A stretch of DNA of 64,000 nucleotides from Costus lasius (lineage: Eukaryota > Streptophyta > Magnoliopsida > Zingiberales > Costaceae), in contig CM050451.1 of NCBI GenBank assembly GCA_027563935.2, positions 99,165,565 to 99,229,564 of the forward strand, given 5' to 3'. The translations under genes and the position numbers were made by a program. Below, piece by piece: positions 1 to 64,000 of this stretch. The notes beneath the pieces are model-generated. The model was given only the letters and a program-made list of their open reading frames with translations, made no database searches and had not been told where the DNA came from. How positions within the stretch are numbered: position 1 is the stretch's first letter; each line of letters opens with the position of its first letter.

Positions 1-1552
1 ATACCAACGCCATGAAGTTGGATGTCGGCTTGGAAGAAGAGAGCAACTTTGATCTCCTCCAAAAGGTCACACACAAGGTGAAGATCTCTTACTTCCTTGG
101 CGTCACTTGTGCTAGCAAGGCACCCAAGGTTCCTTGTCGAATGGAAGGAGATGATGAAAGCTTTCTTGGCCGATCCTTCTTCTCGTCAACCTCCACCACC
201 CAAGAGTGCGAGTGTCGTCAAGAGCCAAAGGGGAGATGAGCGTTAGCCAAAGCTTGTGATCGAATGTGGAGACATTCATCACTATGGCAAAACCGAAATG
301 CCATAAATGGTAAGTCTTCAACACATGCGTTATGCGTTCACATGAAGTGAACCAAACGCATATCTCATCTCACAAATGAACCAAGCGCTCACATATGAGC
401 CGGTTCAATGTAGTTGGTCCAATGACCAAACCAAATCAGCCCAAGGATTGGTCCAGACCAAAATAAACCCTAAGGTTCAAGATCTGACCGTTCATCCTTT
501 GATGCTCTTGATCTCCCAGATCTAGCATCCACACTCTCGATCAAAGCTTACCGATCTCAAGCCCTAATCAATCAAACATGATCAGACTGGATCTCACTTA
601 CAATCAGAGTTTAATCTCCTTTAAACTGAATCAAAACAATCCAGTCCACCCGATCTGACTCAAGTAAGTCATATCACCAAATTGTGCGACCCTAAGGGTT
701 TCCTTTAAATGTCGGTAACGATAACTCACGTCATCACAATCAGTGAGGGGTATCTAGCAACACATCACTGTCTCCCGATATAAAGGAAAGAGTCTTCCAA
801 GACTACACCCAAACCACAGCACAAGTGTGAATCCACTTCACAAGGCATACATGTTTCCTTTGCCACTGGATGTTCTTATTAGACAAGCATGTCAAGCCTG
901 TAACTCCAATACGATGAGCATGATTAGATCACATGAACATAGTCATCTGGGTATGGCCATACACTATCTCAATCATCTCATACAGGGGGGCCCTTTAGAA
1001 CATCACACTCCTTGAGCAAGGAGACGGCAATCCTTTATCTATCACTAGTGTCCTAACCTGACTCATGATCATTATCCAAGATAGTCTATAATCATTATGT
1101 TTCAAATGATATTGAACTACCTCAAAATAATGACATTCATCATTTAGAAACACAAGTGATCTCAAGTCAAAGGACATGTGCCACTTGGTGCTTACAAGGA
1201 TCATTCACATTGTGACAAGCAATTGAATATCCTAGTAGGGTCTGTCCAGTACATCCAATGTACCCATGAGTCTACATCTTATTTCATGCTCGAAGCATCC
1301 TATAAGATTAGCACACATATTAGTCTCAATCATATCAAGGCTGTCTCATGTTCACCAAGATATCTCGACTAAGGACATATGCATGTCAGCCTAGCTGAAC
1401 AGCTTTGAGACATTATTCAGAAGTACACTTATTACAGCAGACAAGGTAGCAACCTGAATAATAACCATGCCTTTATAAACATAAGAGTTTATTACATGAT
1501 ACTTATACAATCCCAAGGCCTCAAACATTAGCCTTAAGGGCATACCCCAACA
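1..1552 (-). repeat. Family A LTR s1, cut by left window edge
   Basis: This is an A-type LTR on the minus strand. Its 5' terminus (TGTTGGGG read on minus) is at 1552 and its 3' end lies off the left edge. It abuts the gag-pol reading frame of A1 exactly at the codon after the integrase tail. It resembles LTR s2 (31731-33460) along its whole length and differs strongly in its 3' third from A1's own 5' LTR, so it is an inserted LTR rather than A1's own 3' LTR. By alignment to s2, about 180 bp are missing on the left. Whether it is a solo LTR or the end of a full element cannot be told here. The conserved splice-donor motif lies at 3-13 and the LTR hairpin at 720-735. Confidence 0.85.
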
Positions 1553-3713
1553 GTCCTTCCTCTGGATTCTCATCCAGCTTTATTTCTCTCCCACTGGCTT
1601 CTTGCAGAAGAAATTCCTTCTCAAGAAATATTGCCGTCCGAGCAACAAATACCTTGTTCTCTTTGGGATCGTAGAAATAATAACCCTTAGTTTCCTTAGG
1701 GTAACCGACAAAGATGCATTTCTCAGATCTGCTCTCTAGTTTCCCAGAGGCGAGCTTTTTGACATAAGCCTCGCAACCCCAGATCTTAATAAATGTCAAG
1801 CTAGGCTGTTTCCCATACCATAACTCATATGGCGTCTTAGAAACTGCCTTGGATGGCACTCGGTTTAGTACCTTTACAGCTGTTTCCAGTGCAAATCCCC
1901 AAAAGGAGTAAGGTAGAGTAGCCTGACTCATCATAGAACGAACCATATCAAGTAACGTTCTATTTCTCCTCTCGGACACACCATTCCATTGCGGTGTTCC
2001 TGGCGGAGTGAGCTGTGAGATAATCCCACACTCCTTCAGATAGTCAGTAAACGCTCGACTTAGGTATTCTCCACCTCGATCAGAACGAAGTGCCTTGATA
2101 TTTCGGCCTAGCTGATTTTGTACTTCATTTTTGAACTCTTTGAACTTGTCAAAAGATTCACTCTTATGTCTCATTAGATAGACATATCCATACCTACTGA
2201 AATCATCAGTAAAGGTAATGAAGTATTGATAGCCACCTCTGGCATGTTTACTAAATGGCCCACACACATCACTGTGTATAAGGTCAAGTAAACCTGAAAC
2301 CCTTTGACCTTTGTTAAGAAAAGGAGTCTTCGTCATTTTACCCATTAAACAAGCTTTGCATGTATCAATCTCCTCATAGGAGAATGATCCCAGCAGTCCA
2401 TGATCATGCAACCGCTTAATGCGTTTCTTGTTAATATGGCCTAAACGACTATGCCATAGCAAGGTGCTGTCATCAGCATACTTGGCTTTCTTATTATCAA
2501 TATTTTGTATAGAATATTCCATGTCCAACATGAATAACCCATTGTTAATTGAACCAGTAGCATAAATAATATTATCAAGAGAAAGAACACACTTTGAAAT
2601 CTTGCATTCAAAGGAAAACCCTTTCCTGACAAGAGCAGGAATAGAGATAATATTCTTAGTAATGGTAGGAACAAAATAACAATTGTTCAATTCTAATACA
2701 ATGCCAGATGGTAATGAGATGTAATAATCCCCTACAGCAACAGCAGCAACCCGTGCCCCGTTTCCAACTCGTAGGTCCAGCTCATGCTGTCCCACCTGTC
2801 TTCTTCTCTTGAGTTCCTGTACATTTGAACAAATGTGAACTCCACATGCAGTGTCCAACACCCATGATATAGAAGAAGATGATATCATGACTTCAGTCAC
2901 AAATATACCTGAGCCAGAAGCGATGCTTCCCTTCTTGTCTCCTTGGAGCGCTTTACAGTCCTTTTTCCAGTGACCCAGCTGGCCACAGTGGAAACATCTG
3001 TATTCCTTTGACTGCTTAACCTTCTGTTTCAGCGCCTTGTTGTAGTTCTTGACTGGGGCTTTGCCCTTCTTCCCCTTCTTCTTGTTCCTGGAAGGAACCA
3101 TTAAGACAGAGGTTGAAGGCTTTCCCTTCAGAGTCTCCTCAGTAGTCAAGAGCATATTCAGCAACTCTGCCGGAGTACAATCGATTTTGTTCATATTAAA
3201 GTTAATAATGAACGCATCGAAAGAGGGCGGGAGAGACTGCAGAATAATGTCTACAGCAAGCTCCTGATTGATGGTATGCCCCAGTTTCTCTAGAGCCTCT
3301 TTGTGCCCAATCATCTTGAGCACGTGAGCTCCCACTGGGCTCCCTTCAGCCAGTTTGCTCTGAAAGAAAAGCTTGGTCAAATTATAGCGTTCAGTCCTCG
3401 CCTGTGCAGCATACAGCATCTTGAGGTTTGCTATAATTTCTATAGCAGACATATCCTCATGCTGATGCTGCAGCGGTGGCGTCATAGACGCTAGCATCAG
3501 GCAAGCGACATCAATGCTATCATTGACATGCTTTTCATAGGCTTCACGAACTGCCCTTGCGGCGTTCACAGCGGGTTGAGGCGGTATAGCCGTCTCGAGG
3601 ACATACAGTTTCCTCTCTGCCTTAAGAACAATCTTAAGGTGTCCGTACCAGTCCGAGAAGTTTGGCCCAGCAAACTTCTCCCTTTCCAGTAGGGATCGCA
3701 CATTGAAGCTCAT
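1553..3713 (-). pseudogene. gag-pol: Gag-Pol of A1, cut in pol by LTR s1
   Basis: This is the polyprotein of a Ty1/Copia retrotransposon, which makes the capsid shell and the enzymes for reverse transcription and integration. The frame runs 720 codons without a stop. It contains a Gag N-terminal region, a lysine-rich tract, a CX2CX4HX4C zinc knuckle near residue 240, a protease motif DTAC near 287, and integrase with its HHCC zinc site, DD35E triad and GKGY-like tail near 667-682. It then ends at the first base of codon 721, where LTR s1 begins. RT and RNase H are absent from the window and should lie beyond the left edge after s1. The start ATG matches that of the intact copy at 44715. No nonsense mutation is seen, so before the insertion this copy may have been functional. 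Confidence 0.9.
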
Positions 3714-5550
3714 GGTGTTCGTTGCTGCAGGAATCTACAACAATGCAAGAACAGCAAGGTCAGTATCAATGTTTAGAATCAATCCAGGACTTAAGAAAGA
3801 TTCTTTTCTCACTATTTTATCTGACTGAAAAATCCATTAAAACAGTCCGAAAGAGTAACACTCTTTTAGTGAGATGGGATCCAGATTTCATACTTGGTCT
3901 CCGCGTCCCGCTCAGGCGAGATAAGATGCACAGAGAGTACAAGCACTAATTTCTGGTAGGCAGTCCCTGCCAATCGCCAACCCGTGCGATTCCCCTTCAT
4001 CTGGGTAGTCCAGCAGACTGTGCCAACTGAGTTGGTACAACACAGTCTCTGATCCCACAGATGGCTGCCTCCATATAGCTAACATATGCCCCATATGTAG
4101 CGTACATGGTCAAGCTGACCTGACCTACTCCCTGGACCACCACGTGCTATGCTGAGCAACGAGAAGCGATAAATCCCTTCTCTGTAACACGCAGGTGAAA
4201 TCACACACCGTCTGAAGATAGATGGGCGTGCCCACTGAGTGGGTACAACACGGCCCCAACGTTAGTCAGAACAGTGAGGTTTCGCGCCAGAAGGCATTAC
4301 GAGCTTGATATTTTAGCGTTGGATTTTAACGGTCTTTTATCTTCTTACTATCAGGCAAATCCTATGGCTATAGTAGAAGATAAATAACTCATGCAATTCT
4401 AATTATTTAAACAATAAAAGAATGCAAGCTGATCTTATGTGGTAAAAGCCCATTAAGCCTAGGTAAGACCTTAATTCACTTAAGTCTTCACTTGCTTCTC
4501 TTCATGGGGCTTTTCCTTCTCTTCTGGCCCAACCCAGGGCCCTAGCGCCCATTGCAGCTCAGGTGCGCCCATCAGGTGAATGCTCCTGTCCTAGGGTCAA
4601 ACCCTAGACCTCCCACCTGGTCAAGCCATTAGCTGCATGCGCCTCTGCCATGTGTGCTCTGTGCTCTTGTCTGATTAAAATTACAATTGAATCTATCTAG
4701 ACAAGATTGACTCGTAGGTCAATTATACAATAAATTAATTAAAAATGTGATACGCAGATCACAAAAATATTAATTTACAATTTAACCCAGGCTCGCAGGC
4801 CCCAGCACAGCGCACTTTAAAAGGGCAGCCCACATAAGATGAAATAGACAAGCATTATGGCATCCAATCAACATGTGATCCATTATTAAGAAAATAAAAT
4901 TTTCAAAACCCATTGGCATCAATTTTACTTTTCTTATGTGCCCTACAACCTTACAACGGTCCATTGATAGGGATCCACTCATCATGTCTAGTTAGATCCA
5001 CTGCCCTTGCATATACCAAGTCCTAACTGACTTGAGTTGACCTAATGGTCAACCATACATGCGCCAAGGGCTGAACAACCATCATGAGTTATGGCAAGCG
5101 GGTGTGACCCCGGGCCTAACTCATGTGTGTTCACTGGTTGTCTCAACCAGACCTCGCTACACGCCTGTGATGCAATCGACCTATAGCCACCTCGTGCTTG
5201 CGCACAGGTGCCATCTGGTCGATCCATCTAGGCTATCAGATGGTTTGATCAGACTATTTGGATCTAATCTAGAGGGTGATTTCAACCCCATCAACCCGTC
5301 TAAGGGTTTATAGTAGGCACTTAGATCTAAGTGAAGCGCGCAAGTTGATATAATTTTTGACAAAACAAAAACCTAACAAGCGCCAACACAATATAACATG
5401 CGTAAACATGAACATCACACATGCGCCAACATCTAATAGCATAGTATGTATTTTCGCATGTGATAAAGAAGATCTAAGCATCGCAAACAAGGATCACACA
5501 ACATGAAGCAATCATATAGACATATAACAACCGCATGCTCTGATACCAAT
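3714..5550 (-). other. Untranslated leader of A1
   Basis: This is the non-coding stretch between the 5' LTR of A1 and its gag start. Read on the minus strand it begins with the primer-binding site and carries the GCAA-loop hairpin near 5190-5212. It then has the three-hairpin domain at about 3880-4310, and ends with a pyrimidine-rich tract and a TAG acceptor (3735-3737), 21 bases before the gag ATG. I see no gene in it. Confidence 0.8.
5537..5548 (-). other. Primer-binding site of A1 (initiator Met tRNA)
   Basis: On the minus strand this reads TGGTATCAGAGC, two bases after the end of the 5' LTR. It is complementary to the 3' end of plant initiator methionine tRNA and marks where minus-strand DNA synthesis starts. 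Confidence 0.9.
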
Positions 5551-6105
5551 TGAAAGTCCCCTTAATCTAGGGGGGCCGAAACCCTAAGGGTGGCGCAAAT
5601 GAAAGTTTTCGCATGGGAAGCTAGGGTTTCAACAAAAATCGCATATATGTTTATATGATCAACCTCTTATAGTTAGGAATCATACCATAACCATTTCGAT
5701 TGGATGGCGTCAAGGAAGAAGAGATTCGAATGAAACTCCTCCAAAAGGTGCGCACACAAGGTGATGTCGCCTACTCCTTTAGATCCTTGTGCTAGCAAGG
5801 TTCTTCAAGGGTCTTTGATCGAATCAAAGGGATGAGATGTCTTCTCCCACTTGGCCGAGACCTCTCCAAGACGTGAAGGAAGCTTTTCACCCGAGAGAGA
5901 GCGTCGAGAGCAAGAGTCAAAACGTATTGGCGTTCAAGAGAGGTGGCGCATGAAGACTTACTAAAAATAGCAAGCCATGAAGAGAATGCGCCCACTTCTC
6001 CATAACCGACAATAACGCTTCAAAGATTGAACCATGCGTTCATTCTCTTGAACCGGTTCAATCCAATTGACCCAACTCAATTTGGTTCAAAGACCAAATC
6101 AAAAC
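5551..6105 (-). repeat. A1 5' LTR, fragment 1 of 3 (3' end of the LTR)
   Basis: This is the terminal part of the 5' LTR of A1, ending in TTTCA next to the primer-binding site. It is nearly identical to the A6 fragment at 58748-59303. A2 interrupts it at 6106. The other pieces are 15201-16041 and 36006-36292; together they give an LTR of about 1673 bp once the insertions and duplicated target bases are removed. The donor motif GTATGAT starts at 5685 on the minus strand. Confidence 0.9.
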
Positions 6106-7788
6106 TGTTGGGGTATGCCCTTAAGGCTAATGTTTGAGGCCTTGGGTTCGTATCAGTATCATGTAATAAACTGTTATGTTTATAAAGGCATGGTTATTAT
6201 TCAGTTAGCTACATTGTCTGCTGCAATATATGTTCTTCTGAATAATGTCTCAAAGCTGTTCAGCTAGGCTGACAGGCAATAAAGTCCTTAGTCGATATAT
6301 CTTGGTGAACATGAGACAGCTTTGATATGGTTAAGACTAATATGTGTTCTAATCTTATAGGATGCTTAGAGCATGGAATAAGATGTAGACTCATGGGTAC
6401 ATTGGATGTACTGGACAGACCCTACTAGGATATTCAATTGTTTGTCACAATGTGAATAATCCTTGATTGTAACAAGTGGCACATTTCCTCTGACTTGAGA
6501 TCGCTTGTGTTTTCTAAATGATGATTGTCATTGTTTTGAGGTAGTTCAATATCATTTGAAACATAATGATTATAGACTATCTTGGATGGTGAGCTTGAGT
6601 CATATTAGGGCACTAGTGATAGACATAGGATTGCCGTCTCCTTGTTTAAGGAGTGTGATGTTCTAAAGGGGCCCCCTGGATGAGATGATTGAGAAAGTGT
6701 ATGGCCATACCCAGGTGACTATGTTCATCTGATCTAATCATGCTCATCATATTGGAGTTACAAGCTTGACACGCTTATCCAATAAGAACATCCAGTGGCA
6801 AAGGAAATAAGTATGCTTTGTGAGTTGATTCACACTTGTGTTGTTTTTGGGTGTAGTCTTGGAAGACTCTTTCCTTTATATCAGGAGACAGTGATGTGTT
6901 GCTAGATACCCCTCACTGATCGTGATGACGTGAGTTATCGTTACCGATATTTAAAGGAAACCCTCAGGGTCGCACAATTTGATGATATGGCTTACTTAAG
7001 TCAGATCGTGTGGACTGAATTGTTTAAGTTCAGTTTAAAGGGATTTAATCTCTGATTGTGAGTAAGATCTGGTCTGATCATGTTTGATTGATTAGGGCTT
7101 CAGATCGGTAAGCTTCGGTCGAGAGATTGGATGCTAGATTGGTCAGATCAGGAGCATCAAGAGATTGACGGTCAGATCAAGAACCTAAGTGTTTATTATG
7201 GTCTGGACTGAATGCTTGGCTTATTTGGTTATTGAACCAAACCAAAGTGAACCGGCTCATGAATGAGCGCATGGTTCAAGGGTGAAGAGAAGTTTGCGCT
7301 TGGGGTAAACCCATGGTCGCATGAGTGCATGAACGTGGGAGTGTTTCTATTTTTTAGAAACCATGACTCCTAAACGTGACATCGCCTCACGTTACTCCTC
7401 TCTCACGCCTATTGTCGCTCCTTCCTCTCGTCGCTTGCTGATTCGAGAGTGCATGTGGTGTTGACGATACGAGAAGGAAGTTTTTCGCCAAGCCAAGAAG
7501 ATCTCATCCCTTTCATACGAGAAGGATACTTGGACGATCCTTGCTAGCACAAGGGACGACAAGAAGAAGCTATACCTCATCTTGTGTGCGACAATTTGGA
7601 GGAGACCTCTCTTGTTCTCTTGCTTCCAAGACGCCATCTAGAAATGGCTATGGTATGGTTCTATCACTTCTATACAATCGGTTTTGTTAATCATAATACC
7701 ATGCAAGATCTAGAAACCCCCTTTCCGCTGCTTTCATTCTTCATATGCGCCTATGATTTAGGGTTTCGCCCCCATGTGGGAACCGTCA
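6106..7788 (+). repeat. A2 5' LTR
   Basis: This 1683-bp LTR begins TGTTGGGG and ends CGTCA. A TTTATAT promoter-like motif is near 6881. The GNRA-loop hairpin is at 6924-6939. The putative LTR exon ATG is at 7644 and is followed by the donor GT at 7653. The last 200 bases differ from those of most other A copies. Confidence 0.95.
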
Positions 7789-9615
7789 ATTGGTATCAGA
7801 GCCTTGGTTAACGCATGTTTTATGATTGCTTAAGCCCTTTTGTGATCCTTGTTTGTGAATAACGCTTAGATCTTGATTACATGCGCAAATACATGTTAAG
7901 TTGTCATAAGCGAAACTTGTATGTTTATGTGGCGCATGTATGTTGGCGCTTTTTAATTGTTGTTGTTTTATCAAAACTATTATAACATGCGCAACTCACT
8001 GGATCTAAGGCCTTGCATTAAACCCTTAGACGGGTTATTAGGGTTGAAGTCACCCCCTAGGTTAGATCCAAAAGACTAATCAGACCATCTGACAGCCTTG
8101 ATGGGTTGACCAGGTAGCACCTGTGCGCAAGCACGTGGTGGCTACAGGTCGGCTGCAGACAGGCGTGTAGCGATGTCTGATTGAGACAACCTATGAACGC
8201 ACATGAGTTAGGCCCGGGCTCATACCCGCTTGCCAGACCTCATTGTGGTTGTTCAGCCCTGGCGCATGCATGGTTGACCTTATGGTCGACTCAAGTCAGT
8301 TAGGACTTGGTGCATGTAAGGGCAGTGGATCTGACTAGGTTGGATGAGTGGATCCCTAGTAATGGACCGTTGTAAGGTTGTAGGGCACATAAGCAAAATA
8401 AAATTGATGCCCATGGGGTTTTTCGAAAATTTTATTTTAATGACTGGATCACATGATGATTGATGCCATGTGTTTGTCTATTTATTCTTATGTGGGCTGC
8501 CCATGTTAATTCTGTGCTGTGCTGGGGCCTGCGTGCCTGTATTAATTTTGTAAATTCATTTTATATTGTGATCTGCGAATCACATTGCTTTTAATTTATA
8601 AAATGTAATTGACCTGCGTGTCAATCTTGTCTAGATAGTTAAATTTGTAATTTAATTAGACAAGAGCACAGAGCACACTTGGCAGAGGCGCATGCAGCAG
8701 TGGCTAGACCAGGTGGGAGGTCCAGGGTTCGACTCTGGGACCAGGCGCATTTACCTGGTGGGCGCACCTGAGCTGCAAATGGCGCTTGGGCCCTGGTTTG
8801 GGCCAGATGAGCAGCAAAAGCCCGATGAAGAAAATACAAGTGAAGACTTAAGTTAATTAAGGTGTTACTTAGGCTATGGGCTTTTACCACATAAGATCCA
8901 TGCTTTCTTTTATTGCTTATATAAGTAGAACAGCATGTTTTAATTTATCTTCTGCTATCACCATAGGAATTGCATGATAGTAAGGAAGATAAAAGACCGT
9001 TAAAATCCAACGCTAAAATATCAAGCTCGTAAGCCTTCTGACGCGAAACCTCACTGTTCTGACTATCGTTGGAGCCGTGTTGTACCCACTCAGTGGGCAC
9101 GTCCATCTATCTTCAGACGGTGTGGGATTACACCTGTGTGTTACAGAGTAGGGATTTATCCCTTCTCGTTGCTCAGCATAGCACGTGGTGGTCCAGGGAG
9201 TAGGTCGGGTCAGCTTGACCATGTAAGCTACATATGTGGCGCATATGGTAGCACATGGGGGCAGCCATCTGTGGGGTCAGAGATTGTGTTGTACCAACTC
9301 AGTTGGCACAGTCTGCTGGACTGCCCAGATGAAGGGGAATCGCACGGGTTGGCGATTGGCTGGTACAGCCTACCAGAGATTAGTGCTTGTACTCTCTGTG
9401 CATCTTATCTTGCCTGAGCGGGACGCGGAGACCAAGTATGAAATCTGGATCCCATCTCACTAAAAGAGTGTTTACTCTTTCGGACTGTTTAATGGATTTT
9501 TCAGTCAGATAAAATAGTGAGAAAAAGAATCTTTCTTAAGTCCTGATTGATTCTTAACATTGATACTGACCTTGCTGTTCTTGCATTGTTGTAGATACCT
9601 GCAGCAACGAACACC
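7789..9615 (+). other. A2 leader, with PBS and three-hairpin domain
   Basis: This 1827-bp leader has no gene. The primer-binding site TGGTATCAGAGC is at 7791-7802. The GCAA-loop hairpin is at 8118-8140 and the three-hairpin domain at about 9000-9425. A splice-acceptor-like tract ends with TAG at 9592-9594. The 21 bases from there to the gag ATG contain no in-frame stop. Confidence 0.85.
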
Positions 9616-12600
9616 ATGAACTTCAATGTGCGATCCCTACTGGAAAGGGAGAAGTTTGCTGGGCCGAACTTCTCTGACTGGTTTGGACACCTTAAGATTG
9701 TTCTTAAGGTAGAGAGGAAACTGTATGTCCTCGAGACGGCTATACCGCCTCAGCCCGCTCCGAACGCCGCAAGGGCGGTTCGGGAAGCCTATGAAAAGCA
9801 CGTCAATGATAGCATTGATGTCGCTTGCCTGATGTTAGCGTCTATGACGCCACCGCTGCAGCGTCAGCATGAGGATATGTTAGCTATAGAGATTATAGCA
9901 AACCTCAAGATGCTGTATGCTGCACAGGCGAGGACAGAACGCTATAATTTGACAAAGCTGTTCTTTCAGAGCAAACTGGCTGAAGGGAGCCCAGTAGGAG
10001 CTCACGTGCTCAAGATGATTGGGCACAAGGAGGCTCTAGAGAAACTGGGGCATACCATCAATCAGGAGCTTGCTGTAGATATTATTCTGCAGTCTCTCCC
10101 GCCCTCTTTCGATGCATTCATTATTAATTTTAATATGAACAAAATCGATTGTACTCCGGCAGAGCTGCTGAATATGCTCCTCACTACTGAGGAGACTCTG
10201 AAGGGAAAGCCTTCGACCTCTGTCTTAATGGTTCCTTCCAGGAACAAGAAGAAGGGGAAGAAGGGCAAAGCCCCTGTCAAGAGCTACAGCAAGGCTCTGA
10301 AGCAGAAGGTGAAGCGGTCCAAGGAATACAGGTGTTTCCACTGTGGCCAGCTGGGTCACTGGAAAAGGGACTGTAAAGCGCTCCAAGGAGATAAGAGGGG
10401 AAGCTTCGCTTCTGGCTCAGGTATTTATGTGACTGAGGTCATGTTTTCTTCTTCTATATCATGGGTGTTGGACACTGCATGTGGAGTTCACATTTGTTCA
10501 AATGTACAGGAACTCAAGAGAAGAAGACAGGTGGGACAGCATGAGGTGGACCTACGCGTTGGAAACGGGGCACGGGTTGCTGCTGTTGCTGTAGGAGATT
10601 ATTTCATTTCTTTACCATCTAGAATTGTATTGGAACTAGACAATTGTTATTTTGTTCCCAGTATTACTAAAAATATTATCTCCATTCCTGCTCTTGTCAG
10701 GAAGGGATTTTCCTTTGAATGCAACATTTCAAAGTGTGTTTTATCTTTTGATAATATTGTTTATGCAACTGGTTCAATTAACAATGGGTTATACATGTTG
10801 GACATGGAATGTTCTATACAAAATATTGATAATAAGAAAGCCAAGTATGCTGATGACAGCACCTTGATATGGCATAGTCGTTTAGGCCATATTAACGAGA
10901 AACGCATTAAGCGGTTGCATGATCATGGACTGCTGGGATCATTCTCCTATAAGGAGATTGATACATGCAAAGCTTGTTTGATGGGTAAAATAACGAAGTC
11001 ACCTTTTCTTCACAAAGGTCAAAGGGCTTCAGGTTTACTTGACCTTATACACAGTGATGTGTGTGGGCCATTTAGTAAACATGCCAGAGGTGGCTATCAG
11101 TACTTCATTACCTTTACTGATGATTTCAGTAGATATGGGTATGTCTATTTAATGAGACATAAAAGTGAATCTTTTGACAAGTTCAAAGAGTTCAAGAATG
11201 AAGTACAAAATCAGCTAGGCCGAAATATCAAGGCACTTCGCTCAGATCGAGGTGGAGAATACCTAAGTCATGCGTTTACTGACTATTTAAAGGAGTGTGG
11301 GATCATCTCACAGCTCACTCCACCAGGAACACCGCAATGGAATGGTGTGTCCGAGAGGAGAAATAGAACGTTACTTGATATGGTTCGTTCTATGATGAGT
11401 CTGGCTACTCTATCTTACTCCTTTTGGGGTTTTGCACTGGAAACAGCTGCAAAAGTACTAAACCGAGTGCCATCCAAGGCCGTTTCAAAGACGCCATATG
11501 AATTATGGTATGGGAAACAGCCAAGCTTGACGTTTATAAGGATCTGGGGCTGCGAGGCTTATGTCAAAAAGCTCGCCTCTGGAAAACTAGAGAGCAGATC
11601 TGACAAATGTATCTTTGTCGGTTACCCTAAGGAAACTAAGGGTTATTATTTCTACGATCCCAAAGAGAACAAGGTTTTTGTTGCTCGGACGGCCATATTT
11701 CTTGAGAAGGAGTTTCTTCTGCAAGAGGCCAGTGGGAGAGAAATAAAGCTGGATGAGAATCCAGAGGAAGGACAAAGTGTGCAAGCAGAGTTGGATGAGA
11801 CTGAGCCGGTAGAGCAGGTTATTGAACAACCTGAGGCTCAGATATCACGGGAACCGCGAAGATCGGGAAGGATCCGTCAACAGCCTGAGCGCTATGACGG
11901 AGTCTACATCATTGATAATGATGAACCCCTCACTTATGCGGATGCGGTCAGTGGACCGGAGTCAGCGAGATGGCTTGAAGCTATGCGCGCCGAGATGGAC
12001 TCCATGTCAGATAACCAAGTTTGGGATTTGGTTGATCCGCCTCCGGGAGTAATCCCTATAGGCTGTAAATGGATCTTCAAGAAGAAGATTGACATGGATG
12101 GTAACGTAGTTACCTATAAAGGCAGGCTAGTTGCGAAAGGTTTCAAACAAATCTACGGGATAGATTATGATGAAACTTTCTCACCTGTAGCCATGTTTAA
12201 GTCTATTCGGATTCTTTTCGCGATAGCTGCATATTATGATTATGAGATCTAGCAAATGGATGTGAAAACAGCTTTCCTTAATGGAAATCTGGATGAGGAT
12301 GTGTACATGACACAACCTGAGGGTTTCACTGATCCATCAGATCGTCATAAGATATGCAAGTTAAAGAAGTCTATTTATGGACTTAAGCAAGCATCAAGAA
12401 GCTGGAACATTCGTTTTGATGAATCAGTCACTGAATTTGGTTTCATCAAGAACGAGGATGACCCGTGTGTATATAAGAGGTTTAGTGGGAGCGTGATTAC
12501 TTTCCTAGTCCTCTACGTCGATGATATCTTGATCATTGGAAATGACATTCCTGAAATGCATGCCGTTAAGGCATGGTTAAGGAAATGTTTCCAGATGAAA

Positions 12601-13497
12601 GATTTAGGAGAAGCAGCCTATGTATTAGGTGTGAAGATCTACAGGGATAGATCTAAGAGGCTTCTCGGGCTGTGCCAGAGTACTTACATCGATAAAGTCC
12701 TGGAGAGATTTCATTTAGAGAATTCTAAACGAAGATATCTTCCAGTCAGACATGGTCTGAATCTTTCGGAGAGTCAGTGTCCACAAACACAGACTGAGAA
12801 AGATGAAATGGACAATACGCCTTATGCTTCGGCTATTGGTTCCATTATGTATGCGATGTTGTGTACTCGCCCAGACGTCGCTTACGGGTTAAGCGTGACC
12901 AGTCGGTTCCAAAGTAATCCAGGTCAGGCACACTGGATTGCAGTCAATAATATTTTAAAATATCTTCGGAGGACCAAAGATATGTTCTTGATATATGGTG
13001 GTCAGGAAGAACTCAGTATTGAAGGATATACTGACGCTTCGTTCCAGTCTGACCAGGATGATTTCCGATCGCAATCAGGCTATGTTTTTAGCATGAATGG
13101 AGGAGCAGTGGTGTGGAAGAGTTTCAAACAGTCAACTGTTGCTGATTCCACAACAGAAGCTGAGTATGTTGCAGCCTCGGAAGCATCCAAGGAGGCAGTG
13201 TGGATTCGTAAGTTCATGAGAGAACTTGGTGTTGTTCCTTCGAGTGCAGATCCTTTGGTTATCTTCTGTGATAACACTGGAGCAATCGCACAAGCAAAGG
13301 AACCACGGTCGCACCAGAAGTCCAAGCACATACAGAGACGGTTTCACTTGATCAGGGAGATCATAGATCGTGGCGAGATCAAAGTATGCAAGGTTCATAC
13401 AGATGACAATCTGGCAGACCCGCTTACCAAGCCTCTGGCGCAGTAGAAGCATGAGAAGCACTGTAATAATATGGGTTTGAGATTTCTCAACCAGTAG
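9616..13497 (+). pseudogene. gag-pol: Gag-Pol of A2 with two nonsense codons
   Basis: The Ty1/Copia polyprotein frame is 1293 codons long, one residue shorter than the A5 copy. In order it holds Gag, CCHC knuckle, protease (DTAC), integrase, RT with YVDD, and RNase H. Two in-frame stops break it. The codon at 12250-12252 is TAG where the A5 copy has Trp (TGG), just before the RT motif that includes AFLNG. The codon at 13444-13446 is TAG where A5 has Gln, 17 codons before the natural end at 13495-13497. The frame is otherwise kept. Gag, protease and integrase could still be made, but RT and RNase H could not without readthrough. Confidence 0.93.
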
Positions 13498-13500
13498 ATT

Positions 13501-13517
13501 AAGTGCAAGTGGGAGAT
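13501..13517 (+). other. A2 polypurine tract
   Basis: AAGTGCAAGTGGGAGAT directly precedes the 3' LTR and is the same in all family A copies. It is the expected primer for plus-strand DNA synthesis. Confidence 0.85.
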
Positions 13518-15200
13518 TGTTGGGGTATGCCCTTAAGGATAATGTTTGAGGCCTTGGGTTCGTATCAGTATCATGTAATAAACTGTTATGTTTATAAAGG
13601 CATGGTTATTATTCAGTTAGCTACATTGTCTGCTGCAATATATGTTCTTCTGAATAATGTCTCAAAGCTGTTCAGCTAGGCTGACAGGCAATAAAGTCCT
13701 TAGTCGATATATCTTGGTGAACATGAGACAGCTTTGATATGGTTAAGACTAATATGTGTTCTAATCTTATAGGATGCTTAGAGCATGGAATAAGATGTAG
13801 ACTCATGGGTACATTGGATGTACTGGACAGACCCTACTAGGATATTCAATTGTTTGTCACAATGTGAATAATCCTTGATTGTAACAAGTGGCACATTTCC
13901 TCTGACTTGAGATCGCTTGTGTTTTCTAAATGATGATTGTCATTGTTTTGAGGTAGTTCAATATCATTTGAAACATAATGATTATAGACTATCTTGGATG
14001 GTGAGCTTGAGTCATATTAGGGCACTAGTGATAGACATAGGATTGCCGTCTCCTTGTTTAAGGAGTGTGATGTTCTAAAGGGGCCCCCTGGATGAGATGA
14101 TTGAGAAAGTGTATGGCCATACCCAGGTGACTATGTTCATCTGATCTAATCATGCTCATCATATTGGAGTTACAAGCTTGACACGCTTATCCAATAAGAA
14201 CATCCAGTGGCAAAGGAAATATGTATGCTTTGTGAGTTGATTCACACTTGTGTTGTTTTTGGGTGTAGTCTTGGAAGACTCTTTCCTTTATATCGGGAGA
14301 CAGTGATGTGTTGCTAGATACCCCTCACTGATCGTGATGACGTGAGTTATCGTTACCGACATTTAAAGGAAACCCTCAGGGTCGCACAATTTGATGATAT
14401 GGCTTACTTAAGTCAGATCGTGTGGACTGAATTGTTTAAGTTCAGTTTAAAGGGATTTAATCTCTGATTGTGAGTAAGATCTGGTCTGATCATGTTTGAT
14501 TGATTAGGGCTTCAGATCGGTAAGCTTCGATCGAGAGATTGGATGCTAGATTGGTCAGATCAGGAGCATCAAGAGATTGACGGTCAGATCAAGAACCTAA
14601 GTGTTTATTATGGTCTGGACTGAATGCTTGGCTTATTTGGTTATTGAACCAAACCAAAGTGAACCGGCTCATGAATGAGCGCATGGTTCAAGGGTGAAGA
14701 GAAGTTTGCGCTTGGGGTAAACCCATGGTCGCATGAGTGCATGAACGTGGGAGTGTTTCTATTTTTTAGAAACCATGACTCCTAAACGTGACATCGCCTC
14801 ACGTTACTCCTCTCTCATGCCTATTGTCGCTCCTTCCTCTCGTCGCTTGCTAATTCGAGAGTGCATGTGGTGTTGACGATACGAGAAGGAAGTTTTTCGC
14901 CAAGCCAAGAAGATCTCATCCCTTTCATACGAGAAGGATACTTGGACGATCCTTGCTAGCACAAGGGACGACAAGAAGAAGCTATACCTCATCTTGTGTG
15001 CGACAATTTGGAGGAGACCTCTCTTGTTCTCTTGCTTCCAAGACGCCATCTAGAAATGGCTATGGTATGGTTCTATCACTTCTATACAATCGGTTTTGTT
15101 AATCATAATACCATGCAAGATCTAGAAACCCCCTTTCCGCTGCTTTCATTCTTCATATGCGCCTATGATTTAGGGTTTCGCCCCCATGTGGGAACCGTCA
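13518..15200 (+). repeat. A2 3' LTR
   Basis: This 1683-bp LTR is equal in length to the 5' LTR, with about seven substitutions between them by eye. It is followed by the target duplicate AAAAC. Confidence 0.95.
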
Positions 15201-16041
15201 AAAACAGCCCAAGCCATTTGGTCTAGATCATCTTAAACCCTAAGGCTCCTGATCTAACCGTTCATCTCGTGATGCTCTTGATCTCACCGATCTAGCATCA
15301 ATTCTCTCGATCGAAGCTTACCGATCTCAAGCCCTAATCAATCAAACATGATTAGACCAGATCTCACTTACAATCAGAGATTAAATCCCTTTATACTGAA
15401 CCAAAACAATTCAGTCCACACGATCTGACTTAAGTAAGCCATATCATCAAATTGTGCGACCCTAAGGGTTTCCTTTAAATGTCGGTAACGATAACTTACG
15501 TTATCACGATCAGTGAGGGGTATCTAGCAACACATCACTGTCTCCCGATATAAAGGAAAGAGTCTTCCAAGACTACACCCAAACCACAGCACAAGTGTGA
15601 ATCCATTTCACAAGGCATACAAGTTTCCTTTGCCACTGGATGTTCTTATTGGACATGCGTGTCAAGCTTGTAGCTTCAATATGATGAGCATGATTAGATC
15701 AGATGAACATAGTCACCTGGGTATGGCCATACACTTTCTCAATCATCTCATCCAGGGGGGCCCCATAGAACATCATACTCCTTAAACAAAGAGACGGCAA
15801 TCCTATATCTATCACTAGTGCCCTAACCTGACTCATGATCATTATCCAAGATAGTCTATAATCATTATGTTTCAAATGATATTGAACTACCTCAAAACAA
15901 TGACAATCATCATTTAGAAACACAAGTGATCTCAAGTCAGAGGAGATGTGCCACTTGTAGCATACAAGGATTATTCACAGTGTGACAAGCAATTGAATAT
16001 CCTAGTAGGGTCTGTCCAGTACATCCAATGTACCCATGAGT
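15201..16041 (-). repeat. A1 5' LTR, fragment 2 of 3
   Basis: This is the middle of the A1 LTR between the A2 and A3 insertions. Its first five bases are the AAAAC duplicate made by A2, and its last five (16037-16041) are the TGAGT duplicate made by A3. The LTR hairpin is at 15490-15505 with a GTAA loop on the minus strand. Confidence 0.92.
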
Positions 16042-17740
16042 TGTTGGGGTATGCCCTTAAGGCTAATGTTTGAGGCCTTAGGATTGTAACAGTATCATGT
16101 ACAAACTCTTTTGTTTATAAAGGCAATGGTTGTTATTCAGTTTGTTACCTTGTCTGCTGTAATAAGTGTACTTCTGAATAATGTCTCAAAGCTGTTCAGC
16201 TAGGCTGACATGCATATGTCCTTAGTCGAGATATCTTGGTGAACATGAGACAGCCTTGATATGATTGAGACTAATATGTGTTCTAATCTTATAGGATGCT
16301 TCGAGCATGGAATAAGATGTAGACTCATGGGTACATTGGATGTACTGGACAGACCCTACTAGGATATTCAGTTGCTTGTCACAATGTGAATATTCCTTGT
16401 TTGCTGCAAGTGGCACATGTCCTCTGACTTGAGATCACTTGTGTTTCTAAATGATGATTGGCATTATTTTGAGGTAGTTCAATATCATTTGAAACATAAT
16501 GGTTATAGACTATCTTGGATATTGTTCATGAGTCAGGTTAGGGCACTAGTGATAGATATAGGATTGCCGTCTCCTTGTTTAAGGAGTGTGATGTTCTAAA
16601 GGGGCCCCCCTATATGAGATGATTGAGGAAGTGTATGGCCATACCCAGATGACTATGATCATCTGGTCTAATCATGCTCATCATATTGGAGTCACAGGCT
16701 TGACACGCTTGTCCAATAAGAACATCCAGTGGCAAAGGAAACATGTATGCCTTGTGAAGAAGATTCACACTTGTGCTGTGGTTTGGGTGTAGTCTTGGAA
16801 GACTCTTTCCTTTATATCGGGAGACAGTGATGTGTTGCTAGATACCCCTCACTGATCGTGATAACGTAAGTTATCGTTACCGACATTTAAAGGAAACCCT
16901 TAGGGTCGCACAATTTGATGATATGGCTTGCTTAAGTCAGATCGTGTGGACTGAATTGTTTGGATTCAGTTTAAAGGAGTTTAGACTCTGATTGTAAGTG
17001 AGATCTGGTCTGATCATGTTTGATTGATTAGGGCTTGAGATCGGTAAGCTTCGATCGAGAGAAGTGATGCTAGATCAGTGAGATCAGAAGCATCAAGAGA
17101 TCAACGGTTAGATCTTGAACCATTTGGTTCAGAGAGAGATCTAGACCATGGCTTGGGTTGTTTTGGTTTGGTCTTTGAACCAAAAGCGTTGGACCGAATT
17201 CCATTGAACCAGTTCACACATGTGTGAATGGTTGGTTCAAGGTGGAAGCGTTTTAGGGCGGTTTGCTTTGAGTGGGCGAAAGCTTCATGACTTTCCATAT
17301 TGGGAAATCATGTAACGCCTCATCTAAGAAAACGCCTCAACGCATGTTGTCTTCTTGCTTGGTCGTCTATCCATTCGTGAGGAGGTTGGTCTTGACGACA
17401 AGAAGAAGAGCTTCATCGCCCTAGCCGAAAGTGTTTTTCCATCTCCTTCATACGACAAGAGCCTTGAAGCCTTGCTAGCACAAGGACGACAAGGAGTGAG
17501 CCAACTTCATCTTGTGTGTGGCACACTTTGGAGGAGAACCCTATCGTTCTCTAGCTTCCAAGCCGCATCCAATCTTATGGCGTTGGTATGATCTTCCTCT
17601 TGAATTCCTTATCATGTTGTTGAAGTTGATCATATTGCATGCGATGATCATTATGAAACCCTAATTCCGCTGCTAAAACAAAGACAAGGTCACTTGCGCC
17701 ACCTTAGGGTTTCGTTCCCCCTTGAAGGGGACTCCTAACA
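16042..17740 (+). repeat. A3 5' LTR
   Basis: This 1699-bp LTR begins TGTTGGGG and ends CTAACA. The LTR hairpin is at 16860-16875 (GTAA loop). The LTR exon ATG is at 17577 and the donor GT at 17586. Confidence 0.95.
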
Positions 17741-19049
17741 ATTGGTATCAGAGCCGGTTGATGCATGTTTTATGATTGCTACACCATGTTTTATGATCCA
17801 TGTTTGCGCAACATGCTTAGATCTATAAGTTAGGTTACATGCGAAAATGATTATATATGTTTTATTCTCATGTTGCGCATGTATGATGTCTTGGTTGGCG
17901 CTTGTTAATGTTTTGTAAAGAAAAACTTATCTTGCGCGCCCATTAGATCTAATGCGCCTACTATGATCCCTTAGATGGGTTGATGGGGTTGAAAGCATCA
18001 TCTAGAATGGATCAAACTAGTCTGATCAGACCATCTGACAGCCTAGATGGGTCGACCAGATGGCACCTGTGCGCAAGCACAAGGTGGCTATAGGTCGACT
18101 GCATCACAGGCGTGTAGCGAGGTCTGGTTGAGACAACCAGTGAACACACATGAGTTAGGCCCAGGGTCACACCCTTTTGCCAGAACTCATGATGGTTGTT
18201 CAGCCCTTGGCGCATGCATGGTTGACCATTAGGTCAACTCGAGTCAGTTAGGACTTGGTGCATGCAAGGGCATGGATCTAACTAGATATGATGAGTGGAT
18301 CCCTATCAATGGACCATTGTAAGGTTGTAGGGCAGATAAGAAAATTAAAATTGATAACAATGGGTTTTTCAAAATTTTTATTTTCTTGTTATATGGATCA
18401 CATGTTGAGTGGATACCATGTGCTTGTTTATTTCATCTTATGTGGGTTGCCCTTTTAATTGTCTGCTATGCTGGGGCTTGCGAGCCTGGATTAAAATTGT
18501 AAATTAATTTATATTGTGATCTGCGCATCACTTTTATTTAATTTATAATGTGTAATTGACCTGCGAGTCATTCATGTCTAGATAGATTAAATTGTAAGTT
18601 TAATCAGACATGAGCACATGAGCACAGTTGGCAGAGGCGCATGTAGCAGAGGCTTGACCAGGTGGGAGGTCTAGGGTTCGATCCTATGACAGGCGCATCT
18701 ACCTGGTGGGTACACCTGAGCTGCAGAAGGCGCTTTGGCCCTGGTCTAGGCCAGATGAGAGGCAAAAGACCCAAGGAGAGCTAAAGTGAAGACTTAAGTT
18801 AACTTAAGGTCTTACTTAGGGTTTATGGGCTTTTACCACATAAGATCCATGCTTTCTTTTATTGTTTAATAATTAGAATTGCATGAGTTATTTATCTTCT
18901 GCTATAGCCATATGATTTTCCTGATAGTAAGAAGATAAAAGACCGTTAAAATCCAAACGCTAACATATCAAGCACGTAATGCCTTCTGACGCGAAACCTC
19001 ACTGTTCTGACTATCGTTGGGGCCGTGTTGTACCCACTCAGTGGGCACG
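17741..19049 (+). other. A3 leader, part 1
   Basis: The primer-binding site is at 17743-17754. The GCAA-loop hairpin is near 18062-18084. The first hairpin of the three-hairpin domain is at 19034-19046, and A4 is inserted only three bases after it. No gene is seen. The leader resumes at 28148. Confidence 0.85.
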
Positions 19050-20754
19050 TGTAAGGGGGTCCCCTTCAAGGGGGAGCGCAAGGGGGTGAAACCCTAAAGG
19101 GGCGCATATCAATATTTTCATAGCGGAAGCTAGGGTTTCCGTGGTTCTTTTGAAGAATCATATGATCAACTTGTCAAAAATTTGCAAGTATGAATGAAAG
19201 ATCATACCATAGCCATTGTGTGAGAGGTGTCTTGGAATCAAGAGAACAAAAGAGGTCTCCTCCTTGTCGTCACACACAAGATGATCAACGGCTACTCTTT
19301 GAGATCCTTGTGCTAGCAAGGTTCTTCAAAGCACTTGTCGTATGGAAGGGATGATGATTCTCTTTGGCCGAGAGCTCCTCTTGCAAAACCTCTCCTTTTC
19401 GTCAACCTCCTCCAAACGAAAGTTCAAGGCGTTGAAGTGAAGAGAGCAACGCATATGCGTTTTGGCGTTGAAGTGAAATCGGCCTTGATGACTTTCCATA
19501 AATGGAAGATCATCAAGCCATGCGCTCATGCCAACCCAAAAACGCATATTAGCATTGAACCAAGCGTTCACCTTTGTGAACCGGTTCAAGCCAAAACGTT
19601 CCAATCGAATTTGGTTCATAAACCAAACCAAAATAGCTCAAGCCATTTGGTCTAGACCATAGTAAACCCTAAGGTTTCAGATCTAACCGTTCATCTCAAG
19701 ATGCTCTTGATCTCACCGATCTAGCATCCATTCTCTCGATCGAAGCTTACCAATCTTAAGCCCTAACCAATCAAACATGATCAGACCAGATCTCACTTAT
19801 GATCAGAGTTTAAAACCCTTTAAACTGAACCCAAAGAATTCAGTCCACACGATCTGACTTAAGTAAGCCATATCACCAAATTGTGCGACCCTAAGGGTTT
19901 TCTTTAAATGTCGGTAACGATAACTTTCGTTATCACGATCAGTGAGGGGTATCTAGCAACACATCACTGTCTCCCGATATAAAGGAAAGAGTCTTCCAAG
20001 ACTACTCCCAAACCACAGCACAAGTGTGAATCCATTCACAAGGCATACATGTATCCTTTGCCACTGGATGTTCTTATTGGACAAGCAGGTCAAGCTTGTG
20101 ACTCCAATATGATGAGCATGATTAGACCAGATGAACATAGTCACCTGGGTATGGCCATACACTTTCTCAATCATCTCATTTAAGGGGGCCCCTTTAGAAC
20201 ATCTCACTCCTTCAACAAGGAGACGGCAATCCTATATCTATCACTAGTGTCCTAACCTGACTCATGATCATTATCCAAGATAGTCTATAATCATTATGTT
20301 TCAAATGATATTGAACTACCTCAAAACAATGACAATCATCATTTAGAAACACAAGTGATCTCAAGTCAGAGGACATGTGCCACTTGATGCAAACAAGGAT
20401 TATTCACATTGTAACAAACAATTGAATATCCGAGTAGGGTCTGTCCAGTACATCCAATGTACCCATGAGTCTACATCTTATTCCATGCTCGAAGCATCCT
20501 ATAAGATTAGAACACATATAAGTCTCAATCTTATCAAGGCTGTCTCATGTTTACCAAGATATCTCGACTAAGGACATATAGCATGTCAGCCTAGCTGAAC
20601 AGCTTTGAGACATTATTCAGAAGTACATTTATTGCTGCAGACAATGTAACAAACTGAATAACAACCATTGCCTTTATAAACATAAGAGTTTATATACATG
20701 ATATCCATAGAATCCCTAGGCCTCAAACATTAGCCTTAAGGGTATACCCTAACA
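19050..20754 (-). repeat. A4 3' LTR
   Basis: This 1705-bp LTR is the 3' one in the minus orientation. The hairpin at 19919-19934 has a GAAA loop on the minus strand. The polypurine tract of A4 adjoins it at 20755-20771. Confidence 0.95.
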
Positions 20755-20771
20755 ATCTCCCACTTGCACTT
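20755..20771 (-). other. A4 polypurine tract
   Basis: On the minus strand this is AAGTGCAAGTGGGAGAT, directly before the LTR. It is the same tract as in the other copies. Confidence 0.85.
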
Positions 20772-20774
20772 AAT

Positions 20775-23700
20775 CTAATGGTTGAGAAATCTCAAACCCA
20801 TATTATTACAGTGCTTCTCATGCTTCTGCTGCGCCAGAGGCTTGGTAAGCGGGTCAGCCAGATTGTCATCTGTATGAACCTTGCAGATTTTGATCTCGCC
20901 TCGATCAATGATCTCCCGGATCAAGTGAAACCGTCTCTGTATGTGCATGGACTTCTGGTGCGACCGTGGTTCCTTTGCTTGTGCGATTGCTCCAGTGTTA
21001 TCACAGAAGATAACCAAAGGATCTGCACTCGAAGGAATGACACCAAGTTCCTGAATGAACTTATGAATCCACACTGCCTCCTTGGATGCTTCCGAGTCTG
21101 CAACATACTCGGCTTCTGTTGTGGAATCAGCAACAGTTGACTGTTTGAAACTCTTCCACACCACTGCTCCACCATTCAAGCTAAAAACATACCCTGATTG
21201 CGATCGGAAATCATCCTGGTCCGACTGGAACGAAGCGTCAGTATAACCTTCCATACTGAGTTCTTCCTGACCACCATATATCAAGAACATATCTTTGGTC
21301 CTCCGCAGATATTTCAAAATGTTCTTGACTGCAATCCAGTGTGCCTGACCTGGATTACTTTTGAATCGACTGGTCACGCTTAACCCGTAAGCGACGTCTG
21401 GGCGAGTACACAACATCGCATACATTATGGACCCAATAGCCGAAGCATAAGGCGTATTGTCCATTTCATCTTTCTCAGTCTGTGTTTGTGGACACTGACT
21501 CTTTGAAAGATTCAGACCATGTCTGACTGGAAGATATCCTCTTTTAGAATTCTCTAAATGGAATCTCTCCAGGACCTTATCGATGTAAGTACTATGGCAC
21601 AGCCCGAGAAGCCTCTTAGATCTATCTCTGTAGATCTTCACACCTAATACATAGGCTGCTTCTCCTAGATCTTTCATCTGGAAACATTTTCCTAACCATG
21701 CCTTAACAGCATGCAGTTCAGGAACATCGTTTCCAATGATTAAGATATCATCGACGTAGAGGACTAGGAAAGTAATCACGCTCCCACTAAACCTCTTATA
21801 TACACACGGGTCATCTTCGTTCTTGATGAAACCAAACTCACAGATTGATTCATCAAAACGAATATTCCAGCTTCTTGATGCTTGTTTAAGTCCATAAATG
21901 GACTTCTTTAACTTGCATATTTTATGACGATCTGATGGATTTGTGAAACCTTCAGGTTGTGTCATATACACATCCTCATCCAGATTTCCATTAAGGAAAG
22001 CCGTCTTCACATCCATTTGCCAGATCTCATTATCATAATATGCAGCTATTGCGAAAAGAATCCGAATAGACTTGAACATGGCTACAGGAGAGAAAGTTTC
22101 ATCATAATCTATCCCGCAGATTTGTTTGAAACCTTTCGCTACTAGCCTGCCTTTATAGGTAACCACGTTACCATCCATGTCAATCTTCTTCTTGAAGATC
22201 CATTTACAGCCTATAGGGATTACTCCCGGAGGCGGATCAACCAAATCCCAGACTTGGTTATCTGACATGGAGTCCATCTCGGCTCGCATAGCTTCAAGCC
22301 ATCTCGCTGACTCCGGTCCACTGACCGCATCCGCATAAGTGAGGGGTTCATCATTATCAATGATGTAGACTCCGTCATAGCGCTCAGGCTGACGACGGAT
22401 CCTTCCCGATCTACGCGGTTCCCGTGATATCTGAGCCTCAGGTTGTTCAATAACCTGCTCAACTGGCTCAGGCTCATCCAACTATGCTTGACTGCTTTGT
22501 CCTTCCTCTGGATTCTCATCCAGCTTTATTTCTCTCCCACTGGCCTCTTGCAGAAGAAACTCCTTCTCAAGAAAAATGGCCGTCCGAGCAACAAATACTT
22601 TGTTCTCTTTGGGATCGTAGAAATAATAACCCTTAGTTTCCTTAGGGTATCCGACAAAGATACATTTATCAGATCTGCTCTCTAGTTTCCCAGAGGCGAG
22701 CTTTTTGACATAAGCCTCGCAACCCCAGATCCTGATAAATGTCAAGCTAGGCTGTTTCCCATACCATAATTCATATGGGGTCTTTGAAACTGCCTTGGAT
22801 GGCACTCGGTTTAGTACCTTTGCAGCTGTTTCCAGTGCAAATCCCCAAAAGGAGTAAGGTAGAGTAGCCTGACTCATCATAGAACGAACCATATCCAGTA
22901 AGGTTCTGTTCCTCCTCTCGGATACACCATTCCATTGCGGTGTTCCTGGCGGAGTGAGCTGTGAGATAATCCCACACTCTTTTAGATAGTCAGTAAACGC
23001 ATGACTCAAGTATTCTCCACCTCGATCAGAACGAAGTGCCTTGATATTTCGGCCTAGCTGATTCTGTACTTCATTCTTGAACTCTTTGAACTTGTCAAAA
23101 GATTCACTCTTATGCCTCATAAGATAGACATAACCATACCTACTGAAATCATCAGTAAAGGTAATGAAGTACTGATAGCCACCTCTGGCATGTTTACCAA
23201 ATGGCCCACACACATCACTGTGTATAAGGTCAAGTAAACCTGAAGCCCTTTGACCTTTGTTAGGAAAAGGAGACTTCATCATTTTACCCATTAAACAAGC
23301 TTTGCATGTATCAATCTCCTCATAGGAGAATGATCCCAGCAGTCCATGATCATGCAACCGCTTAATGCGCTTCTCGTTAATATGGCCTAAACGACTATGC
23401 CATAGCAAGGTGCTGTCATCAGCATACTTGGCTTTCTTATTATCATTGTTTTGTATAGAATATTCCATGTCCAACATGAATAACCCATTGTTAATTGAAC
23501 CAGTAGCATAAACAATATTATCAAGAGTAAGATAACACTTTGAAGTCTTGCATTCAAAGGAAAACCCTTTCCTGACAAGAGCAGGAATAGAGATAATATT
23601 TTTGGTAATACTGGGTACAAAGTAACAATTGTTTAATTCTAATACAATGCCAGATGGTAATGAGATGTAATAATCCCCTACAGCAACAGCAGGAACCCGT

Positions 23701-24659
23701 GCCCCGTTTCCAACTCGTAGGTCCACCTCATGCTGTCCCACCTGTCTTCTTCTCTTGAGTTCCTATACATTTGAACAAATGTGAACTCCACATGCAGTGT
23801 CCAACACCCATGAAATAGAAGAAGATGAAACCATGACTTCCGTCACGTATATACCTGAGCCAGAAGCGATGCTTCCCCTCTTATCTCCTTGGAGCGCTTT
23901 ACAGTCCTTTTTCCAGTGACCCAGCTGGCCACAGTGGAAACACCTGTTGTCCTTTGACCGCTTAACCTTCTGTTTCAGAGCCTTGCTGTAACTCTTAACA
24001 GGGGCCTTGCCCTTCTTCCCCTTCTTCTTGTTCCTGGACGGGAACATTAAGACAGAGGTCGAAGGCTTTCCCTTCAGAGTCTCCTCAGTAGTCAAGAGCA
24101 TGTTCAGCAGCTCTGCCGGAGTACAATCGATTTTGTTCATATTAAAGTTAATAATGAACGCATCGAAAGAGGGCGGGAGAGACTGCAAAATAATGTCTAC
24201 AGCAAGCTCCTGGTTGATGGTATGCCCCAGTTTCTCCAGAGCCTCCTTGTGCCCAATCATCTTGAGCACGTGAGCTCCCACTGGGCTCCCTTCAGCCAGT
24301 TTGCTCTGAAAGAAGAGCTTTGTCAGATTATAGCGTTCTGTCCTCGCCTGTGCAGCATACAGCATCTTGAGGTTTGCTATAATCTCTATAGCCGACATAT
24401 CCTCATGCTGACGCTGCAGTGGTGGCGTCATAGACGCTAGCATCAGGCAAGCGACATCAATGCTATCATTGACGTGCTTTTCATAGGCTTCACGAACCGC
24501 CCTTGCGGCGTTCGCAGCGGGTTGAGGCGGCACAGCCGTCTCGAGGACATACAGTTTCCTCTCTGCCTTAAGAACGATCTTAAGGTGTCTGAACCAGTCT
24601 GAGAAGTTTGGCCCAGCAAACTTCTCCCTTTCCAGTAGGGATCGCACATTGAAGCTCAT
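20775..24659 (-). pseudogene. gag-pol: Gag-Pol of A4 with two nonsense codons
   Basis: The polyprotein frame is 1294 codons on the minus strand, the same length as the A5 copy, with no frameshift. Codon 299 (23765-23763) is TAG where other copies have Gln, just after the protease active site. Codon 726 (22484-22482) is TAG in the linker between integrase and RT, where A3 has CAG and A5 has GAG. The CCHC knuckle, protease DTAC, integrase, RT with YVDD and RNase H motifs are otherwise present. The position of the first stop leaves only Gag plus a fragment of protease as a direct product. Confidence 0.93.
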
Positions 24660-26442
24660 GGTGTTCGTTGCTGCAGGAATCTACAACAATGCAAGAACAG
24701 CAAGGTCAGTATCAATGTTTAGAATCAATCTAGGACTTAAGAATGATTCTTTTCTCACTATTTTATCTGGCTAAAAAATCCAGCAAAACAGCCCGGAAGA
24801 GTAACACTCTTTTAGTGAGATGGGATCCAGATTTCATACTTGGTCTCCGCGTCCCGCTCAGGCGAGATAAGTTGCACAGAGAGTACAAGCACTAATTTCT
24901 GGTAGGCAGTCCCTGCCAATCGCCAACCCGTGCGATTCCCCTTCATCTGGGCAATCCAGCAGACTGTGCCAACTGAGTTGGTACATCACAGTCTCTGATC
25001 CCACAGATGGCTGCCTCCATGTGCTACCATATGTGCCACATATGTAGCCTACATGGTCAAGCTGACCTGACCTACTCCCTGGACCACCACGTGCTATGCT
25101 GAGCAACGAGAAGCGATAAATCCCTTCTCTGTAACACGCAGGTGAAATCACACACCGTCTGAAGATAGATGGACGTGCCCACTGAGTGTGTACAACACGG
25201 CTCCAACGATAGTCAGAACAGTGAGGTTTCGCGTCAGAAGGCTATCTAGCTTGATATTTTACCGTTGGATTTTAACGGTCTTTTATCTTCTTAACTATCA
25301 TGCAAACCCTATGGTGATAGCAGAAGATAACTAAACATGCAATTCTAATTATAAGCAATAACTAGAAAGCATGTTGATCTTATGTGGTAAACGCCCAACA
25401 ACCCTAAGTAAGACCTTAAGTTATCTTAAGTCTTCACTTGCTTCTTGGGTCTTTTGCCTCTCATCTGGCCCAGACCAGGGCCTAAGTGCCCTATGCAGCT
25501 CAGGTGAGCCCACCAGGTCAAGTGACTGCTGCATGCGCCTTGCAATGTGTGCTTTGAGCTCTTGTCAGATTAAATTACAAGTTAATCTATCTTGACAAGA
25601 TTGACTCGCAGGTCAATTACATTTTATAAATTAATTAACATGTGATGCACAGATCACAATAATAATAATTTACAATTGGTCCAGGCTCGCAGGCCCCAGC
25701 ACAGCACACATTAAATGGGCAACCCACATAAGATGAAATAGACAAACATCATGGCATCAAATCAACATGTGATCCATTTAACAAGAAAATAAAAATTTTT
25801 GAAAACCCATTGGCATCATTTTAATTTTCTTATGTGCCCTACAACCTTACAATGGTCCATTGATAGGGATCCACTCATCCATCTAGTCAGATCCACTGCC
25901 CTTGCATGCACCAAGTCGTAACTGACTTGTGTTGACCTAATGGTCAACCATGCATGCGCAAAGGGCTGAACAACCCTCATGAGTTTCGGCAAGCGGGTGT
26001 GACCCCGGGCCTAACTCATGTGTGTTCAGTAGCCGTCTCCACCAGACCTCGCTACACGCCCTTGATGCAGTCGACCTATAGCCACCTCGTGCTTGCGCAC
26101 AGGTGCTATCTGGTCAACCCATCTAGGCTGTCAGATGGTCTGATCAGACTATTGGATCTTAACCTAGAAGATGATTTCAACCCCATCAACCCATCTAAGG
26201 GTTTAAAGTAGGGGCACCTTAGATCTAATGAGGCGCGCATGATTCTTTGTTTTGTCAAAAACAATATATAATAAGCGCCAACAAACATGCGCCATCATTC
26301 ATCAAACATACATTGAAGTTCTTAAACTAGCATGTAGTTTTTTTTTTCGGCATGTTAGTAGATCTATTCTTTGCAAACGCAAACAAGGATCACATACAAG
26401 CAATCATATGAATCAAGCAATTACCAAAGCTCTGATACCAAT
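24660..26442 (-). other. A4 leader
   Basis: This 1783-bp non-coding leader has its primer-binding site at 26429-26440 (minus). The three-hairpin domain is at about 24840-25280; its first hairpin has one mismatch, unlike other A copies. The acceptor TAG is at 24683-24681, 21 bases before the ATG. The donor in the LTR is at 26600-26599. No gene is seen. Confidence 0.83.
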
Positions 26443-28147
26443 TGTAAGGGGGTCCCCTTCAAGGGGGAGCGCAAGGGGGTGAAACCCTAAAGGGGCGCAT
26501 ATCAATATTTTCATAGCGGAAGCTAGGGTTTCCGTGGATCTTTTGAAGAATCATATGATCAACTTGTCAAAAATTTGCAAGTATGAATGAAAGATCATAC
26601 CATAGCCATTGTGTGAGAGGTGTCTTGGAATCAAGAGAACAAAAGAGGTCTCCTCCTTGTCGTCACACACAAGCTGATCAACGGCTACTCTTTGAGATCC
26701 TTGTGCTAGCAAGGTTCTTCAAAGCACTTGTCGTATGGAAGGGATGATGATTCTCTTTGGCCGAGAGCTCCTCTTGCAAAACCTCTCCTTTTCGTCAACC
26801 TCCTCCAAACGAAAGTTCAAGGCGTTGAAGTGAAGAGAGCAACGCATATGCGTTTTGGCGTTGAAGTGAAATCGGCCTTGATGACTTTCCATAAATGGAA
26901 GATCATCAAGCCATGCGCTCATGCCAACCCAAAAACGCATATTAGCATTGAACCAAGCGTTCACCTTTGTGAACCGGTTCAAGCCAAAATGTTCCAATCG
27001 AATTTGGTTCATAAACCAAACCAAAATAGCTCAAGCCATTTGGTCTAGACCATAGTAAACCCTAAGGTTTCAGATCTAACCGTTCATCTCAAGATGCTCT
27101 TGATCTCACCGATCTAGCATCTATTCTCTCGATCGAAGCTTACCGATCTTAAGCCCTAACCAATCAAACATGATCAGACCAGATCTCACTTATGATCAGA
27201 GTTTAAAACCCTTTAAACTGGACCCAAAGAATTCAGTCCACACGATCTGACTTAAGTAAGCCATATCACCAAATTGTGCGACCCTAAGGGTTTCCTTTAA
27301 ATGTCGGTAACGATAACTTTCGTTATCACGATCAGTGAGGGGTATCTAGCAACACATCACTGTCTCCCGATATAAAGGAAAGAGTCTTCCAAGACTACTC
27401 CCAAACCACAGCACAAGTGTGAATCCATTCACAAGGCATACATGTATCCTTTGCCACTAGATGTTCTTATTGGACAAGCAGGTCAAGCTTGTGACTCCAA
27501 TATGATGAGCATGATTAGACCAGATGAACATAGTCACCTGGGTATGGCCATACACTTTCTCAATCATCTCATTTAAGGGGGCCCCTTTAGAACATCTCAC
27601 TCCTTCAACAAGGAGACGGCAATCCTATATTTATCACTAGTGTCCTAACCTGACTCATGATCATTATCCAAGATAGTCTATAATCATTATGTTTCAAATG
27701 ATATTGAACTACCTCAAAACAATGACAGTCATCATTTAGAAACACAAGTGATCTCAAGTCAGAGGACATGTGCCACTTGATGCAAACAAGGATTATTCAC
27801 ATTGTAACAAACAATTGAATATCCTAGTAGGGTCTGTCCAGTACATCCAATGTACCCATGAGTCTACATCTTATTCCATGCTCGAAGCATCCTATAAGAT
27901 TAGAACACATATTAGTCTCAATCATATCAAGGCTGTCTCATGTTTACCAAGATATCTCGACTAAGGACATATAGCATGTCAGCCTAGCTGAACAGCTTTG
28001 AGACATTATTCAGAAGTACATTTATTGCTGCAGACAATGTAACAAACTGAATAACAACCATTGCCTTTATAAACATAAGAGTTTATATACATGATACCCA
28101 TAGAATCCCTAGGCCTCAAACATTAGCCTTAAGGGCATACCCTAACA
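26443..28147 (-). repeat. A4 5' LTR
   Basis: This 1705-bp LTR lies next to the primer-binding site and starts (minus) at 28147 with TGTTAGGG. The short LTR exon, ATG plus two codons, is at 26609-26601 on the minus strand. Confidence 0.95.
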
Positions 28148-28666
28148 GCACGCCCATCTATCTTCAGACGGTGTGTGATTTCACCTGCGTGTTACAGAGA
28201 AGGGATTTATCGCTTCTCGTTGCTCAGCATAGCACGTGGTGGTCCAGGGAGTAGGTCAGGTCAACTTGACCATGTAGGCTACATATGTGGCGCATATGGT
28301 AGCACATGGAGGCAGCCATCTGTGGGATCAGAGACTGTGTTGTACCAACTCAGTTGGCACAGTCTGCTGGATTGCCCAGATGAAGGGGAATCGCACGGGT
28401 GGGCGATTGGCAGGGACTGCCTACCAGAAATTAGTGCTTGTACTCTCTGTGCATCTTATCTCGCCTGAGCGGGACGCGGAGACCAAGTATGAAATCTGGA
28501 TCCCATCTCACTAAAAGAGTGTTACTCTTTCGGGCTGTTTTGCTGGATTTTTCAGCCAGATAAAATAGTGAGAAAAAGAATCATTCTTAAGTCCTGATTG
28601 ATTCTTAACATTGATACTTACCTTGCTGTTCTTGCATTGTTGTAGATTCCTACAGCAACGAACACC
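28148..28666 (+). other. A3 leader, part 2
   Basis: This continues the A3 leader after A4, starting with the duplicated GCACG. It holds the second and third hairpins of the conserved leader domain. The putative acceptor TAG is at 28643-28645 and the gag ATG at 28667. Confidence 0.85.
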
Positions 28667-31600
28667 ATGAGCTTCAATGTGCGATCCTTACTGGAAAGGG
28701 AGAAGTTTGCTGGGCCAAACTTCTCAGACTGGTTCGGACACCTTAAGATTATTCTTAAGGCAGAGAGGAAACTGTATGTCCTCGAGATGGCTGTGCCGCC
28801 TCAACCCGCTGCGAACACCGCAAGGGCGGTTCGCGATGCCTTTGAAAAGCATGTCAATGATAGCATTGATGTTGCTTGCCTGATGCTAGCGTCTATGACG
28901 CCACCGCTGCAGCGTCAGCATGAGGATATGTCGGCTATAGAGATTATAGCGAACCTCAAGATGCTGTATGCTGCACAGGCGAGGACAGAACGCTATAATC
29001 TGACAAAGCTTTTCTTTTAGAGCAAACTGGCTGAAGGGAGCCCAGTGGGAGCTCACGTGCTCAAGATGATTGGGCACAAGGAGGCTCTGGAGAAACTGGG
29101 GCATACCATCAATCAGGAGCTTGCTGTAGACATTATTCGGCAGTCTCTCCCGCCCTCTTTCGATGCGTTCATTATTAACTTTAATATGAACAAAATCGAT
29201 TGTACTCCGGCAGAGCTGCTGAATATGCTCTTGACTACTGAGGAGACTCTGAAGGGAAAGCCTTCAACCTCTGTCTTATTGGTTCCTTCTAGGAACAAGA
29301 AGAAGGGGAAGAAGGGCAAGGCCCCTGTCAAGAGCTACAACAAGGCTCTGAAACAAAAGGTGAAGCGGTCGAAGGACAACAGGTGTTTCCACTGTGGCCA
29401 GCTGGGTCACTGGAAAAAGGACTGTAAAGCGCTCCAAGGAGACAAGAGGGGAAGCATTGCTTCTGGCTCAGGTATTTATGTGACTGAGGTCATGTTATCT
29501 TCTTCTTCTATTTCATGGGTGTTGGACACTGCATGTGGAGTTCACATTTGTTCAAATGTACAGGAACTCAAGAGAAGAAGACAGGTGGGACAGCATGAGG
29601 TGGACCTACGAGTTGGAAACGGAGCACGGGTTGCTGCTGTTGCTGTAGGGGATTATTACATCTCATTACCATCTGGCATTGTATTAGAATTAAACATTTG
29701 TTACTTTGTACCCAGTATTACCAAAAATATTATCTCTATTCCTGCTCTTGTCAGGAAAGGGTTTTCCTTTGAATGCAAGATTTCAAAGTGTTATCTTACT
29801 CTTGATAATATTGTTTATGCTACTGGTTCAATTAACAATGGGTTATTCATGTTGGACATGGAATATTCTATACAAAACATTGATAATAAGAAAGCCAAGT
29901 ATGCTGATGACAGCACCTTGTTATGGCATAGTCGTTTAGGCCATATTAACAAGAAGCGCATTAAGCGGTTGCATGATCATGGACTACTGGGATCATTCTC
30001 CTGTGAGGAGATTGATACATGCAAAGCTTGTTTAATGGGTAAAATGACGAAGTCACCTTTTCCTAACAAAGGTCAAAGGGCTTCAGGTTTACTTGACCTT
30101 ATACACAGTGATGTGTGTGGGCCATTTAGTAAACATGGCAGAGGTGGCTATCAGTACTTCATTACCTTTACTGATGATTTCAGTAGGTATGGATATGTCT
30201 ATCTAATGAGACATAAAAGTGAATCTTTTGACAAGTTCAAAGAGTTCAAAAATGAAGTACAAAATCAGCTAGGCCGAAATATCAAGGCACTTCGTTCTGA
30301 TCGAGGTGGAGAATACCTAAGTCGAGAGTTTACTGACTATCTGAAGGAGTGTGGGATTATCTCACAGCTCACTCCACCAGGAACACCGCAATGGAATGGT
30401 GTGTCCGAGAGGAGAAATAGAACGTTACTTGATATGGTTCGTTCTATGATGAGTCAGGCTACTCTTCCTTACTCCTTTTGGGGATTTGCACTGGAAACAG
30501 CAGCAAAGGTACTAAACTGAGTGCCATCCAAGGCAGTTTCAAAGACGCCATATGAGCTATGGTATAGGAAACAGCCAAGCTTGACATTTATCAGGATCTG
30601 GGGTTGCGAGGCTTATGTCAAAAAGCTCGCCTCTGGGAAACTGGAGAGCAGATCTGAGAAATGTATCTTTGTCGGTTACCCTAAGGAAACAAAGGGTTAT
30701 TATTTCTACGATCCCAAAGAGAACAAAGTATTTGTTGCTCGGACGGCAGTATTTCTTGAGAAGGAATTTCTTCTGCAAGAAGCCAGTGGGAGAGAAATAA
30801 AGCTGGATGAGAATCCAGAGGAAGGATAAAGTAGTCAAGCACAGTTGGATGAGCCTGAGCCGGTAGAACAGGTTATTGAACAACCTGAGGCTCAGATATC
30901 ACGGGAACCGCGAAGATCGGGAAGGATCCGTTGATAGCCTGAGCGCTATGACGGAGTCTACGTCATTGATAATGATGAACCCCTTACTTATGCGGATGCG
31001 GTCAGTGGACCGGACTCAGCGAGATGGCTTGAAGCTATGCGAGCCGAGATGGACTCCATGTCAGATAACCAAGTCTGGGATTTGGTTGATCCGCCTCCGG
31101 GAGTAATCCCTATAGGCTGTAAGTGGATCTTCAAGAAGAAGATTGACATGGATGGTAACGTGGTTACCTATAAAGGCAGGCTAGTTGCGAAAGGTTTCAA
31201 ACAAATCTACGGGATAGATTATGATGAAACTTTCTCACCTGTAGCCATGTTTAAGTCTATTCGGATTCTCTTCGCGATAGCTGCATATTACGATTATGAG
31301 ATCTGGCAGATGGATGTGAAGACGACTTTCCTTAATGGTAATCTGGATGAGGATGTGTATATGACACAACCTGAAGGTTTCACTAATCCATCAGATCGTC
31401 ATAAAATATGCAAGTTAAAGAAGTCCATTTATGGACTTAAACAAGCATCGAGAAGCTGAAATATTCGTTTTGATGAATCAATCTCTGAGTTTGGTTTCAT
31501 CAAGAACGAGGATGACCCGTGTGTATATAAGAGGTTTAGTGGGAGCGTGATTACTTTCCTAGTCCTCTACGTCGATGATATCTTAATCATTGGAAACGAC

Positions 31601-34286
31601 ATTCCTGAAATGCATGCTGTTAAAGCATGGCTAAGGAAATGTTTCCAGATGAAAGATCTAGGAGAAGCAGCCTATGTATTAGGTGTGAAGATCTACAGGG
31701 ATAGATCTAAGAGGCTTCTCGGGCTGTGCCTGTTGGGGTATGCCCTTAAGGCTAATGTTTGAGGCCTTGGGATTGTATGAGTATCATGTAATAAACTCTT
31801 ATGTTTATAAAGGCATGGTTATTATTCAGGTTGTTACCTTGTCTGCTGTAATAAGTGTACTTCTGAATAATGTCTCAAAGCTGTTCAGCTAGGCTGACAT
31901 GCATATGTCCTTAGTCGAGATATCTTGGTGAACATGAGACAGCCTTGATATGATTGAGACTAATATGTGTGCTAATCTTATAGGATGCTTCGAGCATGGA
32001 ATAAGATGTAGACTCATGGGTACATTGGATGTACTGGACAGACCCTACTAGGATATTCAATTGCTTGTCACAATGTGAATAATCCTTGTAAGCACCAAGT
32101 GGCACATGTCCTTTGACTTGAGATCACTTGTGTTTCTAAATGATGAATGTCATTATTTTGAGGTAGTTCAATATCATTTGAAACATAGTGATTATAGACT
32201 ATCTTGGATAATGATCATGAGTCAGGTTAGGACACTAGTGATAGATAAAGGATTGCCGTCTCCTTGTTCAAGGAGTGTGATGTTCTAAAGGGCCCCCCTG
32301 TATGAGATGATTGAGATAGTGTATGGCCATACCCAGATGACTATGTTCATCTGATCTAATCATGCTCATCGTATTGGAGTTACAGGCTTGACATGCTTGT
32401 CCAATAAGAACATCCAGTGGCAAAGGAAACATGTATGCCTTGTGAAGTGGATTCACACTTGTGCTGTGGTTTGGGTATAGTCTTGGAAGACTCTTTCCTT
32501 TATATCGGGAGACAGTGATGTGTTGCTAGATACCCCTCACTGATCGTGATAACGTGAGTTGTCGTTACCGACATTTAAAGGAAACCCTTAGGGTCGCACA
32601 ATTTGGTGATATGACTTACTTGAGTCAGATCGGGTGGACTGGATTGTTTTGATTCAGTTTAAAGGAGTTTAAACTCTGATTGTAAGTGAGATCCAGTCTG
32701 ATCATGTTTGATTGATTAGGGCTTGAGATCGGTAAGCTTCGATCGAGAGTGTGGATGCTGGATCGAAGAGATCAAGAGCATCAAAAGATGAACGGTCAGA
32801 TTTTGAACCTTAGGGTTTAATTTGGTCTGAACCGATTCTTGGGCTGATTTGGTTTGGTCATTGGACCAATTAAATTGAACCGGCTCAAATGTGAGCGCTT
32901 GGTTCATTTGAGAGGAGAGCTAAGCGTTTGGTTCACTTCATGTGAACGCATAACGCATGCTTTGAAGACTTGCCAATTTTGGCATGTCGGTTTGGCAAAT
33001 GTGATGAATGTTGACACATTTCGATCACAAGGTTTTGCGAACGCTCATCTCCTCTTTGCTCTTGACGAGACACACATCCTTCGGTGGTGTATGTTGACGA
33101 GGAGAAGCATCGGCCAAGAGAGACTTCATCATCTCCTTCCATTCGACAAGGAAGCTTGGGTGCCTTGCTAGCACAAGTGACGCCAAGCAAGTAAGAGATC
33201 TTCACCTTGTGTGTGAACTATTGGAGGAGATCAAAGTTGCTCTCTTCTTCCAAGCCGATATCCAACTTCATGGCGTTGGTATGATCCCTTTAAAGATCCT
33301 TTCGCTTATACATAAGTTAACCATATGATCTACATGCGGTCTTGAGGGTGACACCCCTTAAACTAGCACATGCGCCGCCCCCTTTAGGGTTTCACCCTTT
33401 GCGCCCCCCTCTTGAAAGGGGTTTTATCCGCTTGCGCTCCCTCTTGAAGGGGACCCAACAGTGCCAGAGTACTTACATTGATAAAGTTCTGGAGAGATTT
33501 CATTTAGAGAATTCTAAACGTGGATATCTTCCAGTCAGACATGGTCTGAATCTTTCGAAGAGTCAGTGTCCGCAAACACAGACTGAGAAAGATGAAATGG
33601 ACAATACGCCTTATGCTTCGGCTATTGGGTCCATTATGTATGCGATGTTGTGTACTCGCCCAGACGTCGCTTACGGGTTAAGCGTGACCAGTCGGTTCCA
33701 AAGTAATCCAGGTATGGCGCACTGGATTGCGGTCAAGAACATTTTAAAATATCTGCGGAGGACCAAAGATATGTTCTTGATATATGGTGGTCAGGAAGAA
33801 CTCAGTATAGAAGGATATACTGACGCTTCGTTCCAGTCGGACCAGGATGATTTCCGATCGCAATCAGGCTATGTTTTTAGCTTGAATGGAGGAGCGGTGG
33901 TGTGGAAGAGTTTCAAACAGTCAACTGTTGCTGATTCCACAACAGAAGCCGAGTATGTTGCAGCCTCGGAAGCATCCAAGGAGGCAGTGTGGATTCGTAA
34001 GTTCGTGAGAGAACTTGGTGTTGTTCCTTCGAGTGTCGATCCTTTGGTTATCTTCTGTGATAACACTGGAGCAATCGCACAAGCAAAGGAACCACGGTCG
34101 CACCAGAAGTCCAAGCACATACAGAGACGGTTTCACTTGATCCGGGAGATCATTGATCGGGGCGAGATCAAAATCTGCAAGGTTCATACAGATGACAATC
34201 TGGCTGACCCGCTTACCAAGCCTCTAGCGCAGCAGAAGCATGAGAAGCACTGTAATAATATGGGTTTGAGCTTTCTCAACCATTAG
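28667..34286 (+). pseudogene. gag-pol: Gag-Pol of A3: six stop codons and an LTR insertion
   Basis: This is the decayed Copia polyprotein gene. After removing LTR s2 and one target duplicate the frame is 1295 codons including the stop, exactly as in A5, so there is no net frameshift. Stops are at 29018 (TAG for Gln), 30518 (TGA for Arg), 30827 (TAA for Gln), 30932 (TGA for Arg), 30935 (TAG for Gln) and 31457 (TGA for Trp). LTR s2 then splits the RT gene at 31731-33460, about 50 codons after the YVDD motif. The RNase H part at 33461-34286 is open. An open frame that seems to start at 33342 is only read-in from s2. This copy cannot make its own enzymes. Confidence 0.94.
31731..33460 (+). repeat. 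LTR s2: solo LTR in the RT gene of A3
   Basis: This 1730-bp LTR runs from TGTTGGGG to CCAACA and is flanked by the exact duplication GTGCC (31726-31730, 33461-33465). No internal region is present, so it is a solo LTR, as expected from recombination between the two LTRs of a former full element. The LTR hairpin is at 32548-32563 (GTGA loop). The donor motif follows the ATG near 33270. It is closely related to s1. Confidence 0.95.
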
Positions 34287-34306
34287 ATTAAGTGCAAGTG
34301 GGAGAT

Positions 34307-36005
34307 TGTTGGGGTATGCCCTTAAGGCTAATGTTTGAGGCCTCAGGATTGTAACAGTATCATGTATAAACTCTTATGTTTATAAAGGCAATGGTTGTTA
34401 TTCAGTTTGTTACCTTGTCTGCTGTAATAAGTCTACTTCTGAATAATGTCTCAAAGCTGTTCAGCTAGGCTGACATGCATATGTCCTTAGTCGAGATATC
34501 TTGGTGAACATGAGACAGCCTTGATATGATTGAGACTAATATGTGTTCTAATCTTATAGGATGCTTTGAGCATGGAATAAGATGTAGACTCATGGGTACA
34601 TTGGATGTACTGGACAGACCCTACTAGGATATTCAGTTGCTTGTCACAATGTGAATATTCCTTGTTTGCTGCAAGTGGCACATGTCCTCTGACTTGAGAT
34701 CACTTGTGTTTCTAAATGATGATTGGCATTATTTTGAGGTAGTTCAATATCATTTGAAACATAATGGTTATAGACTATCTTGGATATTGTTCATGAGTCA
34801 GGTTAGGGCACTAGTGATAGATATAGGATTGCCGTCTCCTTGTTTAAGGAGTGTGATGTTCTAAAGGGGCCCCCCTATATGAGATGATTGAGGAAGTGTA
34901 TGGCCATACCCAGATGACTATGATCATCTGGTCTAATCATGCTCATCATATTGGAGTCACAGGCTTGACACGCTTGTCCAATAAGAACATCCAGTGGCAA
35001 AGGAAACATGTATGCCTTGTGAAGAAGATTCACACTTGTGCTGTGGTTTGGGTGTAGTCTTGGAAGACTCTTTCCTTTATATCAGGAGACAGTGATGTGT
35101 TGCTAGATATCCCTCACTGATCGTGATAACGTAAGTTATCGTTACCGACATTTAAAGGAAACCCTTAGGGTCGCACAATTTGATGATATGGCTTGCTTAA
35201 GTCAGATCGTGTGGACTGAATTGTTTGGATTCAGTTTAAAGGAGTTTAGACTCTGATTGTAAGTGAGATCTGGTCTGATCATGTTTGATTGATTAGGGCT
35301 TGAGATCGGTAAGCTTCGATCGAGAGAAGTGATGCTAGATCAGTGAGATCAGAAGCATCAAGAGATCAACGGTTAGATCTTGAACCATTTGGTTCAGAGA
35401 GAGATCTAGACCATGGCTTGGGTTGTTTTGGTTTGGTCTTTGAACCAAAAGCGTTGGACCGAATTCCATTGAACCGGTTCACACATGTGTGAACGGTTGG
35501 TTCAAGGTGGAAGCGTTTTAGGGCGGTTTGCTTTGAGTGGGCGAAAGCTTCATGACTTTCCATATTGGGAAATCATGTAACGCCTCATCTAAGAGAACGC
35601 CTCAACGCATGTTGTCTTCTTGCTTGGTCGTCTATCCATTCGTGAGGAGGTTGGTCTTGACGACAAGAAGAAGAGCTTCATCGCCCTAGCCGAAAGTGTT
35701 TTTCCATCTCCTTCATACGACAAGAGCCTTGAAGCCTTGCTAGCACAAGGACGACAAGGAGTGAGCCAACTTCATCTTGTGTGTGGCACACTTTGGAGGA
35801 GAACCCTATCGTTCTCTAGCTTCCAAGCCGCATCCAATCTTATGGCGTTGGTATGATCTTCCTCTTGAATTCCTTATCATGTTGTTGAAGTTGATCATAT
35901 TGCATGCGATGATCATTATGAAACCCTAATTCCGCTGCTAAAACAAAGACAAGGTCACTTGCGCCACCTTAGGGTTTCGTTCCCCCTTGAAGGGGACTCC
36001 TAACA
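34307..36005 (+). repeat. A3 3' LTR
   Basis: This 1699-bp LTR is preceded by the polypurine tract at about 34290-34306 and followed by the target duplicate TGAGT. Confidence 0.95.
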
Positions 36006-36292
36006 TGAGTCTACATCTTATTCCATGCTCGAAGCATCCTATAAGATTAGAACACATATTAGTCTCAATCATATCAAGGTTGTCTCATGTTCACCAAGAT
36101 ATCTCGACTAAGGACATATAGCATGTCAGCCTTGCTGAACAGCATTGAGACATTATTCAGAAGCACAGTTATTGCAGCAGACAATGTAACAAACTGAATA
36201 ATAACCATTGCCTTTATAAACATAAGAGTTTATACATGATGCTGTTACAATCCCAAGGCCTCAAACATTAGCCTTAAGGGCATACCCCAACA
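36006..36292 (-). repeat. A1 5' LTR, fragment 3 of 3 (LTR start)
   Basis: This is the first part of the A1 LTR. On the minus strand it starts with TGTTGGGG at 36292. The first five bases on the plus side are the TGAGT duplicate from A3. The next bases, CCCAC, should be A1's target duplication; the matching copy lies off the left edge. Confidence 0.9.
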
Positions 36293-37500
36293 CCCACTTC
36301 ACCCCATTATGCCCTTGGCGCCAATGGGGTGAAATACTTCCCCATTATACCCTTATTTGCTTATACCTCTTCTTCACAACTAGTTATTGGGCCTCATTGG
36401 ATTAATGAGCTAGCCCAAACTTCATAGTATGGGTTGATTAAGCCATTGGATCCAATCCAATGCAACCCTAATCCAAATGTGACCAATCTAGGTCAATTTC
36501 GGGTCAACCTGCCAAAAATGAAGTTTTGCTCCAATAACTTTCTTCCAACTCATCAGGCCTATTGGCGCTGATGAAATCTTCCAAATTGATCCAAGTTATC
36601 CAATAACTTGATATAAAGGCTTCTGATTAAAGCAACGTCAAGAGTCTATTGCGTGTGACCCTGTAGGATCTATATGACGATGGCAATGATGTAAACATCA
36701 TAAGTAGTGAGTGGTATCTAGCAACACATCATTACTACCCATGTCATAGGACTTAAGTCATTATGTCAACAACTCCTAGCAAGCAATGAGGATGCTCATG
36801 CATTCTAGATCCCTTTGCCTAAACTGATATCCTGCCATTGGATTAGTCCATATTTATTAATCCAATCTATTGGTCATGACTCAATCAGTCTGGCCACACA
36901 TTCCTGTCATGCACCAATGAGGTGGGGCGCCCCAAAGTGGATATCATGCTTCCAATAAGGAAGGGGCAAATCCTACTGTTGGTCATCCATGTCTCTACAT
37001 GACTTATGACATGCCCAATGACAATCGTTTTGGTCTCCCAATTACGGAGAGATGTAAGATTGTATCAGAGCATACCCATCATCAAATCTAGATATGAATA
37101 CCTCAAGTCTAAGGATCAATGCAAACCTCTTGCATGTGAGATTGACCTGTTGACTAAACAAGTCAATCCTCACGGTGGATCACTCCAGTGCATCCAATGC
37201 ACCTGTATGTCTGCGTTACTGTGTCCCGCACCTAACCAGCCCATACACCAGTCTCACAAGCACCAAAGCTGTCCCATATCAGCTAAGGCACCTTGACTGG
37301 GGATTACTTATGATAATGGATCCAGTCCAAACTCCTGGGACATTATCTATGCAATTCAATACATCAACGCAGGTAAAGCAATCTGCATAATAACGACCAT
37401 GCCTTTATTGATTATATCAATTTCATTAATTCTATCAAAGTACATTCAAACAATGCCTGACCATGTCCATACATTGGTCTGTAGGGCATATACACCAACA
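36293..37500 (-). repeat. C2: partial minus-strand C-type LTR
   Basis: On the minus strand it starts TGTTGGTGTATATGCCC at 37500. It resembles the C LTR that follows it in the opposite orientation, and more distantly the B LTR. A1 interrupts it at 36292, so its 3' part is off the left edge. The bases after it, GGTTA (37501-37505), are the expected target duplicate. It contains the C-type LTR hairpin near 36670-36690. Confidence 0.85.
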
Positions 37501-39485
37501 GGTTAGGTGCGGGGCACAGTAACGCAGACATACGGGTGCATTGGATGCACTGGAGTGATCCACCGTGAGGATTGACTTGTCTAGTCAACAGGTCAATCTC
37601 ACATGCAAGAGGTTTGCATTGATCCGTAGACTTGAGGAATTCATGTCTAGATTTGATGATGGGTATGTTTTGATATAGTCTTACGTCTCTCCGTAATTGG
37701 GAGACCAAAACGATTGTCATTGGGCATGTCATAAGTCACGTAGAGACGTGGATGACCAATAGTAGGATTTGCCCCTTCCTTATTGGAAGCATGATATCCA
37801 CTCGGGGGTGCCCCACCTTACTGGTGCATGACAGGAATGTGTGGCCACACTAGTTGAGTCATGACCAATCCATTGGATTGATAAACTTGAGACTAATCCA
37901 ATGGCAGGATATCAGTTTAGGCAAAGGGATCTATAATGCAATGGGAATCCTCGTTGCTTGTTAGGAGTTGTTGCCATAATGACTTAAGTCCTATGACATG
38001 GGTAGTAGTGATGTGTTTCTAGATACCCCTCACTACTTATGATGTTTACATCATTCGTCATATGGATCCTACGGGGTCACACGCAATAGATTCTTGACGT
38101 TGCTTTAATCAGAAGCCTTAGGATCAAGTTATTGGATAACTTGGATCCATTTGGAAGATTTCATCAGCGCCAATGGGCCTGATGAGTTGGAAGAAGGTTT
38201 TTGGAGCCAAACTTCATTTTTGGTAGGTTGACCCAAAATTGACCTAGATTGGTCACATTTGGATTAGGGTTGCATTGGATTAGATCCAATAGCTTAATCA
38301 ACTCATGCCATGAAGTTTGGGCTAGCTCATTATCCAATGAGGCCCAATATTAGTTGTCATGAAGAAGGAATTGGCTTAAAAGGGTATAATGGGGAGAAAT
38401 CTTACCCCATTGGCGCCTAGGGGCATAATGGGGTGAGGGAGGCACCTTTGCTTCATTATGGAAGTAAAGGGTGCCTAGCCCCTCTTCCTTGGATGGAATA
38501 CTTGCCTCTAAGGCAAGTCTTGGGGCTGATATGGCTTGAGAACTTTTATGGGAAGTTCCTAGGCGCATATGGATATAGGGAAGAGGTATATGGTAATGTC
38601 TTGGAGACTTACCTTACCTCAAACCCTAATTTCTCCGAAGACACCACCCTAGCCGAATTCCTCTTGCATGTTGCGCCTAGCCCTTCTCCTTGGATGGAAA
38701 GAATGCCTCTAAGGCATGTCTTGGGCTGATATGGCCATTGGGCAAATTAGGATAGGTTGAATGAGGTTTATGGTAAAGTCTTGGAGACTTTCCTTACCTC
38801 AAGACTCCTTTATCCTAGCCGCCCACTTGGCATGATCCTAGCCATTGCCCTAGCCGCCCCTTGTCCTATTAATAGGACCCATGCCGCCCCCTCTTTGAGG
38901 TTGATTTGTGTGGACAACATCTTGGAGGGGTGACATATCTCTTGGAGAGACTTGGAGTGCAAGGGGCGGGAGCAACATAGGCTTAGCGCAATCTTCTTCC
39001 TTGGAGCCGCAAGTTCTTCCTCTCCCTCTCTTCTTGGCGCAAGGACTCTTAGTGCTTGGTGGCATCTCCTTGCCACAAGCTCTCTCCCTTCCTTGGCCAT
39101 AGGCGCACCTTGCTTGAGGTGGCGCAAGCAAAGAAGAAGAAGGAAGCAACTTGGCGGCATCATCTTCCTCCTCATCTCTTCTTGGCGCTTTCATCTTGGA
39201 GGTGGCGCAAGAGAAGGCTTGATTCTCTTCCCAAGGCTAGCACCAAGCGTGGAAGGGAGCAACGATCAAGAAGTCGATGCGTGGATACTTGTAGTGGGTG
39301 AGCACTTGATCGTCTTCAACTTGGCACCTTCATCCTGACACGCAATAGAGGTACTAACCCTAACACATCCTTGTTTTCTCTCTCTCGCATGGATCCTTGG
39401 GAAAGGAATGTGTTTCGGGTGTAATGCTTCTTCCACTGCGTCCTGGGACTGCAAAATTTAAAATTACACCCGGCATTCCCCAACA
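37501..39485 (+). repeat. C 5' LTR (its beginning is off-window)
   Basis: This is the 3' 1985 bp of a long LTR that ends CCCCAACA next to a primer-binding site. By comparison with C2, roughly the first 200 bases lie beyond the C2/A1 insertion, off the left edge. The hairpin is at 38039-38054. An imperfect tandem duplication is at 38471-38802. The putative splice donor AG/GTAC is at 39349-39354. GC-rich open stretches at 38800-39340 on both strands look incidental. Confidence 0.85.
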
Positions 39486-40987
39486 GTGGTATCAGAGGTA
39501 CTTGCGAGAAACACAAGGTGTACGTTTGCTTGTGTGAAAAATTTTTGGAAAATCTTTCTTCTATCCATGTGCGTTTCACATAGAAAGCGTCTTTCATCCA
39601 AACTTCTTTTATCATTTTATGGCCTAAATTTGGATTGTGTTTATGATGGATTTAAGACCAAATGCGCACGTAGTTTTGTTAAGTAGGACAGGCATTGTGT
39701 CTTCGGACTGGCCGGGTCTCTTGATCTGACAAAATTGCCAGCCGATAGGGTCCATGAAATCATCATGAAACTTGATCCCAATTTTAGCATAAATTTGATT
39801 GAGAGAGTGCGTTGGATGGAGTTAGCGCATAAGGGCTAAAATTTGATTTTTCTGGATTTTCAAATTTTATATGCGCCACTTGATTGGGTTGATATGGTCA
39901 TAGCGAGTGCCCTCCTGTGTTGTGATGTGGAAGCATGTTTCCACCTGTGATGATTGCTTGTAAAATCTTTTTACCACGTACGTGTGGTTCTCCCCCTTCT
40001 TGATGTAAAAGTTTCATCTTTCCTTAGAATAGATGTAGAATTGTTTACATAATATAGGTTAAGGTTCATCAAAGACAACAAGGTGTCTTCTTCAACCGAT
40101 TTCTGAGTGGCGCTAGCTTTGGAAGCGTGGTGATGGATTTGCGGTTGGAGGAAGGGATGCTTGCTTTTGGCTTCTGGCATGGGCTGATCTGCTAAAGGGA
40201 CTCGCAACCCTTGGATGCATGATAACATGTCACATGCCTCGTGACAAGTTATATGTATGAAAAGGGCTATGACCATATCGACCAAACTAGCATGCCTGTG
40301 ATGGTTTATTATTCTGCCCATAGCATGCCTGTGATGTTCTTCCTTTGCTGCTATAACCATAGGAAAACTGCATGCTAGAAAAGAATAAAACAAACATGCA
40401 AAAACTCTCAATACAATATCAAATCGATAGCCTTCCAACGCGTAGCCCTCATCAAACTATCGATCGGTGGTGTTGTGAACTGTTTCCCACCCTCGTGGGG
40501 CACACCCACTTATCTTTAGGAGGTGTGTGGTGACAATGATTTCCCCAGTCCAGTTTTAACCTGGGCGTGCCTTCGCAAGGAAATTCGTTGGCCCTGGGCA
40601 TAACGGTTAGGACCAGACTTGACTAGTTTTTCATATGTCACTGACATGATGAATCACTAGAGGCAGCTGTTGAGAGGATAGGGTTCTGTGTTGTATCCAG
40701 CCCTCGCTGGACACAGGGCGCCTAATCTGTCTTAACTAAGAGGAATTGTGCGCAGCACAATTGGCTGGCATGCCTACCTAAGGAAGCATGGGACTCTCTA
40801 TGCATCTCAACTCACCCTCATGAGTCGCGGAGACCTCGTGTGAAATTAGGATCCTACTCACGTATTTCCAAGTTGAGTTTTGAGAGTTATCAACTCGTTA
40901 AGGAAATAGTGGAAGTATAGCATTTAATTTAAAGTCCTTGTTAGATGCTTTATCATAGTACTTATTTTGCTTGTTTGCTTATTGTAG
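39486..40987 (+). other. C leader
   Basis: This 1502-bp leader has its primer-binding site at 39487-39498, where the last base is G instead of C. A block shared with B lies at about 39681-39760 and holds a UUCG-loop hairpin and a GGCC palindrome. The three-hairpin domain is at about 40430-40850. The acceptor TAG (40985-40987) touches the gag ATG. No gene is seen. Confidence 0.8.
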
Positions 40988-41078
40988 ATGATTCCATCTC
41001 CTGAACCTAGATTGAAACTTCTTAAAAATAAACTAGATGGAACAAATTGGATAAGATGGTTCAGACTTTTGTCCAAAC
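40988..41078 (+). pseudogene. gag: C gag, N-terminal 30 codons, cut by B
   Basis: The reading frame opens with ATG immediately after the putative splice acceptor. It encodes about 30 residues resembling the Gag starts of A and B: a Leu-Leu/Lys pattern, then an Asn-Trp pair matching the NFSDW region of A. B is inserted at 41079, and the bases before it, CAAAC (41074-41078), are its expected target duplicate. The rest of C must lie beyond the right edge. Confidence 0.75.
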
Positions 41079-41295
41079 TGTTGGTGTATATGCCCTAGGA
41101 CCTAGTTTTGGTCTACTCATGTACTACTTAACATTGATATTTATATATTATTCTGGCATTGTCGTTATCATTGTTTGCTTACACCTGCGATAGTGTACCT
41201 ACATGATAATGTCCCTAGAGACAGATTAGATCTGTGCTCGAACTGTAATCCCAGTCGATGTGCCTTAGTAGATATGGGACAGCTATGGTACTTGT
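41079..41295 (+). repeat. B 5' LTR, fragment 1
   Basis: These are the first 217 bases of the B LTR, starting TGTTGGTG and cut by A5. The last five bases, CTTGT, are duplicated at 50327-50331. Confidence 0.93.
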
Positions 41296-42064
41296 TGTTG
41301 GGGTATGCCCTTAAGGCTAATGTTTGAGGCCTTGGGATTGTAAAAGTATCATGTAATAAACTTTGAGGTTTATAATAAGGCATGGTTGTTATTCAGGTTG
41401 TTACCTTGTCTGCTGTAATAAGTGTACTTCTGAATAATGTCTCAAAGCTGTTCAGCTGGGCTGACATGCTCTTTGTCCTTAGTCGAGATATCTTGGTGAA
41501 CATGAGACAGCCTTGATATGATTGAGACTAATATAAGTGCTAATCTTATAGGATGCTTCGAGCATGGAATAAGATGTAGACTCATGGGTACATTGGATGT
41601 ACTGGACAGACCCTACTGGGATATTCCATTGCTTGTCACAATGTGAATGATCCTTGTAAGCAGCAAGTGGCACATGTCCTCTGACTTGAGATCACTTGTG
41701 TTTCTAAAAGATGATTGTCATTGTCTTGAGGTAGTTCAATATCATTTGAAACATAATGATTATAGACTATCTTGGATGGTGAGCTTGAATCAGGTTAGGG
41801 CACTAGTGATAGACATAGGATTGCCGTCTCCTTGTTTAAGGAGTGTGATGTTCTAAAGGGCCCCCTTTTGAGATGATTGAGGAAGTGTATGGCCATACCC
41901 AGATGACTATGTTCATCTGATCTAATCATGCTCATCGTATTGGAGTTACAGGCTTGACATGCTTGTCCAATAAGAACATCCAGTGGCAAAGGAATCATGT
42001 ATGCCTTGTGAGTTTGATTCACACTTGTGCTATGGTTTGGGAGTAGTCTTGGAAGACTCTTTCC

Positions 42065-42071
42065 TCTATAT
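42065..42071 (+). promoter_or_regulatory. Possible TATA element in the A5 LTR
   Basis: TCTATAT here, TTTATAT in most other A LTRs, sits in a block (TATATCGGGAGACAG) kept in all A copies, about 40 bases before the LTR hairpin. This would place the transcript start in the following GTGATGTGTTGCTAG segment. It is a motif guess only. Confidence 0.35.
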
Positions 42072-42113
42072 CGGGAGACAGTGATGTGTTGCTAGATACC
42101 CCTCACTGATCGT

Positions 42114-42129
42114 GATAACGTAAGTTGTC
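42114..42129 (+). other. LTR hairpin with GNRA loop
   Basis: The stem GATAAC/GTTGTC closes a GTAA loop. Other copies have GTGA, GTAA or GAAA loops, and stem changes keep pairing through G-U wobbles. B and C have unrelated but paired hairpins at the same place. It is probably an RNA element near the start of the transcript. Confidence 0.65.
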
Positions 42130-42829
42130 GTTACCGACATTTAGAGGAAACCCTTAGGGTCGCACAATTTGATGATATGGCTTTCTTGAGTCAGATCGTG
42201 TGGACTGAATTGTATGGGTTCAGTTTAAAGGATTTATACTCTGATTGCAAGTGAGATCTAGCCTGATCATGTTTGATTGATTAGGGCCTGAGATCGGTAA
42301 GCTTCGATCGAGAGAGATGATGCTAGATCGGTGAGATCAGGAGCATCAGGAGATGAACGGCTAGATCATGAGCCATTTGGTTCATAGAGGGTCTAGACCA
42401 TGCCTTGGCTTGGCTTGGTTTGAATTTGGTCTTTGGGCCAAATCGAATTGAACCAAAGCATGAACCGGTTCACTAGGTGAACGCATGGTTCATGAAGAGG
42501 GGCGTTTTGGCGTTGGAGAGTGGCTTCATGACTTTCCATTTTGGGAAGTCATGTAACGTCATTTGTCTTGATGTCGCCGAAATGCATTTGCTCTCTTCTC
42601 TTTGCGTTTTGGCTTTGAGAGCTTGCCATCTCGTGTGGAAGGAAGTGGACGAAAAGAACAAGCGCTCGGCCAAGGAAACTTCTCCATCATCCTAACATTC
42701 GATCAAGGACATCTTGCGCATCCTTGCTAGCACAAGGAGATCCAAGGAGAAGCCATCTTCTCTTGTGTGTGATTATCTTCGGAGAAGGGGCACTTGCGCC
42801 TTTGCTTCCAAAACTCCATCTAAACCGAG

Positions 42830-42838
42830 ATGGCTATG
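42830..42838 (+). other. Putative LTR mini-exon and splice donor (A5)
   Basis: The sequence ATGGCTATG is followed directly by GTATGAG at 42839. All A LTRs that reach this point keep an ATG, one codon, an NTG codon and then GTATG. Splicing to the acceptor at 44693 would join this ATG in frame to gag. See the first finding. Confidence 0.6.
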
Positions 42839-43002
42839 GTATGAGTCTCAACTTATTCAAGTTGAACATATGTTTATGCTAAGATTCTTGAAAACCTTTT
42901 GCTTCCGCTTGCAATGGTGATGCGCCACCCCCTTAAGGTTTTCGCCCCCCTCTTGAAAGGGATTTTGTTTGCTTGCGCTCCCCCATGGAAGGGGACCCTT
43001 CA

Positions 43003-44714
43003 ATTGGTATCAGAGCGCCAGTTGAAGCATAATCATATGATTGCTTGAGATACTATGTGATCCATGTTTGCGCATCAACATGTATGTTGATCTTGTTGAT
43101 TGGCGCTTGTATGTTGGTTGCGGTTATACCATGTTGTTGTTGTTTTTCTAAAATCTAAATGACATGCGCGCCCAACTAGATCTAAGATGTACCTATTGTA
43201 AACCCTTAGATGGGTTGATGGGGTTGAAAGCTTCATCTAGAATGGATCAAACTAGTCTGATCAGACCATCTGACAGCCTAGATGGGTTGACCAGATAGCA
43301 CCTGTGCGCAAGCACGAGGTGGCTATAGGTCGACTGCATCCAAGGCGTGTAGCGAGGTCTGATTGAGACAACTACTGAACACACTTGAGTTAGGCCCGGG
43401 GTCACACCCGCTTGCCAAAACTCATGAGGGTGGTTCAGCCCTTGGCGCATGCATGGTTGACCATCAGGTCAACTCGGGTCAGTTAGGACTCGGTGCATGC
43501 AAGGGCAAAGGATCTAACTAGATGGATGAGTGGATCCCCATCAATGGACCATTGTAAGGTTGTAGGGCTCATAAGGAAATTAAATTGATGCCATGGGGTT
43601 TTTTTCAAAAATTTAATTTCTTGAATGGATCACATGTTGATTGAACCATATGCTTGTTTATTTAGTCTTATGTGGGTTGCCCAATTGTGTGCTGTGCTGG
43701 GGCCTGCGTGCCTGGATTTAAAAATTGTAAATTAATTTGTGATCTGCAAATGACATTGTACTTAATTTATAATATGTTGTTGACCTGCGAGTCAACCTTG
43801 TCTAGATAGATCAAATGTATTTTGATTAGACAAGAGCACAAAGGCACACATCCCAAAGGGGCATTCAGCTGGTGGCGCACCTGAGGTGCTCTTGGCGCTA
43901 GGGCCCTAGGTTGGACCAGATGAGATGCCATGGAGCTCAAGTGAAGACTTAAGTAAAATTAAGGTCTTACTAGGGTTCATGGGCTTTTACCACATAAGAT
44001 CATGCTTTCTACTTATTGCTAATAATTAGAATTGCATGTTTTATGTTTATCTTCTGCTATAGCCATAGGACATGCCTGATAGTAAGAAGATAAAAGACCG
44101 TTAAAATCCAACGCTAATATATCAAGCTCGTAAGCCTTCTGACGCGAAACCTCACCTTTCTGATTATCGTTGGAGCCGTGTTGAACCCACTCAGTGGGCA
44201 CGTCCATCTATCTTCAGACGGTGCTGGATTTCACCTGCGTGTTACAGAGTTGGGATTTATCCCCTCTCGTTGCTCAGCATAGCACGTGGTGGTCCAGGGA
44301 GTAGGTCAGGTCAGCTTGACCATGTAGACTACATATGTGGCGCATATGGTAGCACATGGAGGCAGCCATCTCTGGGATCAGAGACTGTGTTGTACCAACT
44401 CAGTTGGCACAGTCTGCTGGATTGCCAAGATGAAGGGGAATCGCACGGGTTGGCGATTGGCTGGGACAGCCTACCAGAAACTAGTGCTTGTCATCTCTGT
44501 GCATCTTATCTCGCCTGAGCGGGACGCGGAGACCAAGTATGAAATCTGGATCCCATCTCACTAAAAGAGTGTTACTCTTTCGGACTGTTTACTGGATTTT
44601 TCAGTCAGACAAAATAGTGAGAAAAGAATCTTTCTTAAGTCCTGGATTGATTCTGAACATTGATACTGACCTTGTTGTTCTTGCTTGTTGTAGATTCCTG
44701 CAGCAACGAACACC
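43003..44714 (+). other. A5 leader / putative intron
   Basis: This 1712-bp leader starts with the primer-binding site (43005-43016). A GCAA-loop hairpin is at 43299-43321. The three leader hairpins are at 44186-44198, 44395-44407 and 44510-44523. A pyrimidine-rich tract and TAG at 44691-44693 form the putative acceptor. The following 21 bases are open in the gag frame. No protein gene is seen. Confidence 0.85.
43005..43016 (+). other. Primer-binding site of A5
   Basis: TGGTATCAGAGC lies two bases after the LTR end and is complementary to the 3' end of initiator Met tRNA. Confidence 0.93.
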
Positions 44715-47700
44715 ATGAGCTTCAATGTGCGATCCCTACTGGAAAGGGAGAAGTTTGCTGGGCCGAACTTCTCTGACTGGTTCGGACACCTTAAGATTGT
44801 TCTTAAGGCAGAGAGGAAACTGTATGTCCTCGAGACGGCGATACCGCCGCAGCCCGCTCCGAACGCCGCAAGGGCGGTTCGGGATGCCTACGAAAAGCAC
44901 GTCAATGATAGCATTGATGTCGCTTGCCTGATGCTAGCGTCTATGACGCCACCGCTGCAGCGTCAGCATGAGGATATGTCGGCTATAGAAATTATAGCGA
45001 ACCTCAAGATGTTGTATGCTGCACAGGCGAGGACTGAGCGCTATAATCTGACGAAGCTCTTCTTTCAGAGCAAACTGGCTGAGGGGAGCCCAGTGGGAGC
45101 TCACGTGCTCAAGATGATTGGGCACAAGGAGGCTCTGGAGAAACTGGGGCATACCATCAACCAGGAGCTTGCTGTGGATATTATTCTGCAGTCTCTCCCG
45201 CCTTCTTTCGATGCGTTCATTATTAACTTTAATATGAACAAGATCGATTGTACGCCGGCAGAGCTGCTGAATATGCTCTTGACCACTGAGGAAACACTGA
45301 AGGGTAAGCCTTCAACCTCTGTCTTGATGGTTCCTTCAAGGAACAAGAAGAAGGGGAAGAAGGGCAAGGCCCCTGTCAAGAATTACAGCAAGGCCCTGAA
45401 ACAGAAGGTAAAGCGGTCGAAGGATAACAGGTGTTTCCACTGTGGCCAGCTGGGTCACTGGAAAAAGGACTGTAAAGCGCTCCAAGGAGATAAGAGGGGA
45501 AGCATTGCTTCTGGCTCAGGTATATACGTGACGGAAGTCATGGTTTCATCTTCTTCTATATCATGGGTGTTGGACACTGCATGTGGAGTTCACATTTGTT
45601 CAAATGTGCAGGAACTCAAGAGAAGAAGGCAGGTGGGGCAGCATGAGGTAGACCTACGAGTTGGAAACGGGGCACGGGTTGCTGCTGTTGCTGTGGGAGA
45701 CTATTTCATTACTTTACCATCTGGCATTGTATTAGAATTAAACAATTGTTATTTTGTACCCAGTATTACCAAGAATATTATCTCTATTCCTGCTCTTGTC
45801 AGGAAAGGATTTGCCTTTGAATGCAATATTTCAAAGTGTGTTTTATCTCATGATAATATTGTGTATGCGACTGGTTCAATTAACAATGGGTTGTACATGT
45901 TGGACATGGAAAATTCTATACAAAACATTGATAATAAGAAAGCCAAGTATGCTGATAACAGCACCTTGCTATGGCATAGTCGTTTAGGCCATATAAACGA
46001 GAAGCGCATTAAGCGGTTGCATGAACATGGACTGCTGGGATCATTCTCCTATGGGGAGATTGATACATGCAAAGCTTGTTTGATGGGTAAAATGACGAAG
46101 TCACCTTTTTCAAACAAAGGTCAAAGGACTTCAGGTTTACTGGACCTTATACACAGTGATGTGTGTGGGCCTTTTGATAAACATGCCAGAGGTGGCTATC
46201 AGTACTTCATTACCTTTACTGATGATTTCAGTAGGTATGGATATGTCTATTTAATGAGACATAAAAGTGAATCTTTTGACAAGTTCAAAGAGTTCAAAAA
46301 TGAAGTACAAAATCAGTTAGGCCGAAATATCAAGGCACTTCGCTCTGATCGAGGTGGTGAATACCTGAGTCATGCATTTACTGACTATCTGAAGGAGTGT
46401 GGGATTATCTCACAGCTCACTCCGCCAGGAACACCGCAATGGAATGGTGTGTCCGAGAGGAGAAATAGAACGCTACTTGATATGGTTCGTTCTATGATGA
46501 GTCAGGCCACTCTTCCATACTCCTTTTGGGGTTTTGCACAGGAAACAGCTGCAAAGGTACTAAACCGAGTGCCATCCAAGGCAGTTTCAAATACGCCATA
46601 TGAGTTATGGTATGGCAAACAGCCTAGCTTGACATTTATCAGGATCTGGGGTTGCGAGGCTTATGTCAAAAAGCTCGCCTCTGGGAAACTAGAGAGTAGA
46701 TCTGAGAAATGTATCTTTGTTGGTTACCCTAAGGAAACTAAGGGTTATTATTTCTACGATCCCAAAGAGAACAAGGTTTTTGTTGCTCGGACGGCCATAT
46801 TTCTTGAGAAGGAGTTTCTTCTGCAAGAGGCCAGTGGGAGAGAAATAAAGCTGGATGAGATTCCAGAGGAAGGACAAAGTAGTCAAGCAGAGTTGGATGT
46901 GCCTGAGCCAGTAGATCAGGTTACTGAACAACCTGAGGCTCAGATATCACGGGAACCGCGAAGATCGGGGAGGATCCGTCGACAGCCTGAGCGCTATGAC
47001 GGAGTCTACATCATTGATAATGATGAACCCCTAACTTATGCGGATGCGGTCAGTGGACCGGAGTCAGCTAGATGGCTTGAAGCTATGCGAGCCGAGATGG
47101 ACTCCATGTCAGATAACCAGGTCTGGGATTTGGTTGATCCGCCTCCGGGAGTAATCCCTATAGGCTGTAAATGGATCTTCAAGAAGAAGATTGACATGGA
47201 TGGTAACGTAGTTACCTATAAAGGCAGGCTAGTTGCGAAAGGTTTCAAACAAATCTACGGGATAGATTATGATGAAACTTTCTCACCTGTAGCCATGTTT
47301 AAGTCTATTCGGATTCTTTTTGCGATAGCAGCATATTACGACTATGAGATCTGGCAAATGGATGTGAAGACAGCTTTCCTTAATGGAAATCTGGATGAGG
47401 ATGTGTATATGACACAACCGGAAGGTTTCACTAATCCATCAGATCGTCATAAAATATGCAAGTTAAAGAAGTCCCTTTATGGACTTAAACAAGCATCAAG
47501 AAGCTGGAATATTCGTTTTGATGAATCAATCTCTGAGTTTGGTTTCATCAAGAACGAGGATGACCCGTGTGTATATAAGAGGTTTAGTGGGAGCGTAATT
47601 ACATTCCTAATCCTCTACGTCGATGATATCTTAATCATTGGAAATGATATTCCTGAACTGCATGCTGTTAAGGCATGGTTAGGAAAATGTTTCCAGATGA

Positions 47701-48599
47701 AAGATCTAGGAGAAGCAGCCTATGTATTAGGTGTGAAGATCTACCGGGATAGATCTAAGAGGCTTCTCGGGCTGTGCCAGAGTACTTACATCGATAAGGT
47801 CCTGGAGAGATTCCATTTAGAGAATTCTAAACGTGGATATCTTCCAGTCAGACATGGTCTGAATCTTTCGAAGAGTCAGTGTCCACAAACACAGACTGAG
47901 AAAGATGAAATGGACAAAACGCCTTATGCTTCGGCTATTGGGTCCATTATGTATGCGATGCTGTGTACTCGCCCAGACGTCGCTTACGGGTTAAGCGTGA
48001 CCAGTCGATTCCAAAGTAATCCAGGATTGGCGCACTGGATTGGGGTCAAGAACATTTTAAAATATCTGCGGAGGACCAAAGATATGTTCTTGATATATGG
48101 TGGTCAGGAAGAACTCAGTATAGAGGGATATACTGACGCTTCGTTCCAGTCGGACCAGGATGATTTCCGATCGCAATCAGGCTATGTTTTTAGCTTGAAT
48201 GGTGGAGCAATGGTGTGGAAAAGCTTCAAACAGTCAACTGTTGCTGATTCCACAACAGAAGCCGAGTATGTTGCAGCCTCGGAAGCATCCAAGGAGGCAG
48301 TGTGGATTCGTAAGTTCGTGAGAGAACTTGGTGTCGTTCCTTCGAGTGCTGATCCTTTGGTTATCTTCTGTGATAACACTGGAGCAATTGCACAAGCAAA
48401 GGAACCACGGTCGCACCAGAAGTCCAAGCACATACAGAGACGGTTTCACTTGATCCGGGAGATCATTGATCGAGGCGAGATCAAAATATGCAAGGTTCAT
48501 ACAGATGACAATCTGGCAGACCCGCTTACCAAGCCTCTGGCGCAGCAGAAGCATGAGAAGCACTGTAATAATATGGGTTTGAGGTTTCTCAACCATTAG
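44715..48599 (+). CDS. gag-pol: Intact Gag-Pol polyprotein of A5 (1294 residues)
   Basis: This is the complete Ty1/Copia polyprotein. Gag (about 1-235) forms the particle and ends in a lysine-rich tract. A CCHC knuckle (C240, C243, H248, C253) should bind RNA. Protease has D287 in DTAC, where the usual motif is D-S/T-G. Integrase has the zinc residues H421, H426, C452 and C455, the triad D482, D545 and E581 (35 residues between the last two), and a GKGY-like tail at about 667-682. RT runs from about 805 with KTAFLNG at 885-891 and YVDD at 968-971. RNase H spans about 1138-1270, with candidate acidic residues D1141, E1182 and D1220. It ends in LNH before a TAG. Gag and Pol share one frame with no frameshift site. 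This start matches all copies; a longer, spliced start is possible. It lies between a leader and a polypurine tract in a full element, and is probably translated from LTR-driven RNA. Confidence 0.97.
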   Translation: MSFNVRSLLEREKFAGPNFSDWFGHLKIVLKAERKLYVLETAIPPQPAPNAARAVRDAYEKHVNDSIDVACLMLASMTPPLQRQHEDMSAIEIIANLKMLYAAQARTERYNLTKLFFQSKLAEGSPVGAHVLKMIGHKEALEKLGHTINQELAVDIILQSLPPSFDAFIINFNMNKIDCTPAELLNMLLTTEETLKGKPSTSVLMVPSRNKKKGKKGKAPVKNYSKALKQKVKRSKDNRCFHCGQLGHWKKDCKALQGDKRGSIASGSGIYVTEVMVSSSSISWVLDTACGVHICSNVQELKRRRQVGQHEVDLRVGNGARVAAVAVGDYFITLPSGIVLELNNCYFVPSITKNIISIPALVRKGFAFECNISKCVLSHDNIVYATGSINNGLYMLDMENSIQNIDNKKAKYADNSTLLWHSRLGHINEKRIKRLHEHGLLGSFSYGEIDTCKACLMGKMTKSPFSNKGQRTSGLLDLIHSDVCGPFDKHARGGYQYFITFTDDFSRYGYVYLMRHKSESFDKFKEFKNEVQNQLGRNIKALRSDRGGEYLSHAFTDYLKECGIISQLTPPGTPQWNGVSERRNRTLLDMVRSMMSQATLPYSFWGFAQETAAKVLNRVPSKAVSNTPYELWYGKQPSLTFIRIWGCEAYVKKLASGKLESRSEKCIFVGYPKETKGYYFYDPKENKVFVARTAIFLEKEFLLQEASGREIKLDEIPEEGQSSQAELDVPEPVDQVTEQPEAQISREPRRSGRIRRQPERYDGVYIIDNDEPLTYADAVSGPESARWLEAMRAEMDSMSDNQVWDLVDPPPGVIPIGCKWIFKKKIDMDGNVVTYKGRLVAKGFKQIYGIDYDETFSPVAMFKSIRILFAIAAYYDYEIWQMDVKTAFLNGNLDEDVYMTQPEGFTNPSDRHKICKLKKSLYGLKQASRSWNIRFDESISEFGFIKNEDDPCVYKRFSGSVITFLILYVDDILIIGNDIPELHAVKAWLGKCFQMKDLGEAAYVLGVKIYRDRSKRLLGLCQSTYIDKVLERFHLENSKRGYLPVRHGLNLSKSQCPQTQTEKDEMDKTPYASAIGSIMYAMLCTRPDVAYGLSVTSRFQSNPGLAHWIGVKNILKYLRRTKDMFLIYGGQEELSIEGYTDASFQSDQDDFRSQSGYVFSLNGGAMVWKSFKQSTVADSTTEAEYVAASEASKEAVWIRKFVRELGVVPSSADPLVIFCDNTGAIAQAKEPRSHQKSKHIQRRFHLIREIIDRGEIKICKVHTDDNLADPLTKPLAQQKHEKHCNNMGLRFLNH

Positions 48600-48602
48600 A
48601 TT

Positions 48603-48619
48603 AAGTGCAAGTGGGAGAT
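48603..48619 (+). other. A5 polypurine tract
   Basis: AAGTGCAAGTGGGAGAT, four bases after the gag-pol stop and directly before the 3' LTR. It primes plus-strand synthesis. Confidence 0.88.
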
Positions 48620-50326
48620 TGTTGGGGTATGCCCTTAAGGCTAATGTTTGAGGCCTTGGGATTGTAAAAGTATCATGTAATAAACTTTGAGGTTTATAAT
48701 AAGGCATGGTTGTTATTCAGGTTGTTACCTTGTCTGCTGTAATAAGTGTACTTCTGAATAATGTCTCAAAGCTGTTCAGCTGGGCTGACATGCTCTTTGT
48801 CCTTAGTCGAGATATCTTGGTGAACATGAGACAGCCTTGATATGATTGAGACTAATATAAGTGCTAATCTTATAGGATGCTTCGAGTATGGAATAAGATG
48901 TAGACTCATGGGTACATTGGATGTACTGGACAGACCCTACTGGGATATTCCATTGCTTGTCACAATGTGAATGATCCTTGTAAGCAGCAAGTGGCACATG
49001 TCCTCTGACTTGAGATCACTTGTGTTTCTAAATGATGATTGTCATTGTCTTGAGGTAGTTCAATATCATTTGAAACATAATGATTATAGACTATCTTGGA
49101 TGGTGAGCTTGAATCAGGTTAGGGCACTAGTGATAAACATAGGATTGCCGTCTCCTTGTTTAAGGAGTGTGATGTTCTAAAGGGCCCCCTTTTGAGATGA
49201 TTGAGGAAGTGTATGGCCATACCCAGATGACTATGTTCATCTGATCTAATCATGCTCATCGTATTGGAGTTACAGGCTTGACATGCTTGTCCAATAAGAA
49301 CATCCAGTGGCAAAGGAATCATGTATGCCTTGTGAGTTTGATTCACACTTGTGCTATGGTTTGGGAGTAGTCTTGGAAGACTCTTTCCTCTATATCGGGA
49401 GACAGTGATGTGTTGCTAGATACCCCTCACTGATCGTGATAACGTAAGTTGTCGTTACCGACATTTAGAGGAAACCCTTAGGGTCGCACAATTTGATGAT
49501 ATGGCTTTCTTGAGTCAGATCGTGTGGACTGAATTGTATGGGTTCAGTTTAAAGGATTTATACTCTGATTGCAAGTGAGATCTAGCCTGATCATGTTTGA
49601 TTGATTAGGGCCTGAGATCGGTAAGCTTCGATCGAGAGAGATGATGCTAGATCGGTGAGATCAGGAGCATCAGGAGATGAACGGCTAGATCATGAGCCAT
49701 TTGGTTCATAGAGGGTCTAGACCATGCCTTGGCTTGGCTTGGTTTGAATTTGGTCTTTGGGCCAAATCGAATTGAACCAAAGCATGAACCGGTTCACTAG
49801 GTGAACGCATGGTTCATGAAGAGGGGCGTTTTGGCGTTGGAGAGTGGCTTCATGACTTTCCATTTTGGGAAGTCATGTAACGTCATTTGTCTTGATGTCG
49901 CCGAAATGCATTTGCTCTCTTCTCTTTGCGTTTTGGCTTTGAGAGCTTGCCATCTCGTGTGGAAGGAAGTGGACGAAAAGAACAAGCGCTCGGCCAAGGA
50001 AACTTCTCCATCATCCTAACATTCGATCAAGGACATCTTGCGCATCCTTGCTAGCACAAGGAGATCCAAGGAGAAGCCATCTTCTCTTGTGTGTGATTAT
50101 CTTCGGAGAAGGGGCACTTGCGCCTTTGCTTCCAAAACTCCATCTAAACCGAGATGGCTATGGTATGAGTCTCAACTTATTCAAGTTGAACATATGTTTA
50201 TGCTAAGATTCTTGAAAACCTTTTGCTTCCGCTTGCAATGGTGATGCGCCACCCCCTTAAGGTTTTCGCCCCCCTCTTGAAAGGGATTTTGTTTGCTTGC
50301 GCTCCCCCATGGAAGGGGACCCTTCA
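48620..50326 (+). repeat. A5 3' LTR
   Basis: This 1707-bp LTR differs from the 5' LTR at about three positions by eye and is followed by the target duplicate CTTGT. Confidence 0.96.
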
Positions 50327-52026
50327 CTTGTGAGACTGATATGTGGGCTGGTTAAGCACGTGGTGCTAACACAGACACATGGGTATATCATGGAGGATAT
50401 ACAGGATAGACCCGCTATGAGGCTATGACTTTGTGTCATGAGTTATCCTCATAAGTGACAGGAGATGCATTGATCTTTTGACTTGAGGTCATTGATCATT
50501 CTATATGGTTAGGGACTTGCTTTGATGCAACCTAACACCTCATCGTAGTTGGGAGGTCATAACGGTTGTTATTGAGCATGTCACGACCAGTATAAGAAGG
50601 TCAATGGACAGACATAGGATTTGCCCCTTCCTTAGGGAAGTTTGATATCCATGGAGCTCCCTATGGTTCTATGACTGAGAGTATATGGCCGTACCCAGGT
50701 GAGAACCTGTTTTTTAGTCATAGCCATGTGATTGGATGAAAACAAGTGGTGACACACTTGACCAATCGGATATCAGTTCGGCAAAGAGACTGAAATGCAT
50801 CTGTACCTAGTTGCGATGATGGGGATGTCGATGTCGATATCCATTCCAATGACCTGGGTAGCAGCGATGCACTGCTAGGTGCCACTCACTGCTTGTGATG
50901 ACCTTTGGTCAGCACTGCCAGCATCAGAGGAACCTACAGGGTCGCACACCTTGATACTTGAGTTCTCGTATTGATCGGGAAGCCTTATGATCGAGTTATT
51001 GGATAACTCGGATCTAATTGGGAGATTTCATCACCGCCAATGGGCCTGATGAGATGAAAGAATGTTATTGGAGCCAAACTTCATTTTTGGCAGGTTGACC
51101 CGTATTTGACCATGGTTGGTCACATTTGGATTAGGGTTTCATTGGATTGGATCCAAGTGCTTAATTAACCCATGCAATGAAGCTTGGGCTAGCTCATTAT
51201 CCAATGAGGCCCAATAACAAGTTCTCATGAAGAGGAGAAAGGCTAAAAGGGTATAATGGGGTTAAAACTTCTCCCCTAGCCGCCTATGGGCATAATGGGG
51301 AGAAGTGGCACAATTTGCTCTACATGGAAGTAATTGGCGCCTCCCCCCTTTAACCCTTATGGAATGCATGCCTCTATGGCATGTTTGAGGCACAAGGCAA
51401 GGCCTTGGCGCACAAGGAAGGGCGTGGAAGAATATGGAAGGGTTGAATGAGAATTATGGAAATGTCTTGGAGACTTTCCTTATCTCAAACCTCCTCATCC
51501 TAGCCCTACACTTGTCATGATCCTAACCTTTGCTCCAACCGCCTATTGCCCTATATAAGTGACCCTTGTCGCCTCTTCTAAAATGTAATCAATTCTTGGA
51601 GGCGTGATAAAAGAAAAGGGGCGAGAGCTAAGGGCAAAGGCAACTTCTTGCGAGAGCTTGGAGCAAGGGCGACTTCTTCTCCTTCTTCATACCCGCAAGC
51701 TTCTTCATCCTATTCTCTTGGCGCAACTTTTCACCTTGGTGGCGCAAGAGAAGTGAGGCATCTCCCTTTGGCTAGCACCGAGCGTGGAAGAAGAGAACTC
51801 AAGAGATCCGTGTGTGCGAGACTGCAGAGGGCGCACACTTGGACGCCTACATCGGCATCGCTCCGCATTGCTCTTAAGGTATTTCCTAACTCATCATGTC
51901 GACTCCCTTGCATGCGATCTTCACTGGGTTTTTGGGACCGGCCTGTTTCGGGGACATTCTTCCGCTGTGCAAAATGTGTATCCATAACTCTGAAAAATTG
52001 TAAAATGTCCCCGGGGTTTCCCAACA
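50327..52026 (+). repeat. B 5' LTR, fragment 2
   Basis: This is the rest of the B LTR after A5, ending CCCAACA. Together the pieces make about 1912 bp. The B-type hairpin TGACC-TTT-GGTCA is at 50899-50911. The putative donor AAG/GTATTT has its GT at 51879. Confidence 0.93.
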
Positions 52027-53625
52027 GTGGTATCAGAGCGACTTGCAAGACTCGAACGATGTTTTATGCTTTCCTTCCATGCTCACATGCCATATCTCTA
52101 TTTTCGTAAATAGCATGATGCATGGCAAACAATTTTTCTAAATTAGAAAAATTAGGGTTTCTTGTTTCTGTCATCCTCTCAATCTCTTTTGGATTTTTGG
52201 ACTATTTTTCTTATTTGATTTAAAGATCAAAGGCGCATGTAATTTTGTCAAGTAGGACGGGCATTGTGTCTTCGGACTGGCCAAGTCTCTTGATCTGACA
52301 AAATTGCCAGCCGAAAGGATCTCTGAAATCATCATGAAAAATAAATCGCAATAAACCAAAGGATTTGTGAGAAGAAGATGAGAAAAAGAGACTAGCTTTA
52401 TGAAAAAAGTAAAATTTCAGATTTTATGTTTTTCATGAGCATGTAGAATCGCATGAGTAAATACCTTGATTGTGCATGATGTTGTGATCATTAGTCAAGC
52501 CTCTCCCCTTTGCATGCCTGTGATGTATCAATGTTAGGCCTGCGTGCCGCTTTTCTCTTTTCTTTTTTTTTTTTTTTAAAAAAAAGGGGGAAGATTAGGG
52601 TGGCGCACATGTTCATAGCTTGGCGCATGAATATTGGGTGCGCACCTTGGATGGTGGCGCAACAAACAAGAGACGCAAGCTTGGTGGGGCGTGTCTTCCT
52701 TGGAGAAAGTCCATGGCATTGGCCGAACCTTTGGGGCCTGCCCCTAGGGTTTGTGAGCTAAACCATGAGAGAAAGGACTTTGGAGCCAACCTTGATGTTC
52801 AAGCTAGAGGTCGGCTAGGCTAGGTCTAGTTTTGGGGCTTGAGTTCTAGGACAAGAGTTGAACCTATTTCATGGCATGAATTGGTTCAATGTCTTGTATA
52901 GGATATGATCACATCATCTTTACTGCTTTCATTTAGCATGCCTGAAATGTTTTATCTTTATGCTATCACTATAGGACTGCATGCCTGTATTGCTAGACAT
53001 AAGATAAAATTGATGAGACCTTAAAAACCCTCAATTAAAATATCAAGTCTGGTAGCCTTCTAACGCGTAGCCCTCACTAAGCTATCGATCAGTGGAGTTG
53101 TGAACTGTTTCCCACCCTCGTGGGACACACCCACTTATCTTTAGAAAGTGCGTGGTGGCAATGGTTTCCCCAGTCCAGTTTTAACCTGGGCGTGCCTTCG
53201 CAAGGAAACTCGTTGGCCCTGGGCATAACGGTTAGGGATGGACTTGACTAGAAGTTCACATGTGCTGGGCACATGGTGAAAGTCTAGCGGCATCATTGAG
53301 AGGTAAGGGTTTCATGTTGTATCCAGCCCTCGCTGGACATGAAATGCCTGGACTGTCTCAATAAGGGGAATTGCTTGGAGCAATCGGCCGGCGTGCCCAC
53401 CTTAGGAAACATGAGTTACTTTGTGCATCTCATCCCACCCTCGTGGGACGTGAAGCCTCATGTGAAATAAGGATCCCATCTCACTAGGAAGTCTTAAACT
53501 TCCTGATTGACTTTGTGGTTTGTCAATTCGATTTTAAAATAGTGAGAGCTATGATCATTTAAAACAAGTCCAGTTTAAATGATTCAAAGTAGTACTAATC
53601 TGTTTTTCTTGGGTGTTGTAGAACA
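52027..53625 (+). other. B leader
   Basis: This 1599-bp leader has its primer-binding site TGGTATCAGAGC at 52028-52039. A block shared with C lies at about 52250-52320. A T16A8 homopolymer is at 52562-52585. The three-hairpin domain is at about 53050-53460. A TACTAAT branch-site-like motif is at 53593-53599, with TAG at 53619-53621 four bases before the ATG. No gene is seen. Confidence 0.82.
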
Positions 53626-56600
53626 ATGGCTACTAACACTAGCGGATTATCACTGCGATCCTTCCTTGAAAAGGACAAGTTAGTCGGAACTAACTTTATG
53701 GACTGGCATCGGAACTTGAGGATAGTCCTCAAACTCGAGAAGAAGCTGTATGTCCTTGAACAAGCTCTTCCTGCGGCTCCTCCGCCTAATGCCCGAACGG
53801 CAGATAGAGATGCTTATAGGAAGCATCAAGATGACTCTTTGGAGGTCACAAGTCTTATGCTAGCCAGCATGGCACCTGAACTGCAGGTGCAATATGAGGA
53901 GCAGAATGCTTTTCAGATGATCACTCATCTGAAACAGATGTTCGAAGCTCAGGCTAGGACAGAAAGATTTGATACCGCCAAAGCAGTTTTTCGGTGTAAG
54001 TTGTCTGAGGGTGCACCAGTGAGACCCCACGTTCTCAAACTCATTGGGAATGTGGATCATCTCAGGAGACTGGGACATACCATAGACAATGAGCTGGTTG
54101 TGGATCTTATTCTGCATTCCCTGCCCCCTAGCTTCAGTCCGTTTATTATTAATTTCAATATGAACCGGATTGAATGCACACGGGAGGAATTGATGAATAT
54201 GCTCCAAACAGCCGAGCGAGAGATGGGCAAGATCAAACCCAATTCTGTTCTTTTGGTCCCTGCGACCAAGAAGATAAAGAAGAAGGGCAAGGCACGTGCT
54301 AAGGGCAGTGCCAAGGGTCCCATCAAAACACTGAAGAAAAAGGCGAAGAGGTCAAAGGATTAGAGATGTTTCCATTGTGGCGAGCAGGGTCACTGGAGAA
54401 GGGACTGCAGGCAACTTCAGAGTGAGGACAAGAAAGGCTTGGCCTTAACTTCTAACTCAGGTATTTATGTTACTGAAGTCAATCTTTCTACTTCTATGTC
54501 ATGGGTATTGGATACCGCATGTGGAGCTCATATTTGTACAAATATGCAGGGGCTCAAGAAAAGTAGATCGGTGCGGCCTGGGGAAGTTGACCTACGCGTT
54601 GGAAATGGGGCACAGGTTGCCGCTATTACTGTAGGCGCTTTGACTCTCTCCTTGCCTTCCGGACTTCAACTGGAACTAGATAATTGCTTTTATGTACCTT
54701 CGCTGACAAAGAACATTGTATCCATTCCTTGCTTAGCAAGGAAAGGATTTATATTTGAAATAAATAAGAACTCTTGTTCTTTTTCATTTGCAAGTGTGTT
54801 CTATGGGAAGGGTACTTTATGCAATGGTCTATATATCTTGGATATGGAAAGTTCAATCTATAACATAAGCAATAAGAGGACCAAACTGAGTGGTTCAGTT
54901 GGTGCTTTCCTATGGCATTGTTGATTAGCCCATATAAACAGGAATCGCATCCAACAACTCCATGCAAATGGATTATTGGATTCAAGTTCCTTGGAGGAAT
55001 TTGATACTTGTGAACCCTGTTTGTTAGGGAAAATGACAAAGGCACCCTTCACCAAGATTGGTGAGAGGGCAAAAGGTTTATTGGATCTCATACATACTAA
55101 TGTGTGTGGACCATTCAATAAACAAGCCAGAGGAGGGAACAGCTACTTCATTACCTTCACTGATGACTTCAGTAGGTATGGTTATGTCTACTTGATGAGA
55201 CATAAATCTGAATCCTTTGAGAAATTCAAGGAGTTCAAGAATGAAGTAGAGAACCAGCTTGGAAGATCCATTAAAGCTCTTCGATCAGATCGAGGTGGAG
55301 AATACCTGAGTGGTGAGTTCTTTGACTATCTGAGAGAGTGTGGGATCATATCCCAACTCACTCCTCCTGGAACACCTCAATGGAATGGTGTGTCTGAAAG
55401 GAGAAATTGAACTTTATTGGATATGGTTCGATCTATGATGAGTCATGCAACTCTACCTTCTTCATTCTGGGGGCATGCACTAGAAACAGCTTCTCTGATA
55501 CTGAATAATGTTCCATCTAAGAGCGTCTCCAAAATACCATACGAGGTGTGGAGTGGGAGACGCCCTAATCTCTCTTTTATCAAGATCTGGGGATGTGAGG
55601 CCTATGTCAAACGTCAGGATTCTAGCAAGCTAGAACCTAGATCTGATAAGTGTGTGTTTGTGGGGTATCCTAAGGAAACTAAAGGATACTACTTCTATGT
55701 CCCAACTGAGAACAAAGTTTTTGTTGCTCGGGGTGCTGTCTTTCTAGAGAAAGAATTTCTTATGAAAGAAGTTAGTGGGAGGAAGTTTGACTTGGATAAG
55801 GTCCAAGTGCAAACACAAGACAAAGAGATGGAGTCTGAGCCACCTGCACCAGTTGCTAGGCAACCTGAGGCTCAGACACAGGTCCCACGTAGGTCTGGGA
55901 GAATTCGTCGTGCACCTGAAAGGTATGGGTCCCTATCGACCCAACACGATGGGATCTTCATCATTGAGGATGAACCTAGAACCTATGATGAGGCGGTCAG
56001 TGGACCGGACTCCGAGAGATGGCTTGATGCCATGCGATCCGAGATGGATTCCATGTCAGCTAACCAAGTCTGGGATTTAGTTGAGCTACCTGATGGGGTA
56101 AAACCCATAGGGTGTAAATGGGTCTTCAAAAGGAAGACGGACATGGATGGCAATATAGTTACCTATAAGGGTAGACTAGTGGCTAAAGGATTTAAACAAG
56201 TCCATGGTGTGGACTATGATGAAACCTTCTCGCCAGTTGCCATGTTCAAATCCATTCGGATTCTGCTTGCTATAGCTGCATATCATGATTATGAGATATG
56301 GCAGATGGATGTAAAGACAGCGTTCCTTAATGGGAAGCTGACTGAGGATGTATATATGTCACAACCTGATGGGTTCATCCATCCTGCAGAGACTAACAAA
56401 GTCTGCAGGCTAAAGAGATCCATTTATGGATTAAAGCAAGCATCTCGAAGTTGGAATCTTCGATTTGATGAAGCTGTAAGAGATTATGGTTTTATCAAGA
56501 GTGAGGATGACGTCTGTGTATACAGAAAATTCAGTGGGAGTTTGGTGATTTTTCTGGTCTTGTATGTTGATGACATACTACTCATCGGAAACGACATCCC

Positions 56601-57546
56601 TAGTCTTCAAGCTGTGAAGACGTGGTTGGGGAAGTGTTTTGAGATGAAAGACTTAGGGGAAGCCGCCTATATTCTAGGCATGAGGATCTACCGGGATAGA
56701 TCCAAGAGGCTTCTAGCCCTTAGTCAGAGTACTTACATTGATAAGGTACTGGAGAAGTTCTGCATGGAGCAATCCAAGAAAGGATACCTTCCAGTAAGAC
56801 ATGGCCTTACTCTCTCAAGGAGCCAGTGTCCTACAACACAGGCTGAGAGGGATGACATGAGTCGAATTCCTTATGCTTCGGCAGTCGGATCGATCATGTA
56901 TGCAATGTTATGTACTAGACCAGATGTGGCATATGCTGTGAGCATAACCAGCCGATACCAATCCAATCCAGGTCTACAGCACTAGGTGGCTGTAAAGAAC
57001 ATCCTAAAGTATCTAAGGAGAACCAAGGATCTGTTCTTGGTCTATGGGGGACAGGAAGAGCTCAGTATTCAGGGCTATACTGACGCATCGTTCCAGTCTG
57101 ACCCTAACGACTTTAGATCGCAGGCCGGCTATGTATTCAAGGTAAATGGAGGCGCTGTATGCTGGAAGAGCTTCAAGCAATCCACCATAGCAGATTCTAC
57201 AACCGAAGCAGAGTATGTGGCCGCTTCTGAGGCAGCAAAGGAAGCTGTTTGGATAAGGAAGTTCTTAGTTGATCTTCAAGTGGTACCTAGTGCAATGGAT
57301 CCCATTGAACTCTATTGTGACAACAATGGAGCAATTGCACAAGCCAAGGAACCACGGTCTCATCAAAGATCCAAACACATACTCAGAAGATTTCACCTGA
57401 TCAGAGAGATCATAGACAGGGGTGATGTCAAGATTAGCAGGGTAGACACAGAGAACAATCTGGCAGACCCATTGACCAAGGCTTTGGCGCAGCAGAAGCA
57501 TGATGGTCACACTAGAGATATGGGGTTGAAATTCCTCAACTTCTAG
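53626..57546 (+). pseudogene. gag-pol: Gag-Pol of B with four nonsense codons
   Basis: This is a Copia polyprotein of 1307 codons including the final stop, all in one frame. It has the same domain order as family A and clear but diverged similarity throughout. The zinc knuckle RCFHCGEQGHWRRDC directly follows the first stop. Protease has DTAC, and integrase, RT with YVDD and RNase H are recognisable. Stops are at 54361 (codon 246, TAG just before the knuckle), 54922 (codon 433, TGA where A has Arg in the integrase zinc region), 55408 (codon 595, TGA where A has Arg) and 56983 (codon 1120, TAG where A has Trp). The protein starts MATNT, matching codons that lie before the ATG in family A. This copy cannot make active enzymes. 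Confidence 0.93.
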
Positions 57547-57550
57547 GTCT

Positions 57551-57567
57551 TAGTGCAAGTGGGAGAT
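57551..57567 (+). other. B polypurine tract
   Basis: TAGTGCAAGTGGGAGAT directly precedes the 3' LTR. It is almost the same as in family A although the LTRs differ. Confidence 0.85.
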
Positions 57568-58747
57568 TGTTGGTCTATATGCCCTAGGACCTAGTTTTGG
57601 TCTACTCATGTACTACTTAACATTGATATTTATATATTATTCTGGCATTGTCGTTATCATTGTTTGCTTACACCTGCGATAGTGTACCTACATGTTAATG
57701 TCCCTAGAGACAGATTAGATCTGTGCTCGAACTGTAATCCCAGTCGATGTGCCTTAGTAGATATGGGACAGCTATGGTACTTGTGAGACTGATATGTGGG
57801 CTGGTTAAGCACGTGGTGCTAACGCAGACACATGGGTATATCATGGAGGATATACAGGATAGACCCGCTATGAGGCTATGACTTGGTGTCATGAGTTATC
57901 CTCATAAGTGACAGGAGATGCATTGATCTTTTGACTTGAGGTCATTGATCATTCTATATGGTTAGGGACTTGCTTTGATGCAACCTAACACCTCACCGTA
58001 GTTGGGAGGTCATAACGGTTGTTATTGAGCATGTCACGACCCGTATAAGAAGGTCAATGGACAGACATAGGATTTGCCCCTTCCTTAGGGAAGTTTGATA
58101 TCCATGGAGCTCCCTATGGTTCTATGACTGAGAGTGTATGGCCGTACCCAGGTGAGAACCTGTTTTTTAGTCATAGACATGTGATTGGATGAAAACAAGT
58201 GGTGACACACTTGACCAATCGGATATCAGTTCGGCAAAGAGACTGAAATGCATCTGTACCTAGTTGCGATGATGGGGATGTCGATGTCGATATCCATTCC
58301 AATGACCTGGGTAGCAGCGATGCACTGCTAGGTGCCACTCACTGCTTGTGATGACCTTTGGTCAGCACTGCCAGCGTCAGAGGAACCTACAGGGTCGCAC
58401 ACCTTGATACTTGAGTTCTCGTATTGATCGGGAAGCCTTATGATCGAGTTATTGGATAACTCGGATCTAATTGGGAGATTTCATCAGCGCCAATGGGCCT
58501 GATGAGATGAAAGAATGTTATTGGAGCCAAACTTCATTTTTGGCAGTTGACCCGTATTTGACCATGGTTGGTCACATTTGAATTAGGGTTGCATTGGATT
58601 GGATCCAAGTGCTTAATTAACCCATGCAATGAAGCTTGGGCTAGCTCATTATCCAATGAGGCCCAATAACAAGTTCTCATGAAGAGGAGAAAGGCTAAAA
58701 GGGTATAATGGGGTTAAAACTTCTCCCCTAGGCGCCTATGGGCATAA
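57568..58747 (+). repeat. B 3' LTR, first 1180 bp
   Basis: It starts TGTTGGTC and is cut at 58748 by A6. The last five bases, CATAA, are the expected target duplicate. The B-type hairpin is at 58352-58364. The remaining LTR, about 730 bp, must lie off the right edge. Confidence 0.93.
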
Positions 58748-59329
58748 TGAAAGTCCCCTTAATCTAGGGGGGCCGAAACCCTAAGGGTGGCGCAAATGAA
58801 AGTTTTCGCATGGGAAGCTAGGGTTTCAACAAAAATCACATATATGTTTATATGATCAACCTCTTATAGTTAGGAATCATACCATAGCCATTTCGATTGG
58901 ATGGCGTCAAGGAAGAAGAGATTCGAATGAAACTCCTCCAAAAGGTGCGCACACAAGGTGATGTCGCCTACTCCTTTAGATCCTTGTGCTAGCAAGGTTC
59001 TTCAAGGGTCTTTGATCGAATCAAAGGGATGAGATGTCTTCTCCCACTTGGCCGAGACCTCTCCTAGACGTGAAGGAAGCTTTCACCCGAGAGAGAGCGT
59101 CGAGAGCAAGAGTCAAAACGTATTGGCGTTCAAGAGAGGTGACGCATGAAGACTTACTAAAAATAGCAAGCCATGAAGAGCATGCGCCCACTTCTTCATA
59201 ACCGACAATAACGCTTCAAAGATTGAACCATGCATTCATTCTCTTGAACCGGTTCAATCCAATTGACCCAACTCAATTTGGTTCAAAGACCAAATCAAAA
59301 TAGCCCAAGCCATCTGGTCTAGATCATCT
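58748..59329 (-). repeat. A6: LTR 3' end on the minus strand
   Basis: This is the 3' part of an A-type LTR, starting TGAAAGTCCC on the plus side. It is nearly identical to the A1 LTR end at 5551-6105. A7 cuts it at 59330. The last five bases, CATCT, should be A7's target duplicate. Solo or full element cannot be decided. Confidence 0.87.
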
Positions 59330-60056
59330 TGTTGGGGTATGCCCTTAATGCTAATGTTTGAGGCCTTGGGATTGTATCAGTATCATGTAATAAACTCTTA
59401 TGTTTATAAAGGCATGGTTATTATTCAGGTTGCTACATTGTCTGCTGCAATATATATGTTCTTCTGAATAATGTCTCAAAGCTGTTCAGCTAGGCTGACA
59501 TGCAGTTAAGTCCTTAGTCGAGATATCTTGGTGAACATGAGACAGCCTTGATATGATTGAGACTAATATGTGTTCTAATCTTATAGGATGCTTCGAGCAT
59601 GGAATAAGATGTAGACTCATGGGTACATTGGATGTACTGGACTGACCCTACTAGGATATTCAATTGCTTGTCACAATGTGAATAATCCTTGATTGTAACA
59701 AGTGGCACATTTCCTCTGACTTGAGATCACTTGTGTTTTCTAAATGATGATTGTCATTGTTTTGAGGTAGTTCAATATCATTTGAAACATAATGATTATA
59801 GACTATCTTGGATGGTGAGCATGAGTCAGGTTAGGGCACTAGTGATAGATATAGGATTGCCGTCTCCTTGTTTAAGGAGTGTGATGTTCTAAAGGGCCCC
59901 CCCTGGATGAGATGATGGAGAAAGTGTATGGCCATACCCAGGTGACTGTGTTCATCTGATCTAATCATGCTCATCATATTGGAGTTACAAGCTTGACACG
60001 CTTGTCCAATAAGAACATCCAGTGGCAAAGGAAACATGTATGCCTTGTGAAGTTGA
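59330..60056 (+). repeat. A7: first 727 bp of an A-type LTR
   Basis: It begins TGTTGGGG and is cut at 60057 by A8. The last bases, GTTGA, are the expected target duplicate. The rest must lie off the right edge. Confidence 0.9.
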
Positions 60057-61756
60057 TGTTGGGGTATGCCCTTAAGGCTAATGTTTGAGGCCTTGGGATT
60101 GTATAAGTATCATGTAATAAACTCTTATGTTTATAAAAGGCATGGTTATTATTCAGGTTGTTACCTTGTCTGCTGTAATAAGTGTACTTCTGAATAATGT
60201 CTCAAAGCTGTTCAGCTAGGCTGACAGGCTATAAGTCCTTAGTCGAGATATCTTGGTGAACTTGAGACAGCCTTGATATGATTGAGACTAATATGAGTGC
60301 TAATCTTATAGGATGCTTCGAGCATGGAATAAGATGTAGACTCATGGGTACATTGGATGTACTGGACAGACCCTACTGGGATATTCCATTGCTTGTCACA
60401 ATGTGAATGATCCTTGTAAGCAGCAAGGGGCACATGTCCTCTGACTTGAGATCACTTGTGTTTCTAAATGATGATTGTCATTGTCTTGAGGTAGTTCAAT
60501 ATCATTTGAAACATAATGATTATAGACTATCTTGGATGGTGAGCTTGAATCAGGTTAGGGCACTAGTGATAGACATAGGATTGCCGTCTCCTTGTTTAAG
60601 GAGTGTGATGTTCTAAAGGGCCCCCCCCTATATGAGATGATTGAGGAAGTGTATGGCCATACCCAGATGACTATGTGCATCTGATCTAATCATGCTCATC
60701 GTATTGGAGTTACAGGCTTGACATGCTTGTCCAATAAGAACATCCAGTGGCAAAGGAATCATGTATGCCTTGTGAGTTTGATTCACACTTGTGCTATGGT
60801 TTGGGAGTAGTCTTGGAAGACTCTTTCCTTTATATCGGGAGACAGTGATGTGTTGCTAGATACCCCTCACTGATCGTGATAACGTAAGTTATCGTTACCG
60901 ACATTTAGAGGAAACCCTCAGGGTCGCACAATTTGATGATATGGCTTACTTAAGTCAGATCGTGTGGACTGGACTCTTTGAGTTCAGATTAAAGGGATTT
61001 AATCTCTGATTGTAAGTGAGATCTGGTCTGATCATGTTTGATTGATTAGGACTTGAGATCGGTAAGCTTCGATCGAGAGAGATGATGCTAGATCGGAGAG
61101 ATCAGGGGCATCAGGTGATGAATGGTTAGATCATGAGCCTTGGGGTTCAATATGGTCTAGACCACATGGCTTGAGCCATTTCGGTTTGGTTCATGAACCA
61201 AAGTCGATTGGAACGGTTTAGCTTGAACCGGTTCACAATTGTGAACGCATGGTTCAATGCTCAAATGCGTTTGGGTTGGCTTGAGCGCATGGCTTGATGA
61301 GCTTCCATTTATGGAAAGTCATCAAGGCCGGTTTCACAAAAAAAATGCCTAAACGCATATGCGTTTGCGCTCTTCTCTTGAACGCCTTGCACTTTCGTTG
61401 AGGTGTGGTAGACGACGAGAAGGAGAGGTTGGGCAAGTGGAGCTCTCGGCAACAAGGAGGTTCATCATCCCCTTCCATTCGACAAGAAGGCTTGAGTGTC
61501 TTGCTAGCACAAGAGATCTCAAGAAAGTGAGCATCTTCATCTTGTGTGTGGACTTGTGGAGGAGACCTAAGTTGATCTCTTCTTCCAAACCGACTTCCAA
61601 GCATATGGCGTTGGTATGATTTTCATCTCAACCTATTCAATCGGTTATAGTTGAACATATGGCATGCAAATGATTTTAAACCCTTGCTTCCGCTAGCATA
61701 TTTTTCTTAGCGCCATGCTTTAGGGTTTTTGCCCCCCGTTTTAAGGGGTTCCTTCA
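60057..61756 (+). repeat. A8 5' LTR
   Basis: This 1700-bp LTR begins TGTTGGGG and ends CCTTCA. The hairpin is at 60878-60893 (GTAA loop). The LTR exon ATG is at 61605 and the donor GT at 61614. Confidence 0.94.
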
Positions 61757-63591
61757 ATTGGTATCAGAGCAAGGCTCTATGCATGCTATTATGTTTGCTG
61801 ATGTGATCCTCATGTTGCGCTTACTTGATGCATGCTTTGTTTACATGAAGTTTGCGCTTGTATCATGCTAACATGTGGATTGCGCTTGTATCATGGCTTT
61901 GATGAAGTATGCGCTCCCCCTTGAAGGGGACTCCCTAAAGTTTGCGCTCCCCCTTGAAGGGGACCCCCTTAGATCTAAGGGTTATATGCAAGCATGTTGT
62001 TTGTTTGTATGATTGCGCATGTTCTAAAAGTTTTCTAAAACTTACATCTTGCGCGCTTGATTAGATCTAAGGTGCCACTACATTAAACCCTTAGATGGGT
62101 TGATGGGGTTGAAGTCACCACTAGGTTAGATCCAAGTCTGATCAGACCATCTGACAGCTCAGATGGGTTGACCTGATAGCACCTATGCGCAAGCACATGG
62201 TGGCTATAGGTTGACTGCATCTAGGGCGTGTAGCGAGGTCTGATTGAGACAACTACTGAACACACTTGAGTTAGGCCCGGGGTCACACCCGCTTGCCAAA
62301 ACTCATGAGGGTGGTTCAGCCCTTGGCGCATGCATGGTTGACCATCAGGTCAACTCGGGTCAGTTAGGACTCGGTGCATGCAAGGGCAAAGGATCTATCT
62401 AGATGGATGAGTGGATCCCCATCAATGGACCATTGTAAGGTTGTAGGGCTCATAAGGAAATTAAATTGATGCCATGGGTTTTTCAAAAATTTAATTTCTT
62501 GAATGGATCACATGTTGATTGAACCATATGCTTGTTTATTTAGTCTTATGTGGGTTGCCCTTTTGTGTGCTGTGCTGGGGCCTGCGTGCCTGGATTTAAA
62601 AATTGTAAATTAATTTGTGATCTGCGAATCACATTGTACTTAATTTATGTTGTTGACCTGCGAGTCAACCTTGTCTAGATAGATCAAATGTACTTTGATT
62701 AGACAAGAGCACAAAGGCACACATCCAAGAGGGGCATTCACCTGGTGGTGCACCTGAGGTGCTCTTGGCGCTAGGGCACTGGGTTGGACAAGATGAGATG
62801 CAATGAAGCTCAAGTGAAGACTTAAGTAAAATTAAGGTCTTACTAGGGTTCATGGGCTTTTACCACATAAGATCATGCATTCTATTTATTGCTTTTATAA
62901 TTAGAATTGCATGTTTAAGTTTATCTTCTACTATCACCATAGGACTTGCATGATAGTCAAGAAGATAAAAGACCGTTAAAATCCAACGCTAACATATCAA
63001 GCTCGATAAGCCTTCTGACGCGAAACCTCACCTTTCTGATTATCGTTGGAGTCGTGTTGAACCCACTCAGTGGGCACGTCCATCTATCTTCAGACGGTGC
63101 CGGATTTCACCTGCGTGTTACAGAGTTGGGATTTATCCCCTCTCGTTGCTCAGCATAGCACGTGGTGGTCCAGGGAGTAGGTCAGGTCAGCTTGACCATG
63201 TAGACTACATATGTGGCGCATATGGTAGCACATGGAGGCAGCCATCTCTGGGATCAGAGACTGTGTTGTACCAACTCAGTTGGCACAGTCTGCTGAATTG
63301 CCAAGATGAAGGGGAATCGCACGGATTGGCGATTGGCTGGGACAGCCTACCAGAAATTAGTGCTTGTCATCTCTGTGCATCTTATCTCGCCTGAGCGGGA
63401 CGCGGAGACCAAGTATGAAATCTGGATCCCATCTCACTAAAAGAGTGTTACTCTTTCGGACTGTTTACTGGATTTTTCAGTCAGACAAAATAGTGAGAAA
63501 AGAATCTTTCTTAAGTCCTGGATTGATTCTGAACATTGATACTAACCTTGCTGTTCTTGCATTGTTGTAGATTCCTGCAGCAACGAACACC
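61757..63591 (+). other. A8 leader / putative intron
   Basis: This 1835-bp leader has its primer-binding site at 61759-61770. The first domain hairpin is at 63062-63074. A perfect TACTAAC branch-site motif is at 63540-63546 and the TAG acceptor at 63568-63570. A short repeat of CTCCCCCTTGAAGGGGA lies near 61914 and 61948. No gene is seen. Confidence 0.85.
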
Positions 63592-64000
63592 ATGAGCTTC
63601 AATGTGCGATCCCTACTGGAAAGGGAGAAGTTTGCTGGGCCGAACTTCTCTGACTGGTTCGGACACCTTAAGATCGTTCTTAAGGCAGAGAGGAAACTGT
63701 ATGTCCTCGAGACGGCGATACCGCCGCAGCCCGCTCCGAACGCCGCAAGGGCGGTTCGGGATGCCTACGAAAAGCACGTCAATGATAGCATTGATGTCGC
63801 TTGCCTGATGCTAGCGTCTATGACGCCACCGCTGCAGCGTCAGCATGAGGATATGTCGGCTATAGAAATTATAGCGAACCTCAAGATGCTGTATGCTGCA
63901 CAGGCGAGGACTGAACGCTATAATCTGACGAAGCTCTTCTTTCAGAGCAAACTGGCTGAAGGGAGCCCAGTGGGAGCTCACGTGCTCAAGATGATTGGGC
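63592..64000 (+). CDS. gag-pol: Gag-Pol of A8, N-terminal 136 codons (cut by window edge)
   Basis: This is the start of the Copia polyprotein. It covers only the Gag N-terminal region, which should build the particle, and is open to the last base of the window. It appears identical to the A5 protein over this stretch. The ATG is the one shared by all A copies, and the 21 bases before it are open in the same frame. Whether the rest is intact is unknown. Confidence 0.92.
   Translation, partial: MSFNVRSLLEREKFAGPNFSDWFGHLKIVLKAERKLYVLETAIPPQPAPNAARAVRDAYEKHVNDSIDVACLMLASMTPPLQRQHEDMSAIEIIANLKMLYAAQARTERYNLTKLFFQSKLAEGSPVGAHVLKMIG

Follow-up and report, generated by a model that had tools for sequence, protein, structure and literature searches.

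A predicted leader intron in Ty1/copia retrotransposons of Costus lasius that may place the Gag-Pol start codon in the LTR

Why should a start codon followed closely by a splice donor be retained in long terminal repeats (LTRs) that otherwise differ widely between copies? The question arises in a window of 64,000 nucleotides of Costus lasius DNA (the whole stretch analysed, to which all coordinates refer), where the 5' LTR of the element A5 carries ATG GCT ATG (Met-Ala-Met; 42830..42838, plus strand), the predicted coding end of exon 1, directly followed by a predicted donor GTATG within the LTR (42839..42843, plus). By sequence, A5 and the other members of family A are plant Ty1/copia LTR retrotransposons (Pseudoviridae). 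A domain search of pieces of A5 gag-pol matched Retrotran_gag_2 (E 4e-16) and zf-CCHC (E 1.5e-6), a copia-type gag with a CCHC knuckle, and SH3_retrovirus followed by RVT_2 (E 5e-73), placing integrase before reverse transcriptase as in copia elements; a piece of A1 gave the order gag, zf-CCHC, gag_pre-integrs, rve, SH3_retrovirus. The elements A2, A3, A4 and A5 also have the copia arrangement of paired TG..CA LTRs, a 5-bp target duplication and a tRNA-type primer binding site (PBS). In A5 the 5' LTR (TGTTGG...TTCA; 41296..43002, plus; target duplication CTTGT) and the 3' LTR (48620..50326, plus) are 99.8% identical when 41295-43006 is compared with 48619-50330, and they enclose a gag-pol open reading frame of 1294 codons in a single frame, counted from its internal ATG (44715..48599, plus).

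A scan of the window for ATG-G[C/T]N-NTG-GTAT returned 13 copies of the block, every one at the same LTR site. In addition to the 5' LTR of A5, they comprise its 3' LTR (50154-50162); both LTRs of A2 (7644..7652, plus, with the donor at 7653 and exon 2 from 9595; 3' copy 15056-15064), of A3 (17577..17585, plus, donor 17586, exon 2 from 28646; 3' copy 35842-35850) and of A4 (26601..26609, minus, donor 26600, exon 2 from 24680; 3' copy 19208-19216); the 5' LTR of A1 (ATG GTT ATG; 5686..5694, minus, donor 5685, exon 2 from 3734) and its 3' LTR at the window start (ATG GCG TTG GTAT; 5..13, minus), which the window edge cuts after GTAT; the 5' LTR of A8 (ATG GCG TTG; 61605..61613, plus, donor 61614, exon 2 from 63571); a solo LTR (about 31731-33460; block intact at 33270..33278, plus); and a duplicate of the A1 LTR end, with GCT (Ala) in the block (58883..58891, minus). 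The A3 leader is now interrupted by the nested element A4. All six donor positions listed in an earlier note on this DNA were recovered, and its description of the motif as ATG, one codon, NTG and a donor is borne out by ATG, NTG and GTAT in 13 of 13 LTR ends that reach the site. All 13 ends retain both the ATG and the GT, and no broken donor or frame occurs among them and the six acceptors of the window. The second codon encodes Ala in 12 of the 13 copies and Val (GTT) in the A1 5' LTR, and a looser pattern, ATGNNNNTGGTATG, has 12 matches in the window, as many as there are uncut copies.

The conservation of the block is set in sequence as variable as the earlier note had described. Across seven lineages (the 13 rows minus four second LTRs, the duplicate and the cut copy), the final ~350 bp of the LTR have a mean pairwise identity of 0.48 (48%), gaps counted, whereas 11 of the 14 columns of the exon/donor block are invariant, a degree of conservation matched anywhere by 12 of 20000 column shuffles.

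From the donor, the predicted A5 leader intron extends for 1855 nt (42839..44693, plus) and holds 50 ATGs together with the PBS, TGGTATCAGAGC (43005..43016, plus; 166 nt inside the intron), which we take to be of the initiator-Met tRNA type. Five A copies and an element of a second family, B, which also matches Retrotran_gag_2, have 49-55 ATGs in the leader and the PBS 137-166 nt past the donor. The A5 acceptor TAG (44691..44693, plus) doubles as an in-frame stop directly 5' of exon 2, whose first seven codons (IPAATNT; 44694..44714, plus) are open to the gag ATG. As the earlier note had reported for its TAG, the acceptor, TTGTAG here, ends 21 nt before the gag ATG in 6 of 6 A copies, and in all six the predicted junction is in phase 0 and would add ten residues by way of these seven open codons. 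The branch-type motifs noted before in A8 and B likewise hold up and are more general: the five A copies scored have CTGAC or CTAAC at 28-29 nt upstream of exon 2 (A5 CTGAC, 44666..44670, plus, at 28 nt), and B has CTAAT at -27; A3, outside the scored set, reads CTTAC. Family A has the sequence features expected of a leader-intron element, namely a conserved donor and acceptor and an open phase 0 frame.

Splice-site scoring with a weight matrix, applied to A1, A2, A4, A5, A8 and B, supports these sites in part. When the comparison is confined to GTs upstream of the PBS, the donor comes first in every scored element except A8, where it is second of 22; the A8 donor type, TTG/GTATGA, scores weakly (1.75, fifth of 133 GTs). 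Over the whole leader, however, A2, A4, A5 and B each contain another GT that outscores the donor, and the acceptor takes no higher than second to fourth place.

Where would exon 1 begin? The closest ATG 5' of the LTR ATG lies 179-257 nt away in the eight copies tested, and the A1 3' LTR has none in the 250 nt examined; upstream of this stretch the A5 LTR contains 42 ATGs in 1206 nt. With each copy's own dinucleotides the probability of finding no ATG in 170 nt is 0.11-0.22 per copy, values that give no joint odds since the copies are related. Because of this ATG-free stretch, and because family B has a TATA box at 51552, exon 1 is probably about 200-260 nt long, nine of them coding and the remainder untranslated LTR. 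The name mini-exon given to the motif in the earlier note is therefore a misnomer, the nine coding bases being the end of a longer LTR first exon. The A LTRs showed no TATA box close to the expected start; TATAAA-type matches are confined to LTR position 59-77, in six of the eight LTRs searched, and transcription from that point would place many ATGs ahead of the LTR ATG.

Two further, related families in the window have a candidate donor and acceptor in corresponding positions. The predicted B intron (51879..53621, plus) runs from AAG/GTATTT to TTGTAG/AACAATGG and is followed by the gag start MATNTSGLSLRS (53626..54363, plus); its exon 1 has no ATG between one at 51583 and the donor. In C, the leader (39351..40987, plus) has a donor candidate GAG/GTACTA, third-best of 30 GTs, and an acceptor TTGTAG adjoining the gag ATG (MIPSPEPR); its putative exon 1 contains one ATG, with a frame of 5 codons. 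A MAFFT alignment of A4, A5, A8, B and C places the B and C sites on the A donor, and the TTGTAG acceptor at the gag start is common to the three families. In neither B nor C does exon 1 end with an ATG; the gag ATG lies 4 nt past the acceptor in B and 0 nt past it in C. The Ala-Thr-Asn-Thr of the A extension does recur, as had been claimed, at the N-terminus of B, and the A and B codons differ at three nucleotides, all at third codon positions and all synonymous. A and C share two codons past the acceptor (Ile-Pro), perhaps by chance.

We consider it likely, reading from the sequence, that these Ty1/copia elements carry a leader intron whose removal would yield the Gag-Pol mRNA and whose retention would yield the genome, with the start codon of family A in the LTR. 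Transcription would start inside the LTR, within the 180-260 nt free of ATGs before the LTR ATG. Splicing from the LTR donor to the acceptor just 5' of gag would then strip the LTR end, the PBS and about 50 upstream ATGs, leaving an mRNA for a single Gag-Pol polyprotein, whereas the unspliced RNA would retain the PBS and could serve as the replication template, yielding from the LTR ATG no more than a four-codon peptide in four of the five A copies read. The earlier proposal of splicing to gag stood up wherever sequence could test it, and is further supported by the ATG-free stretch, by the PBS and 49-55 ATGs within the intron, by the corresponding sites in B and C and by Gag homologues that start upstream. 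Since the initiator codon of family A would lie in exon 1, it belongs to both LTRs and to the solo LTR. In a likely history, family A gained an in-frame ATG in the last codons of exon 1 and afterwards lost the one in exon 2. We also lean towards a broader reading, of a plant copia lineage in which a PBS-containing leader intron keeps mRNA and genome RNA apart and one branch moved the Gag-Pol initiator into the LTR and so made each LTR a portable first exon.

With the LTR exon, the predicted A Gag would begin MA(M/L)IPAATNTM(S/N)FN. A comparison across species, made with proteins only, yielded 105 Gag homologues, 57 of them with an identifiable motif, and at least 15 residues precede that motif in 42 of the 57, compared with 12 in A when counted from the "gag ATG". 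The closer homologues, when aligned, start upstream of that ATG and begin MA, mostly MA..NT. In 13 of the 57, which are more distant, the motif stands at residue 14-15, against 13 from the A internal ATG, so Gags in general do not need the extension, and we rejected it as an absolute requirement. The A-type N-terminus itself was not found among the 105 homologue N-termini, and a search of viral contigs with the A5 gag piece gave no match.

These short homologues bear on an unlikely alternative, in which the leader intron is removed but ribosomes initiate at the internal ATG of gag, the LTR ATG being an in-frame upstream start tolerated without consequence and the seven codons being former coding sequence turned 5' UTR. 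The resulting MSFNVRSLLE looks like the short Gag starts of the more distant homologues, and the low variation of the 21 nt has little power to argue otherwise, since its flanks vary as little (identity in four copies 0.976 for the 21 nt, 0.939 for the intron end and 0.958 for gag). If transcription starts in the ATG-free stretch, however, ribosomes scanning the spliced RNA would meet the LTR ATG, which is in frame and has no ATG ahead of it, before the internal one. The LTR ATG is also kept in 13 of 13 copies while its flanks are not, and the A-B differences over the four shared codons, though only three, are all synonymous.

We regard as very unlikely that the block is instead a four-codon upstream ORF serving a pararetrovirus-like ribosome shunt over the unspliced leader, with the donor secondary or a second use. 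Without splicing, the frame from the LTR ATG is indeed four codons long (MAMV, MVMV or MALV, with the stop TGA right past GTA) in four of the five A copies read, and in RTBV, according to the part of the report consulted, the shunt ORF of the leader is also spliced onto ORF IV (PMC5902531). In A2, however, the frame runs 55 codons to a stop, a leader of about 1.9 kb with some 50 ATGs argues against shunting, and family B has its donor at the matching place without an ATG. Folds of three leaders differ from one another and are too long to interpret, that of A5 being paired end to end.

A slightly smaller probability still attaches to the donor-like site acting by U1 binding against early polyadenylation, or to the block being another LTR DNA or RNA signal, with no productive splicing to gag. 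The block is present in 3' and solo LTRs as well, and a neighbouring hairpin block, about 105 nt upstream of the LTR ATG, surpasses it in conservation (14 of 14 columns), pointing to other signals in this stretch of the LTR. A signal of this kind would account neither for the ATG and the phase, nor for an acceptor placed at the gag boundary with a frame open to its TAG, nor for the parallels in B and C. Least probable is that Gag comes from a shorter transcript begun inside the leader near gag, which would make the LTR ATG irrelevant: A2, A4, A5 and A8 do have 124-178 nt without an ATG before the gag ATG, and BARE transcripts have two start sites in the portion of the source consulted (PMC3735527), but in B the nearest ATG is only 47 nt upstream of the gag ATG and the conserved ATG-donor block would have no explanation.

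How one retroelement RNA can be both mRNA and template is a standing question. RTBV, a plant pararetrovirus, has no LTR; foamy viruses have a donor in the R region of theirs and make Gag from unspliced RNA, unlike the proposal for A, and we know of no start codon supplied by their LTR exon. The comparisons that follow rest on excerpts of the cited reports. In foamy viruses, as proposed for A, a spliced mRNA serves a major protein (Pol) and the genome RNA is unspliced (PMC7828637). RTBV P4 resembles A in that a short leader ORF with a donor is joined to a distant ORF by splicing of some of the pregenomic RNA (PMC5902531), but this serves P4, the MP-CP-RT ORF being read from the pregenomic RNA, whereas in A the whole Gag-Pol would be served. 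The barley Ty1/copia element BARE1 likewise keeps RNA pools for translation and replication apart and is a case of splicing in a plant copia element; unlike A, it splices a 104-nt intron at the gag end to give a Gag-only mRNA, and what separates its pools is the start site and capping, not a PBS-holding leader intron (PMC3735527). For the shGAG RNA of Arabidopsis EVD/EVADE, also Ty1/copia, ribosomes favour the spliced RNA and the unspliced form stays nuclear (PMC8892269), but excision of the intron removes the protease domain (PMC12786077) and is coupled to early polyadenylation; the parts of the literature consulted make no mention of an LTR start codon for EVD. Ogre, a plant Ty3/gypsy LTR element, also has a functional intron (PMC12786077, PMC3735527), spliced between ORFs and not in the leader (PMC3735527). 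A 2025 review describes introns as generally absent from plant LTR retrotransposons, with exceptions that include Ogre and EVADE (PMC12786077), and a literature search of titles and abstract openings, its wording perhaps narrow, brought up no copia element of plants whose leader intron contains the PBS or whose start codon lies in the LTR.

If the PBS does lie in a leader intron, splicing would decide between the two uses, the mRNA not being normally reverse-transcribable and the genome RNA hardly translatable. In families of this type, a gag ORF annotated to begin at the long frame's first ATG would then lack its true N-terminus, and LTRs with a start codon and donor, solo LTRs included, might splice in frame to host exons and produce fused transcripts.

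The conserved hairpin upstream of the LTR ATG falls in the predicted exon 1, with the form CCUUG-CUAGCA-CAAGG and the palindrome CUAG in its loop in A5 (42722..42737, plus). Single-sequence folds of exon 1 gave this local hairpin in six of eight copies and a longer GCACAAG/CUUGUGU pairing in two (A4 and A8); the local hairpin is preferred because of covariation counts, which were made for it only.

The window is made up of nested plant Ty1/copia elements, which follow the usual LTR element plan with LTRs of ~1.7 kb ending in TG..CA, the primer site TGGTATCAGAGC and, for A2, A3, A4 and A5 of family A, 5-bp target duplications. The gag piece of A5 matched Retrotran_gag_2 (E 4e-16) as well as a zinc knuckle, and its pol piece matched RVT_2. 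A5 is a young element, with 99.8% identity between its LTRs and an undivided gag-pol frame of 1294 codons.

The earlier note had proposed that every family A LTR end reaching this point keeps an ATG, one codon, an NTG codon and a splice donor. All six of its donors (7653, 17586, 42839 and 61614 on the plus strand; 5685 and 26600 on the minus strand) were recovered, and a scan of the window found the ATG, NTG and GTAT in 13/13 copies of this block, with G as the fifth donor base in all 12 that reach it. The blocks outnumber the six donors because they also occur in 3' LTRs, a solo LTR (~31731-33460) and a duplicated LTR end. The second codon is Ala (GCT or GCG) in 12 of the 13; the exception is GTT in the A1 5' LTR, unlike the GCT in the duplicate of the A1 LTR end (58883..58891, minus strand). 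The surroundings are hypervariable: among A2, A4, A5 and A8, identity including gaps was 0.35-0.65 from ~500 bp before to 330 bp after the donor, compared with 0.89-0.90 further upstream in the LTR, 0.56-0.88 (0.85-0.90 with gaps disregarded) in the remaining leader and 0.94-0.98 in the region of the acceptor and gag. Across the LTR ends of seven lineages (six rows, comprising second LTRs, the duplicate and a cut copy, were left out), 11 columns of the 14-column block are invariant, which column shuffles equalled in 12 of 20000 trials. The hypervariable zone (~42340-43170 in A5, with counterparts elsewhere) covers the LTR end, primer binding site (PBS) and early leader at 35-65% identity, against 89-98% in the upstream LTR and gag, and possibly reflects leader cassette exchange or a silencing arms race.

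At the far end of the leader intron (42839..44693, plus strand, in A5), the acceptor TTGTAG is separated from the gag ATG by 21 nt in 6/6 family A copies, as the earlier note had it. Seven codons follow, reading IPAATNT (IPTATNT in A3), and because the codon preceding them is the acceptor's own TAG in all six copies, unspliced in-frame reading from upstream cannot reach them. Only eight of the 21 TTGTAG sites in the window are followed by 60 open codons, and six of these are the family A acceptors. Splice-site scoring, as suggested in the earlier note and done with plant splice-site frequencies on A1, A2, A4, A5, A8 and the related B, ranked the donor first among GTs before the PBS in 5/6 copies; the weaker TTG donor of A8 came second of 22. 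Over the whole leader the donor ranked 1, 2, 2, 2, 5 and 2 in the six copies and the acceptor 2-4 of 115-142 candidates, indicating that both are good, not unique.

The ATG of the block is likely the translation start. In eight copies tested, the closest upstream ATG lies 179-257 nt away, whereas the upstream LTR of A5 holds 42 ATGs in 1206 nt. Each leader scored, those of five A copies and of B, contains 49-55 ATGs, so plain scanning cannot reach the gag ATG unless the intron is removed. Without splicing, the frame from the LTR ATG reads MAMV, MVMV or MALV and then stops in four of five A copies, and runs for 55 codons in A2. Counting against this start, no TATA box was found near the expected transcription start in the eight A LTRs scanned; TATAAA-type matches occur only at LTR position 59-77, in six of them. 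Translation of family A Gag from the internal ATG, 21 nt past the acceptor, is a less likely rival reading, made thinkable by the short Gag starts of distant families. A search with the gag piece returned 105 proteins that share 34-61% identity with it; their sources include Hibiscus, Gossypium, Corchorus, Arctium, Cuscuta and Sesamum. An N-terminal motif could be placed in 57, the pattern being unmatched in the other 48, many of which are truncated. This motif lies at residue 13 when family A is read from the internal ATG, 23 with the ten added residues and 18 in B, and among the 57 homologues at residue 5 in two, 14-15 in 13, 16-23 in 37 and 33 or more in five. In an alignment of 16 sequences (seven from the window and nine of the 105 picked for clear N-termini), the relatives start upstream of the family A internal Met, mostly with MA; a homologue group outside this alignment, MANNNNNNSTMSLRS, has a Met near the internal ATG, as judged by eye with a two-residue gap. 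Two Gag homologues, P0012 and P0053, have similar extensions of 17 residues ahead of MANNNNNN, which may stem from a further coding exon upstream or from read-through.

Related signals occur in the other two families. Family B has a TATA box at 51552, an ATG at 51583, near the expected transcription start, with no further ATG before the donor AAG/GTATTT at 51879, an acceptor TTGTAG at 53621 and a gag start at 53626, four bases past the acceptor. In family C, the putative exon 1 contains a single ATG with a 5-codon frame, the candidate donor GAG/GTACTA at 39351 ranks third among the 30 GTs of its scored stretch, and the acceptor TTGTAG is followed directly by ATG ATT CCA. The donors of all three share one column in a MAFFT alignment. 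These matching donors and acceptors suggest that the three families diverged after the leader intron had arisen; having an ATG at the donor is special to family A. The Ala-Thr-Asn-Thr match between A and B, offered earlier as support for translation, holds up as a modest sign, with codons that differ at three sites, every one a third position; Ile-Pro after the acceptor is common to C and A and is too short for much weight.

The strongest conservation in the LTR end, with 14/14 invariant columns across the seven lineages, is seen in a hairpin (CCUUG-CUAGCA-CAAGG) in exon 1, ~105 nt upstream of the LTR ATG (42722-42737 in A5, with counterparts in the other A LTR ends; 51765-51782 in B; 39230-39247 in C). 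In nine sequences from A, B and C (seven distinct), 91% of cells are paired and three of five pairs have changed on both sides, A8 and B showing compensatory changes; C has only three of the five pairs, and the solo LTR is without the outermost one. Shuffles matched the covariation score and the cells paired in 0/500 each, the pairs changed on both sides in 22/500 and the pair types in 44/500. Single-sequence folds picked the local hairpin in 6/8 copies. The loop contains the palindrome CUAG, and on these few sequences the hairpin resembles a retroviral dimerisation hairpin.

The intron probably acts as a switch between two RNAs, in which the spliced form, having lost the PBS, would be the mRNA for all of Gag-Pol and the unspliced form, retaining it, would serve as the genome. 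In the window, an exact PBS occurs in seven elements (A1-A5, A8 and B), and all of them retain the intron, as expected if copying is restricted to unspliced RNA, and a weak donor such as that of A8 would suit a need for much RNA to stay unspliced. Plant LTR retrotransposons are generally intron-less, according to a 2025 review (PMC12786077), and neither a PBS-containing leader intron nor an LTR-encoded start codon in plant copia was found in the open literature searched. Among the systems compared, the nearest mechanism is that of the RTBV P4 mRNA (PMC5902531), and the nearest splicing copia elements are BARE1 and EVD, whose splice positions differ (PMC3735527, PMC8892269, PMC12786077).

Between 39351 and 58749 the elements form a nest, in which B is apparently inserted in the gag of C near 41079 and A5 apparently in the B 5' LTR, with a CTTGT duplication. 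The segment 58749-60057, at whose end A8 begins (60057), is 94.7% identical to 5551-6829; since the pair crosses the A1/A2 insertion junction, the duplication probably postdates the A2 insertion. The two LTRs of A1 (1-1552 and 5551-6105) are of unlike subtypes (ATGGTTATG vs ATGGCGTTG) and their flanks also differ; A1 thus appears to have arisen by recombination between two elements.
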